Below, one piece after another: positions 1 through 64,000 of a stretch of DNA of 64,000 nucleotides. The notes below the pieces were generated by a model, which searched no databases, had not been told where the DNA came from, and was given only the letters and a program-made list of their open reading frames with translations. The DNA lies in contig CAIIXF020000012.1 of the NCBI GenBank assembly GCA_903813345.2, forward strand, positions 971,318-1,035,317, in the 5' to 3' direction. The translations under genes were made by a program, and so were the position numbers. The DNA is from Owenia fusiformis (taxonomy: Eukaryota; Annelida; Polychaeta; Sabellida; Oweniidae). Within the stretch, counting starts at the first letter, position 1, and every line of letters starts with the position of its first letter.

Positions 1-1465
1 CCAGGTCGCGATTGTGAATCCCCCAGTCTCATTTGTGAATCGCCAGGTCTCATTTGAGATTCACTTGGTCTTGAAAGTTGATTACCAGCCCTTGAATATG
101 AATCGCTCTGTCTTGAGTAGGAATCAACTTGTCTTGGATATGGATCACTCCCCATACGTGCCTGTGAATCAGCAGCTCTACTGACTTCTGCTCTACGTTG
201 GGGGTCTGTTACTCTGGAGGGATAGGTGTCAGAACTGACCCTACTGGACTGCTCTGCTGGTCTAGACTGTACTCCATGGTATGAATGACCACTGGGGTGG
301 GGGTACACATCATTCATTCTGGGGTGCATGTTGCTTTGCCTGGGATAAGCCTCACTGGATCTCTGGGGTTCAGAAGGTCTCTGGGGCTGAGTTTGGGATT
401 CAGAAGGTCTAGACTGCGAGTCTGGAGGTCTGGAGTATCCCATGTGTGATTCAGCAGTCCTTTGGTAGGAGGGCTCCATTGTTCTAGGTGGGTAATTAGC
501 TCTTGCCTCTGAGGATGCCCCACGATTGTATGGGTCAGAAGGCCTGGAGCTGGAGGGACTCATTCTGTTTTCCTTAGCAGCCTGCTGTGTATCAGCCACC
601 CACCTGGCTACCCCTGATCCTGGGAAGTTACCCTCGTTTGGTGCCCTCTGTGAAGTAGAACTTGCCTCCCCAGGGCGTATGACACTGTCAGCAGCCCTCA
701 TCCTAACATCTCCACCTCCACCTCGTATGTAGGCCTCTTGTCTGGAATACGGATCTGTTGGTTTAGACTGAGACTGGGCATCACCAGGTCTTGTTCGGGA
801 GTCAGTAGGTCTCATAGGGTAATCTCTTGATGCCCTCATTTGATTTTCTCCAGCTCTCATGTAAGTTTCATTTGTTCTCATTTGGGAATCCCCTGGGCCT
901 GTTTTGGAATCTCCTGGTCTCATTTGAGAGTCACTTGGTCTCATGTGGGAATTTCCTTGTCTCATTTGTGATTCTGAAGGTCTCATTTGGGAATCCCCAG
1001 GCCTAGATTGGGAATCTCCTGGTCTATGATAGGGTTCTCCTGGTCTCATTTGGGAATCTACTGGCCTCATTTGGGAATCTCCTGGTCTCATTTGGGAATC
1101 TCTTGGTCGGATTTGGGAATCTCCTGGCCTCATTTGGGTATCCCCATGTCTCATTTGTGATTCACCAGGTCTCATCTCTCCCAATCTTGAATCACCAGAA
1201 CTTGGTCTTGGATAAGCAGCAGACTCCTGGGATCTTAACGGATCCATAATCCCTGGGCGTGAGATATCGCCACCCCCAGAACGTCCAGTTTCTGTAACCC
1301 CGGGACGTGCACCATCAGAAGCTCCTCTCATTACTTCAGCAATCTTATTCTTCACATAATCCAGAGGAGAAAGTCCCATCTGTATAGGGAGGACTGATGC
1401 CTCTTGTGTGCCAGGTGGGGCAGGACTTCCAACACTGCTACTGTCCGGTTGGCTACCTGAGCTAC
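1..1465 (-). CDS. NCOR1: NCOR exon 32 (partial), heptapeptide-repeat exon
   Basis: Acceptor TTGCAG|GTAG. After S-P-L-D-Y-V-K-N-K-I-A-E-V-M-R-G the frame runs to base 1 with no stop. From about 1200 downward it is made of degenerate 21-bp units encoding G-D-S-Q-M-R-P and variants (S-E-S-Q-M-R, T-D-P-Y-S-R). The exon or gene continues beyond the window. Confidence 0.87.
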
Positions 1466-4400
1466 CTGCAATCAATGAACACACAAAGTAAGGCCCCTTC
1501 TCTATGAAATTGTTCTTTCCTCTAAACCACTCTGTTAGTTATTTTTCGCATTCACTTTCAAAATTTCCTGTACAATAACAATATACAGTAATGTAATTAA
1601 ATTGTTTTTTAAATGTAATTAAACAGTAATCTAAACTTTAATATTTCATGAAAAATAATTCTAGGCTTTATTTTCTAATTATCAATGAGAAATTTCAGGC
1701 TCTATTCATAAGGAATCTATTCTATTCACTGAACAATTTCAGACTCTATTCATAAGGAATCTATTCTATTCACTGAACGATTCCAGACTCTATTCATAAG
1801 GAATCTATTCTATTCACTGAACGATTTCAGACTCTATTCATAAGGAATCTATTCTATTCACTGAACGATTTCAGACTCTATTCATAAGGAATCTATTCTA
1901 TTCACTGAACGATTTCAGACTCTATTCATAAGGAATCTATTGTATTCACTGAACGATTTCAGAATCTATTCATAAGGAATCTATTCTATTCACTGAACAA
2001 TTTCAGACTCTATTCATAAGGAATCTATTCTATTCACTGAACGATTTCAGACTCTATTCATAAGGAATCTATTCTATTCACTGAAAGATTTCAGACTCTA
2101 TTCATAAGGAATCTATTCTATTCACTGAACAATTTCAGACTCTATTCATAAGGAATCTATTCTATTCACTGAACAATTTCAGACTCTATTCATAAGGAAT
2201 CTATTCTATTCACTGAACAATTTCAGACTCTATTCATAAGGAATCTATTCTATTCACTGAATGATTTCAGACTCTATTCATAAGGAATCTATTCTATTCA
2301 CTGAACGATTTCAGACTCTATTCATAAGGAATTTATCATATTCACTGAACAATTTCAACTCTATTCGTAAGGAATCTATTCTATTCACTGAATGATTTCA
2401 GACTCTATTCATAAGGAATCTATTCTATTCACTGAAAGATTTCAGACTCTATTCATAAGGAATCTATTCTATTCACTGAACAATTTCAGACTCTATTCAT
2501 AAGGAATCTATTCTATTCACTGAACAATTTCAGACTCTATTCATAAGGAATCTATTCTATTCACTGAACAATTTCAGACTCTATTCATAAGGAATCTATT
2601 CTATTCACTGAATGATTTCAGACTCTATTCATAAGGAATCTATTCTATTCACTGAACGATTTCAGACTCTATTCATAAGGAATTTATCATATTCACTGAA
2701 CAATTTCAACTCTATTCGTAAGGAATCTATTCTATTCACTGAACGATTTCAGGCTCTATTCATAAGGAATCTATTCTATTCACTGAACGATTTCAGACTC
2801 TATTCATAAGGAATTTATCATATTCACTGAACAATTTCAACTCTATTCATAAGGAATTTATCATATTCACTGAACAATTTCAACTCTATTCGTAAGGAAT
2901 TTATCATATTCACTGAACAATTTCACACTCTATTCATCAGGAATATATCAAATTCACTGAACAATTTCAACTCTTTTCGTAAGGAATCTATCCTATTCAC
3001 TGAACAATTTCAACTCTATTCATAAGGAATCTATTCTATTCATTGAACGATTTCAGACTCTATTCATAAGGAATCTATTCTATTCACTGAATGATTTCAG
3101 GCTCTATTCATAAGGAATCTATCATATTCACTGAACAATTTCAGGCTCTATTCATAAGGAATCTATTCTATTCACTGAACAATTTCAGACTCTATTCATA
3201 AGGAATCTATTCTATTCATTGAACGATTTCAGACTCTATTCATAAGGAATCTATTCTATTCACTGAATGATTTCAGGCTCTATTCATAAGGAATCTATCA
3301 TATTCACTGAACAATTTCAACTCTATTCATCAGGAATTTATCATATTCACTGAACAACTGCAGCCTCTATTCATTAGGAATTTATCCCATTCACTGAACA
3401 ATTTCAGGCTCTATTCATTAGGAATTTATCATATTATGTTAATATGTTAACTTACTTGATGAATTATCAGAGCCAGGTCTTGCAAGGAGGTTTGTTATTT
3501 GCTGATGTGAAGCCGCTAGCATTGACTGACTTCTATTCAATTTATCATATTCACTGAACAATTTCAACTCTATTCGTAAGGAATTTATCATATTCACTGA
3601 ACAATTTCAACTCTATTCATAAGGAATTTATCATATTCACTGAACAATTTCAACTCTATTCATAAGGAATTTATCATATTCACTGAACAATTTCAACTCT
3701 ATTCATAAGGAATTTATCATATTCACTGAACAATTTCAACTCTATTCGTAAGGAATTTATCATATTCACTGAACAATTTCAGCCTCTATTCATTAGGAAT
3801 TCATCAAATTCACTGAACAATTTCAACTCTATTCATAAGGAATTTATCATATTCACTGAACAATTTCAACTCTATTCATAAGGAATTTATCATATTCACT
3901 GAACAACTTCAGCCTCTATTCGTAAGGAATTTATCATATTCACTGAACAACTTCAGCCTCTATTCGTAAGGAATTTCTCATATTCACTGAACAATTTCAA
4001 CTCTATTCGTAAGGAATTTATCATATTCACTGAACAATTTCAACTCTATTCATAAGGAATTTATCATATTCACTGAACAATTTCAACTCTATTCATAAGG
4101 AATTTATCATATTCACTGAACAATTTCAACTCTATTCATAAGGAATTTATCATATTCACTGAACAATTTCAACTCTATTCGTAAGGAATTTATCATATTC
4201 ACTGAACAATTTCAGCCTCTATTCATTAGGAATTCATCAAATTCACTGAACAATTTCAACTCTATTCATAAGGAATTTATCATATTCACTGAACAATTTC
4301 AACTCTATTCATAAGGAATTTATCATATTCACTGAACAACTTCAGCCTCTATTCGTAAGGAATTTATCATATTCACTGAACAACTTCAGCCTCTATTCGT

Positions 4401-7400
4401 AAGGAATTTCTCATATTCACTGAACAATTTCAACTCTATTCGTAAGGAATTTCTCATATTCACTGAACAATTTCAGCCTCTATTCATAAGGAATCTATCA
4501 TATTATGGTAATATGTTAACTTACTTGACGGATTATCAGAGCCAGGTCTTGCAAGGAGGTTTGTTATTTGCTGATGTGAAGCCGCTAGCATTGACTGACT
4601 TCCTGTACGGGGAGAGCGAGGTGAGTTTGGTTTTGCCGTTGCTTCATTACTTCGGCTATCTGATGATCCTTAAATTGAAACAAACTCCTGTATGGCTTGG
4701 AACACAAAATGGTGACAATGCTTTAGAATGAAAGGGAGATAAAGGAGAGTTCAACATAAAATGTCGGTGTATTTCCTTTTATTTAACCTGAAGGTATTCT
4801 CTGAAGATAGAATGAAATATTTGTTTTATTATTCACTGTTAATGATCCTCACTCTCAAGATCTTCACTTATGGTTTCGTTGCCTTTACTGTGTTATCTGA
4901 ATGGATATTATAAATGCCAGCAGGGGTATAAAACTACACTGGACAAAACGGCAGCTGCGGAAGATCATGTTTTAGAATGAGAACAACTTTTTACCTGCAG
5001 GGGATACTGGATCTAATGGGCCACCCTGGGGGGATGCCCTTACAGTCTGTGGGGATGCCTGCTGGGGTTGTCCAGATTGTGTGACGTCACGCTCACCAGT
5101 ACGTGCAACTTTAATGATCTCCCTCTCATCCTGGCCTAGCATAACGGGGGATCTAAAAAAACAGAAGTGGAAAGAGGTAATTGTATACCTCTGATTGTCC
5201 AATCAAGGATCTGGTTTTCACAAAACAGATTACAATTCCTCAATTTCAAATTCACAATGACAACTGATTATCTTTTTCAAAACATTTGGAATGCACTTTA
5301 CAATTTTACTATGGCAAATGAATGATAATTATTCACAAAATTTAAAGAAAAAATGAGGGTTCTAATACTCAAGTCATATAAGTAAACCCTGTCTATGATG
5401 AAGAATAATTACACTGTATTTCTAACCTTGCTGTTCCCTGTGGCTTGATAGTGACTGGTGATGATCTGACTGATGTGGCAGGGGACCTGGATTGTGAAGG
5501 AGACTGGCCCAAAGCTGGGGACTTTGCTGGGGCAGGTGACCTGCAGAAATATGTTAATATATATATTTGAAGTATATTTGAATATGACATATCCCATTCA
5601 ACTTCAATATGCATCATTTTGAGCATTTGAAACATTTTGCACAATTTTACATGTCAAATTAATCATTTCAAAATCAGAATATCAGAAAGAAAATTTTATT
5701 GATTTTGTAAAGCTTGTAAAAATTCATAATACTGATTGAGTAAAATTACCTAGACATTTGTCCCGGGATTGGTGACCTTGACATTGGTGCAGGTGACCTG
5801 GATTGCTGGGGTAGAATTGGTGACCTTGACCTCTGACTAGGTGACCTTGACCTTGATGGGACCATAGGTGGTCCTAGAGATGAACGTGAGTCACTGTTGG
5901 ATTGAGACTGGTTCGGATGTAAAGATGACATGGAATTAGGTACCATGGACTCCATCATTGAGGATATCCCCTGTAAGAAAGATTAAAATTACATTTTAAT
6001 ATTATTGGATGTGGAATATGTTCCTTCATTCAATAATGGGGAAATTTCTAGCGTTTTAAACAGTCCATGACTTGTAAATACATCCTAAAGAAACTATATT
6101 CCACTCATTAAAAATTAATATGAGAACCTGCTCGAGAACTCGTTTGAGTTTCCAAGGACCCTGATATGCCCCAGTTGAGTAGCTCCGTGGTCGTGCATCA
6201 TCCTGTTGCGCACCCCCTGGCCTGGGGGGTGGGGATGTGACTACTCGAGATCGCGGTGAATCTGTCTCACTATTTGAGCTACTGTTGTTCCCTTGTAAGA
6301 ACCTCCCCATGGCTGCTGATGCATTTCCATTATTTCCCGACACTGGAACTTCTGATGATGTCACAGGTTGAGGAGGAGCCTGGGTGGGGGCAGACGAGCT
6401 GGTGGATGGGAGCAGTCCTATAATGAATAAAATTAAATAGATACTATACAATGGCATAGAGCTCCCTAACATTCATCTTCCAGTCAACTGTGGAAAAATG
6501 GAGTCTTAAGAAATATGGCTCTCGTAGTGCTCTACCTCAACGCTGAATGTACTCATATATGGCTTGAAAATAAACAACATTTGGCCATATTTGAGGGACA
6601 GGGGGATAATAACATTATGTCATTACTTCTGGGTGTGACATAAAAACCATTTTCTTAAATCACTCAGTTGACACTTGACCATTGTAAAATATGGATAAGT
6701 CCCCCACCTTTGGCCTGTAGCTGGGCCTGGGCCTGAGCCTGTGCCTGTGCCTGAAGGGCGGCCTTCTTCTTGCTGTAATCCTGTTGGATGATGGCATCTA
6801 TGTGTTCCCCTGAAATATATATTTATTAAACCTCAAAACAGACAGTACAATAAAACAGACAGTACAATAAAATATGTATATCTGAACACCTCTGTTTGTC
6901 AGAACACCTCTTAAAGTCTCAATGTGAACACTTTCTAGCAGTCTCAGTTCTCTAATCAACCTCCTTATTGAAAATATATAGATTTGACTGTCTTCACTCA
7001 CCAAGGGTGTAAAAAGCATTGTGTTCACTTACCAAGAGTGAAAAAGCATACAATTTTAATTGATTATTTTCACTCACAAAGGGTGAAATCACAATGGATT
7101 GTATTCACTTACCAAGGGTGATAGCACGTGAGTCTGATGATTTGCTGCTTGTGTCTGATGCAGTGGGACTTCCCTGTATGACATCACGTGTACTACTACC
7201 TACATCATCAGGGAGTTCAGCCAAAACATTCTGCAATACGATCGACATACTTTTTACATAGAAAGTTCTTTTTTTCTTGCTTCATCGATCTAAAAATCAG
7301 ATATTGAAGTTGTTCAAATTAATAAGCATTAAGTCCAGAAATTAAGCGAATTCATTTTTACCTTGGCTGTTTGCTTGTCGGTCTCACTGCTCCCTGGAGG

Positions 7401-10400
7401 TGTTGGTCCAGATACGCCAGCATTTACAGGTTGCGCCCCTGGGGGTGCAGTTTGTGCCCCTGGGGGTACAGGTACAGATTGTGATGGCCTCTGATTCGGC
7501 TCAGGCTCGTATCGCATCTGTGGTCTTGTGTACTGTGGCGACCTATTAATCACATGCATAAAAATTAATAAACAAGGCATTTACATGCAAAATATCACCT
7601 CCTACCATTTGCTACACACTCTGAAAGTAGAATGCCGAACATCAACTTGTATATATACTTGTATATGTTAAAAATGCATTACATGATTAAGATGAAGCTA
7701 CAAAAATCAGTGTGCCATTGTACTGCTAAAATTGATATTTTAGATGATTGGAGGAATTATAAGGAAAAGAGAGTTTAGAATATCTGAAGTGATGTTAAAA
7801 ATATTCTTACCCAGGTCTTGGCGGAGTGGGGATACTTGCTTCTGATTGGACGACCCTCTGTAAATTCTGGGGAAATAAAATACCCCCAGAGGGTGAACTC
7901 CGGCTATTACTAATGTCTTCTTTATTATGGCAAATCTGGTGCTCAATTATCGCATCGATTAAATTCGCAGCACTCATAGTTTTAGAGTTTTTTCCAGGAG
8001 GTTGTCGAGGGACTGGGGATTGCCGCTTCTTTGGAATGTTTGCGTTATCGGCTTCAAACTGTTGTAAAAGAAGTTTTGAAGCATCTGGAGTCTGCATTGT
8101 GTTTGATTCTTCAAGTTTATTGCTGACGTGTTTAGGGTCAGTGCGATGATTTAGCGCTGGTTTGTGGTCAGTGATCAGGACATCATTATCTTGCTCTGGA
8201 GCTTCAGCCCGTGAATGAGTGACGGCACGTTGTCTTTCCTGTTCAGCATATCCTTGCTGTCGTCTGATCTCTCGCTCGTGTTCGATCATCTTCTGCACAT
8301 CTTCGCGGTGCTCTTCATAATTTGAGGCGTTGGAGTCAGTGCGTGTTCGTTCAGAGTCAGTCCGTGTGCGTTCAGAGTCAAAGCGTGGACGATACTGACG
8401 CATCTCGGCCTCATATCTCGACTGATAGTGAGATACAGAGAGAGGTGGGTCCATTCTTGCACGCTTAGCTGACTCAGCTTCCATATCGGGCCCACGTGGG
8501 TCCCTGGCTGTGAGGGGCCCTTGGCCTCTTCCTAGGGAACCACTAGGTTGCTGAGGGAGGGGCTGCATCTCTGCTGCAATCTCGGCCAACTTCTTTATAT
8601 TCATGTCATTGTATCGACTGTCTGGCCCTCTCTGATCTGACTCACGACTACCTTGTTCCCTTCGTTCATACTCCTGCCTCTGAGAGGATTCTGGGAGTTT
8701 TCCAGACGTTCCTTGATTGATTGAACGAATCACATTCTCTCTGGGTTGTTGATAGGTGGCAGGCCGATCACCTGGACGAGAAACTGGTATCCCGGGACTG
8801 ACAGCCGAAGCGTGCCGACCTGGCCAGTTTGAAGTGACTGAGGTTGGGATATCATTACGTGGTGATATGGCAGGAGATGGTTGACGTCTACCCTGCTCCC
8901 CGGGCACCTGGCCCTGTATAGGCATATACATCATCCCCTGGTGTGTGGCCTGGTACTGCATCTGATGGACACCATCCACTCCAACATAAAGCTTGGGGCC
9001 AGGGACTTGGCCTCGAACATCCTGATTACGTGGCGACAATCGTGCTTCCTTCTCCACCCGATCTCTAGGTGCCCTCTGCATTTGCTGAGCAGTTAAAAAA
9101 TCTCCAAGCAGGACTGCATGTGAGCTATTGGTATATGCAGCTGCTGCCTCTGGTCTGTACTCTGCCTGGGGGAAGGGTACTCCAGGAGGAAAGAAACCTG
9201 CAGCTGCACTCTGGGCTGCATTAGGATTCATCCTGTATAACTCCATCATGCGTGAATCATACATCATACGTGTACGGCTGTCATACATCTGCATTGGAAG
9301 CCCAGGTCTAGGGCCCTCACTGGACGATATAGGTGGACGAGACCGATCAATCCCAACTGGCGTTCCTTGTGTAATGGACCCAGTCTCAGGTCTCGATTGT
9401 GGAGGTGTAGTTTGCCGTATTATATCATGTCTAGGTATGCCTTGTGATATTGATCCTTTTTCATAGCGAGACTGAGGGAGCTGTGATGGGTGGTTTACAG
9501 GTGTACCATGGGTAATCGAGCCAGTTGGTGGGGGATTCATTGAGGGTGATATTTTATCCATGACATTCACAGGTGTTTTCGTGTTGATCAAGGGTGGAGG
9601 TGTTGGGAGAGTAACTCTTGGGGCAAGACCTCCACGTGGTCCTCCTGGTTGTTGCCGATCTACTGGTGATGGCATTGACATATAGGGGGAGCTGGAGGGG
9701 GGCACCTGATGACGTATAGGCGGTGTACCTTGCGAGCGATCAAGATATGCTGAGGGAGATTTATCTCTCTGATCATGGAAACCAGCAGATAGAGGGCGCT
9801 GTTGAGGTTTCACGTTACCATGTTGATGAGCAGGGGGAGGGGCAGTCATGTCACGACGTGGCTGCCGATCATCCATTCCTCTCCAGTTTGTAACTTCCCC
9901 CGCCCTGGGATCCCGGGGGTCATATTCCCGAGGGTCTCCTTTATATGTGGCATGCTTATCAATAGTACGACGTGTTAAATCTTGGGGGCTGAATTCCGTA
10001 TTGGGACCACCCCTAGAGTCCCTTGGAGGGGGTTGGGGTGATGTCCTAGGGGGGTAACCTGTTGGGTACCCTGGTATAGAGCGAACTTCTGTGATGTGGG
10101 GGTCAGATCCACGACGTTGCTGCTGAGTTACAGACATCATGAATGAACCACTGTCTCGATCCCTTTGAGCTGAAAGTAAAAAATGTAAATAACCATGTTG
10201 TTCAAACTCTCCAAGTTAGTATGATGAGAACTGAATATAACCTTACTGTGATTTTAGCAGAAGAATAAGTGGGTGTTGCACCCTGTAGATAATCTGTTGC
10301 ACCCTGATAAAAGGGTGAGATAGGATTAAGGACCCCTTTTGTGTAACTGAAAATATTACTGAAATGTATACACTTCATAAATCGTTCATGAATATTGAAG

Positions 10401-13400
10401 TTGAAAATTACCACTGTGTGCTTCGTTATTTCCTGGAACAGATAGCGTCAGATTCCGTTCAATCGCAGAATGGATCAAGTCTCGAACGCAAGCTGACGAT
10501 GGCGTAAGATCCTTGTTGGACTTTGAAGGCTCTGAGGGGTGGGACTTAGGAGAAAGGGGCCTGGGCATGGAGTCTGGTTTAGAATCATATGAAGTAGGAT
10601 GACCCAGGCCCCCCTGCCCCGGGGGGTAATGGGGACGTCTATCACCAGCCCCATCCGTAGAAGTCACTTCAACATCTCTATAACGATGATCCTCGGCCAT
10701 TTTAATGTCAGACTCATGGTGGCTCCCTCTGTCTCTGTCTCCCTGTGGACCCCCTGTAAAATATAAAACAAAAGATTAAATTATAAATTGAAATATTGTA
10801 GCCTTGGTTGATTTTAAACTGGTACAAATATAAATGTGTTAAGTTCATGTTGCTTTTAGATTATGTCACTACCATCAACAAACAAACAAGTAAACAGACA
10901 AACAAACAAATAAACAAACAATCAAACAAACAAATGACCAATTTACCTATATCATGGGAATGTGGACCTTCATCTGCACTCATAGTGGCTGAGCTATCAT
11001 AATCAACAGGTTTCTGGAGTGAAGCAGGTCCTATTGGCTTCCCATGATCCTCCTGTGTTGAGGTGGGATCTGCTGGCTTTGTCTCACTAGTGGGAGGATC
11101 TTTGGGGGTCTGATCAGTGTCAGCTGGTGGATCAGGCTCACCCTGCTTTGGTGGATCTTTGTCTGAAATAGGCAATGATATTTGTGAGATCTACAGGGTG
11201 TCCATAAAGTCTCTTTACACAGACTTTGTATGGCCTTGAACAATAAAACAGGATTCATCAGGAGGCTTGCTTGCCAACTCGCCAGATGAACTGCCAACTC
11301 GCCAGACAAACTGCCAACTCGCCAGATGAACTGCCAACTTGTCAGATAAACTGCCAACTCGCCAGACAAACTGCCAACTCGCCAGACAAACTGCCAACTC
11401 CCCAGATGAACTGCCAACTTGCCAGATGAACTGCCAACTTGCCAGACAAACTGCCAACTCGCCAGATAAACTGATCACAATACTGCTCCAAAGGATGTAA
11501 TAAAAATACATGTATATAAACTTGAAAGATATTGTATATAGATTTCAGTTCATAGATTACATAGAAAATGAAATTATGTAACAGATATTAACAGCCTGAT
11601 AGGGTTCTCCTGACAGAAACATCACTCCAACTGAATTTTCATTTCACTTTTATGTCAATTTTGATAAAATCATTGAAATGGACCTACCATGCTGTGGGAA
11701 AGAAGGGGGTGAGGGTGGTCCACTATTACAGTCACTACTGTCCCCATTATCTTCTCCATTGTCCTCATCACTTGATGAAATGTCCTCATCAGAATCATTA
11801 GTTGACACAACACTCTCTGATATGGAGGTTGTTCTTTTCTCTTCAGCCTAAAAAAATACGAGAAAATAAATTAAAAAATTTGACAGCTGTCAAAAAACTC
11901 TTTGTTAGAAACATATAAATCATCAACTATTTCTAAGAAGAATCATTCTTAAAAACTGCATTAAATTAGAGGTGAGATTGCATAGTTTTCATATTTGAAA
12001 CAAGGTTTTGACATTACAAAATGTCACCAACAGTTATTGGTAGTTGTAAGAATTTGTTACAGATGCTGATCCCCGATGTTAACTGCCAATCACAAAATGT
12101 TGGAGACTATAACAATACATCACATGGTGGCTATAACCATTCAGCGCTGTTATAAAAAGCCACAATTATAGTTATACTATCAAAATTATGTAGAATAAGA
12201 TTAGAAAGAGGCAGATGGGGAAAGTTACATAGAGGGAATTGATTTGACAAGTAAACTTACTCGTTTCCTCTTGTATTCCTGGACTAGTTCTTCAAGGGAA
12301 AGTTTACGCTTGTAGTTGAAGTAGAAGTTCTTACATTGGGCTTTAGACTTTGTACCAACCAGGTTGGCAATAGTCTCCCAATCTCTTCCATGCTCCTTTA
12401 ATCCTACAACATACAAACACATACGTCTATTTAAATAAAATAAATGAAATCCTTAGTTGAAGTTGTTAGAACCTGACTGTAGAATTCTTGACATGTTCCT
12501 TTGACTTTATAACATCAACAATATACATGGTAGAACAATAAATGTTCAAAAGGAGCCATTTTTGCAAAAATGAAATCTTCAGTTGAAGTTGTTATAACAC
12601 TGACTGTAGAATTCTTGACTCACAATCTCTAACTTTATAACATCAACCATATACATAGTAGAACATATTACAACACAATGAATCTGAATCACTTCTTATA
12701 CCGAGACCTATAAGGACAACAGGTAATTATGTCTTAAGGTTTTCAATGTTCAATGTTCCAAACACAATAAATGTTAAAAAGGAGCTATTTTTGCAGAAAT
12801 CCCATGGTATTCAATAAATTTTGAAATACAGACATGGACTGTGACTTACAGTCTAAAAGCCCACTTAGCACCCTGTAGACTAAAATAATACATATCACTG
12901 TGTTTATACAGGGTGTCAAATAAAAATGTTCTCCCCTTGATTTCAAGAGAGTAAACTTTTGTGCAAAAAAGTGCACAAAGTGGAGATAGTCATCTGAAAC
13001 TTCTTGTAGAGTTGCTCCATGAAACTTAAAGGCCCCATGTAAAGTTTAAACCACTTTGGCTTATATTGAAGTCTTACCCAATGTTATCAAAGTGTGATAT
13101 GTGAAACTTTTTTTTTTAATTTCAAAAAGTGGTTTTTGAAAGACTTTTTGTTCCAAAATTTGTGAATTTATTTAAAACCAACTTTTAGAGGTCACTCATA
13201 TCTTCTAACTAGCCACAATTCATACCAATGCATAGCATTCATCCTCCCATGTTTTTTGCCGAAATAATTAAGAAAATCAGTTAATAAACAAGCGAAAAAT
13301 GAATTTATCAGTGCATGAATATGGTTCTGAGAAAAATGCATTTCAAAATTTTAGTTCTCATAGAAACCAATGGAACAATGATATCTAAAACATAATTTAT

Positions 13401-16400
13401 TCTTCCTTTTAACCTGGTTAGACAATCAACATTGTTTTTTATGAAAGTCTAGCATATTTAGAAAAGATTGACATCGAAAAAAAAATTTCAATTTTTTTCA
13501 AAGAGTTGGTTACCTTAGGGGAGGCATCAAAAGATCAAAGTCTGATAGAAAACTAAATAAATCTAGTTTGGGGGAGGGGGTCAAAGCTATTTCAGTTTGC
13601 TATCCGACAAATTTCAACATTTAATTTTTTTGCAATTTCGACTCGAAATGCCTTGGAATGGTTTAAAAATAAAGACTTTACCAGATGCCTTCTTCACCAA
13701 GATGCATGCAACATGGAATATTATGCCTATTGTTGTTGGCACATGTTTTAAGAATTATAAATAAGTTATAGTACTGCCCCCATGAAAGTCCAAATTGAGT
13801 CGCTAAAACATGTGAAAAGTCCGCGATCAACTTTCATTGTATTTAGTTTTGAGGGGGAGGGGGGGGGGTCCAACTCAAAACTAGATTTATTTAGTTTCCT
13901 ATCAGACATTGAACTTTTGATGCCTCCCCTTAGTGACATCACTAATGTTTCAAAATATATTTGATATGCTAAAACACTGAAGTGGCCCATTAAATATGGC
14001 ATTTTATTATTGAAATAGTGTGTCCTTTGTTCAGTCTTTGCATTGGTGTTAAAAAGATAACCTTTTTTGAAATGCATTAAGAAATATTTGATGATTAAGA
14101 AATTTCAACTTTTTTTGAAAAATGGCGGGAAATTTGAATGTTTGAGAAATGAAATGCTCACAACTTTTTTTTCAAAAAATGTTTTTTGTTCAATAATCTC
14201 TAAAATCACTTTTTAAGTCCTGACAAATAGTAAATGAATGATAAAAAAATATTTTCAAACTTTAGACGGGGACTTTAATTTTGAGGTGCTGAAGAACAAT
14301 TCAGATATCATACAGACAAAAAAGTTATGCAACATAGATGTCAAAGTTGAGGGGGGGGGGGAAGATATTGACCCCCTGTACAACAATATGGTGGCACAGC
14401 CAGGTGTAGATTTCAGTTGGATTATTTTTCTATTTCTGATTTCAAGATACATATTATGCAAGATGTCCTTACCTTTCTTTGCTTTGTCCATCTCTTCATC
14501 TGTCCATCTCGATGTGTCACTGTTATCTACAACAAAATTATAAAATGACATAATTCAACCACATGGTTGCAATTACAAAAGTGACAACTTGTTACAGATC
14601 CATCTAGATGTGTCACTGTTATCTACAACAAAATTATAACATGACATAATTTAACAACCTGATTGCAATTACAAAAGTGACCACTTGTTACAGATCCATC
14701 TAGATCCATCATTTACATAAAATAGTGGCTATTTTGAATGCCATTTTGAATACCTCTTAATTTAGCTAAAAACTACATTTTTAGGCAAAATGGTAGCCAT
14801 TTTTTTTATTAATTGTATCATATCGGAAATTCCATCATGAATAGATGTATAGAACTTATAAAACAAACATGCAATGGGACTCTCAGCTATAATAGCATAA
14901 AAGAGGCAGCTGAGGTACAATACAATGCCAGCAACTTTGCACTAAAACAGTACAGGTAATACCACTAAAAATGATAATTAATATTTCCTGAGACAAATTA
15001 GCAAGCATAATAGAAGCTCATTCTTTTTGGCATTTTTTCAATTATGTTGCCCAATTTATTCTAGATGAATATTCAAGCACAATGTGGTGGTATTCATGGT
15101 ATTAATGTGGTGGTATTCATGGTATTAATGTGGTGGTATTTAAAGTTCATGGCAGTAAAATGACAAAATGTCTAAAACTAATATGTCATTATGAATGGTT
15201 ACAAAAACGTAACAATTGTTACAAATGCCATTTTAACACCAACTGCTAGTAACTTATAATGAAGAGATAACACTATATCACAACTTTTTAGTGGTGTCAT
15301 GATAGATAATCAGCCATATGCTGGTTCCATTCATTAGAATCAGACTATGCACAGCTATACTGCATTCTGATTGGTCATTAAACATACCTTCCCCAGTTTC
15401 CTGTGCTGGAACAGGAGACTCGCTTGGATCAGCCCCAACCTTCCTTGCGATACGATTGATACACGCCACACAACACTTTGTGATCTCGTCAGTCAACTCT
15501 ACAAGAAATGAGATTATATGTTATTGTACAATTATTTGGATGCATGAATGCAGTAATACTGTGCCATTTGAAAAAATGACATGAATCGCTATGGGTCAAG
15601 TACAATATTATCCCAACATTTTGATTTTGACTAAATTAATATCCCAATCCTACCATTTTAGCCATTTTTGTGGAAAATCTGAAATATCTCGACCCTGGCA
15701 ATCTTGGCTTTAAGTGCACTAAAGTACACATAATACTACTACTGTAAATGTATTGAAATAAAATAGTAATTATCACTTTTCAAATACACGCATAGCCTTA
15801 AAGTTCAAATTTAGTAATGTTTACATGGTGATAATGAAATATAACTTATCGCTCTTCTACAAGATGCATTAGAATAATTATCATCCATATTAATACTACT
15901 ATTTTTTCAGACGTACCCATTTCCTTAATAATAGGATCTTTAATTTCTTGTGACAGCTCCGCCCATTTAGCTGGGAGTGGGCGGAGTCTCTTTACTTTCC
16001 GTTTTGGCGTTTTACAAGTAGGAACAGGGCATCTGAAAAAAGGACGCATTGATAAACTTCATTCATTCATTCAGGTGTATACGAGGCGACCATTTTTAGA
16101 CAAGAAGTGTGAAAAAGACTCATTCATGAACTTAATTCAAGTGTATACAAGGGGTCCATTTTTTAACAAGAAGTTTCAAATCATCCCAGCTACTCTTGAA
16201 CCTATATGCAATTAATGGATTCACCTATGTAACATATAATAACTGTATTTATCTAATGATTATTGTGTTATTCATGTGATACATGTAATTTGTCATAGTA
16301 TAGAACAATAAGGGTGAAACAATTAATAGTAATATTTGGATATTATCTCTAGATAGCTGTGTGAAATTGTATCAAAAAAAAACATTTATCAAAATGTAAC

Positions 16401-19400
16401 TGCATACTTATATATCATGTTATTGAGAAGCATTTTTATTAGCAGTTATGCTATTTTGCTAAGCTGAATAAATCAGGTAGTATTATTAAAATTTATCAAA
16501 AAATGACTTTATGAGCTTGCATCAATTATTTATAGCCCCATTATCTGTAGACTCACTGAGTGTATCTACGACGCACAGAACGACAACGGCAACTGCTGCA
16601 GACACGTGGCTCCCCCTGGATGTTTTGCAGGTCAAGGCCATAGTACTGACTGCAATGCGACTTTGTGATTGGTCGACTCAGACTGTAGTTTGCCAATTGG
16701 ACCTTACAAACTGCACAGTTGTGAAGTCCCCCTTCTAAATAAACAAAAATAATTTAGATTTTGATTTTAAAATTGATGCATAACCAATGAACTGGAATGG
16801 TTGGTGTGAATTAGCAGTATGGACCCACATATATAGATATTAGCAATAGTTCAGTCAAAAGCCTATATTCATTTGTCTGCAATTGTTGCTGGACTATTAT
16901 GTTTAAATGCTTAAATCTTTTTTTTAAATCAATATTGCGAACAGACTGGCCATTATGTAGTAAACATGTCTAGATACATTTCATCTTTCGCAACACACAA
17001 AAAATTGGCTATTATGAGAAACAATGAATCATTAAATTATAAAATAAAAAAATTACCTTTTGTTTTTGTTTCTTCTGCATCCCCTGTTTTCTCTGCAGGC
17101 ACAACTGAATTGTCAGTGCTTCCTGCCTCCGTAACATTAACCTCCATCTTAACTTCATCAGTTGCTTCATCCTTTGAAACACTAAAATATTTGTTAAATA
17201 AAACATATGTTAATAACCTGGGGGCCATTGACAGAAACTTTGCAAAGTTACGAAATCGTAAATCAATTGTTGTAACCATGGATATAATGATGTCACAGTT
17301 AAAGAACAATGAACTTTAAGAATTCCTAACTTACAAAGTTTTTATTAATACTAGCATATCGGTCTCCTGATCTGAAAATTTCATCCCTTTGGAGAGGCCT
17401 AGTGGCATAAAAGGTCATGGCCCGGTGTTAAGTTCACGTATCCAATCAGAATGCTCTGCTTCGTCACGTGACAAAATATGAAAAATGTCTGAATAAATAT
17501 TGCATCGTTGATTAGCCCATTGGTTTTGTGGCATCTTACAAAACTCTGCGGCAACTGCCAGGAGGAGCAATATTGAGAGTGAACTCAAATTATGAAGTAT
17601 AAAATATCATAATAACTTGTTATTCTAATTATTTTAAAGCATGCGGAAATCATACATTTTTTCTAAAAAAAGTTTGGTATTGTTTCTCGTTGTTTGCTGC
17701 TAAACAAATGTTTATTTGTGATCACTATACAGCTATAACATCACAACAACTCACAATAGCAATGTATGACAGGATGGGCAAATTGGAATTACATGTCATG
17801 AGACACACTAAATATCAAAATGACAGATCAGATGAGGTTAGTGCGGCTGTTGCAGAGTGTGACATTAACAGATACATTAGGAGTATTATTATATTTTATT
17901 TACTATCAAGAATAAGTAAGAGGACACTGCCAGAGACATACATGGACTTGTATATATGCATTCTATATTAGATGGAATATTTATTTTAGATTCAGTGAAT
18001 TAACTCTAAATTTTCTTAATTTCAACTAGGCCCTTCTGTCCCTCTTGCAAGTATATTTGTCCAAATTATTATCAAAAGTATATCCTAATTGTTGTTATTT
18101 GTCATTTTTATTCACAAGAATACTTATTAATTGCTTTTAAATAAAAATTGTTTATCAATCCATTGTTTTTATTCTCTTTTTATATTAATTTTATTTTTAT
18201 ATTTTACCTTATTTTTCTTTTTTCTTTTTAAGAATAATATCTAGGCACATTAAAATTACAATAAGAGGAAGAATTTGCACTTCCTGAAAAAATGACCTGC
18301 CTGCCTAAGTTGACTACTATTTCATTTTATAAAACAATTTTGCCATGTGTGAAAATAATTTAAGCACCAGATTTAATGCTTTGTGAAGTTTAAAAATTAA
18401 AATATCTTAAATTAATTTCTTTAAAAATACATTTAAGTGATTAAAATACCTCTCAGAAGGCGACTTGGGTTCCTCCTTTACAGATTCAACAATAGGTGTC
18501 ACCACTTCATCCTTTTCTTTCTTTGCAGGCTGCTGTACCGTTGCCACACCTGGATCATATCTTGATTCCCTAGGCTGGATATCAAACAAATATGATGAAA
18601 CTCAATCATACTTTCAACTTATATAACCTAAACGTAATTCTGACCTAATATGAATAAAATCTCAATTTAATTGCAACTTCAATATACTATAATAGTCTTC
18701 TTGAAAATGTTCATCTCTTTCTGAGAATCTGAGATATCAAGCATTACCTTTTTAATCTCAAAAGTATTTCCATTTCTGAATGTAACCTCTTTGAATAAAA
18801 GCCATGTAGAAAAGTATGAACTTGAAATGCTTGCCAACATCATCTCAAACTGTATTGTCGATAATAAACTCAATAATTCGAAAACATGCTTATATACAGA
18901 GCGAGAATGCAAGACCCTTGCAAAACATTTCACTCTATAACAGTTTATCTAAGTTTTGTGAAAGATTTGATGAGTAATATTTTGGTTGCTATTCAGGATA
19001 AAGTGTCATTTATTGAAAGGATATGGTTGAGGTAGCATTTCTTATGAACTGTATTCAATTTTTTTCTTTCCATTATTTGGAATTTAAATATCTGGTGGGG
19101 TAAGGTGGTAGCAAATACACTCCCCTTCATAAGTTTCGCAACTGGAAATTTTCATTAGACAGCATATCAAAGTTGATGGTAGAATATTAACAGTTCAGAT
19201 CATGTGCGACTGTGCAGCGACTTCATGCGCAGTTGTGAAGTTATTAAATTTTCAATTCAGGTCAATTCAATTCTGGATGCCAAATGACGATTCTCGGTTT
19301 GGAGAACAGTCTCCTGGGCTAACATTTTTTTTCATGAAAAATATAGAAATATTACCCAAATTAAACTATGAATATTCAAAAGAGGACATTTAAATCTACA

Positions 19401-22400
19401 ATATGTAAAAATAACAAATTGGTCTGAAGCAGGGATAATGCTCAATTAGACTGATTCAATAAAATAAAAGTCTTGATTTTGGGGAAAGAAGTTCATCAGT
19501 GTACTGCGCTAATATTCTTTTGCGAAATATCTAAAAATATTACCCAAATTAAATTATGACTATTCAAAAGAAGATATTCAAATCTATATTATGTAAAAAA
19601 ATTCAAATTTGTCCGAAACAGGGATAATGCTCATTTAGATTGAAGAACTTCGTTCTCCAAACCGAGAATCGTCCTTTATGGAGGGGAGTGTATGTGATAA
19701 GAGCTTCAATTATTAAGATGACGTAAATTGACTACTGTATTCGTCATTAAAAGGGTCTCATTAGCCATAGTTTTTTCATTCTTCATAAAAACCAGCTTGA
19801 AATTAGACTATGATTAAACTTTAGAACATTTTTTTTCTAGTTGTGCATTACTTAATCTTAGAGTAGTGTACAAATTATGTGCAATCATTCAGGTTCAAAC
19901 TCCATTAAAAAGCTACATCTTAGACTGTAAAGATCTTTTCAGTATCTAAATTGTAAAAGTATGGGTATTAGGAAAAGTGGGGAATGGACAAGGTGGGGAT
20001 TGGTAAAAATCTTGATTGGGAAAGATGGGATTGGGAAAGGTTGGGAATTGGGAAAGATGGGATTGGGAAAGGTTGGGAAAAATCTGAATTGGGAAAGGTT
20101 GGGAAAAATCTGAATTGGGAAAAATCTTGATTGGGAAAGATTGAGATTAGGAAAGATTAGGATTTGGGAAAGGTGGGGATTGGGAAAGGGATTTGGGAAA
20201 GATTTTGATTGGGAAAGATCTGGATTGGGAAAAATTAAGGATTTGATATAGACCAGGGGTGGTGAATTCGTACGATCCGCGATCCGATCCGGATAAATTT
20301 CGTCATGGTAATGATGCATTGTGGGATTAATCCAAGAATTAATCCAAAAATCGGTGAATTTGTACGATTCTGGGATTAATCTCAGGATATTACTTTTTGG
20401 ATAATTTTTTCCGAATTCCAATGTAAATTTGATAAATCTTGGGGATTCCCCCTCATAATCCTCGGATCCTAAGAATTCACCAAATATTTATCGGATCCAA
20501 GATTTATCCCAAAAGATAAAATTTATCCGGATTGGATTGGTGACTGTACGAATTCACGGCCCCAGATGAGAAAAGATGGGGATCAGAGATCCAGAGAATA
20601 AACTCACCTGTGGTTTAGATTGTAGTTGTTTTCTTTTCTTCATGTTCTGCTTCCGTAGTAACTGTTTGTAATTTTCACTCTTTTTACTATGGTAATAATA
20701 CTGTACACACTCCTCCACCGTCTGAAATGCAAAACAAGATTTCGACAATCCAGAAACAAAAGTTAGGCAAATAAGTTGTAGAACAACCCCAACAATGGAA
20801 AGTCAGAAACTATCAAATATGATAGAGCTATGGAAAATGATGATGGTGATGCTAAATTGAAACCATATATTGAAAGGAGTGATCCCATTATATAAAATAT
20901 TTAAATTCTAATGTTTGCCCGATGGCTACTAGATATAGTATCTAGGCCCAGTGATGTAATCAAAGCACCATTTTCTGTGTACTCCACCCACTGGGCCATT
21001 TAACCTGGACCTGCAATGACGCACCTACCAGCAACATAATAGTACTATATTATCACATTAGTTGCTAAGTGCTAAGTGATCATTGTAAACAAGTCTTAAT
21101 AACTGAAATGCATATTTATCATTTGGGAGAATAAGCTATTGAAACCAGAACAACGGCAACGCCAAAGCGTAGCGAATCCCATCGAACATTTTTCAAAACG
21201 GGCACCTTCTACCAAAAGTGTCATAAGACAGTGTGCCATGCTTATAATATTCACATACCAAATATGAACAAAATCGCTCTACTACTTTTCGAGTTATAGT
21301 AAAATACGTTAAAATGGCGGCCATTTTTCAAAATAGCCGCCTTCTACCAAAAGTCTCATTAGACAGTGTGCCATGCTTATAGTATTCACATACCAAATAT
21401 GAACAAAATTGCTCCACTACTTTTCCAGTTATAGTAAAATACGTTAAAAGTGTCATTAGACAGTGTGCCATGCTTATACGTATTCACGTACCAAATATGA
21501 ACAAAATCACTCCACTACTTTTCGAGTTATAGTAAAATAAGTTAAAATGGCAGCCATTTTTCAAAATGTCCGCCATTTTTCAAAATGTCCGCCATTTTTC
21601 AAAATGTCCGCCATTTTTCAAAATGACCGCCCTCTACCAAAAGTGTCATTAGACAGTGTGCCATGCTTATACGTATTCACATACCAAATATGAACAAAAT
21701 CGCTCCACTACTTTTCGAGTTTTAGTAAAATAAGTTAAAATGGCAGCCATTTTTCAAAATGTCCGCCATTTTTCAAAATGGCCACCTTCTACCAAAAGTG
21801 TCATTAGACAGTGTGCCATGCTTATAGTATTCACATACCAAATATGAACAAAATCGCTCCAATACTTTTCGAGTTACAGCAAAAATCGTAAAACAACGAG
21901 TAAAGGCCACCATTTTTCAAGATGGCTGCCATGTGCTTTTTAATATCTACATTTCCAGCTTTAAAACATATTGCTATTACAGTTTTACATATTGCACCTA
22001 AATTACTGTAAAATCGGCACTAAAATGGCCGCCATTTTTAAATGAGCAGCCATTTTGAAAATCGGCTTTCGAGCAGAACTTCTACCCCCATAGGGTATAT
22101 GTGTACAAAATATGAATAAAATCGGGCGAACGGTATTTGAGTTATTGCCCGGACGTACGGACGTACGTACGTACGGACGTACGGACGGACGGACGGAGGC
22201 GTTCCCTATATCCCTCCGAACTTCGTTCGATGGGATAATTATTTCAAAACATGGTAAGTCATCAGCTAGGGATCTTTTTGGAGATGACATATTGTTGATT
22301 TAAATCACAGACATTATATACATAAAAAATAACAGTGTTTCATGTTTATGTATGAATAATTGGGTAGGAGTTTTGAGAACATTTTCATTAAAGTAAACTC

Positions 22401-25400
22401 CTGTTTTTGCACTTTTTACAAAATAAACCCATTCAACCAAGTACCATAACCGTAATAACAAATATATCATTCTAAAACGTTGAGGCTGAATTTTCAGATG
22501 TTTAACATACATTTTTGGAGGGCTGAATTCAAAACATTCGAAAATTTCAACAAAAAGAGCGCCACCTACCTTTCTTTCTAGAAATGAGGCTATGTAACCA
22601 AAATTTTTTGGATGCTGAAGGTATTTCTCTTTGAACGTTTCTTTTTCTGGGAGAGTCCAAACATTTAGATTTTGGCGTTCTTTGTATTCTGCCATTGAGT
22701 CTTCAATAAGACCATTATTGTTCATGAAGCGATACCGCCTCTGTCTGGAATCCAGCAACACAGGCGGAATAACAGCATAGCTTCTGATTTTCTTGTCTTC
22801 TTCCTGAAATGAATCACATGTGGCAGTGAGTCATGGATAATCACATGTGGTGAGTCATGGATAATCACATGTGGGGAGTCATGGATAATCACATGTGGGG
22901 AGTCATGCATAATCACATGTGGGAGTTATGGATATATTTTATACATCAAATATATAAATAGGAGTAGGATTTTGAGGGAATAAATTTTTTGTATTTTTTA
23001 CATCGATTAGCAACTGTATATGACAGTCACTTTTATTGAACAGTATTTTACATCGAACAATCTTCAGATATTACATTCTCATTTAGATCAACATTTAGCA
23101 CAATGATATTAACATCGCAATTCATAAGTTATGTTAAAAGTACAAATCATTTCTATTTTATTATATTTTGTATATATTTCATATTCCTCTTGTTAACATT
23201 TATTGCCGCAAAAGATCATTCCATGCGCCACATTACCTAATATGGTAATAACGAGCAAAAAAGTAAACAAAGCAAAAACGTGTGGATGATGTTATTTCAA
23301 TATTTTGTTTTTTCATTCCATGCGCCACATTACCTGATATGGTAATAACAAGCAAAAAGTAATCAAAGCAAAAACGTGTGGATGATGTTATTTCAATATT
23401 TTGTTTTTTCATTCCATGCGCCACATTACCTGATATGGTAATAACAAGCAAAAAGTAATCAAAGCAAAAACGTGTGGATGATGTTATTTCAATATTTTGT
23501 TTTTTCATTCCATCCGCCACATTACCTAATATGGTAATAACAAGCAAAAAAGTAAACAAAGCAAAAACGTGTGGATGATGTTATTTCAATATTTTGTTTT
23601 TTCTTTATCATCAAGAATATCTGATTATTTCTGAGACTAGAAAAAATGAAAACAACTGGCAAAACAAAATTCCTGTGGAGCCTCTACGCCCACAAAGACA
23701 CCCGTCAGCATGATATGACTACAATATATTTTGTGTTTTCATCAACCCATTTCAAAAAAGTTCGATAAAAATTATTTGAAATGAAATATTTCCCGAGACT
23801 CATATGGAAGACAGATTTTCTCTCGTGGGCTGTTCTTCACATCAGTCCCATTGGTTTGTGGTTTGTACTACATGTGAAGGTCGTTCAATAAATTCACGGA
23901 AAAATGCTCTCATTTCAAAGATTCTTGATATTTTCCCATAACATTTTCACACAATGTCCAAAAAATTCTGATTGATTCTTAAAATATCAGCATCTCTAAT
24001 TTGATTGGTTAAAAATAAGGGTTACTATGGTAATTTGACTTTTGGGTAGGCGGGGCACTTTTTAAGTCACACGATTTACCATTTTAGAAATCTATCAATA
24101 TGTGCAAATGAAGGGTCCCTATTTTTTATTTGTTCTTATTTAAATTACAAATGTTCTGAGGGAAAATTGATGTTCATTGTTATCACAAACATTTCTGAAA
24201 TCGTGCCCAGCACTGTTTTTACAGTGCTGCCCAGAACTGTTTTATAAACAGCGCTGTACAGCCCATTCTGAGGTTGGCAGTGTCCTTAACTGCACCTTCA
24301 GGTTCAGAGCCAGCCAGAGTGTGATCTGAGCCTATGTGATAATTGTGATAATAATACCATTCCATTTTTATGCATCATGATTTTTTAAGATTTATTAAAA
24401 TTTCTGATGCCAATGACATAAATGAAAAAACAGCAAATACAAAAATTATTTGTAATGAATTATTTGCCTGAACTCATATAAGGACACTTCAATATTGCAT
24501 AATTTCATTTTTTAAATGGGATCATTTATCTTTCCCATTATTTTCCGTATATCTATTCCGTATGCAACTCAAATTCTCTATTTTGATAGGTTGTTATTTT
24601 AATTCAATATTCTAATTGGACACCAGTTCCTTAATTCTGACTATTTTGATTGGCTGGAATTTCAAACCAGCTACGTGGAGGGCCCATTAGTTCTTTAAAT
24701 TTGATTGGTTACCATTTCAAGCCCTCTATTCCGATTGGATAACCTCTATGTTCCTCAATTCTGATTGGTTGACATACCTCTTGTTCGTGAAGACCTTCAA
24801 TAATCTGCTCCATCTCAACGTCACTACGAGCAATAGGACCTAAGTTGCTATTTCCACGTGTTGCCGTATTCCTAGACAAAAATTGACCACATAAACAAAT
24901 TCTTTCGTTATATACATGTACATAGAAGAACCAACAGAATGGTCAAATAATAATATTGTGAACAGGTATGAATTGAAATGTAGATGATTTTATAGAGGTA
25001 TTATCTCTCATGAATGGCTTGAAAGTGGTTAGACCAAGAAAAATAGCTTGCTACAATGTACATGCATGTTATTTTATTACTTTGTAACCATGTTGAAGGA
25101 GGCATTTTACTCCACTGAAATCAAATTCTGCTGGATTACCAATAAACAACATTCTAGAATAAAATATTTAATTCAATGAATAAACCTAGTGATAAATTAG
25201 TTTCAATTTCCAATATCTTGAGAACTGTTTGTCCAATCATCATCTTGTTTTCAACAATCAACTCATTCGACCAAAAGTGAATAATTAATTCTACTAACCT
25301 TGTGAACCTATCTTTATCCTCTCTTGATTTTTTAATCTCAGGGAAAATACGTTCATAAAATTCCCGAGTCTTTTGATCTTTTGCACGCTTTTTGGCATTG

Positions 25401-28400
25401 TTCTCAATTCGTTCTATTTTCTTCAGCCATACTTGCATGAGTTGGTCATATCGCTCGGTGAGATAGCGTTCCTGAAAAACAAGTGATACTGTAATAAAAA
25501 TCGCACTTTGACGAGCGAAATGGCTGAAATGAAATGAATTTCTACGTAAACTCGAATTTTAAAAAGAAGTTCTTTGTTGTAAATAAAAGAATGAAATTAC
25601 TTTAATTAATTACAATATTGAAAATAACTTGATTTGAAATAAATGAATGAATAAAAACCTTACCTGGAATTTTAAAAAGAAGCTGTTGATATAAGAAGTT
25701 CTTTGTTGTAAGTGACATTAAGTAAAATTGGCGGGTAATAATTATAATTTTGGGTCATGTGACAACAGGTAAGGTTTCTATTGGTTGAAGTTAATTATGT
25801 TGACCAATTAAATTACAGCATTTTAGATACCAACAATTGGTCTCAAAAATACGACACATTTTAGCAAAAATTGGAATGGAATTCTAATTGAAGATATTTA
25901 CCCGAATCTTTCTGGCCTGATGTCGTTTTTTGAAGTGGAGCATCAGCCTCTTTTTGAAGATCATGTGCCTGAAGAAATAAAAACAAAAAATGAACATTTA
26001 TAATAACTTTATTATTATTTCCATGCAAGAAGTACCCAGTGTGTTGTCCATGTATTGACACACTGGTGTATGGTTTTATGTCTACGATAAGACTAAGTGA
26101 TAGAGAAAATGTTTGATATCTGTATATACAGGGTGTTAAAAAAGTCTCTTTACAAATACAATTTAAATTTGTATTGAAATTGTAGAGACTTTGCGGACAC
26201 CCTGTATGTTAAAATTCAGAAGGATGCATCTTAGTCTTCATCCAATACCCTATAGTGCCATTAAGCCAGTTGACACCTATCTTCTTGACAAATTTACCTT
26301 ATGAAATTAACTGAATATTTTATAAAATGTGAATTATTGGACGTTCTTACTTGCGCTTATTCTCGTGATACACTGCAGTGTCAGAGGGCTGGTTATAAAG
26401 AGGCTGGAAAGTTAACTGAAAGTAGATAACAAATATGATTTTCATAATAAATAAATAAAATAAATACATAAACATGTATAAGTGTATAAAAAATAGTAGC
26501 CGGACAAGGAGTTACCTTTTAGAACAGGGGTCACCTTTTTTTCATAACTGAATATTTATTTAGCAGATTTAAAAACTAGATTTGACCTGACCCCAAAGTA
26601 CAGGGTGACGATTTCATCAACTTTTTTGAACAAATTGCAGGAAATCATGCCTAGATAGAAAACATGGTTAATCTGAATCTCAATCATTGATGCAACATTA
26701 AAATACAAATGTTTCTGACAAATGAATTCAAGAAGATCCCTAATTGAAAAGATTATTCTAAATCTTATTTTGTGAGATGTATTGTTTTAGGTCACCCTGT
26801 ATTTATACATTTTTGCCGCAATCCAACTTACTCCTGTAGCTCCTAACGTATCATTTGGGGCAGCAAGTTTAGAAAATACTGCATGCGCCTTCTCAGCTTT
26901 TTTACGATTCTCCGCATAAATGATTTGTGCGACACTTTGATTTTTATTCTCTACAACGGGCTCTTCTGATTGGTTCTCTTCATCTGGCTTGTTCGCCTGC
27001 TCTTCTAATTGTTGCTGAAATCGAACAGAAAATTCCTGCCAGACAATTCTTGTGTTGACTTATGTACCATTCAAGGAACAATTTTCAAATGATTCAAATT
27101 AGACTTGGTAGATATCTTTAAATATGGTATGTAATTTTCCCTGCTTTTTGTATTATTTATGACACGTATAAGCATTCTTAATTTAATAGAAAGTTCATCC
27201 GCAGACACCTTCATAAGGAAGTAGATTTCGAGTAGTGGCTTATTTTGTTTTTGTGCTTATAAGGGACCTGTTTTTTCGCCCCTCAAGAAGATGGATAAAG
27301 ATAATTGCATATATGCACTCATTTTTATCATTTTTAAATTAATGCATTTTCATCTTCATAAAAATCTCAAACATTTTGGTTCAGAATTTCAAAATTAACT
27401 GTTTAAAGGCCCCATGTAAAGTTTAAACCACTTTGGCTTATATTGTAGTCTTACCCAATGTTATCAAAGTGTGATATGTGAAACTTTTTTTTTTAATTTC
27501 AAAAAGTGGTTTTTGATAGACTTTTTGTTCCAAAATTTGTGAATTTATTTAAAACCAACTTTTAGCGGTCACTCATATCTTCTAATTAGCCACAATTCAT
27601 ACCAATGCATAGCATTCATCCTCCCATGTTTTTTGCTGAAAAAATTAAGAAAATCAGTTGATAAACGAGCGAGAATTGAACTTATCAGTGCATGAAAATG
27701 GTTCTGAGAAAAATGCATTTCAAAATTTTAGTTCTCATAGAAACCAATGGTACAATGATAACTAAAACATAATTTATTCTTCCTTTTAACCTGGTTAGAC
27801 AATCAACATTGTTTTTTTATGAAAATCTAGCATATTTAGAAAAGATTGACATCGAAAAAGAAAATTCAATTTTTTTCAAAAAGTTTTTTGTTACCTTAGT
27901 GACATCACTAATGTTTCAAATATTATTGATAAGCTAAAACATTGAAGTGGCCCATTAAATATGACATTTTATTATTGAAATAGTGTGTCTTTTGTTCAAT
28001 CTTTGCATTGGTGTTAAAAAGATAATCTTTTTTGAAATGCATTAAGAAATATTTGATGATTAAGAAATTTCAACTTTTTTTGAAAAATGGCGGGAAATTT
28101 GAATATTTGAGAAATAAAATGCTCACAACTTTTTTTTCAAAATTTTTTTTTGTTCAAAAATCTCTAAAATCACTTTTTAAGTCCTGACAAATCGTAAATG
28201 AATGATAAAAAAATATTTTCAAACTTTAGACGGGGACTTTAATAATTTTTGACTCTTACTTGTTTTTTCTTAAAGTTTGCTATACTTGTCTCGGATTTGC
28301 CAATTTCTCTGTCAATTCTGCTGATGGAGTTAATAAGTTCTTCCTTGGAGGCCTTCATTGCAGCAATCTCAATCTTCTGATCATCCGGTGTGGGGGAGAT

Positions 28401-31400
28401 TGCCTCAACTTGAGGGGTATAGCTGGGTTCTTGTGAAAACGGGTGCTGGAAGAATAAAAAGAAATACTTTTTAAGACTTCATACTCAGTAATTTTTGCAT
28501 GTATTTGTATTGTATTTTGGTTCCCACCATATTTTGGTGAGCAATACCTCATTGGTGTATTTTCATAGTTTACACTCAAAACAGAGCCCTATGTTCTATG
28601 GGGTGTACCAATACACAGAGGGCCACAGCTTTTTATACGAGTTGTGCACCACTCGGTCAAACACCCAGAATTATATAATGCACATAAATATGTCTGAACA
28701 GGGAATTGAACCCATGGCCAAGTTATCGTGGTAACCTTGGCTCTGCCAATGAGCCATAGCTGGAAATCATGGGAGACAGACAAAAGAATCCCTCTTTGAA
28801 CTGAGATAAATGGAAAATTTGTGTTTTCTAAAAATCTACATTATTTTGCGAATAAGTCACATAAGTTAAACTACTTTTGCAAAGATTTGTCTCCAAAAGA
28901 AAACCAAGTATAGATTAGTCCTCAGATGTGATTGACCCCTGATTGACCATGACCCCTTCTCTTTAGGTCAATGAGACAGTTGAATCAAGAGATCAGCCTT
29001 TTCCTCCTCTAGAGCCTAAATCAGATGTAACTGACTGACTGTGGCCCCTTCTCTTTAAGTCATCAGAAATGAATGTTAAATGATGCATCACAAATACTAA
29101 TCACAAGCACATTGCATGCGTATGAGGTCATGGAAAGACAATGTTAACGAGGTCATGTATTGTCTCACCAACTTTTTCACTATTCAATGTGCATGCATTA
29201 CATACCTTTACAATTAAGTTATTATGAAATGCGTAATCCAAATAAGACCTTCTAATCTAATGTTTGTCTGTTTCTTGCAAGTTAAGCTGAATTTGGCTGC
29301 GGAAGCAAAATTAAAATGAGTTCCCTGTAGTTTTGTGATACAAATTCTTCTTAACCATTTTACTTTCAATGGAGCCTACATTTTCTGTGTTGGAATTCAC
29401 ATAGGATTTTGCTGGAGAAAGCCATTATTCGGGTATAATGATGAAAAATTTACTAACAGCTGATTCTGTTTCACCATTATGCCATACATAAGTGCCTGCT
29501 CGATAGAAACAAGTATGTATTTCAATAGGGATATCTCTAATGAAGATTAGGTATGTCTGGAAGTTACTTTTCTCAGCTAAATGTATGACCATTTTCCCAA
29601 ACAGGTAGATATATAGCTTGCAAACAATTAAATTGTTATTGCGTTTTGATCAACATAAATGTAAAAGTGCATTTTCCACCAATCAACATTTTCCATTAGT
29701 ATACCTCTGTGTAAAATCAAGTTTCAATTCCAAGATCACAATTATTATGTAGACAGTCTTGCATTAAGCCTCTAGTCTGTACCAGCCTGGGGGCCGCCCC
29801 CCCCTTTGGGTGGGCCCAGAAAAAAAAATTGGGCCTAAAGGCCCCAAAAAGTGGGCATTTTTGTTCATTACTGGGCCTTTTAAGGCCTTATTTTTTATTT
29901 CACGCCAAATTTTGAAGAAAATGGGCCTCAAAAATTTGGGTTTTAAAGGCCCAAAATCTTTTTTCACGCTCTTTTTTCTCTGATCTGAAATTTGGGCTCC
30001 CCTCTTATTGGTTCCCAGATCCGCCCCTGATCCCCATCTGTTCTCTTTCCTGAGGATGGTGGGGAGGTTGTTGGAAACAGCAATGTGAATATTATTTCTT
30101 GAGTAAGTTTGTTGTTATGTTGAATAGTCAAGTGTTGGTCAAGAAAACAACATTTGGAAAAATGTAATGATCTTCTATCATAATGATATGCTGCTCCCTT
30201 AAAATGTTTTAACCTTACTCCTAAGGGTTGTTACATTACAGTTAAACATCTCTATCAAACAGATTTTACATTTTTTACATGTTTTCTGATAAAATTTTGA
30301 TTGGAGAAATTGTTTAATGACATCTAGTTTAAAAATTTACAACTCAACAGTGATGACCTAGTAAAAATTGGGTGTATTCCTCAGAGAATCACAAAAAGTT
30401 AAGAAAATGTATTAACAAAATGAATGGTAAAAATTGATGAATATATGTATTCATGAAACCATGGGCTTTCAATTAGTTGAAAGCCCATGATGAAACCATA
30501 TATTCATGAAACCAAATATGTGTTATGTATGTTTTTTTGAACTGAGAAAAAGTACATTGTGTTTCTAGTAGGGCTTTAAATGTCAAGATGACCCCCAAAG
30601 TTCATCAGAATAAGTTATGCCTCAGGATTTAACATTATCCAGAATTATCAATTATCTATTGCCAGGCATCTTTAGAATTTTTGACAATAGGTAATGTGAA
30701 TGGAAACAACAGGCACAATTATTGGATAATATAATTGAACACGAAAACAGTTTTAAAATTCATCAAACCAACAATACAACAACAGGTAAAAATGTTCACT
30801 TAATATTTTTTTTATTAATTTTTTTCAATTACCTAAACCCAAAACAAACAAATACCAGAATATAGGATAAGTTACAAAATTAACCAAAAAACAATAAAAA
30901 TAGCATTAAAACAAAAAGATCTTCACATATTACCAAATTAACACTTTTCACTTCTTTATAATTTAAAGTTTTTAAAAAATGTTCTAAAAAGGAAATCAGA
31001 AATTTTCCAATGTTCACAATTTCTCTTGAGATAGTTGCAATGAAAACTGACTGGAATATGCCATGAGTTTTTTTTCAATTCTAACATAAGATTGTTATCA
31101 ATATGGAGAACTAAATTGAACACATGTTTCTCTTAAACGAGTCTTCAAAAAATTCTGAAATTTCACACACCGTCAATTTAATGATCATTTTTTGAATGGT
31201 AACAATTTAATTAGAAGTTTTTTCCCTTCTTATTCCTTTCAAATGAAAGAATAATTGCTGTTAAAACATAGAAAATGTTGTAGAAAGAATAAAATAATAA
31301 ATAAAAATGCGATGGACTATGTGGGCGTCCTCCAAGGGATTATTTCTAATAAAACAAAAAAACAAGACAGCTGTCCTCAAATACTTAAGTATATGGTTAG

Positions 31401-34400
31401 TGATAACCAAACCTTAAAATAACTACAATTTTCTTTTGTCTTATAAAAAAAATAAAATAAAAATAACTACAACTTGTGACTGAACTACCTTAAGGCAACT
31501 TTGTCCTGCATTTGAATTAAACTAACTTGTCCTTAGGGTAGTTATGACCTGTGATTCAACTCCACGCCTATATTAAGATATATGTCATTAAAAACAACTA
31601 CAAAATATTAACAGACCAATCTACAAATAGCTACTTCCGGTCATATATAACAGTGCCAAAATTGGAATTGAAAGTTAACGTAGTCTATTGAACTGGAACG
31701 CCTTTCAGAATACAAACAAAAACAAAATTTAAATTAAATTGAATCAACAAACATGTCATGCCGTCTTCAAATTGTTTTGTCTTCCATTATGGTCGATGTT
31801 TTTTTTACATCGAGTGAGAGTCTGAAAAAAACTTTCACACACTAAAGAACAAAACTTTCTACATGTGTAGTACATTGATGCAATATTGAGGAAAATATAA
31901 TGGGATGAAGATTCCCAGGTTTTGAGCACTCTCTGATGAGAAATTCTTTCAAAATCATGCAGTTTTTTACCATTTTGATCACTTTACAAGTGACTTTGAG
32001 AAATATTGCCAAATTTAAAGCCCCTGGTTCTTTAAGCTACAGGCCCATTTCCGAACATTATGAGAAATCAAAATTACGAGACTGGCAATGGCATTTAAGA
32101 GACTCAAGTCAACCATTTAGACCAATATGGTTGGTTGGTCAACTCTTTAAAGCCCAAGCTCAGATGGCACAGCTCCAACATGATGTTATACCATCCCAAA
32201 AAATCACGAACTTAGTATGCCTCATTATTGATGCCTTCACTGTAATACTAACACATATTTCACTCTGTTATCAATAATAGACAGTTTATCTAAATGGTCT
32301 TCAACTAAATATAATGAACTATTCATTGTATTTTAATTCTATTGACAACAAAATTATACAATGACACCAAAAACATGTACAACTAATGTTTCCTCAATTT
32401 GTGATGATTTTCATCCAACAACAAGTAACAATCAGTTCTAGATTTTTCATACAGAGAAGCAGCCTTGATGATTTCAAATTCTTAAATGTATGTGAATTTT
32501 TTTTATTACTGTCTTATGTATATTGTTTATGCACTTTTTCATGGAGTTTGAGCCTAATTTACCTCCTGCTGGGGTAGCATGTAGAAAACACAAAGTAAAA
32601 ACAACTTAAGGATATTTTGGACAAATATTTTGGGCTTTAAATTTCCCAACATCTACAAGTAAAGGTTCAAAATGATCTTATCACGACACATCCCCTCATT
32701 CATTCTTTCGTTATCGCAATAATTAGTTCAACCTGTTGACCCTAACACGCGCACCCTAATTGCGCGCATGTGTATTACATAACATCTTAGGGCAAGAATT
32801 TGATGGATTTTCTCATGGTAATTATCACTCAATTAGTATGTAGTTCTAGTATGATTAATTGAAAGTAATGATGTCATTTGGATAGGTGCATTATTTAATA
32901 ACCAACTTATAATATTGCTTTGTAACCATGGTTCAACTAGAAAACAGCAACTTTACAGAGTAGCAAATCACACTGAAAAAAATGTTGATAAAAAGTGGCC
33001 ATCTTGATAGTTTCTTCTTGAAAATAGCTCTAAGTATCAGCATATAACATTTGAACCAAAACCATCCACTGATATTTGAGTTATCAAAGATTAAGTTTTT
33101 TATGGAAAATGGGGGCCATTTTAAGATTCAGCTGTCATCTTGAAAATTTCTTCCTAAGGAGAATCTATGTTTTATTATGAAAAATGACAGACATTTTGAA
33201 TTTTCAGTGGCCATTTTAAAAATACCTTTTTGGCAGAGCTGTTTTTCCTTAGCCTGCCATTAACCTGGCAATATCCCTAATATTTCACAGAACATCCTTT
33301 GATCAAAATATATACTCACTGTGCCTCTTTTAGCCTCATCTGCAGCAAGCCTCATGGCTGGTATAGCCTCACGTGCCCCTGTCTCAACCATACGTCGTTT
33401 GTATGGGAAATGATGCTGGGCATCCTGCTTGGGTGGGATGGTCGCCTGACCCCCCTCCCTCTCATAGCGGTTATAGGAGTACTGCTCTGCTGCACTCCTG
33501 TAATAATATATACACAGGGTAATGAACTTATTTATAACAGAATTACATCCTGCTTGGGTGGGATGGTCGCCTGACCCCCCTCCCTCTCATAGCGGTTATA
33601 GGAATACTGCTCTGCTGCACTCCTGTAATGTATTGTATTGTATTGTATTGTATATTTTATGCCTAATATTCTGTGTGACTGCATATTCATCATTTATCAT
33701 TATTTGCTTTATTGCATGTCTTGCCAATGTCATCATTGTAAGTATAATAGGGAGCAATAAGAATATTTGACTTGAACTAAATATAACAAGACGCTTTTTT
33801 CTCATTTTGCATGCTACAAATAAAACTATTTACATCTCAATGAAACATACAAAATGGGAAAAATCAATATGTCACTTTTTCTAAATTCATCCCTAGACTG
33901 AGGGTTTAAAGATAGCTGATCAATTTGAATTTAAGATTTTTATACCAAGACACATCCCTGAAAATTCACCCCTATCATAAATGAGCAAAAACAAGAAAAA
34001 TGAGATACTTACACCCACACACCAAGCCAATAACGACATCATGAAATCCAATCTCAGGAAAAATAAAATATGACGTCAATATTCTTAATTGTTATTATAC
34101 AAGACCTTACCTAACTCACAAGGCTGTTAACCTACCATTACATGTGTACATATAGGAGGTACCTTCCCTCTCTATTTAAATCTCATATTTTGAGTTTTAT
34201 TTTAGTTTAATTAATACTCACCTCATATGCCCTGCTATATATAGGTATCTCTGCTATATACAGGGTGTCCAAAAAAACAGGACTGTAAGAAAGTTGAATA
34301 ATTCGGTCAATTTTACATATTTTGCCTTGAAATTTAAGAATTATTTAGTTCATTCAATGTGAATTTTGTTCTGAAAGTTTCATGATAATCGGTCCATTGT

Positions 34401-37400
34401 GTCAAAAACTACAGTACTTTACAAAACATGCTCAAAGTGGGCACTTCTCATCTCTATGCACAAACGAATCCTGCGAAGAAAGTTGTTAATGACCCTGACC
34501 TATACACATCTATGTGGATTGTACATATTGGGGTAGTTATTGCCCTCTTAAGATGGTTAGGGGCCTGTCTGTATACACATTGGGCTTGAGAAATCCCCAA
34601 AGATAAAAATTTGGGGGGATTTAGATCTGGTGAATGAGCTGCCCATATCAATTGCGTTCTGCAACTGATGAGCTGACCACCAAAGCATTGCCTAAACCAT
34701 TTGGCGTGGTATTGGCTTGTTGAAACCACTGCTTATCTCCTTAGATGTCCCTTCTGGTGCTTAATGACCTCCAAAAAATTAGGGTGAGAACTTACTGGTC
34801 CTTGTTTATGGTGATAGCATGTCCCCAGTCACCCTCGAACAAAAAAGTACTGATGATTCCATGTTTCCTCATTGCCACCCAGGCAGTGCATTGTTCAGAA
34901 TGCAATGGATGCTGTAACTCTTCATCAGGAAGATGTAAGCCCCAGTAGCAATTGTTCTTGAAACAAACTTGTCCATTCAGAAAGACATGTGTGCAGGAGG
35001 ATCATCAACAACTTTGTTCGCAGGATTAAATTGTGCATAGAGATGAGAGCTGCACATTTGGGGCATGTTTTGTAAGGAGCTGTAGTTTTTGACTCAATTG
35101 GTAGATAATTGTCAAACTTTCACAACAAAATTCACTTTGAATGAACTAAATAATTCTGAAATTTCAAGGCAAAATATGCAGAATTGACCAAGTTATTCAA
35201 CTTTCTTACGGTCCTGCTTTTTTGGACACCCTGTATGTATTGAACTCTTCACCTAGCAGTGTAGGACTGTAGGTGTATGTCAAGAGGTTCCTGTTCTTTC
35301 TATTACTATTATGAGTTGAGTTAACTTACAGGACCTCTCATATCATGATTTTTAATTTAATCGTGGCATGGTACTGTTCTCCTAGCAATGTAGGTCTTCG
35401 TCTAGGAGGTTCCAGCTCTTTTATAAATATTATGAGTTGACTTACCTCTCACGCTCTGCTACACGTGTGGCATGGTACTGTTCTCCTAGCAATGTAGGTC
35501 TACGTCTAGGAGGTTCCTGCTCTTTTTATAAATATTATGAATTGATTTATCTCTCACGCTCTGCTACATGTGTGGCATGGTACTGTTCTCCTAGCAATGT
35601 AGGTCTTCGTCTAGGAGGTTCCTGCTCTTTTATGAATATTATGAGTTGACTTACCTCTCACGCTCTGCTACATGTGTGGCATGGTACTGTTCACCTAGCA
35701 ATGTAGGTCTACATCTAGGAGGTTCCTGCTCTTTTATAAATATTATGAGTTGACTTACCTCTCACGCTCTGCTACACGTGTGGCATGGTACTGTTCTCCT
35801 AGCAATGTAGGTCTACGTCTAGGAGGTTCTTGCTCTTTTATAAATATTATGAATTGACTTGCCTCTCACGCTCTGCTACACATGTGGCATGGTACTGTTC
35901 TCGTAGCAATGTAGGTCTACGTCTAAGAGGTTCCTGCTCTTTGTATAAATATTATGAGTTGACTTACCTCTCACGTTCAGCTACACGTGTGGCATGGTAC
36001 TGTTCACCTAGCAATGTAGGTCTACGTCTAGGAGGTTCCTGCTCTTTTTATAAATATTATGAATTGATTTACCTCTCACGCTCGACTACACGTGTGGCAT
36101 GGTACTGTTCTAGCAATGTAGGTCTACATCTAGGAGGTTCTTGCTCTTTTATGAATATTATGAATTGACTTACCTCTCACGCTTAGCTACACGTGTGGCA
36201 TGGTACTGTTCACCTAGCAATGTAGGTCTACGTCTAGGAGGTTCTTGCTCTTTTATAAATATTATGAGTTGACTTACCTCTCACGCTCTGCTACACGTGT
36301 GGCATGGTACTGTTCTCCTAGCAATGTAGGTCTATGTCTAGGAGGTTCTTGCTCTTTTATAAATATTATGAATTGACTTACCTCTCACGCTCGGCTACAC
36401 GTGTGGCATGGTACTGTTCACCTAGTAATGTAGGTCTACATCCTAGGAGGTTCTTGCTCTTTTTATGAATAATATGAATTGACTTACCTCTCACGCTCGG
36501 CTACACGTGTGGCATGGTACTGTTCACCTAGTAATGTAGGTCTACATCCTAGGAGGTTCTTGCTCTTTTTATGAATAATATGAATTGACTTACCTCTCAC
36601 GCTCAGCTACACGTGTGGCATGGTACTGTTCACCAAGCAATGTAGGTCTACATCTAGGAGGTTCTTGCTCTTTTATAAATATTATGAATTGATTTACCTC
36701 TCACGCTCGGCTACACGTGTGGCATGGTACTGTTCACCTAGCAATGTAGGTCTACGTCTAGGAGGTTCTTGCTCTTTTTATAAATATTATGAGCTGACTT
36801 ACCTCTCAGGCTCGACTACACGTGTGGCATGGTAGTTTTCTCCTAACAATGTAGGTCTACATCTAGGAGGTTCTTGCTCTTTTATAAATATCATGAATTG
36901 ACTTACCTCTCACGCTCGGCTAGTCGTGTGGCATGGTACTGTTCTCCTAGCAATGTAGGTCTACGTCTAGGAGGTTCTTGCTCTTTTTATGAATATTATG
37001 AGCTGTCTTACCTCTCACGCTCAGCTACACGTGTGGCATGGTACTGTTCACCTAGCAATGTAGGTCCACGTCTAGGAGGTTCTTGCTCTTTTATAAATAT
37101 TATGAATTGACTTACCTCTCACGCTCAGCTACACGTGTGGCATGGTACTGTTCACCTAGCAATGTAGGTCCACGTCTAGGAGGTTCTTGCTCTTTTATGA
37201 ATATTATGAGCTGACTTACCTCTCACGCTCGACTACACGTGTGGCATGGTAGTTTCTCCTAACAATGTAGGTCTACATCTAGGAGGTTCTTGCTCTTTTA
37301 TAAATATTATGAATTGACTTACCTCTCACGCTCGGCTAGTCGTGTGGCATGGTACTGTTCTCCTAGCAATGTAGGTCTACGTCTAGGAGGTTCTTGCTCT

Positions 37401-40400
37401 TTTTATGAATATTATAAGCCATCTTACCTCTCACGCTCAGCTACACGTGTGGCATGGTACTGTTCACCTAGCAATGTAGGTCCACGTCTAGGAGGTTCTT
37501 GCTCTTTTATGAATATTATGAGTTGACTTACCTCTCACGCTCGGCTACACGTGTGGCATGGTACTGTTCTCCTAGCAATGTAGGTCTACGTCCAGGAGGT
37601 TCTTGCTCTTTTATGAATATTATGAGCTGACTTACCTCTCACACTCAGCTACACGTGTGGCATGGTACTGTTCTCCTAGCAATGTAGGTCCACGTCTAGG
37701 AGGTTCTTGCTCTTTTATGAATATTATGAGTTGACTTACCTCTCACGCTCGGCTACACGTGTGGCATGGTACTGTTCACCTAGCAATGTAGGTCCACGTC
37801 TAGGAGGTTCTTGCTCTTTTATGAATATTATGAGCTGACTTACCTCTCACGCTCAGCTACATGTATTGCATGGTACTGTTCACCTAGCAATGTAGGTCTA
37901 CATCTAGGAGGTTCTTGCTCTTTTTATGAATATTATGAGTTGACTTACCTCTCACGCTCAGCTACACGTGTGGCATGGTACTGTTCTCCTAGCAATGTAG
38001 GTACGATTAGGAGGTTCCTGCTCTTTTTATAAATACTATACATTGACTTACCTCTCACGCTCAGCTACACGTGTGGCATGGTACTGTTCACCTAGCAATG
38101 TAGGTCTACGTCTAGGAGGTTCTTGCTCTCTCTGCTGCTGGAATGTCTCTCTGTAGTCTGCAGCAGTTGATCTCTCTCCCTAAATAGGACAAAATATTAT
38201 ATCATATATCTTAAACAATGAAACCTGTATATCAAAACTGTTTGGAATATTGGAAACTTGATGAAAATCTATTGAATAAGACAGCTTCTTTCTATACAAA
38301 ACTCAGAATCTGATCAGTATCACAGACGATTCCTTTCTATTGAAAAAGACAGATTCTTTCTATACAAAACTCAGAATCTGATCAGTATCACAGACGATTC
38401 CTTTAGCATACCTGATAAACATGTTCCGGGCCAGGAGCTGTGTAGACCCTCGGTTGGTATGGTCCCCCTGGTGCTGCTATGGGGACCTGATATCTCTCTG
38501 TGGGGTAAGGGTATCCCCCAGGACGTGACATAGTTGACCCAGGACTTTGGGTCCGAGGACGCTTGTATGGTGAGGACACTTCATGACCTGGCCCTGTTGG
38601 ACCCCTGTTAATAAATCATTAAAATTATTATTTGGTTAATATTTCACTCAGACATATTCATAAACATCATCAGGGAGTACCACAACAACAAAAAAAAAAC
38701 AGGAAAAAAAACATTTGTAAAATTTGTTGAAAAAAACATTAACAAATTACATGTATATGTTGAAATGCTTAGAATGCACCATATTCAGTGTCAATTTTAA
38801 AAATTTTCAGAGGGTGAGACTTACCCCCTTTTTGGGGCTTGCTTCACTCGCATCGCAGTGATGCAAACCCCAAAAATTTGTACCCCCCTTGACATTTGCT
38901 GGCTACGTCCCTGACTAGAGTAGACATTAATTCTATTTTGAAAAAGTTAATTTATATACAAACTGAAAAGTCAAAGATTGAAGCGTTTCTGCTCAAAGGT
39001 AGCATTTACATTTACAAAGGATAAAGAAAAAGATTTGAAAATAACTTATTAAATACAACTATTATTTTAAAGTACACCTCAAAAGTATGTTTCTTGTTAC
39101 AAATTTGTTAAACATTGATGGGAGCATCTAAACACTTGGTTTATATTGACACATGGATAGCTGGAGGTTCTACTACAGGCTGATTACTAGTATATCACGT
39201 ATAGAGTAAAATTCCTATTCATTTCTTTGTGCCTTCTGCACATTGTCATTGATCTATTTGCAAAAATAAGGCATACTGTTATTATTTGACTCACTGCCAA
39301 ATATGGATAAAGGTATTGAAAATCACGTTTCTTCTTAAATTACTTTATTGTGTTGAAAGCATCAAGACTAAGCAAGGACATCATGGATCTTCAACATCAC
39401 TGACATGGGAACAAGAGTTCATCCCCCTCCCACTCGCAAAGTAATACTTAAAAAACACAGACACAGGAATAAGAGTTTATTCCCCTCCTACTCACTCTGT
39501 ATAACTTAAAAACACAGACACGGGAACAAGAGTTCATCCTCCTCCCACTCACTATGTATTACCTAGAAAAAAGACAGGCTCCTATCTCGGGACATCTCAG
39601 CCTCTACTCTAATTGCTCATATCTCCGTCACTGAGTTGTGTCATACATTATCTTTTGTCCCGATGCAAGGTTAAGACATTAAATTGTATTTATGGTAACT
39701 CACCAATTCTTAAATCAGCATAATTGTGTGAATAACATTGGAAATGGGGACGAAAAAACAATCACTTTTGCATTCACGACATTTCGATGTCCTTTTACAG
39801 CGACCTATATAATATCCACAACGAGTGTCTCATTATTTTAAGAATTGTATTTTTATAATCACAAATTACAAATCTCAATTCTAGTATTTAGATATATCTG
39901 TGGTGATGATATGAACTTATTATAGTAGTCTCGGTATATTTCTCATAGTATATCGTATACTATTAGCTTTTTTTGATTTCTAAAAAAATCGTCATGATTT
40001 TCCTACCAAAATTCACGTCCAAGAAATGATCATTGAGTAATCCGGCCTTTAAAAATCAAAACTTTGTAGGTTTGTAATTCAAAAAATTGAAAAAAACAAT
40101 AAATAAGTGTGAAAATGTTAAATTAAATGTGTAATTTAATCAAATAATATTAATTATATCTGCTGTGATTTGATTGGTCAACTGCAGAGACATCTTTCAA
40201 ACAAGATGGCGATTGGATGTCATTGTCGCGACCGTGGGTCGCTCGAAACAAACCTTAGAGATTTACGGTTACAGTATTACAACCAGATTGTTTCCTCAAT
40301 ATTTATATACATAATCTGAGAATTTTAGAGAAGATATTGAGCTTTAAGAGAAGAGATTTGAATGTTTACGAGGTGAGCCTGTATTTTTTTACATTAGCTA

Positions 40401-41267
40401 TACAGTGAATGAGGGGAGGTGGTGCCCGAGAGGGTGATTTCAATCTTCCTGGCCCTGCGTTCAACATAGCCAGCAAACAAGACAACACAGATTAATAATA
40501 AGACCTGCCATATTTAAATAGACCTAGAAGGTTGAAAGAGTGAGACACAATAATACAGTGGCCACTGGCAATCTCAAACTCGTCAAAGAATATTACATGT
40601 AGGGCGAAGGGGTGTAACATCGACACCATTTTGGGGTAACTTCGACATGTGGGGTAACTTCGACACCTTATTGTTTATTTGCTCTAATTTCCGATCTAGG
40701 GGGAAGCCATGTTTTTTTTCTCGCATGGATCGAGAGATCTCGCGAGATTTTAATTTTTCCAGAAATCAAACATGGCGGAAAACGGAAATTCTACTTCTAA
40801 TACATAACTGTCGAAGTTACCCCGTCTATTATGTCGACATTACCCCACACGTCGACATTTCACCCCTTTGCCCTAGACATCTATTGTTGGTTGAGGTTCT
40901 GTCCCAAAACGTTTAGGTCATTGATCCCATTCCCAGTAAGGAAAGAAATAGAACACTGCTATATGATAGAATCGATATGACTGCAATGGAAATTTGGAGA
41001 AATCGTCAGACAAATCCTGGGCGAGGCCAAAGATGGGGAAATATGAAAAGCTAAATCTTCATGGAGTGGAAAAATAAAAAAAGATGAAAAAATAAAAATT
41101 GGGGAGAATATAAAAGGTAATTGCGTCATTTCGTTGGAGTGAATCGTTCTGAGTCTCGATTTAATAATGTCTTCATATATCCATAAGTACCTCCGCAAAA
41201 TGATAAGATTGAGTATTCTCTAGATTAGCTGTAATTACCTGTCATTTGGAGGTCTATTGCTAGACAT
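1..41267 (-). CDS. NCOR1: Nuclear receptor corepressor (NCoR/SMRT family), 32 coding exons, 3' end outside window
   Basis: This is a scaffold corepressor that in known animals recruits HDAC3, TBL1 and GPS2 to unliganded nuclear receptors. Family-specific signatures seen: S-K-E-E-L-I, I-I-Y-A-E-N-R-K-K-A-E-K-A-H, P-L-Y-N-Q-P-S-D-T, Q-H-P-K-N-F-G-Y-I-A-S-F-L-E-R-K (SANT1), K-A-Q-C-K-N-F-Y-F-N-Y-K-R-K (SANT2), G-S-I-T-Q-G-T-P repeats and CoRNR-like boxes. Exons were placed by GT–AG sites and homology; phases agree at all 31 joins (8,366 nt coding seen). The start exon reads MSSNRPPNDR, like the family's M-S-S-S-G-Y-P-P-N-Q. The frame is open at base 1, so the C-terminus is missing. Invertebrates usually have one gene equally related to NCOR1 and NCOR2, so the symbol is nominal. 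Confidence 0.96.
1690..4505. repeat. 44-bp minisatellite, about 60 copies, in NCOR intron 31
   Basis: Units read like CTATTCATAAGGAATCTATT…CACTGAACAATTTCAG. Two variants (TCTATTC and TTATCAT types) form separate blocks, and ~480-bp higher-order blocks (3534–3990 and 4010–4440) are near copies. Interrupted at 3434–3533 by a copied exon edge. Confidence 0.97.
3434..3533 (-). pseudogene. Copy of NCOR exon 31 3' end with splice donor, inside the minisatellite
   Basis: Bases 3456–3533 repeat the last 78 nt of exon 31 (4525–4602) with only two or so differences, together with the CTTAC donor (3451–3455) and the ATATGTTA flank. It has no acceptor of its own. It shows the exon edge was swept into repeat amplification. 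Confidence 0.93.
4525..4668 (-). CDS. NCOR1: NCOR exon 31
   Basis: 144-nt exon encoding G-S-S-D-S-R-S-N-E…S-P-R-S-P-R-T-G-S-Q-S-M-L-A-A-S-H-Q. Acceptor ATTTAAG|GATC, donor TCAA|GTAAGT. The intron starts almost at once with a 44-bp minisatellite that holds a second copy of the last 78 nt of this exon. Confidence 0.82.
4995..5152 (-). CDS. NCOR1: NCOR exon 30
   Basis: Encodes S-P-V-M-L-G-Q-D-E-R-E-I-I-K-V-A-R-T-G then Q-A-S-P-Q and R-A-S-P-Q-G. Acceptor TTTTTAG|ATCC, donor CTGCAG|GTAAAA. Confidence 0.83.
5427..5540 (-). CDS. NCOR1: NCOR exon 29, S-P-rich
   Basis: Continues the R-S-P repeats (S-P-A-P-A-K-S-P-A-L-G-Q-S-P). Acceptor TCTGCAG|GTCA, donor CAAG|GTTAGA. Phase 2 on both sides. Confidence 0.82.
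5750..5970 (-). CDS. NCOR1: NCOR exon 28, S-R-S-P-rich
   Basis: Contains repeated (S)-R-S-P units separated by Q/I/P (S-R-S-P-S-Q-R-S-R-S-P-I-L). Such serines are typical proline-directed kinase sites (inference). Acceptor CTTACAG|GGGA, donor CTAG|GTAATT. Confidence 0.85.
6128..6417 (-). CDS. NCOR1: NCOR exon 27
   Basis: Low-complexity S/P/N-rich, ending A-Y-Q-G-P-W-K-L-K-R-V-L-E-Q. The donor CAG|GTTCTC is weak; the choice is supported by phase with exon 28. Confidence 0.8.
6708..6809 (-). CDS. NCOR1: NCOR exon 26, second CoRNR box and Q-A repeat
   Basis: Encodes E-H-I-D-A-I-I-Q-Q-D-Y-S-K-K-K then repeated Q-A. With exon 25 this reads I-T-L-G-E-H-I-D-A-I-I-Q-Q-D-Y, matching vertebrate I-T-L-A-D-H-I-C-Q-I-I-T-Q-D-F, a receptor-binding site. 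Confidence 0.94.
6993..7095 (-). repeat. Three decayed copies of the NCOR exon 25 donor junction
   Basis: TTCACT(T/C)AC(C/A)AAGGGTG occurs near 6993, 7024 and 7069 as well as at the real junction (7103–7120). On the minus strand, two of the copies give CTTG|GTGAGTGA or CTTG|GTAAGTGA, still consensus donors. Confidence 0.8.
7113..7230 (-). CDS. NCOR1: NCOR exon 25
   Basis: Ends S-D-S-R-A-I-T-L, leading into the CoRNR box of exon 26, as vertebrate H-R-L-I-T-L-A-D-H leads into its box. Donor CTTG|GTAAGT. Three degraded copies of this donor junction follow in the intron. Confidence 0.92.
7362..7542 (-). CDS. NCOR1: NCOR exon 24
   Basis: Proline/glutamine-rich, with a short repeat P-P-G-A-Q-T-A-P-P-G-A-Q. 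Acceptor TTAATAG|GTCG, donor CCAAG|GTAAAA. Confidence 0.85.
7811..10169 (-). CDS. NCOR1: NCOR exon 23, large exon with I-T-Q-G-T-P repeats and first CoRNR-like box
   Basis: 2,359-nt exon. Three G-S-I-(T/S)-(Q/H)-G-(T/I)-P repeats, then D-F-L-T-A-Q-Q-M-Q…R-L-S-P-R, are NCoR/SMRT signatures in the repression region. Near the end, A-A-N-L-I-D-A-I-I-E-H-Q-I fits the CoRNR box (I/L-x-x-I/V-I) that binds unliganded receptors. R/E/Q-rich helices (H-E-R-E-I-R-R-Q-Q) lie between. The ATG at 10140 is internal. Acceptor CTTTCAG|CTCA, donor CCTGG|GTAAGA. Confidence 0.96.
10412..10753 (-). CDS. NCOR1: NCOR exon 22
   Basis: Opens G-P-Q-G-D-R-D-R-G-S-H-H-E-S-D and ends with R-D-L-I-H-S-A-I-E-R-N-L-T-L, a short hydrophobic helix-like segment. 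The ATG at 10700 is internal methionine, not a start: the frame is open across the acceptor. Confidence 0.88.
10947..11162 (-). CDS. NCOR1: NCOR exon 21, proline-rich
   Basis: Low-complexity P/D/T/K-rich segment ending S-A-T-M-S-A-D-E-G-P-H-S. Acceptor TTTCAG|ACAA, donor ATAG|GTAAAT. A mariner-type end and a 20-bp minisatellite lie in the intron just upstream. Confidence 0.88.
11194..11475. repeat. Mariner-type terminal repeat followed by a 20-bp minisatellite
   Basis: TA then CAGGGTGTCCATAAAGTCTC (11192–11213) is a typical mariner-like end; no matching right end was found. From 11266, about ten 20-bp units (ACTCGCCAGATGAACTGCCA and variants) follow. The long frames across them are repeat artefacts. 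Confidence 0.85.
11688..11847 (-). CDS. NCOR1: NCOR exon 20, acidic stretch
   Basis: Dense in D, E and S (S-D-E-D-I-S-S-S-D-E-D-N-G-E-D-N), as in the acidic region following SANT2 in vertebrates. Donor CATG|GTAGGT. Confidence 0.9.
12261..12403 (-). CDS. NCOR1: NCOR exon 19, SANT2 main part
   Basis: Encodes G-L-K-E-H-G-R-D-W-E-T-I-A-N-L-V-G-T-K-S followed by A-Q-C-K-N-F-Y-F-N-Y-K-R-K. SANT2 reads histone tails in the family. Donor CGA|GTAAGT. Confidence 0.97.
12404..13029. other. NCOR intron 18, repeated intronic DNA
   Basis: Contains a ~120-bp tandem duplication (GTTGAAGTTGTTA…GACTGTAGAATTCTTGAC near 12456 and 12580). AATAAATGTTAAAAAGGAGC recurs near 12768, and a mariner-like CAGGGTGTC end lies at 12909. 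No coding signal. Confidence 0.6.
13030..14274. mobile_element. TTAA-flanked (piggyBac-like) MITE, copy A, carrying another MITE
   Basis: Ends AGGCCCCATGTAAAGTTTAA and, inverted, AGTCCCCGTCTAAAGTTTGA; flanked on both sides by TTAA (13026–13029, 14275–14278), the target signature of piggyBac. About 830 bp without the inner insertion, matching copy B at 27407–28238. No transposase, so non-autonomous. Confidence 0.85.
13518..13929. mobile_element. Harbinger-like MITE inserted in the TTAA MITE
   Basis: 412 bp with ~50-bp terminal inverted repeats (GGGGAGGCATCAAAAG…). TTA is duplicated at both sides (13515–13517, 13930–13932). The uninterrupted site in copy B has a single TTA at 27896–27898, which proves the boundaries. 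The 3-bp TTA duplication fits PIF/Harbinger. Confidence 0.88.
14473..14526 (-). CDS. NCOR1: NCOR exon 18, SANT2 start
   Basis: 54-nt exon encoding S-R-W-T-D-E-E-M-D-K-A-K-K, the opening helix of SANT2 (vertebrate S-R-W-T-E-E-E-M-E-V-A-K-K-G). Its 5' part and acceptor are copied about 96 bp upstream in the intron. Confidence 0.95.
14527..15387. repeat. NCOR intron 17 with copied exon 18 acceptor and short tandem repeats
   Basis: TCCATCTAGATGTGTCACTG through TTATCTACAACAAAATTATA (about 14601–14650) repeats the exon 18 acceptor junction at 14504–14545. Near 15082–15140 a ~23-bp unit (TGTGGTGGTATTCATGGTAT) is repeated. Otherwise nothing coding. Confidence 0.75.
15388..15498 (-). CDS. NCOR1: NCOR exon 17
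   Basis: Encodes E-L-T-D-E-I-T-K-C-C-V-A-C-I-N-R-I-A-R-K-V. Three cysteines (C-C-x2-C) may extend the preceding cluster. It then runs into a P/E-rich link to SANT2. Donor GAAG|GTATGT. Confidence 0.82.
15917..16032 (-). CDS. NCOR1: NCOR exon 16, cysteine cluster part 2 and basic patch
   Basis: Continues C-P-V-P-T-C-K-T-P-K-R-K-V-K-R-L-R-P-L, giving two more cysteines and a strongly basic stretch that could be a nuclear localisation signal. Donor ATGG|GTACGT. Confidence 0.85.
16033..16556. other. NCOR intron 15, no feature seen
   Basis: AT-rich intronic sequence with two related ~30-bp stretches (GTGTATACGAGGCGACCATT, GTGTATACAAGGGGTCCATT). Nothing else recognised. Confidence 0.5.
16557..16734 (-). 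CDS. NCOR1: NCOR exon 15, cysteine cluster part 1
   Basis: Encodes L-H-N-C-A-V-C-K, then S-R-P-I-T-K-S-H-C-S-Q-Y-Y-G-L, then R-V-C-S-S-C-R-C-R-S-V-R-R-R-Y-T. Paired C-x2-C motifs suggest zinc binding. I do not recall such a module between the SANT domains of human NCOR1. Two AG acceptors 3 nt apart are possible (exon end 16734 or 16731), both in frame. Confidence 0.85.
17057..17181 (-). CDS. NCOR1: NCOR exon 14, acidic linker
   Basis: Encodes S-K-D-E-A-T-D-E-V-K-M-E-V and E-K-T-G-D-A-E-E-T-K. It corresponds in place to the K/E-rich linker of vertebrate NCoR. Donor AAAAG|GTAATT. Confidence 0.82.
17182..18449. other. NCOR intron 13, no gene seen
   Basis: AT-rich. A 93-codon frame at 17690–17971 (plus) has no recognisable motif or splice support. 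A CACGTGAC E-box-like site lies near 17466. Confidence 0.5.
18450..18574 (-). CDS. NCOR1: NCOR exon 13, linker
   Basis: Charged linker (K-K-E-K-D-E-V-V, V-K-E-E-P-K-S-P) after SANT1. Acceptor TATCCAG|CCTA is pyrimidine-poor, but phase agrees on both sides. K-E-E-P resembles a SUMO-type motif (inference only). Confidence 0.8.
19118..19690. mobile_element. TA-flanked mariner-like MITE
   Basis: Ends CACTCCCCTTCATAA and inverted CACTCCCCTCCATAA, with TA at both sides (19116–19117, 19691–19692). Inside is a ~140-bp tandem duplication (ATTACCCAAATTAAA…GGGATAATGCTCA) and an inverted pair GACGATTCTCGGTTTGGAGA. No transposase. Confidence 0.8.
19969..20237. repeat. Purine-rich minisatellite (GATTGGGAAAG)
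   Basis: Irregular repeats of GATTGGGAAAGGTTGGGAAA on the plus strand. A long strand-biased purine run able to form triplex-type structure. The 160-codon minus frame through it is an artefact. Confidence 0.85.
20256..20563. mobile_element. MITE with GGTGAATTCGTACGATCC-type ends
   Basis: The left end GGGGTGGTGAATTCGTACGA and the inverted right end GGGGCCGTGAATTCGTACAG match, as do the inner ATCCGGATAAATTT blocks. About 308 bp, non-coding, ending 45 bp from the exon 12 donor. Confidence 0.7.
20608..20721 (-). CDS. NCOR1: NCOR exon 12, SANT1 end
   Basis: Encodes T-V-E-E-C-V-Q-Y-Y-Y-H-S-K-K-S-E-N-Y-K-Q, matching vertebrate S-V-P-D-C-V-L-Y-Y-Y-L-T-K-K-N-E-N-Y-K. The basic tail follows. Donor CAG|GTGAGT. 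Confidence 0.96.
21150..22245. repeat. Composite repeat: ~130-bp tandem units with ATGGCGGCCAT cores and an ACGG microsatellite
   Basis: Five or six units of AGTGTCATTAGACAGTGTGC…CAAATATGAACAAAATCGCT…GAGTTATAGTAAAA, each ending in ATGGC(G/A)GCCATTTTTC. (ACGT/ACGG)n follows at 22151–22196. Outer ends CGAATCCCATCGAAC and GTTCGATGGGATAA are roughly inverted, so the whole may be one non-autonomous element. Confidence 0.8.
22570..22803 (-). CDS. NCOR1: NCOR exon 11, deacetylase activation domain and SANT1 start
   Basis: Covers A-V-I-P-P-V-L-L-D, the N-G-L-I-E-D-S-M motif and N-V-W-T-L-P-E-K-E-T-F-K-E-K-Y-L-Q-H-P-K. This is the first SANT (DAD) domain, which in the family binds and activates HDAC3 with inositol phosphate as bridge. 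Ends S-F-L-E-R-K|GTAGGT. Confidence 0.97.
22806..22935. repeat. 24-bp minisatellite
   Basis: Five units of GGAGTCATGGATAATCACATGTGG directly beside the exon 11 acceptor (22804–22805). Confidence 0.9.
23214..23603. repeat. ~98-bp tandem repeat, four copies
   Basis: Units of TTCCATGCGCCACATTACCT…GCAAAAACGTGTGGATGATG…CAATATTTTGTTTTT, very similar to each other, suggesting recent expansion. The 108-codon frame is an artefact. Confidence 0.95.
23604..24777. other. NCOR intron 10, with a cluster of GATTGG motifs
   Basis: No coding signal. From 24610 to 24770 there are five ATTGG sequences (inverted CCAAT), several as CTGATTGGTT, spaced 20–50 bp. Confidence 0.5.
24778..24871 (-). CDS. NCOR1: NCOR exon 10
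   Basis: Reads A-R-S-D-V-E-M-E-Q-I-I-E-G-L-H-E-Q-E, equivalent to the vertebrate A-R-S-E-H-E-I-S-E-I-I-D-G-L-S-E-Q-E. Donor GAG|GTATGT. Confidence 0.95.
25299..25471 (-). CDS. NCOR1: NCOR exon 9, deacetylase-activation region
   Basis: Encodes E-R-Y-D-Q-L-M-Q-V-W-L-K-K-I-E-R-I-E-N-N, then T-R-E-F-Y-E-R-I-F-P-E-I, matching the vertebrate residues just ahead of the deacetylase activation domain. Donor CAAG|GTTAGT. Confidence 0.96.
25902..25968 (-). CDS. NCOR1: NCOR exon 8
   Basis: 67-nt exon encoding H-M-I-F-K-K-R-L-M-L-H-F-K-K-R-H-Q-A-R-K-I, matching the vertebrate K-L-I-L-F-F-K-R-R-N-H-A-R-K. The frame is fixed by the split lysine codon from exon 7. Confidence 0.93.
26129..26204. mobile_element. 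Very short TA-flanked mariner-type MITE
   Basis: 76 bp: TA, CAGGGTGTTAAAAAAGTCTC… and the inverted end GACTTTGCGGACACCCTG, TA. The ends belong to the same family as 11194 and 34261. Confidence 0.8.
26351..26415 (-). CDS. NCOR1: NCOR exon 7
   Basis: Short exon reading L-T-F-Q-P-L-Y-N-Q-P-S-D-T-A-V-Y-H-E-N-K-R, the hallmark P-L-Y-N-Q-P-S-D-T segment before the deacetylase activation domain. Donor CGCAA|GTAAGA. Confidence 0.95.
26601..26799. mobile_element. TA-flanked MITE with CAGGGTGAC ends
   Basis: 199 bp bounded by CAGGGTGACG and AGGTCACCCTG with TA on both sides (26599–26600, 26800–26801). Non-coding. It ends about 30 bp from the exon 6 donor. Confidence 0.75.
26832..27014 (-). CDS. NCOR1: NCOR exon 6, coiled coil and Y-A-E-N-R-K-K region
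   Basis: Begins Q-Q-L-E-E-Q-A, completing the coiled coil, and includes A-Q-I-I-Y-A-E-N-R-K-K-A-E-K-A-H, nearly identical to the vertebrate I-I-Y-D-E-N-R-K-K-A-E. Donor GGA|GTAAGT. Confidence 0.96.
27407..28238. mobile_element. TTAA-flanked (piggyBac-like) MITE, copy B (uninterrupted)
   Basis: 832 bp, TTAA at 27403–27406 and 28239–28242. Closely matches copy A (13030–14274) along its length, apart from A's inner insertion. It ends about 20 bp from the exon 5 donor. Confidence 0.87.
28260..28445 (-). CDS. NCOR1: NCOR exon 5, coiled-coil start
   Basis: Contains K-A-S-K-E-E-L-I-N-S-I-S-R-I-D-R-E-I, the start of the conserved coiled coil that in vertebrates binds GPS2/TBL1, ending F-K-K-K-Q. 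Donor CAA|GTAAGA. A MITE ends only about 20 bp past the donor. Confidence 0.95.
28446..33319. other. NCOR intron 4, mostly unassigned
   Basis: AT-rich, no supportable gene. At 30462–30491 there is a perfect hairpin (CATGGGCTTTCAA/TTGAAAGCCCATG) between direct repeats of TATTCATGAAACCA. A G/C-rich patch at 29785–30030 (GGGCC runs) looks like part of an interspersed repeat. A 113-codon frame at 31936 has no recognisable domain. (The stretch belongs to the introns on either side of exons 4 and 5.). Confidence 0.5.
33320..33497 (-). CDS. NCOR1: NCOR exon 4, residues about 117–176
   Basis: Acceptor ATTACAG|GAGT, donor GCACA|GTGAGT. Encodes S-A-A-E-Q-Y-S-Y-N-R-Y-E-R then an alanine/arginine-rich helix-like end. 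The 5' half with its acceptor is copied about 125 bp upstream in the intron (33546–33629). Confidence 0.9.
33546..33629 (-). pseudogene. Copy of NCOR exon 4 5' half with acceptor
   Basis: 84 bp nearly identical to 33421–33504, differing at one base that leaves the encoded tyrosine unchanged (TAC/TAT). It keeps TTACAG|GAGTGC but has no donor; read-through soon meets a stop in the intron. It lies upstream of the true exon in transcription order. Confidence 0.93.
33630..33653. repeat. TATTG microsatellite
   Basis: Short (TATTG)n tract just outside the copied exon 4 edge. Confidence 0.85.
34261..35233 (-). mobile_element. Mariner-type DNA transposon, decayed
   Basis: Ends CAGGGTGTCCAAAAAAACAG and inverted CAGGGTGTCCAAAAAAGCAG, extended similarity to about 40 bp, TA at both sides (34259–34260, 35234–35235). 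The minus frame at 34454–34729 includes W-A-A-H-S-P-D-L-N-P, the transposase C-terminal motif (W-P-x-x-S-P-D-L-N-P). At 973 bp it is shorter than a full ~1.3 kb element, with the transposase broken and the N-terminal region unrecognisable. Confidence 0.87.
35340..38051 (-). repeat. Tandem array of ~104-bp units made from NCOR exon 3 and its donor
   Basis: About 25 intact units plus a decayed one at the left, abutting true exon 3. Each carries the last ~75 nt of exon 3 (E-P-P-R-R-R-P-T-L-L-G-E-Q-Y-H-A-T-R) and GAGAG|GTAAGT, then ~27 bp of intron. Most donors are intact; the unit at 35547 has AT and that at 35858 has GC in place of GT. In-frame read-through meets TAA at the donor. Units lack the native acceptor; the AT-rich spacer ends AAAAG|AGCA. 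Confidence 0.95.
38052..38179 (-). CDS. NCOR1: NCOR exon 3, parent of the tandem exon array
   Basis: Acceptor TATTTAG|GGAG, donor GAGAG|GTAAGT. It encodes a Q-Q-Q-R-E-Q-E-P-P-R-R-R-P-T-L-L stretch that matches the family's L-R-R-R-P-S-L-L motif near the N-terminus. Its 3' half, donor and about 27 bp of intron are repeated about 25 more times immediately downstream in the intron. This copy alone has the full 5' half and a proper acceptor, so I take it as the functional exon. Confidence 0.92.
38412..38604 (-). CDS. NCOR1: NCOR exon 2, residues about 10–74
   Basis: Acceptor TTAACAG|GGGT and donor CAG|GTATGC. Proline/glycine/tyrosine-rich, with a basic Y-K-R-P-R-T patch that may aid nuclear localisation (inference). 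This region is disordered in the family. Confidence 0.9.
38605..40600. other. NCOR intron 1, first part
   Basis: No gene seen. 38820–38915 looks like a fragment of an interspersed repeat. 39390–39560 holds three ~70-bp repeats (CACAGACACGGGAACAAGAG). Confidence 0.5.
40601..40874. mobile_element. MITE with ~67-bp inverted ends
   Basis: AGGGCGAAGGGGTGTAACAT and inverted AGGGCAAAGGGGTGAAATGT. Each arm contains repeated GGGGTAA(C/T)(T/G)TCGACA. No coding. Confidence 0.78.
41239..41267 (-). CDS. NCOR1: NCOR exon 1 (start codon)
   Basis: Start ATG at 41267, donor CAG|GTAATT. It encodes M-S-S-N-R-P-P-N-D, matching the N-terminus of vertebrate NCoR in position and composition. The next exon continues in frame. 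Confidence 0.85.
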
Positions 41268-41282
41268 CTTGTTTCTGCATGA

Positions 41283-41300
41283 TGACGTCACAACATGGCG
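41283..41300. promoter_or_regulatory. CRE-like palindrome and YY1-like site just upstream of the NCOR start codon
   Basis: TGACGTCA is a full consensus CREB/ATF site, lying 16–23 bp before the ATG. It is followed by CAACATGGCG, which resembles the YY1 core found near start sites of housekeeping genes. The function is inferred from motif identity only. Confidence 0.45.
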
Positions 41301-41890
41301 CACCTGTCGACACTGAACGAAAAGCAAAAAAACATCAACTTTCACCGGGATAATACAAATGTTCTGAATCAGCTTGTGCGGTCAATGTGTTTCAGCCGTA
41401 ACAGTCAATAAAGAAAATATCAAACAAACAACTCCATTTCTGACTCATCAAGATTTGTTTTTAATTAGTTCATGTTTTCAGCCCCAGCCTGAGTTAATGT
41501 GTTAATCAATGCATGGGCGTATATTTTCTGGATACCTGAAATATGTTCATGATCAATGTGCATTTCAGTTCTCTGTGGCCACCATGACTCGAATTGTTCT
41601 GTACAAGTAACATTTTCAATTGTTTAGTCACATGGTTGCTCCAGTTCAGTAGAAGTTCTGCTACTTCAGGTACATTTATTTCAATTTTCATGTGCAACCA
41701 GATTGATAGTCTTTCAATCATACATGCAATTTCAATTTTAAACATGAAATAAGATGGGGTAATTCAACCCCTAAAAAGAGAATCTTAGCGACCACAGGCA
41801 AATCGCAAATGATAATGAGTAAAATGACACAGATAAAAAATGACCCAGCCATTTGGTAAACCATCCTAAGTGAATGTTTCATTAAATGAG

Positions 41891-42130
41891 CTTGGGGGCT
41901 GTTTCTCGAAACTTATCGTTATATTAAGGAATCGTTAATTGCGAATCATAGATTCGTTTCTATGGACACCGCATCGTTTATGGAATAAAGAGACCCCAAT
42001 TCGCACTCGTAAAATCAATCATGGTAAAAATCAAGACGTCATTGCGAATCGTAAATTTTCAAGAAACAGAAAAATCGTTATTAAATTGAATTAACGATTC
42101 GTTAATAACGAAACTTTCGAGAAATGGCCT
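41891..42130. mobile_element. Foldback MITE between NCOR and RAD51D
   Basis: GGGGGCTGTTTCTCGAAACT and inverted GGAGGCCATTTCTCGAAAGT, with further internal pairing (ATCGTTAATTGCGAATC). About 240 bp. Confidence 0.75.
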
Positions 42131-42950
42131 CCAGGGCACAGGAAAGGGGGTTATCACAGATTTTTTTCAATAATTTTTATTTTTGGAGACAGATTTGAAT
42201 TTAGCACTTAATCTCATGTACAGCACATGTACAATTTTAATTTTTATGATAAGACTGGTTTTCCTATGTTGAGGCTCAATTTCTAACACAATTCCAATAA
42301 AATACTTGGGAGCATTGCATGGTTACCGTAACTTTCGATGGGGATTTCTAGACACTTCATGCAACTTTATTCTCGTGTATTGTCATTTGTTCTCAGAAAT
42401 CGTTGTCTTGCAACAAGTCTTTAAACCCTCCCTTTTTTACTTTATCATATTTAGCTGGGGTATGAATAGATGAGGGAGTCACAAGGGCTGAATCAAGACT
42501 ATAAACATGTCTCCACTCTATCTCACTTTATAGGTGTGTTTTTACTGTATAACATCACACAAGTCACGTTGATCTTTTAATTTCTTTTATTTATTTTTCA
42601 TTATAAAGCACACCTTCGAAATGGTAGTACATATTGCACATTTATATTCATTCTCAGTTTTTTAATTGAAATGGAGAAGATACATGGTTACATGTACTCG
42701 CATATGTACAATGTGATTATCTGATTATCAAAGTGTATTTAGAAAATTAAATGTTAGTCTACATTATTCATTCATGGATTAGACAGGACTAGTCAGTATT
42801 CCTCAAATGTCCCCACACATTGTCATGTGTCCTCACCATCATATGTCATCATCCTATGTCCTCATATGTCCTTATGTATCATCCTATGTCTAACATATGC
42901 TCATACATCATCTTGCATATACCAGTATTTCCTTTCGTTTATAAGTTCTG
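42131..42950. other. Intergenic, RAD51D downstream
   Basis: Probable RAD51D 3' UTR and downstream DNA. TTTATT at 42587 would be an AATAAA poly(A) signal on the minus strand (weak evidence). Short (CATATGTC)-like repeats at 42790–42905. Confidence 0.4.
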
Positions 42951-43001
42951 TCAAGTCACCCCTGTGTCTTTTATTGCAATCATGGTGCTGCCACCTATCA
43001 C
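42951..43001 (-). CDS. RAD51D: RAD51D exon 7 (stop)
   Basis: Acceptor TTTCAG|GTGA; reads [16 protein letters not shown] then TGA. Little homology remains here, but phase and total length fit a RAD51D C-terminus. Confidence 0.75.
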   Translation of the reverse strand: MIGGSTMIAIKDTGVT

Positions 43002-46000
43002 CTGAAATCAGAAATAACAATACTAAACGAAGTCCTTATTTTAGTTATACATTTTGATTTTCCCAATTTGGCAGTTGTGCATAATTTATGATCATGAATT
43101 AAAGTTTGGATTGTTATTGGTAAAAGTACTGTAATATTTGTTTTGGTTGTCATTATTTTAACATCATTTTCTATGTTACATATTTTCTGAATCGTTTTTG
43201 CATCAATATAATCCATTTTTACCTGTTTACAACTTTTAACCAATGAGACTCTTCTGGTTTCACTCTTGCTCTCTGATGAGAATGACTTTGATGAAGATTC
43301 ATTCATTCGGGAAATTGCGATCCTTGTATTTGGAATGTGATGCCAGGATCTCCCTAAAGATGGCAGCACCTGTCCTGTATCGTTGTTGGCCCCAGTTGTA
43401 TTATTTGTAATCTGTGAATAAGAGTTTAGGTTTTAGTTTGTATAAAATTAAATAAGAACTAGTATCAAATTTGAAATGTTTCATATGATCTGATTAAATA
43501 CATATCCCCATGACAAAATGTTTTTATATTAGAATGGTTATTTTTGTAATGATTTGATTTTAATTGAACAAGGGGATTCATTCTACACACATGCCATCTT
43601 TATATATATCTGCACATTATTATTACGTTGGAATTTAGAATTTGGAAGAAGAATTAAAAAAGATTTATTAGCACACCTTTATTAGAAGAAACTATGAATT
43701 AGCATATTATTTGTAATATGACAAATGTGTTATTGAACTTATTCTTAATGCCAATTTTATTTTGTAGAACATTATTGATTTCTCAATTGGCAAGTGTGTT
43801 TTTAGTAAGATAGGCTACCTGAATGAGATAAATACTGCTTGTTAATAATACATTGTACATAAAGTGGCTATAGCAAATACATTGTACATAAAGTGGCTAT
43901 AGCAAATACATTGTACATAAAGTGGCTATAGCAAATGCATTGTACATAAAGTGGCTATAGCAAATCCATTGTACATAAAGTGGCTATAGCAAATACATTG
44001 TACATAAAGTGGCTATAGCAAATCCATTGTACATAAAGTCGCTATAGCAAATGCATTGTACATAAAGTGGCTATAGCAAATCCATTGTACATAAAGTGGC
44101 TATAGCAAATCCATTGTACATAAAGTGGCTATAACAAATACATTGTACATAAAGTGGCTATAGCAAATGCATTGTACATAAAGTGGGTATAGCAAATCCA
44201 TTGTACATAAAGTGGCTATAGCAAATCCATTGTACATAAAGTGGCTATAGCAAATCCATTGTACATAAAGTGGCTATAGCAAATACATTGTACATAAAGT
44301 GGCTATAGCAAATCCATTGTACATAAAGTGGCTATAGCAAATCCATTGTACATAAAGTGGCTATAGCAAATCCATTGTACATAAAGTGGCTATAGCAAAT
44401 ACATTGTACATAAAGTGGCTATAGCAAATACATTGAGGCTAAATATTCATTCTTTGAGATTTTTAAATTAAACCTGCACATCGCTCCAAAACGCGATATT
44501 TTGACATATATTGTTTTTACATTTTCAAGCTCTAAAATAAAGTTTCTGTAAATAAAAATTGTTTTTTTCTGTGTCGTATCAAAGAACAATCATTTAGTTA
44601 AAAAAGAAAAGAAACGTGCATGCAGGATTCGAACCCGGGCCGCCTGCGTGCTAAGCGAGAATTCTAACGCTGGGCTACCAATTCATTATGAATGATGAGT
44701 GTAATTAAACGCTACTTATTTTAAATGCTATAATTCGGAAGTGACGTCACGTTCTTAATTTAGAAACCTTCCAAAAATCATATTGTCGTCGACAATCGAA
44801 GCAATTCAATGAATAATCGTTGTAATGACACATTTATCATGAGTATTTGTACACAAGATTTGCCCCATTTGTTCATCATTCTATAATCTTTCATTAAGCT
44901 CAAAATGATAAAGTTCACCCCCGAAACAACCCAAGATTGCGTTTTGGAGCGATGTGCAGGTTTAAATTTTCAAGTAAATTCCCAGTGGGCCTTTAATAAA
45001 AAGGACTCACATACCAGAACAGCTGTAGAGCAGTCTGTAGCCAATGACTTCAAAATGCGACTCAAATGAATCATGTGACCATGGCTGTCTGTCTGGGCAC
45101 CTCCTAATATGGGCAAAATCACTGCAGCTACGGAATCAACAATGATCAGCTTTAGGTTGCTGTGAAATGGTGCTGACTGGAAGCAGAAATTAGCATTCAA
45201 TCATGGATTCTCTGTGAACTCTACAGAAATTTGTAATACAAATTCCAATAATGGTCAAATAAACATTTTCAGTTTTTGTGTTTTTCAAATGATTATTTAT
45301 ATGTGTAAATGGTTTTTAATGGGAGGAATGACTGTAATCCCATCTATGTTTTTAAATTCTGATCAATTTCTGTTGAATCATTGCCAGTTGAACAAAGTTT
45401 TTGAAAGGTGAACACATATAAGTGAATTGAGCTAAGAACTGATCTAGTATTTTAAAGATTTAGGACATATTATAGTTACAACCATAAACAATGAGTGATT
45501 CTGATGAACAATCTCAGGATGAAGGTGGTACAGTCATGAGATTTTGCACAAATTGCAAAAATCCAGTAAAAGGACATATTGGACCATGTGGTAAAAAATG
45601 TACCAATTCTATGGATAATAATACAGATGAAGATTCTCAGAAACTAGGTAGTTGTTCAACTGGTCAGACAACCATAGAAAATAAAGGAATAATATTGGCA
45701 ATACAAGAACTGGGACGCCAGGTATCATGTGTAAACCAAATCATTACACAAGTAAAACAGGATAATGATACACTTACATCTACATACAAGGATTTATATA
45801 TAACTGTACAATAACTGAAAACACAGCAGGCTAATATAGGACAAAGGTCACATATAAAACCAATGGAGCATCATCTACCTGGGCAGTCTAACACTGGGCA
45901 ACCTACTCACAGTACAAGTCAACAGCAGCTTTCCACTCAAGCGCAACAATCCTCAGATACAATGCTATTGAATACTGGAGCTCAGTTCAATAGCAGCCCA

Positions 46001-49000
46001 GTTGGAGTTTCAAACAAGATCAGAAAAGCCATAGAAACAGGTGAATATGTGAACCTTGCAGTCGAAATGTTGAGGCATGCGCAGACCTCTATTTAGTGAT
46101 ATTTTCATTTCAAATATGGCGGCCAATCCGATGTCTGACGACCCTTACAAAGAATCTAGGCGGTTTGCATTTTTACCTCCTGTGAAATAACAAGTGGAAT
46201 TTAGTAGTTGTTTTGTGTTTTATTATCATTCTGAATCGTAATTCTATGTGATGTGGTGTTGAAATGTCAGCAGAAATACATATCCATACGATGATCGAGT
46301 GAATCAGATAACAGATTTTTCGAAAACCCGTCTCGTGCTAAGAGTGTAAAAACTTGTATTAACATGCTCAAAAGTGCCAATGTGCACATCAATGTCAAGC
46401 TAAATCAATGTTGTGTCTAAAACAGGTACCCGATCTACACAAAACAGCTTGTCATTCACGTATACACGCTTAGCAAACACGGCGAAATGACCTGAATCTT
46501 GGAATTTCGTTCGAGAGCTAGTAATGTTTGCTCCGGTCTTCGTCATAAGTGTTCATCAGACTTCACGCATGCGCAGGAGAAAAACCATCAACCAATAAGG
46601 TTTATAAATCAATTTTGCGCATGCGCCTTACAACGGTAAAGAAATTCGTATTTATAAACGAACCAGTTTGAGATAACCCGATATCAGTCGGAGAAATCTG
46701 ACGATCTACGAAACTCACTTCAAAAAATCAAATGCGGACTGACGGCGTATTCTACTATGTTTGGATCTAAGATCTTCAGTATAGATGAAGTCTTTTATGA
46801 TCTTTCGAATGAGGTAAGTCTTTAGTTCGAAAGACAATCGTATCAACTTGAACAAAAGTTGAGTTTTGACGAAAAATTTCAACATGCGCAGAAGTCCCAT
46901 TTTCGTTGTACCATATTGACTGCTTGTTGACCTGTTACCCAGCAATCTGTATAATCAGAATATAAACAAAAACACTGACCAGATTATAGTGAATGAAAGT
47001 GGAGAAATCAAAGTGAAGAAAGACAAGAAACAAAATACTATTGAAAACATAATGCAATGGATGCAAGCATGGAATATATACGAAATGGTAGTCATGGGAA
47101 AATACCCTTCAAAGTACATTGAGTTAAGTGCGTATAGGGCACATATACAGGAGTGTGATAGGAAATATACATGGACTGCGGTTTCTCTCTATGACAACAA
47201 ATTCAGAATGAAACTAGGGGACATGAAATCATATGCATTTAGCAGCATTGATACATTTCTATATACAACAACACTAGATGCAGCTGCCACAAAAACATCA
47301 GGACGTTGTTTCCGCTGTGGCCGAAATGACCACCAGGTAGCAGCCTGTACTTTTCAAGCGACCAACACGATGGAAAAGACTGAGAATGAAAAAACGACTA
47401 AAGCAACGCAGGCTCGAAACATTGATGCAGAAACATGCTGGAAATATCAATTCTCAGAATGTAAATTTGGCGACAAATGCAGGAGAAAACACATTTGCAA
47501 GCAATGTGGATCAACATCCCCCTTTATCACTTGCGAATGCAATCCCCGTCGATCCAAAAAATCCGCCACTGATTCACCAGCTAAGGCCACTTAACGTTGA
47601 CGCCCTCAAAGAGGGACTTAAATCGCATCCCAATCAAGATCTTGTTAAAAAATTAGTCTATGACGCAGAACATGGAGTACGAATAGGATATAATGGACCA
47701 CGTTCTTCTAGAATACATCAGAATTGGAGATCAACAAAAATACACCAAACTGCAGTAGAAAAAAGTATCATAAAAGATCTTCTCAAAGGAAGAAAAGCTG
47801 GACCATTTTTATCAAAGCCATTTGAAAACTTTGTGGGGTCACCCATGGGCGCATTCTTAAAAAGGCGCTCGTCGAAATGTCGTGTTATTCATGATCTATC
47901 ATGGCCCCCAGCAGGGTCGATCAATGACTTTATCTCAAAGGAGGAATATACGTGTCAATACATGGATATATGGGATGCGATTTCACATGTAAAATCTTGT
48001 GGCAGCAGATGCTTGATGGCAAAAGCTGACCTAGAAGATGCGTTTAAGCATATAATTGTACATAAAGATGATTGGGAACTGTTGGGTAGCACTTATGAAA
48101 TAAGAAATGATGATGGGAATTATGTCACAGTGTATATGGTAGACCAAGTACTGCCATTTGGCTTAAGGAGTTCTCCAAAAATATTCTGTCAATATGCTGA
48201 TGCCTTGGAGCACATTATGTTACAAAATGGTGTTACAGTTAGCGAGCACTACATGGATGATTACTTTACTTGTGGTCCCGCAGACACAAATGAGTGTCAG
48301 AATAACTTGGATATAATGATGGACACATGTAATAAGATACATTTCACTGTGAATCCGAGCAAAGTGACAATACCTAGCACCACTCTAGAATTTTTAGGAA
48401 TGATAATTGATTCAGTGAAAATGGAAATCAGAATTTCTGATGAAAGACTAGCTGATATTCTATCATTGTTGAAGGAATGGCGTTATGCATCAAAAAGGAC
48501 AAAGCGTGATATGCTCTCATTGATAGGAAAGTTAACCTTTGTATGTCGTGTGGTTCTAAGTGGAAAAACATTCCTGCGTAGGATGATTGACACCTCAACA
48601 AAAGCAAAATTTCTCCATCATAAAATCAAGATCACAGCAATGTTTAGATCAGACATTGAATGGTGGATATCATATTTACCCACTTGGAATAGCATAACAT
48701 TGTTCTATGAGGATGACTGGTCTTCTAACATAGATATGAAGCTGTACACAGATGCTTCAAAACATCATTACGGAGCGTACTTCAACGGACGATGGCTAAA
48801 TGGATCATTTAGCATATCCGAATCTGATCAGCATATCACATGGAAGGAACTTTATGCACTGGTAGTTGCTATAGCTACCTGGGGACAATTTTTAACCACA
48901 AAGAAAGTGCTGATGCATTGTGACAATTTAGCAGTGGTTCATATTGTGAACAATGGTACAAGTAAAAATAAACACGTCATGGCACTAGTGAGAGCACTTT

Positions 49001-52000
49001 CCTTTGTTTGTGCCAGAAATCAGATAGACTGTCGAGCTGTTCATATAGAGGGCTCTAGGAATTCTATATCAGATGCCCTCAGTAGAAATAAAATGTCTGA
49101 ATTTTACAATCTAACAAAGAACATTTCATTGGAAAAGTTTGAAGCAGTCAGTGTGTTTCCTATGTATTGACGATGATGTTATATGATGATATGATGCTAT
49201 ATAATTATTACAATTATATTGCCATTGACTTCTATATTTGTGCTTTGAGATTTTAAACCTAAATCAAACAAAACAAAACAAACAAGTTGTTATTATTTAA
49301 CAGTTATTGCATTAATTAATATTTTAACTTTCTTTGATGTTACCTACATATTTTAAGTTATTGGTTGGGCCGTTTTTTGGGCGGTTTTATCGCAATTTAT
49401 AATAATGTTATGTGAATAAAAATAAAAAATTCCGCTCATGTTTAAGCCCAACCAATAGTGTTTGTTAATGTGTATAGTATTTGTCCAAAAAGGATGACGA
49501 CAATTAATGATTATTTATATGTGTAAATGGTTTTTAATGGGAGGAATGACTGTAATGCCATCTATGTTTTTAAATTCTGATCAATTTCTGTTGAATCATT
49601 GCCAGTTGAACAAAGTTTTCGAAACTCACAGCTTTCGGAATTCCAATGCCAATCTTTTTTCAGTGTTTACCATGAACTTATTGGGCAATGGTGTGAATGC
49701 CAATATGTTAACTTGTGGCATTCATGTTTTTTAACCTTAATAACGAATCCTGGAGATGTTTGGATATATCCTGGTTTAGGGAAGTGAGCACTTTTGTTTC
49801 TACATTTACACCATTGAAAGGTGTGAGTACTGTACATGTGTTTTCTAATATGGTCATATGTAATTGAAAGGTGTGAGTACTGTACATGTGTTTTATAATA
49901 TGGTTATATGTAATTGTAAATGCACCTGGTTTAGTATCTTCTGATGAAGTTCCTGGAGGCATTCCTGGAGTTGGAATATATCAAAGATCTTGAAGCACTG
50001 TATTCTTTGACACATTTCTTCATACTTCTGAAGGTATTGAAAAAACAACAAAATATATAAACTTTCCAGACAAGGTGACTCACACAGGTTTCAGACCTAG
50101 TGGAGCAGTCATGTCATGCCACACATTGTCCACATACATGTATTGTCCTAAACTTGTTAAAAACTTACTGAAGGTATTGAAAAACAACAAAATAAATTAG
50201 ACAAGGTAGGTCACAAAGGTTTCAGACCTAGTGGAGCAGTCATGTCCTAAACTTGTTAAAAACATCAACAGACCTCCACATTTATTTATTTATTTATTTA
50301 TGTTTATTTTATCCACCAATAATGATGTGTATACATATAATTTATAATAAAATCATAGAAAATAAAACTAAGCTATACAGGTTAAGTAGGGGAAAAACAT
50401 TCAATTATAATATCACCAATTGGTGATTACCGCTTAAGCCTTATAGTTACTATGTAAAATACCTGTTTTTAGGCCTATTTAGATACATTTTATATACAGA
50501 TTTACATATAATATCATATTCTACATCACAAAGTATCGAATCCGCGCCAAATATAATTGGCAACAATACACTACTAGGGGGGAGGGGTTGATTCAAAAAT
50601 AACTTTTTACAGATATTTAATATTTCTATGCGTTAAAACAGCTTGTTCTTATTCTGTGCTTTAACATTTACTAATACATAACATTGTACACTGTATACAG
50701 CACTCAATTTGCATATCTTATTTTCGCTACATTTTTTTTACATATATTTTTAATGTTTTTTCATTTCAGTAAAATAAAACCTACAAGTAATAATTATAAA
50801 CTTTACATGTGACCTGGTACCTCTTCTGTAATGTCATGTGACTGCATAACCTGGTGAAGTCTGCTGGGACAAAGTGAGCCTCCTGTGTCAATATACACAA
50901 CATTGTGATCTGTCTCCATGACAACTGCCACTGCTGTTGCAATGCACACCTGTGTCTTCCCAGCAGCAGGAGGACCAATCATCTCTGTTATCTCCCCTGT
51001 GTACAACCCTCCATCCAATAAAGTATCAAGTCTGCAAAAACAATCATGATAAACCATGACATCTTATTTCTTCCCAGCCCTGAGATGTTTCAGGTGAAAC
51101 AGAAAGATGCTATGAGTATCAGAATGACAAAAACAATGAAAAAGTGTTTAATCAAGGAAAACAGTAGAAAGGAATGAAAAACACAACAATGTTTATTCGG
51201 AAATACATGTATACAGTGCAACTTAGATCAAGAACTCAAGTAGATGCTTTTGATCTCTGTTCGAATACACATTTCTCAATCTATAATTGTTGAATAACAT
51301 TACTTACCCATGTGAACCCGTAGATAGGATGGCACTAGCTGAGACCGCCTCGTCATACATGTCAACACCAGACATTGGAAATGAACTGTACTGAGCCAAC
51401 AGGACCCGGCGTATTGCTGTCAACTCCTAAATAGAATGATGAAACTTTTCCAATACAGGGGTAGGAGCAGAATTCAATAGTCAACATGTAATGAGAAATT
51501 AGGAATCAATGAGTGCAACTTTCATAAGACTTATAAATCAAAAAACTTTATCAAAATATTGAGGCTCAAACTGCCTGTTCAAAATTTCTTGAATTGAGTA
51601 ATTAGCAATGATGCCCCTTGGTAATTGTATCTTATTACATGACAGGAACATGCACATTCAAAATTTCTGGAAATTTCTGAATGATGTTAACAAATTGCTG
51701 AGCTCCAATATCTCTCCTTTGGTATTTCTCCAGAGATTTGGAACGCTACTTCGTGAATTTCTGCCATTTTGGTTTCTCAGTAGAAGATATCCACTTGAGG
51801 ATAAAGAGAAGTTCTGATTTGCACAGAAGCAGCTGATAAAGTAAGATGATTTCAGTATTTCAGTTTCAACTTCATGATTCTGAAGCGGGTGATAGGTGAC
51901 AAGCAAAAGCTGTTCTACCAGATCTTCAGTCAGCCTTTGAAAAACGTAAACTTTTTTTTAAGAATGCCAGATGACAAATCTTCACGGTAAATTAATTAGA

Positions 52001-52252
52001 GGTGCAAACAATATGTAACAGAATCATTTCCCGAGGAAATTCCAAAGTAAGAGAATTACAACTGTTGAAGTCACTGATTTGAAATTGAATTTATTCAACT
52101 TTCCTAACCTGATAAGGAAGGCCACAATCTTTTGATAACTCTTCCAAACCTCGATTCAAAAATTCAATCACAGTAGAAACATTTGCCTCCTTAAGTCTTT
52201 CAACCACTGTAGCTGTCAATCCTGGGCATGCATCAGGCCGTAATGAAGGCAT
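42951..52252 (-). CDS. RAD51D: RAD51D, DNA repair protein RAD51 homolog 4
   Basis: RAD51 paralogue of the BCDX2 complex, acting in homologous recombination and replication fork protection. Seven coding exons sum to 978 nt (325 aa plus stop; human 328 aa as recalled). The N-terminus [13 protein letters not shown] aligns with human M-G-V-L-R-V-G-L-C-P-G-L-T, which is why I chose 52252 over the in-frame ATG at 52276. Walker A is G-P-P-A-A-G-K-T and the Walker B region is L-K-L-I-I-V-D-S-V. Intron 4 (4.7 kb) holds a retroelement fossil. All phases agree. Confidence 0.96.
43223..43411 (-). CDS. RAD51D: RAD51D exon 6
   Basis: Encodes I-T-N-N-T…[18 protein letters not shown], matching human L-G-R-S-W-S-F-V-P-S-T-R-I-L-L. 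Acceptor TTCACAG|ATTA, donor CAG|GTAAAA. Confidence 0.95.
43852..44434. repeat. 29-bp minisatellite, about 20 copies
   Basis: Units of ATTGTACATAAAGTGGCTAT followed by AGCAAATAC, nearly identical, in RAD51D intron 5. No spacers, so not a CRISPR array. Confidence 0.97.
44467..44966. mobile_element. Inverted-repeat element containing a tRNA-Ala-like sequence
   Basis: The ends TTAAACCTGCACATCGCTCC and TTTAAACCTGCACATCGCTC are inverted copies, extending to CAAAACGC. About 500 bp, otherwise non-coding. Confidence 0.78.
44613..44683 (-). tRNA. tRNA-Ala(AGC)-like pseudogene or SINE-type head
   Basis: On the minus strand: GGTAGCCCAGCGTTAGAATT (A-box-like), CGCTTAGCACGC (AGC anticodon loop), then GGGTTCGAATCC (B box). 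The acceptor stem does not pair, so I take it as a tRNA-derived relic rather than a working tRNA. Confidence 0.55.
45015..45176 (-). CDS. RAD51D: RAD51D exon 5, Walker B region
   Basis: Encodes [13 protein letters not shown] then L-G-G-A-Q, matching human [20 protein letters not shown]. Donor CTG|GTATGT. Confidence 0.95.
46100..46980. other. Non-coding insertion within the DIRS-like fossil
   Basis: No coding similarity; several ATGCGCAG/GCGCATGCGC motifs and a TATGGCGGCCAAT site. Probably a separate element that landed in the gag region. The ends were not resolved. Confidence 0.45.
49361..49462. repeat. Hairpin near the 3' end of the DIRS-like fossil
   Basis: TATTGGTTGGGC and GCCCAACCAATA are inverted about 80 bp apart; GGGCCGTTTTTTGGGCGGTT lies in the loop. 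Probably part of the element's terminal structure. Confidence 0.6.
49813..49917. repeat. ~59-bp direct duplication
   Basis: TTGAAAGGTGTGAGTACTGT…TATGTAAT occurs twice in tandem, just downstream of the exon 4 donor. Confidence 0.88.
49926..50027 (-). CDS. RAD51D: RAD51D exon 4
   Basis: Encodes [21 protein letters not shown], matching human [20 protein letters not shown]. Acceptor CTTCAG|AAGT, donor CCAG|GTGCAT. Confidence 0.92.
50028..50820. repeat. RAD51D intron 3 with a duplicated segment near the exon 4 acceptor
   Basis: CTGAAGGTATTGAAAAAACA…GTTTCAGACCTAGTGGAGCA (50028–50120) recurs at 50168–50250, copying the exon 4 acceptor surroundings. (ATTT)n at 50281–50303. The rest is AT-rich with nothing recognised. 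Confidence 0.75.
50821..51031 (-). CDS. RAD51D: RAD51D exon 3, Walker A
   Basis: Encodes [16 protein letters not shown] then [10 protein letters not shown], the ATP-binding P-loop, and V-V-Y-I-D-T-G-G-S. Acceptor TTTGCAG|ACTT, donor GAG|GTACCA. Confidence 0.95.
51308..51426 (-). CDS. RAD51D: RAD51D exon 2
   Basis: Encodes [16 protein letters not shown] and A-S-A-I-L-S-T-G, nearly identical to human L-R-R-V-L-L-A-Q-F-S-A-F-P and T-A-I-L-S-T-G. Acceptor ATTTAG|GAGT, donor ATGG|GTAAGT. Confidence 0.95.
52109..52252 (-). CDS. RAD51D: RAD51D exon 1
   Basis: N-terminal helical domain: [14 protein letters not shown], then S-K-D-C-G-L-P-Y-Q, matching human V-A-Q-K-C-G-L-S-Y-K. Donor CAG|GTTAGG. Confidence 0.95.
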
Positions 52253-52440
52253 TTTCAATAAAGTAATGCTTTTCACTTTTTAAATTTGACAACCGGAAGT
52301 AGTCCTGCGAAATTACGCTGCAGTGCCATCTACCGAGGGACATTTTCTGTAAAAATTATAATTTTATTTTCTATTACCAATTAGCGTTATATACCTTCGT
52401 TGGCTGATCTGAAACAGCAAATATATGTGGCATCTACTTC
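52253..52440. promoter_or_regulatory. RAD51D 5' region
   Basis: Upstream of the start codon, holding the 5' UTR and probably the promoter. An alternative in-frame ATG lies at 52276. No clear core motif was seen. Confidence 0.35.
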
Positions 52441-52507
52441 AATATTGATAAGGTATGTGATACAGATTGCATTATTGTTGTTTCTTTCATCAAAGTTGAT
52501 ATAACAG

Positions 52508-52596
52508 GTCTTTCTCAGCTCCATCCATTGAATCAGACCCTACAGAGAATTGAGAATGGATTGGATAGGCTTAGCCCAGGCCTAGCCATGGTGCCT
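52508..52596 (+). CDS. Possible exon of a gene divergent from RAD51D
   Basis: Between ATAACAG and GTAAGT an open frame reads L-N-Q-T-L-Q-R-I-E-N-G-L-D-R-L-S-P-G-L-A, an amphipathic segment that looks coding. I cannot find a start exon or a convincing following exon, and I do not recognise the family. It may be chance. Confidence 0.25.
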
Positions 52597-52866
52597 GTAA
52601 GTTATAATCCTGAATTATACATATGTTTGTTTGTTTGTTATCTTACCCTAGGTTACAGGTTCTGATGTAAATCAAGATAGGCCTATATAATCCATCTCAT
52701 CAGACCAGTCCCGTCTTTGGATCAAAATTGTCCTTCATACGTTCAAGAGTGGCTAGAATTGTTGTTGATTAGACATAATTTTTGATTGTTCCATCTTAAT
52801 CTTTTGTTACAAGGGGAGGCATCAAAAAATTGATGTCGGACCAAAAACTAAATAAATCTAGTTCAT

Positions 52867-54085
52867 AGTTCATTCACGAGCGACTACTGGTAAAACTACA
52901 ATCCTACGGAATAACAGGAAAATTACTAGCCTGGACGAGGTCTTTTCTTACAAACAGGGCACAGAGAGTTTCGGTAAATGGTAAAGTATCAGAGTGGGCC
53001 CCTGTAACCTCTGGTATACCTCAGGGAACTTGCCTCGGGCCGACCCTGTTTGCTGCCTTCATCAACGATTTACCTGAAGCAACAAAGAACGAGATACTCA
53101 TGTACGCTGACGATGCAAAACTTTACGGCAAAGTTAAAACCGAAGAAGACAAAAGAACACTACAAAAGGATCTGGATAATATGTCTAAGTGGTCAAATAA
53201 ATGGCAGTTGCCTTTTAATACCGCTAAATGCAAAGTAATGCACCTTGGACATGGAAATGATCAACATAAATATACCATGAATGACCAGATCTTGGATATC
53301 ACCAAAACTGAAAAGGACCTTGGAGTCAATATCGACAATAATCTCAAGTTCCACCAACACGTTGACCTATCAGTCTCTAAAGCCAATAGCATCCTTGGAA
53401 TAATAAAAAGAACTTTCTCCCATCTGGACAAAACAATCCTCCCTCTTCTCTACAAATCACTTGAAAGACCCCACTTGGAATACGCAAACAGCGTATGGAA
53501 TCCTCACCACAATATGGATATTGACAAGCTAGAAAAGGTCCATAGACGAGCGACAAAACTTGTACCAGAAATTAAGGACATGAATTATGGGGATAGGCTA
53601 AGATACCTGAAGCTACCATCACTCCTGTACAGAAGGAGACGAGGGGATCTCATCCAAACCTACAAAATCATAAAAGGTCTTGACAGGATTAATATCACTG
53701 ACATTGCTGAAAAATCTGAAGCTCATAGAACCAGAGGAAACACTGAGAAGCTCAATACAAGATACAGTAGACTGAATGTCAGGAAGAATGTTTTCGGAAA
53801 CAGAATTGTGAAAGACTGGAACAATCTCCCACAGACTGCAATAGATGCTGACAATGTCAACCAGTTCAAGGCGCAAATTGACAAACACTTCCACAACCTA
53901 AAGTACCACTACAACTAGATGACAGCCCCTTTAACCCATGTCCAGTGAGCTTTCAAGAAAACAACCCCCACCCCCACCTTTTTCCCACTTAGTAAGACCT
54001 TACATATAACAAGATCTGGATAATATAGGATTCTTCCTTCTTCCAGAAGAAATGGTATACAGGTATACAGGTATACAGGTATAGT
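52867..54085 (+). mobile_element. CR1-like LINE, 5'-truncated
   Basis: An open frame from about 52867 to 53918 covers the RT core S-G-I-P-Q-G-T-C-L-G-P and M-Y-A-D-D-A, the thumb K-C-K-V-M-H-L-G and the C-terminal H-R-R-A-T-K-L region, ending in a stop at 53916–53918. Endonuclease and upstream parts are missing. The 3' end has an 8-bp repeat (ACAGGTAT)3 at 54056–54085, like CR1-group tails. Confidence 0.87.
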
Positions 54086-54285
54086 AGCATGGCCTTTCAA
54101 TTAGAAGGGTATGCAACTCTGTGTACATTTCAGTTTGTAATCCGACAAATTTCAACATTTCAATTTTTTGCGATTTTGACTCTTAATGCCTTAGAATGGT
54201 TTAAAAATAAAGATTTTTTGATGTTTTCGTCAAGCTCATTCCAATGGATCTATTACTAGTTGTTCAAAGCTGCAAACACTAGGAC

Positions 54286-54696
54286 TTAAGGTTCAGCTGG
54301 AAAGTAACATTTTGGTAAAAAATTGCTATACCTGCACATGTTATTTTCTGGTACAAAATTAAGTATGAAGGCATGTGTGTATTTCCTTGCTTTTTTCAGG
54401 AAAGTATCATTACACTGTCTACTTTTAGTAAACCTGGAAACAGGTCAATGGTAGCTCCTGTGTTGTCTGGAAACTTTGAAAGAAAATTTGGAAAAAAAGA
54501 AATTGTGAAATATCAGAATTTCCTGGAGTTCCCATTGAACTCCTACTAGATATTCTTAAAGAAGACAGTGTAATGATACTTTCCTGAAAAAAGCAAGGCA
54601 ATTGACATTTGTCTTCATACTTTATTTTGTACCAGAAAATAACATGTGCTGGTATAGCAATTTTTTACCAAAATGTTACTTTCCAGATGTACCTTA
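54286..54696. mobile_element. Foldback element with ~140-bp arms
   Basis: CTGGAAAGTAACATTTTGGT…AAAAAGCAAGG… on the left is inverted on the right (…TTTACCAAAATGTTACTTTC). The arms also share GACAGTGTAATGATACTTTC. Non-coding, inside the split MITE. Confidence 0.85.
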
Positions 54697-55028
54697 ACAG
54701 AAATTATATCATTTTTAGAAATAATTTTTCAAATTCTCAAACCGGAAGTCCGCGATCAACTTTGATGGTATTAAGTTTTGTGGGGAGGGGGGTCAAACTC
54801 AGAACTAGATTTATTTAGTTTTCAATCCAACATAAAACTTTTGATGCCTCCCCTTAGTGCACACAAACCTGACGCATTAAGCTAGCTGTGCCGTAATAAG
54901 TTATGAGGTGTTAATTGTTTGAAAACTTATGGTAAAGGAAGCCCTAGACTAGGTAGTGTGATGGTTGTTATAGATTTTTTCGACTGGCAAAATATGTGCA
55001 ATAATTGAAGGTGGCTATTAAATATATC

Positions 55029-58000
55029 ATGTAACAACCAGGGTTGTCACACTTAATTTTGAAATCAGACATAGTCATGTAATCACCCCATAGTGGATTG
55101 TAAAAGAAACATAGAATAAAAACACATCAGCCAAGAGAAAATAAATTGAACGTCAAAAATAATTTTTTCCTCGTAAATTATGGAAATCTCAGTCTCAATT
55201 TTAGAGCATCAGCAACAGGTTATAATGTGTCAGTAAACAAATACAGCTGACAACTCATTCATGATAATTAAATTACAAATGTATTTGTATCACAGAAACT
55301 GTCAGATATGAATCAATTTACTTTACTTAATGACAAAATTGTCATGTAATTGTCTGATTGTATTGTTGGGCTGGCAAGCCATACTTATTTTGTATTACGT
55401 CATGATCGGGGCTTACGCCATATTGAAATAAACTGGACAAAGTCAGCCAATATATCTCTTAGTGTTATTAGAAATATAACGTAACAGAACATGGTGTCAA
55501 ACGTTGGATGCGAGCCTACGGGGATATAAAACCACAGAGAAAAAGTAGGACATGTAAAACTTGTCTGAAAGTGACCAGATTAGAGGTATTTTTGGTGTTT
55601 AACTTTGATTGCCGGTGAAATTTTGTGCAAATTTCGAGCATGACATTTTGCGCACGACACGGATTACATCATTGCTTTGCTGATATGTGCACACGACACG
55701 GATTACGCTATTGCTTCGCGGAGATATGCAAATGACATGGATTGCGTCATTGCTGCTGTACTACAGTAAGAATTTGAGTCCAACTGATATTTGTAAACTT
55801 ATGAACTGTACTTCTGCTCTTGTGTATTAACTATCGTGATTATATTGTCATCTTTGGATTATTATAATGGCCAAGATACAGCCTCCAAGCCCTTTTAACT
55901 TTGATAAACCCAATGAGTGGATTGCTTGGAGAGAAAGGTTCCTGAGGTTTAGGCTAGCTACAAAACTAAACAAAGAGGATGACATTACACAAGTCAGTCA
56001 ACTTATCTATATTATGGGCCAATCCGCAGAAGACATATACAAACAGTTTACGTTTGAGCCCTTACCAGTTGCTGAAGATGGCCAAATACTTGATCCGCCA
56101 GACAACAGGTACAATTTTGATGCCGTTTTGGGCAAATTTGATAACTATTTTGTGCCAAAGATAAACATTATTCATGAACGAAGGGTCTTCAACCTTAGAC
56201 AACTGGGAGAGTCAGAAACAATGGAGGAATATATCCGAGATTTGTATAAACTGAGTCAACATTGTTCATTCGTTGACAGAAACGAAATGATTCGCGATAA
56301 GATCATCGTTTCCATCAAAGACAGAGACTTGTCAGAGCGAGTCCAGACACTTGCCATGACGTGTGATCTCACTCTAGAGAAAACTATTGAACTAGTTCGT
56401 AGTCATGAACTTATAATATCACAGTCTCAAGCTGAAGGGAGACCTACTGATACAAGTAACGTTGATTTTGTTCGTAAGCGACCCCCGCAACAGAGAGCTA
56501 CACGACAAAACTACAGAAAACAAGACCAGGCACAACACAAAGCAGACAAACACAAGTGTGACAGATGTGGCTACATTCACAGAAATGATAAATGCCCTGC
56601 TAAAGGGAAAACCTGTCATAATTGCAAGAAATTAAATCATTTCTCAAGTGTGTGTAAATCAAATAAGAAATCTGTTGATAAAAGAGTTGTACATGAATGT
56701 TATGATGAATGTGCTGATGCCGATCTTGACACTACTGAGTTTCATGTAGGTGAGCTTGTGCATTTGGTTGATTCTGCCAAGTCACTGATTGTAGATAGGC
56801 ACACAGAGCCACCATGGCGTGTGACCTTACCCATTTGTGGTAAATTGATGAGTTTCAAGATCGACACAGGCGCTGATGTAAATGTTATGAGTAACAAAGC
56901 ATATGAATGCCTTACACCAAAACCTAGGTTACAAAGGCATGATGGTCCTCCACTGAAGTCAGTAGGTGGGGTAATAGATACAAGAGGTTACTTTATAACA
57001 AATAGCAATCTTGATGGTACCAAATTCTCAATGAGAATATTTGTATTAAATGGGCCAAAGTGTGATAACTTATTATGTCGCAGATCTGCTAAAATGTTGA
57101 ATCTAGTTACTAAAAATGTACATATTGTAACTCAGACCTCTCAGAGCGAGGCAGGTAAAAATGGTTCTGATCCTGGTAACCATAGAAATAAAATTCCAAT
57201 GCCCCCTAGTAACAATACTTCTGAAATGCCAGGTCATGTAAAAGACCCCATAAATGATAATGAATTGTATGGGGAAGTGGGTACAATGAAATGTGAGCCT
57301 GTCAAAATTGAGTTGAAGCAAGATGCTGAACCATATGCTGTTGTGGTACCGAGGCGCGTTCCATTTCCTATAATGAAACCATTACAAGAAAAACTCGAAT
57401 CAATGGAATCAAATGGTATTATTGCCAAGATAACTGAGCCTACTGAGTGGTGTTCACCCATGGTCCCGGTAGTCTCAAAGTCAGGAAAAATTCGCGTGAC
57501 GGTTGACTTTAGAAAACTTAATAAATCAGTTAAGCGCGAGAGATTTGTCCTACCAACCATTGACTGTATATTACAGAAACTTTCGGGAAGTTCTGTTTTT
57601 TCCACCCTCGACGCCACAGGAGGTTTTCATCAAGTGCCACTTAGCGAGGTAAGTCAGCGTTTAACAACGTTTATTACACCCTTCGGTCGTTATGTATACA
57701 AGAAGATGCCACAAGGCATATCGCTTGCTCCAGAAATATTTCAAAGAGAAATGTCGCGCATTTTGCAAAATTGTTCTGGAGTAGCAGTATTCATGGATGA
57801 TATTATCGTTCATGGTAAGAATGTAGAAGATCATGATAAAAATCTCAAACAAGTCTTACAGAGAATCAAACAGTCCGGTCTAGTTCTCAACAAGGCGAAG
57901 TGTCATTACCGGAAGCCCGAGCTCGTATTTTTAGGGCATAAAATTAGCGCTAATGGAGTCTCGCCAGACCCAGCTAAAGTCGCCGCGATAGTGGAAATGG

Positions 58001-60144
58001 AAATTCCTGAAAATGTTGAAGAATTACGACGATTCTTAGGCATGATAAATTGGATAGGTAGGTTTATACCAAACTTATCTACAATGCTTCACCCATTGAA
58101 TGAACTTTTGAGAAAAGACACAATTTGGACATGGGGAAAAGCACAAATGGATGCCTTTGAAACAGTGAAACAGAAGGTAAGTAGTAAGCCTGTTCTAAAA
58201 TACTACGACATCAATAAGCCATCGCGTGTTAGTGCTGACAGTAGCTGTTACGGGTTAGGCGGTGTCTTAGAGCAACAGCATGGAACAGATTGGTTTCCTG
58301 TTCATTACTGTTCTCGTTCATTAACTGATGCCGAACGCCGCTATGCTCAAATTGAAAAGGAACTTTTGGCAGGGGTGTGGTCAATGGAAAAATTCAGTCA
58401 GTATTTGGTCGGACTAGAATCATTTGTATATGTGACTGATCACAAACCTCTGGTGCCAATTATAAATCAAAAGGATCTTGATCAAACACCGGTGCGATGC
58501 CAGAGAATGCTAATTCGTCTCATGAGGTTTAATTGTATCGCTGAATACAGACCCGGAAAGACATTAGTCATAGCAGACACTTTGTCTAGAAAACCGCTTA
58601 GTAGCATGGAATCAAACACTGTAGAAAGTGTGACGGAATATGAGAGTTTCATATATGATAACCTACCAGTCGCGAAGTCGCGTCTTGAGAATATTCGTGA
58701 CTTGTCACAGATTGATCCCGAAATCTCAACAGTCATGAATTATGTTCTTCATGGTTGGCCGGAATATTACAAAGACGTGAAAGAAGTTGCCAAGCGATAC
58801 TATGATTGTAGAGAATCCTTGAGTGTTGTCAATGACATACTTATGTATGGTAACCGTATCACTATACCGGCTGCATGTCGCAATAATATTCTTGATCAAA
58901 TTCACGAGGGTCACTTCGGAATTCACAAATGCCGTGAACGCGCTAATGCGACAGTATGGTGGCCAGGGCTTACATCACAAATCAAAGAATTGGTGGCCAA
59001 ATGTAAGCACTGCCAAATTTTGAAACCTAAACAGAGAAGTGAACCATTAATTCCAACAAAATTACCAGATCGCCCCTGGCAACAATTAGCAACTGATTTA
59101 TGTGAATGCTTCAAGAAGCAATATTTAGTCACAGTTGATTACTATTCCCGGTATCTAGAAATTGCTCATGTTAGGGGTAGTGTCACAACAACTCAAATCA
59201 TAAACAAACTCAAAAAGATATTTGCCAGGAATGGTATCCCTGAAGTGTTAGTATCAGATAATGGACCACAGTTTAGCTCAAAACAATTTGCAGATTTCGC
59301 AAAAGAGTTTGATTTTAAACATGTAACATCAAGTCCCAGATACAGTCAAAGTAACGGTCTCGCAGAAAGAGCCGTCCAAACTGCCAAACGTATTCTCAAA
59401 TCAGAAGACCCCTTAAGCTCCCTTATGAATTATCGGGCCACTCCAGTCAGTTCTACAGGTAAAACGCCAAGTCAATTACTCTATGGTAGACAAATCAGAA
59501 CTAAACTGCCAGTTTCGCCTGAGAATTTAAACCCAAATTGGCCTGATAAACAGGAAGTTCAAAATAACGATGCTAAAGCAAAATCACTGTATGCCAAACA
59601 TTTTAACAGATCTCATGGTGCAAGAAAACTTGAGAAACTGTCCCCTGGACAGTCTGTAAGAGTGAAGCTTGATCAGGAAAAGGCATGGAGTAAACCATAT
59701 AAGGTTCTCAATCAAGCTCACACTCCTAGGTCATACATTATCAAAAGTGACAGTGGAACTTTGTTCAGGAGAAATCGTAGACATTTGATGCCAACAGGCC
59801 ATGATCCTACTCCAACTCCTGAACGGGGTTCTAAAATGCTTAAACCAATGGTGTTTTTCTCGAGTAAACATCCCAAGGAGGGAGGGATAGATGGTGGTGG
59901 TCAAAATACTAATAATGTTCCACTTACTAGTAATACTACACCAGTCTCTCATAGCTCTATTATCACTGAACCAAGTTCTAGTTCTCCATTAAGGAAATCA
60001 AAGAGGATTGTAAATCAGCCAAAATGGCTGAAAGACTATGTAACTTGAAATAATACTTTTCATGCACATAAACTGTCAAGACTCAAAAGACAGTAGTGTA
60101 CATTTAGACATTAAATGACTAAAGCTCATAATAATGTACACATA
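55029..60144 (+). mobile_element. Ty3/Gypsy-type LTR retroelement fossil
   Basis: The coding part is one frame, 55867–60048 (1,393 codons): gag with two C-C-H-C-type knuckles (C-D-R-C, C-H-N-C-K-K), protease D-T-G-A-D, RT F-M-D-D-I-I-V, RNase H, then integrase with H-H-C-C (K-C-K-H-C) and S-D-N-G-P-Q-F. It looks whole in the coding part. A 5' LTR candidate is about 55029–55490 (TGTAACAACC…), followed by TGGTGTCAAACG like a primer site. I could not pair a 3' LTR; the 3' side runs into a MITE at 60145. Element ends are approximate. Confidence 0.88.
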
Positions 60145-60558
60145 GGGGAGGCATCAAAAGTTCAATGTCTGATAGGAAACTAAATAAATCTAGTTTTGAG
60201 TTGGACCCCCCCCCCCTCCCCCTCAAAACTAAATACAATGAAAGTTGATCACGGACTTTTCACATGTTTTAGCGACTCAATTTGGACTTTCATGGGGGCA
60301 GTACTATAACTTATGTGTAATTCTTAAAACATGTGCCAACAACAATAGGCATTATATTCCATGTTGCATGCATCTTGATGAGGAAGGCATCTGGTAAAGT
60401 CTTTATTTTTAAACCATTCCAAGGCATTCTGAGTCAAAATTGCAAAAACTTAAATGTTGAAATTTGTCGGATAGCAAACTGAAATAGCTTTGACCCCCTC
60501 CCCCCCAAACTAGATTTATTTAGTTTTCTATCAGACATTGATCTTTTGATGCCTCCCC
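60145..60558. mobile_element. Harbinger-like MITE, intact copy
   Basis: 414 bp with the same GGGGAGGCATCAAAAG ends as the copy at 13518, in the opposite internal orientation. Flanked by ATA on both sides (60142–60144, 60559–60561). Confidence 0.88.
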
Positions 60559-60982
60559 ATACCGTAGTTAACGTTTGTTTAGATAATGATCTTTATAAAA
60601 TGTTCAAACAGCACAGATTGGTGTGGATTACGTTTTATAATGCATGTTTTATTTTAAACATTTGTATTGATTATATGTAAGACAATCTTTTGTTAGAGAT
60701 GTGTATAAGAAAAACAAAATCAGCATACAGTATTTTCTACTACCGTATTCAACATGATAAGTGCACAGGGTGAATACAGGTTTGAGACATGGACTCATAA
60801 GCAGTGAATATTGACTTTATACCCTGCTATAGCCTATATATCTACAGATGAAGACGAAGGTGGTAAGCAAGAGATGTAAATATGTCGGTCATCTTTAAGC
60901 TTTGGGGTTTTCCCTCCTCGGGTTACCGCTTGAAGTTGACAGTTGTAATAAGTTTCTTTGATAAATTTGGGTTTGTAGAAAA

Positions 60983-61093
60983 AACCGGGTACCGGGTACC
61001 GGGTACCGGGTACTAAATCCTCCATACTGGGTTACAACTTGGTACCCGGTACCCGGTCGAGAAAACCGGGTACCCAGTCGAAAAAACCGGGTA
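60983..61093. repeat. CGGGTAC tandem repeat
   Basis: ACCGGGTACCGGGTACCGGG and variants spaced by AGTCGAAAAAA; self-complementary GGTACC cores. Confidence 0.85.
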
Positions 61094-62136
61094 CCCAGAA
61101 AAACAAAAAAAATACGAAAATTTAACATATTAATAACATAATAACATATTAAGTTAAATATAGGCCTAATTAGAAAGTTTTTTATATTTGAAAAACATGG
61201 CAAATCAATGAAAACTGTATTTTCAATAGTTCGTATATTGGTACGTGAATTATTTCGATTGTGATTTAAATCTGTAAATAACTATCGTTACTTTAGTAGA
61301 GAGGTGACGTGTGTTATTTTACATGATGCAACGTGTAAGGTTTTGATTGCATAATTTAAGTTATCCCAATTTTCGACGAAGCGTCCACTGAAGTGTAAAT
61401 TGTTACGTCTTACAATGTCATAGGCGTAGCCAGGAGGTGGTGCCATGGTGCGATCGCACCCTCCCCCATAACCATTGAAAATATGACCATGATGATGATA
61501 GAGGAAGAGAACAGTCAAAACAAATCTTAGTCGTTGCTTATGCCACGATCACACAAATGAAATATCCCCAAAGGCAATATTAGTTTCTGAGACATTACCG
61601 TTGATGTTAACTGTAAAACTAATTTGATATAAACTTGTAAATGAAGTAATCTCAACCGTTTTGATTTATCCCGATATATTTTTAGAAATCCGAATTTTTT
61701 AGAATTGTTGATTCAGTTTTGTAACCGTTATTTTTGTCCAATTACTTTTTAGCTGAATCCCGAAGACGAAAAACAGATTTTCACCCCCAAAATTTCTTCA
61801 AAAATACAGATTTTCAGATTATAAATATAATCATGTTTTTTAACTAGACATGTATGATGTACTGTCTTCCGTTTCTCTTTGAAACTGTCTTGGTTTCTTC
61901 ATCTACGTACGCGAATGACTGGTCGGTAACTATCCAAACAATATCACTGCATGCATGTCTTAAATGTGTAATCATATTTAGAAACTGGAATGTACGCCCT
62001 ACAAACATGGTATTAATTGTATTGTATTGTATTGTATTGGTTTGTATTATATTGTATTGTATTGTACTGTATATCACATTATTTCCATGTGAATACATTA
62101 CAATTTCATCTTCGTTCACTCGGCATATTAATTATT

Positions 62137-62527
62137 AATATTAATTTTCTGCCAAGAGTATCAGACGAATCAAATCATGATTTAATTTCACTCAATCACG
62201 CGGTACTTACTCACCGGGGCGTATCGAAACTTCTCACATCTGGGGATCAAAACGCCGCTAAAACGAGGGACTTTGTAAACAAAAGCAATGTCTCGACTGA
62301 AAGGTATTTCTGTGAAGGAAATTCAATGGAACAAGTTTGAAGAAAAATGGTGTTGTTTGAGACCCACAATCATTGATTTTCCAAAGACAGGGTAGATTTG
62401 AAATTCAAATTAACGGGTTTGGGGGGCGTTTTAGTTTCGATACGCCCTGGTGAGTTAGTACCACGTGATTAAGTGATATTAAATCATGATTTGATTCGTC
62501 TGATACTCTTGGCAGAAAATTAATATG
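62137..62527. mobile_element. Foldback MITE with ~95-bp arms
   Basis: ATTAATTTTCTGCCAAGAGT…CACCGGGGCGTATCGAAAC on the left is matched inverted on the right (GTTTCGATACGCCCTGGTGA…GGCAGAAAATTAAT). The loop is unrelated AT-rich DNA. Confidence 0.85.
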
Positions 62528-64000
62528 TACAACCCTGTTAAATCAGGTAAATTGAGCTTTGTAGTTATAATATTGTAATTGTAATGCTGCTTAACCTGAA
62601 ATAAAAATATCTACGTTAGATTTATGCCAAAATAAAATTGATGTACTTGAACTCTGTTTCTTGTACAAGAGATTTCCCCGGTTTTGAAGGGTGACACAGA
62701 ACAAAGGACGTATAACCCTAACTTAATAATACGAATTGTACAGTGCAACATGGAAAACAAATTAATCTTTCTGGCAATTTAGTAAGTTTTTGGAAGTGGA
62801 ACGTTGCATTTTCATAATAGTAGTAAGAACATTCTTTTTGAACAAACTTTTGATTGGGAAAACCGATGCCTGAAGTAGTCAAATTGAAAATGAGGAGCTT
62901 CATTTGTTCACAATGATTTTAATCGTTCAAAAAGAAGACGCTCAGTTCATTAACAGCATTTCGTTCAGTGTGATTCGGTCATAGTCATTAGCCCCGGGAA
63001 AGGCAATCGTTCATACATTAATTAGTTTCCTTTTAATATTTAAAATACGTTTGCCAATGCTAAAAGCAGAAAGAAGCAGAATTTACTCTATAGTTCCACA
63101 GATCGTCAAATCCAAAACTAGATAGTAACTGTTATTTTATTTTTGAAAAAAATTGTGTACTGTGCCTAATATAATTGTAAAATCAAGGCCAATGGTAAAT
63201 TCTTCATCTCCCGTCAGGTAATAATTCAAACTCATCTTGCAAGCTAGGGTAAAAACAAACACAGAAGAAACAATCTTAATTGAGCTTGCATGCCCCATCT
63301 TATATCTGTATATACAGTAATTTAAGCAAGTACAATATTTAACCCAGACCCGTGGTTCAAACATTTGATGTCTCAGTCACCATTTGATATCTCATCTGCT
63401 AAATATTATATTCTTTTTTACAGGTTCTTTCAATGAATGGAATGCTGCAGACATGACGGACATGTGAAGTTTGGGGTTATGCATGGACACATGCGAGGAG
63501 GACACAACGTAAAGAAAAGCGGGGGGTCTTCACTCAGGAAAGGTGTAAAACGCATCCTGGGATTCAGCAGAAACAGCTCCGAAATAATTCAGAACTAAGG
63601 TTGCATTCATGAATTCAGCTGCCGGCTGGTGGTTTAACCTACTTTTTATCAGTGGTAAATTCAATTACTTATAGTGGCAGGTACTACTCATGAGTTAAAT
63701 GAGTTGAATTCACCTGCCAGATGACGGCTGGTGGTTTAACCTAGTTTTTAACGTGACAGTCACTATTCATATTTAAATGACTTGGACATGAATTAGCCTA
63801 GTTGGTAATCTGTCAGCCGTCAGTTGAATTGGCGAATGCTACCTCGGCGCCCAACAATGCGTTTATACCCGGGTGTTTATACTTCATGTTATGCATGTAG
63901 TTTCTTTTATTGTTAACACTTAAAAGTTAATAATTACTAGGGTTAAATTTATCTTCCAGGTATTCATAAATAGTTGGCTTAGGTCTGTTGACAGTGATGA

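Follow-up and report, generated by a model that had tools for sequence, protein, structure and literature searches.

Why should the end of an exon, together with its splice donor, stand about 26 times in tandem behind the true donor of a gene, and would the copied donors matter for the expression of that gene? The original prediction for this locus left the choice between donors, micro-exons or a splicing sink that affect the output of an NCOR gene, and an ordinary minisatellite that had started at an exon edge.

The host gene and the copied exon end

The window, meaning the whole stretch of 64,000 nucleotides of Owenia fusiformis DNA analysed here, contains a minus-strand gene in which a Pfam search indicated a GPS2-interacting domain (PF15784, 28239-28478, E 5.6e-15), with a weaker continuation of that match below Pfam's cut-off (26787-27059, E 0.00047), and a Myb/SANT domain (PF00249, 12225-12452, E 4.3e-10). 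A minus-strand gene with both domains fits an NCOR-type corepressor. Its first four exons, placed by frame and splice signals, join into 176 open codons. These exons and the sites that belong to them are as follows.

41239-41267, minus strand: coding exon 1; its frame joins exon 2 across GT/AG, start codon inferred
38412-38604, minus strand: exon 2; open frame and splice signals
38052-38179, minus strand: exon 3, 128 nt long and containing RRRPTLL; frame open when joined with exons 2 and 4
38046-38051, minus strand: native exon 3 donor GTAAGT, from the sequence
33320-33497, minus strand: exon 4; frame open when joined with exon 3
33546-33629, minus strand: incomplete copy of the start of exon 4 that includes the acceptor AG; 77 exon nt and 7 intron nt, one mismatch

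Exons 2, 3 and 4 had no significant Pfam match of their own, and they can be tied to the NCOR-type gene through the frame and the motif of exon 3, RRRPTLL, which we take to resemble the RRRPSLL of vertebrate NCOR. A literature check on phosphorylation of NCOR1 at serine 70 returned nothing on it, the serine 70 found being that of NPM1. A 68-bp tandem duplication (38268-38404, 97% matches) starts 7 nt into intron 2, immediately behind the donor of exon 2. Upstream of the NCOR-type gene and on the same strand lies a Rad51-family open frame (50803-51063, E 6e-12). The window also contains an open frame of 1402 aa (55840-60048) with reverse transcriptase, RNase H and integrase domains, presumably a Gypsy-like retroelement by its domain order, and two more open frames with reverse transcriptase domains (47341-49170 and 52869-53918).

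Tandem Repeats Finder (TRF) placed the array at 35363-38129 with a period of 104, 26.5 copies and 92% matches. Its score of 4481, or 4558 when the array is taken with a 209-bp period, is the highest in the window. Further large tandem arrays are found at 1691-4504 (44/132-bp units) and 43847-44435 (29-bp units), and neither overlaps a placed splice junction. The unit joins the terminal 77 nt of exon 3 to 27-28 nt of intron 3 and is repeated head to tail, as in a minisatellite; its 104 bp lies at the upper limit of the size range often given for minisatellites, or slightly beyond it. As 25 full copies adjoin the true exon 3 donor directly, the predicted count of about 26 copies of about 104 bp next to the true exon agrees with our cutting. 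The prediction was also right that the exon end had been copied, the copied part being 77 nt and not the proposed 75 or so; it varies from 74 to 78 nt among units with indels. The core of the array lies where it had been predicted, but a decayed continuation reaches beyond the claimed end to about 34093. The parts of the array, from the exon outwards, are given below.

38024-38128, minus strand: native exon-end unit U0, read from 38128 to 38024; unit-by-unit cutting
38052-38128, minus strand: exon part of U0, the 77-nt exon end that was copied; unit alignment
35419-38023, minus strand: full tandem units U1-U25, 102-106 bp each, with a donor-like site closing each exon part; TRF and unit alignment
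35297-35418, minus strand: rearranged unit U26, in which the donor is lost and reads GTCCTG; alignment, and a unit-profile score of 62 bits
35234-35296, minus strand: leading portion of U27, a decayed unit; it scores 18.8 bits (E 6e-05 over the window), rising to 23.0 bits once the flanks of the inserted element are joined
34261-35233, no strand assigned: 973-bp inserted element inside U27, with inverted ends and TA on each side; from its ends and flanks
34093-34164, minus strand: oldest recognisable unit, strongly decayed, AGGTAAG kept; 11.4 bits, E 0.011 (profile match 34164-34124), alignment score reached in 0 of 500 shuffles

The donor sites of U1-U25 read GTAAGT in 19 copies, GTAAGA in two, GTAAAT in two, and GCAAGT and ATAAAT in one each. 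GT is thus kept in 23 of the 25, in line with the claim that nearly all donors are intact, and every copy with an intact donor has AG/GT, as GAGAG/GT (the slash marking the splice junction). The native acceptor was not copied, as had been noted, because the units begin 51 nt inside exon 3. Intron 3 also contains the incomplete copy of the start of exon 4. This copy, which has a pyrimidine share of 0.47, precedes the true acceptor by 124 nt, and its use as acceptor would lead to a stop; together with the array this means that both exons bordering the intron have been partly copied into it. An Rfam gathering search gave no matches, an exact 26-nt unit pattern had none in viral_contigs, and the literature matches listed (titles and abstract starts, with subscription papers mostly outside) contained no description of the array.

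Divergence, turnover and decay of the units

If the copied donors or the copied coding part were of use, they could be expected to be better kept than the rest of the unit. Diversity among U1-U25 was 0.063 in coding columns versus 0.093 in the spacer, and the coding part was less variable in direction only (permutation P 0.17). The donor 9-mer, at 0.059, was not clearly less variable than the other columns (P 0.45), and minor-allele cells numbered 78 of 1844 in the coding part, 7 of 150 at donor positions +1 to +6 and 36 of 525 in the spacer. Preferential conservation of the donors, looked for in U1-U25 by diversity and minor-allele cells, was not seen. The coding part is well kept apart from scattered changes, as had been stated, but this holds almost equally for the spacer. 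Indels are found in the coding part of 5 of the 25 copies and shift the frame in 4.

With regard to the selection test on the motif that was proposed together with the prediction, distinct coding variants leaned synonymous (11 of 29 versus 7.3 expected, P 0.046), variant cells did so less clearly (44 of 79 versus 29.4 expected, P 0.064) and the comparison of coding part with spacer was not significant; both synonymous-test P values are too generous because the units share ancestry. None of the 29 distinct coding variants is a substitution to stop, and fixed differences between exon and array number zero in coding columns and two in the spacer. The synonymous lean and the lack of fixed coding differences could reflect exchange with the exon or weak constraint, and exchange with a constrained exon would give the same synonymous lean.

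Mean difference between units is 8.4 aligned positions. Units U6-U9 are repeated as U10-U13 with 11 differences over the four units (order-shuffle P 0.0025), which hints at unit turnover by block duplication, while neighbours elsewhere in the core resemble each other no more than expected at random (P 0.21); the correlation of difference with separation is positive but weak (r 0.14, P 0.05). It is very improbable that the unit number has been inflated by the assembly: the near-identity of these two blocks is what an artefact might leave behind, but the average difference between units, the decayed outer units and the inserted element show a real and old array.

A profile built from U1-U25 and searched over the window gave scores that fall away from the exon, from 105-120 bits in the native and full units to 62 (U26), 18.8 (U27) and 11.4. 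The element inside U27 has inverted arms of 265 nt that are 83% complementary, and we take it to be mariner-like; its open reading frame (34454-34732) had no Pfam or PDB match. Joining its flanks lengthens the U27 match and lifts the score to 23.0 bits. The stretch just past the element is not significant when aligned alone (its score was reached by 72 and 58 of 500 shuffles), and so its placement in U27 rests on the joined-flank match. The profile and the shuffles on the decayed outer units therefore indicate that the array formerly extended to about 34.1 kb and has been decaying away from the exon.

Possible use of the copied donors and micro-exons

The native exon 3 donor splits a codon after its second base, and read-through gives AGG TAA. 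From any of the 26 downstream donor positions (25 units and the decayed U26 site), translation would end at codon 118, since the native donor itself reads AGG-TAA. At GAG/GTAAGT, 8 of 9 positions match CAGGTAAGT, which ties for the best of the nine donors placed in the gene, several of them by signal only. Since 19 of the 25 copied donors match this U1 snRNA consensus as well as the native one does, they may compete with it. From this it could be proposed that the copied donors compete for U1 and divert a share of the transcripts to decay, so that the array is a sink that sets the NCOR level and the unit number tunes the share. The donor match and the common truncation speak for such a sink, but exon 3 would grow to 231, 336 and 440 nt with the nearest downstream donors and much further with later ones, and very long exons are disfavoured by exon definition. 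The donors are also not preferentially conserved. A donor-supplying minisatellite has been reported for human IFI6 (passage in PMC4526556) and gives the sink a precedent; on balance we consider it unlikely. More doubtful still is a working dial, in which the near-perfect donor row, perhaps together with in-frame RRRPTLL-type micro-exons of 57-60 nt, would set the amount of full-length NCOR, with unit number differing between individuals and exchange with the exon keeping the units alike.

Other roles of the donor row were considered. Masking of donors by RNA folding was rejected, as the unpaired probability was 0.006 in the native donor versus 0.002-0.143 in the copies, which is no useful difference. 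With regard to the idea that U1 protects the transcript from early polyadenylation, intron 3 has four A[AT]TAAA sites, none of which is within U1-U25. Recursive splicing through AG/GTAAGT was also dismissed, the sequence approaching the AG not being pyrimidine-rich.

The weak micro-exons proposed through AAAAG/AG did not hold, as the frame is open in none of the 25 units, and the variant AAAAGAG/C is open in only 3. The AAAAG/AG site has a mean pyrimidine share of 0.53 (range 0.47-0.59), nearly that of the weakest of the 12 placed acceptors (0.59), and it ends in AAG, unlike the placed acceptors, all 12 of which end in CAG or TAG. Of 311 stretches that run from an AG (up to position 38000) to the donor that follows it, 57 are open. 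Among these is a candidate that starts at an internal AG, CCTCCTAG/A, in frame in 20 of the 25 units, from which occasional splicing to the unit donor would give exons of 57-60 nt and add copies of the PTLLGEQYHATRVAERE segment, 9 of the 20 pieces retaining the full RRRPTLL. The open frame and the synonymous lean are consistent with such a ladder of micro-exons, but the pyrimidine share before this AG has a mean of 0.35 (24 sites) versus 0.59-0.88 at the 12 placed acceptors, and the approach is purine-rich with earlier AGs present. Adjacent units moreover leave between them just 27-28 nt plus about 17 nt, which is too short for an intron, and therefore only units further apart could be joined. 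Taken together, this makes the ladder highly unlikely. Least credible to us is that whole units are removed as new introns, with donor and acceptor both furnished by the tandem AG/GT copies. AG/GT is indeed present wherever the donor is intact, and in potato RdRp an intron was gained by duplication across an intron-exon border, but the copies here are already within an intron and AG/GTAAGT lacks a pyrimidine-rich approach (7 of 17 bases, counted by eye for the native site).

Origin of the array and known systems

The array is likely to be a minisatellite that arose when a tandem duplication spanned the exon 3/intron 3 border, and its donors are likely to be by-products and at most leaky decoys. 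The fallback in the original prediction, an ordinary minisatellite from an exon edge, thus emerges as the best supported explanation, given the P values for coding part versus spacer and for the donor 9-mer, the four frameshifted copies, the block duplication and the decay at the far end. The founding step would have been a tandem duplication crossing the border in the NCOR-type gene, for which microhomology is plausible because AGAGC stands both inside exon 3 at the unit start and at the first unit junction. The array then appears to have expanded, with turnover of its units through exchange and the duplication of blocks, as its sequence indicates, while the far end decayed and took up the element. 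Exon 3 would normally be defined through its own acceptor and the first donor. If a downstream donor were used, the longer exon would meet the TAA of the native donor, a stop present in the sequence itself, and the truncated messages would probably be cleared by nonsense-mediated decay; thus the array would act at most as a leaky decoy, with a slight negative effect on output. Nothing here points to retention of the array by selection.

Turri et al. (1995) reportedly described a minisatellite with multiple splice donors in human IFI6 (also 6-16 or G1P3). Two downstream repeat units of the IFI6 minisatellite act as splice donors, according to a passage in PMC4526556, and this minisatellite appears to be the nearest precedent. 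The two loci share a tandem array next to an exon with repeats that supply donors, and here the array starts at the exon end with GT kept in most copies. They differ in that the units of IFI6 are short, about 12 bp, keep the frame and are used, whereas the 104-bp unit here is three quarters exon, its donors are putative and their downstream use would make a stop. In potato RdRp, a new intron arose through a duplication that spanned an intron-exon border; this resembles the present case in crossing an exon-intron border and copying splice signals, and the segment duplicated here contains AG/GT. That was a single acceptor-side duplication with a spliced new intron, whereas at the present locus it is the donor side that stands in about 25 copies inside an intron, and any new intron would be hypothetical. 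VNTR6-1 in TERT intron 6 is likewise an intronic tandem array of tens of units and is linked to splicing of its gene (PMC11830802), the splicing link being that of VNTR6-1. Its unit is 38 bp, with no exon-edge derivation mentioned in the opening of its abstract, in contrast to the 104-bp exon-edge unit here. What is new relative to these precedents, judged by the unit and its reading frame, is the large exon-derived unit with a built-in stop.

The locus offers a natural test of splice-site choice, with 19 donors that carry the nine bases of the true donor placed behind it in steps of about 104 nt, in a corepressor gene that is presumably still working. The usage of these donors would bear directly on exon definition and on the preference for the first donor. 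The array may also illustrate how the growth of a repeat at an exon edge is tolerated when the wrong choice meets a built-in stop.
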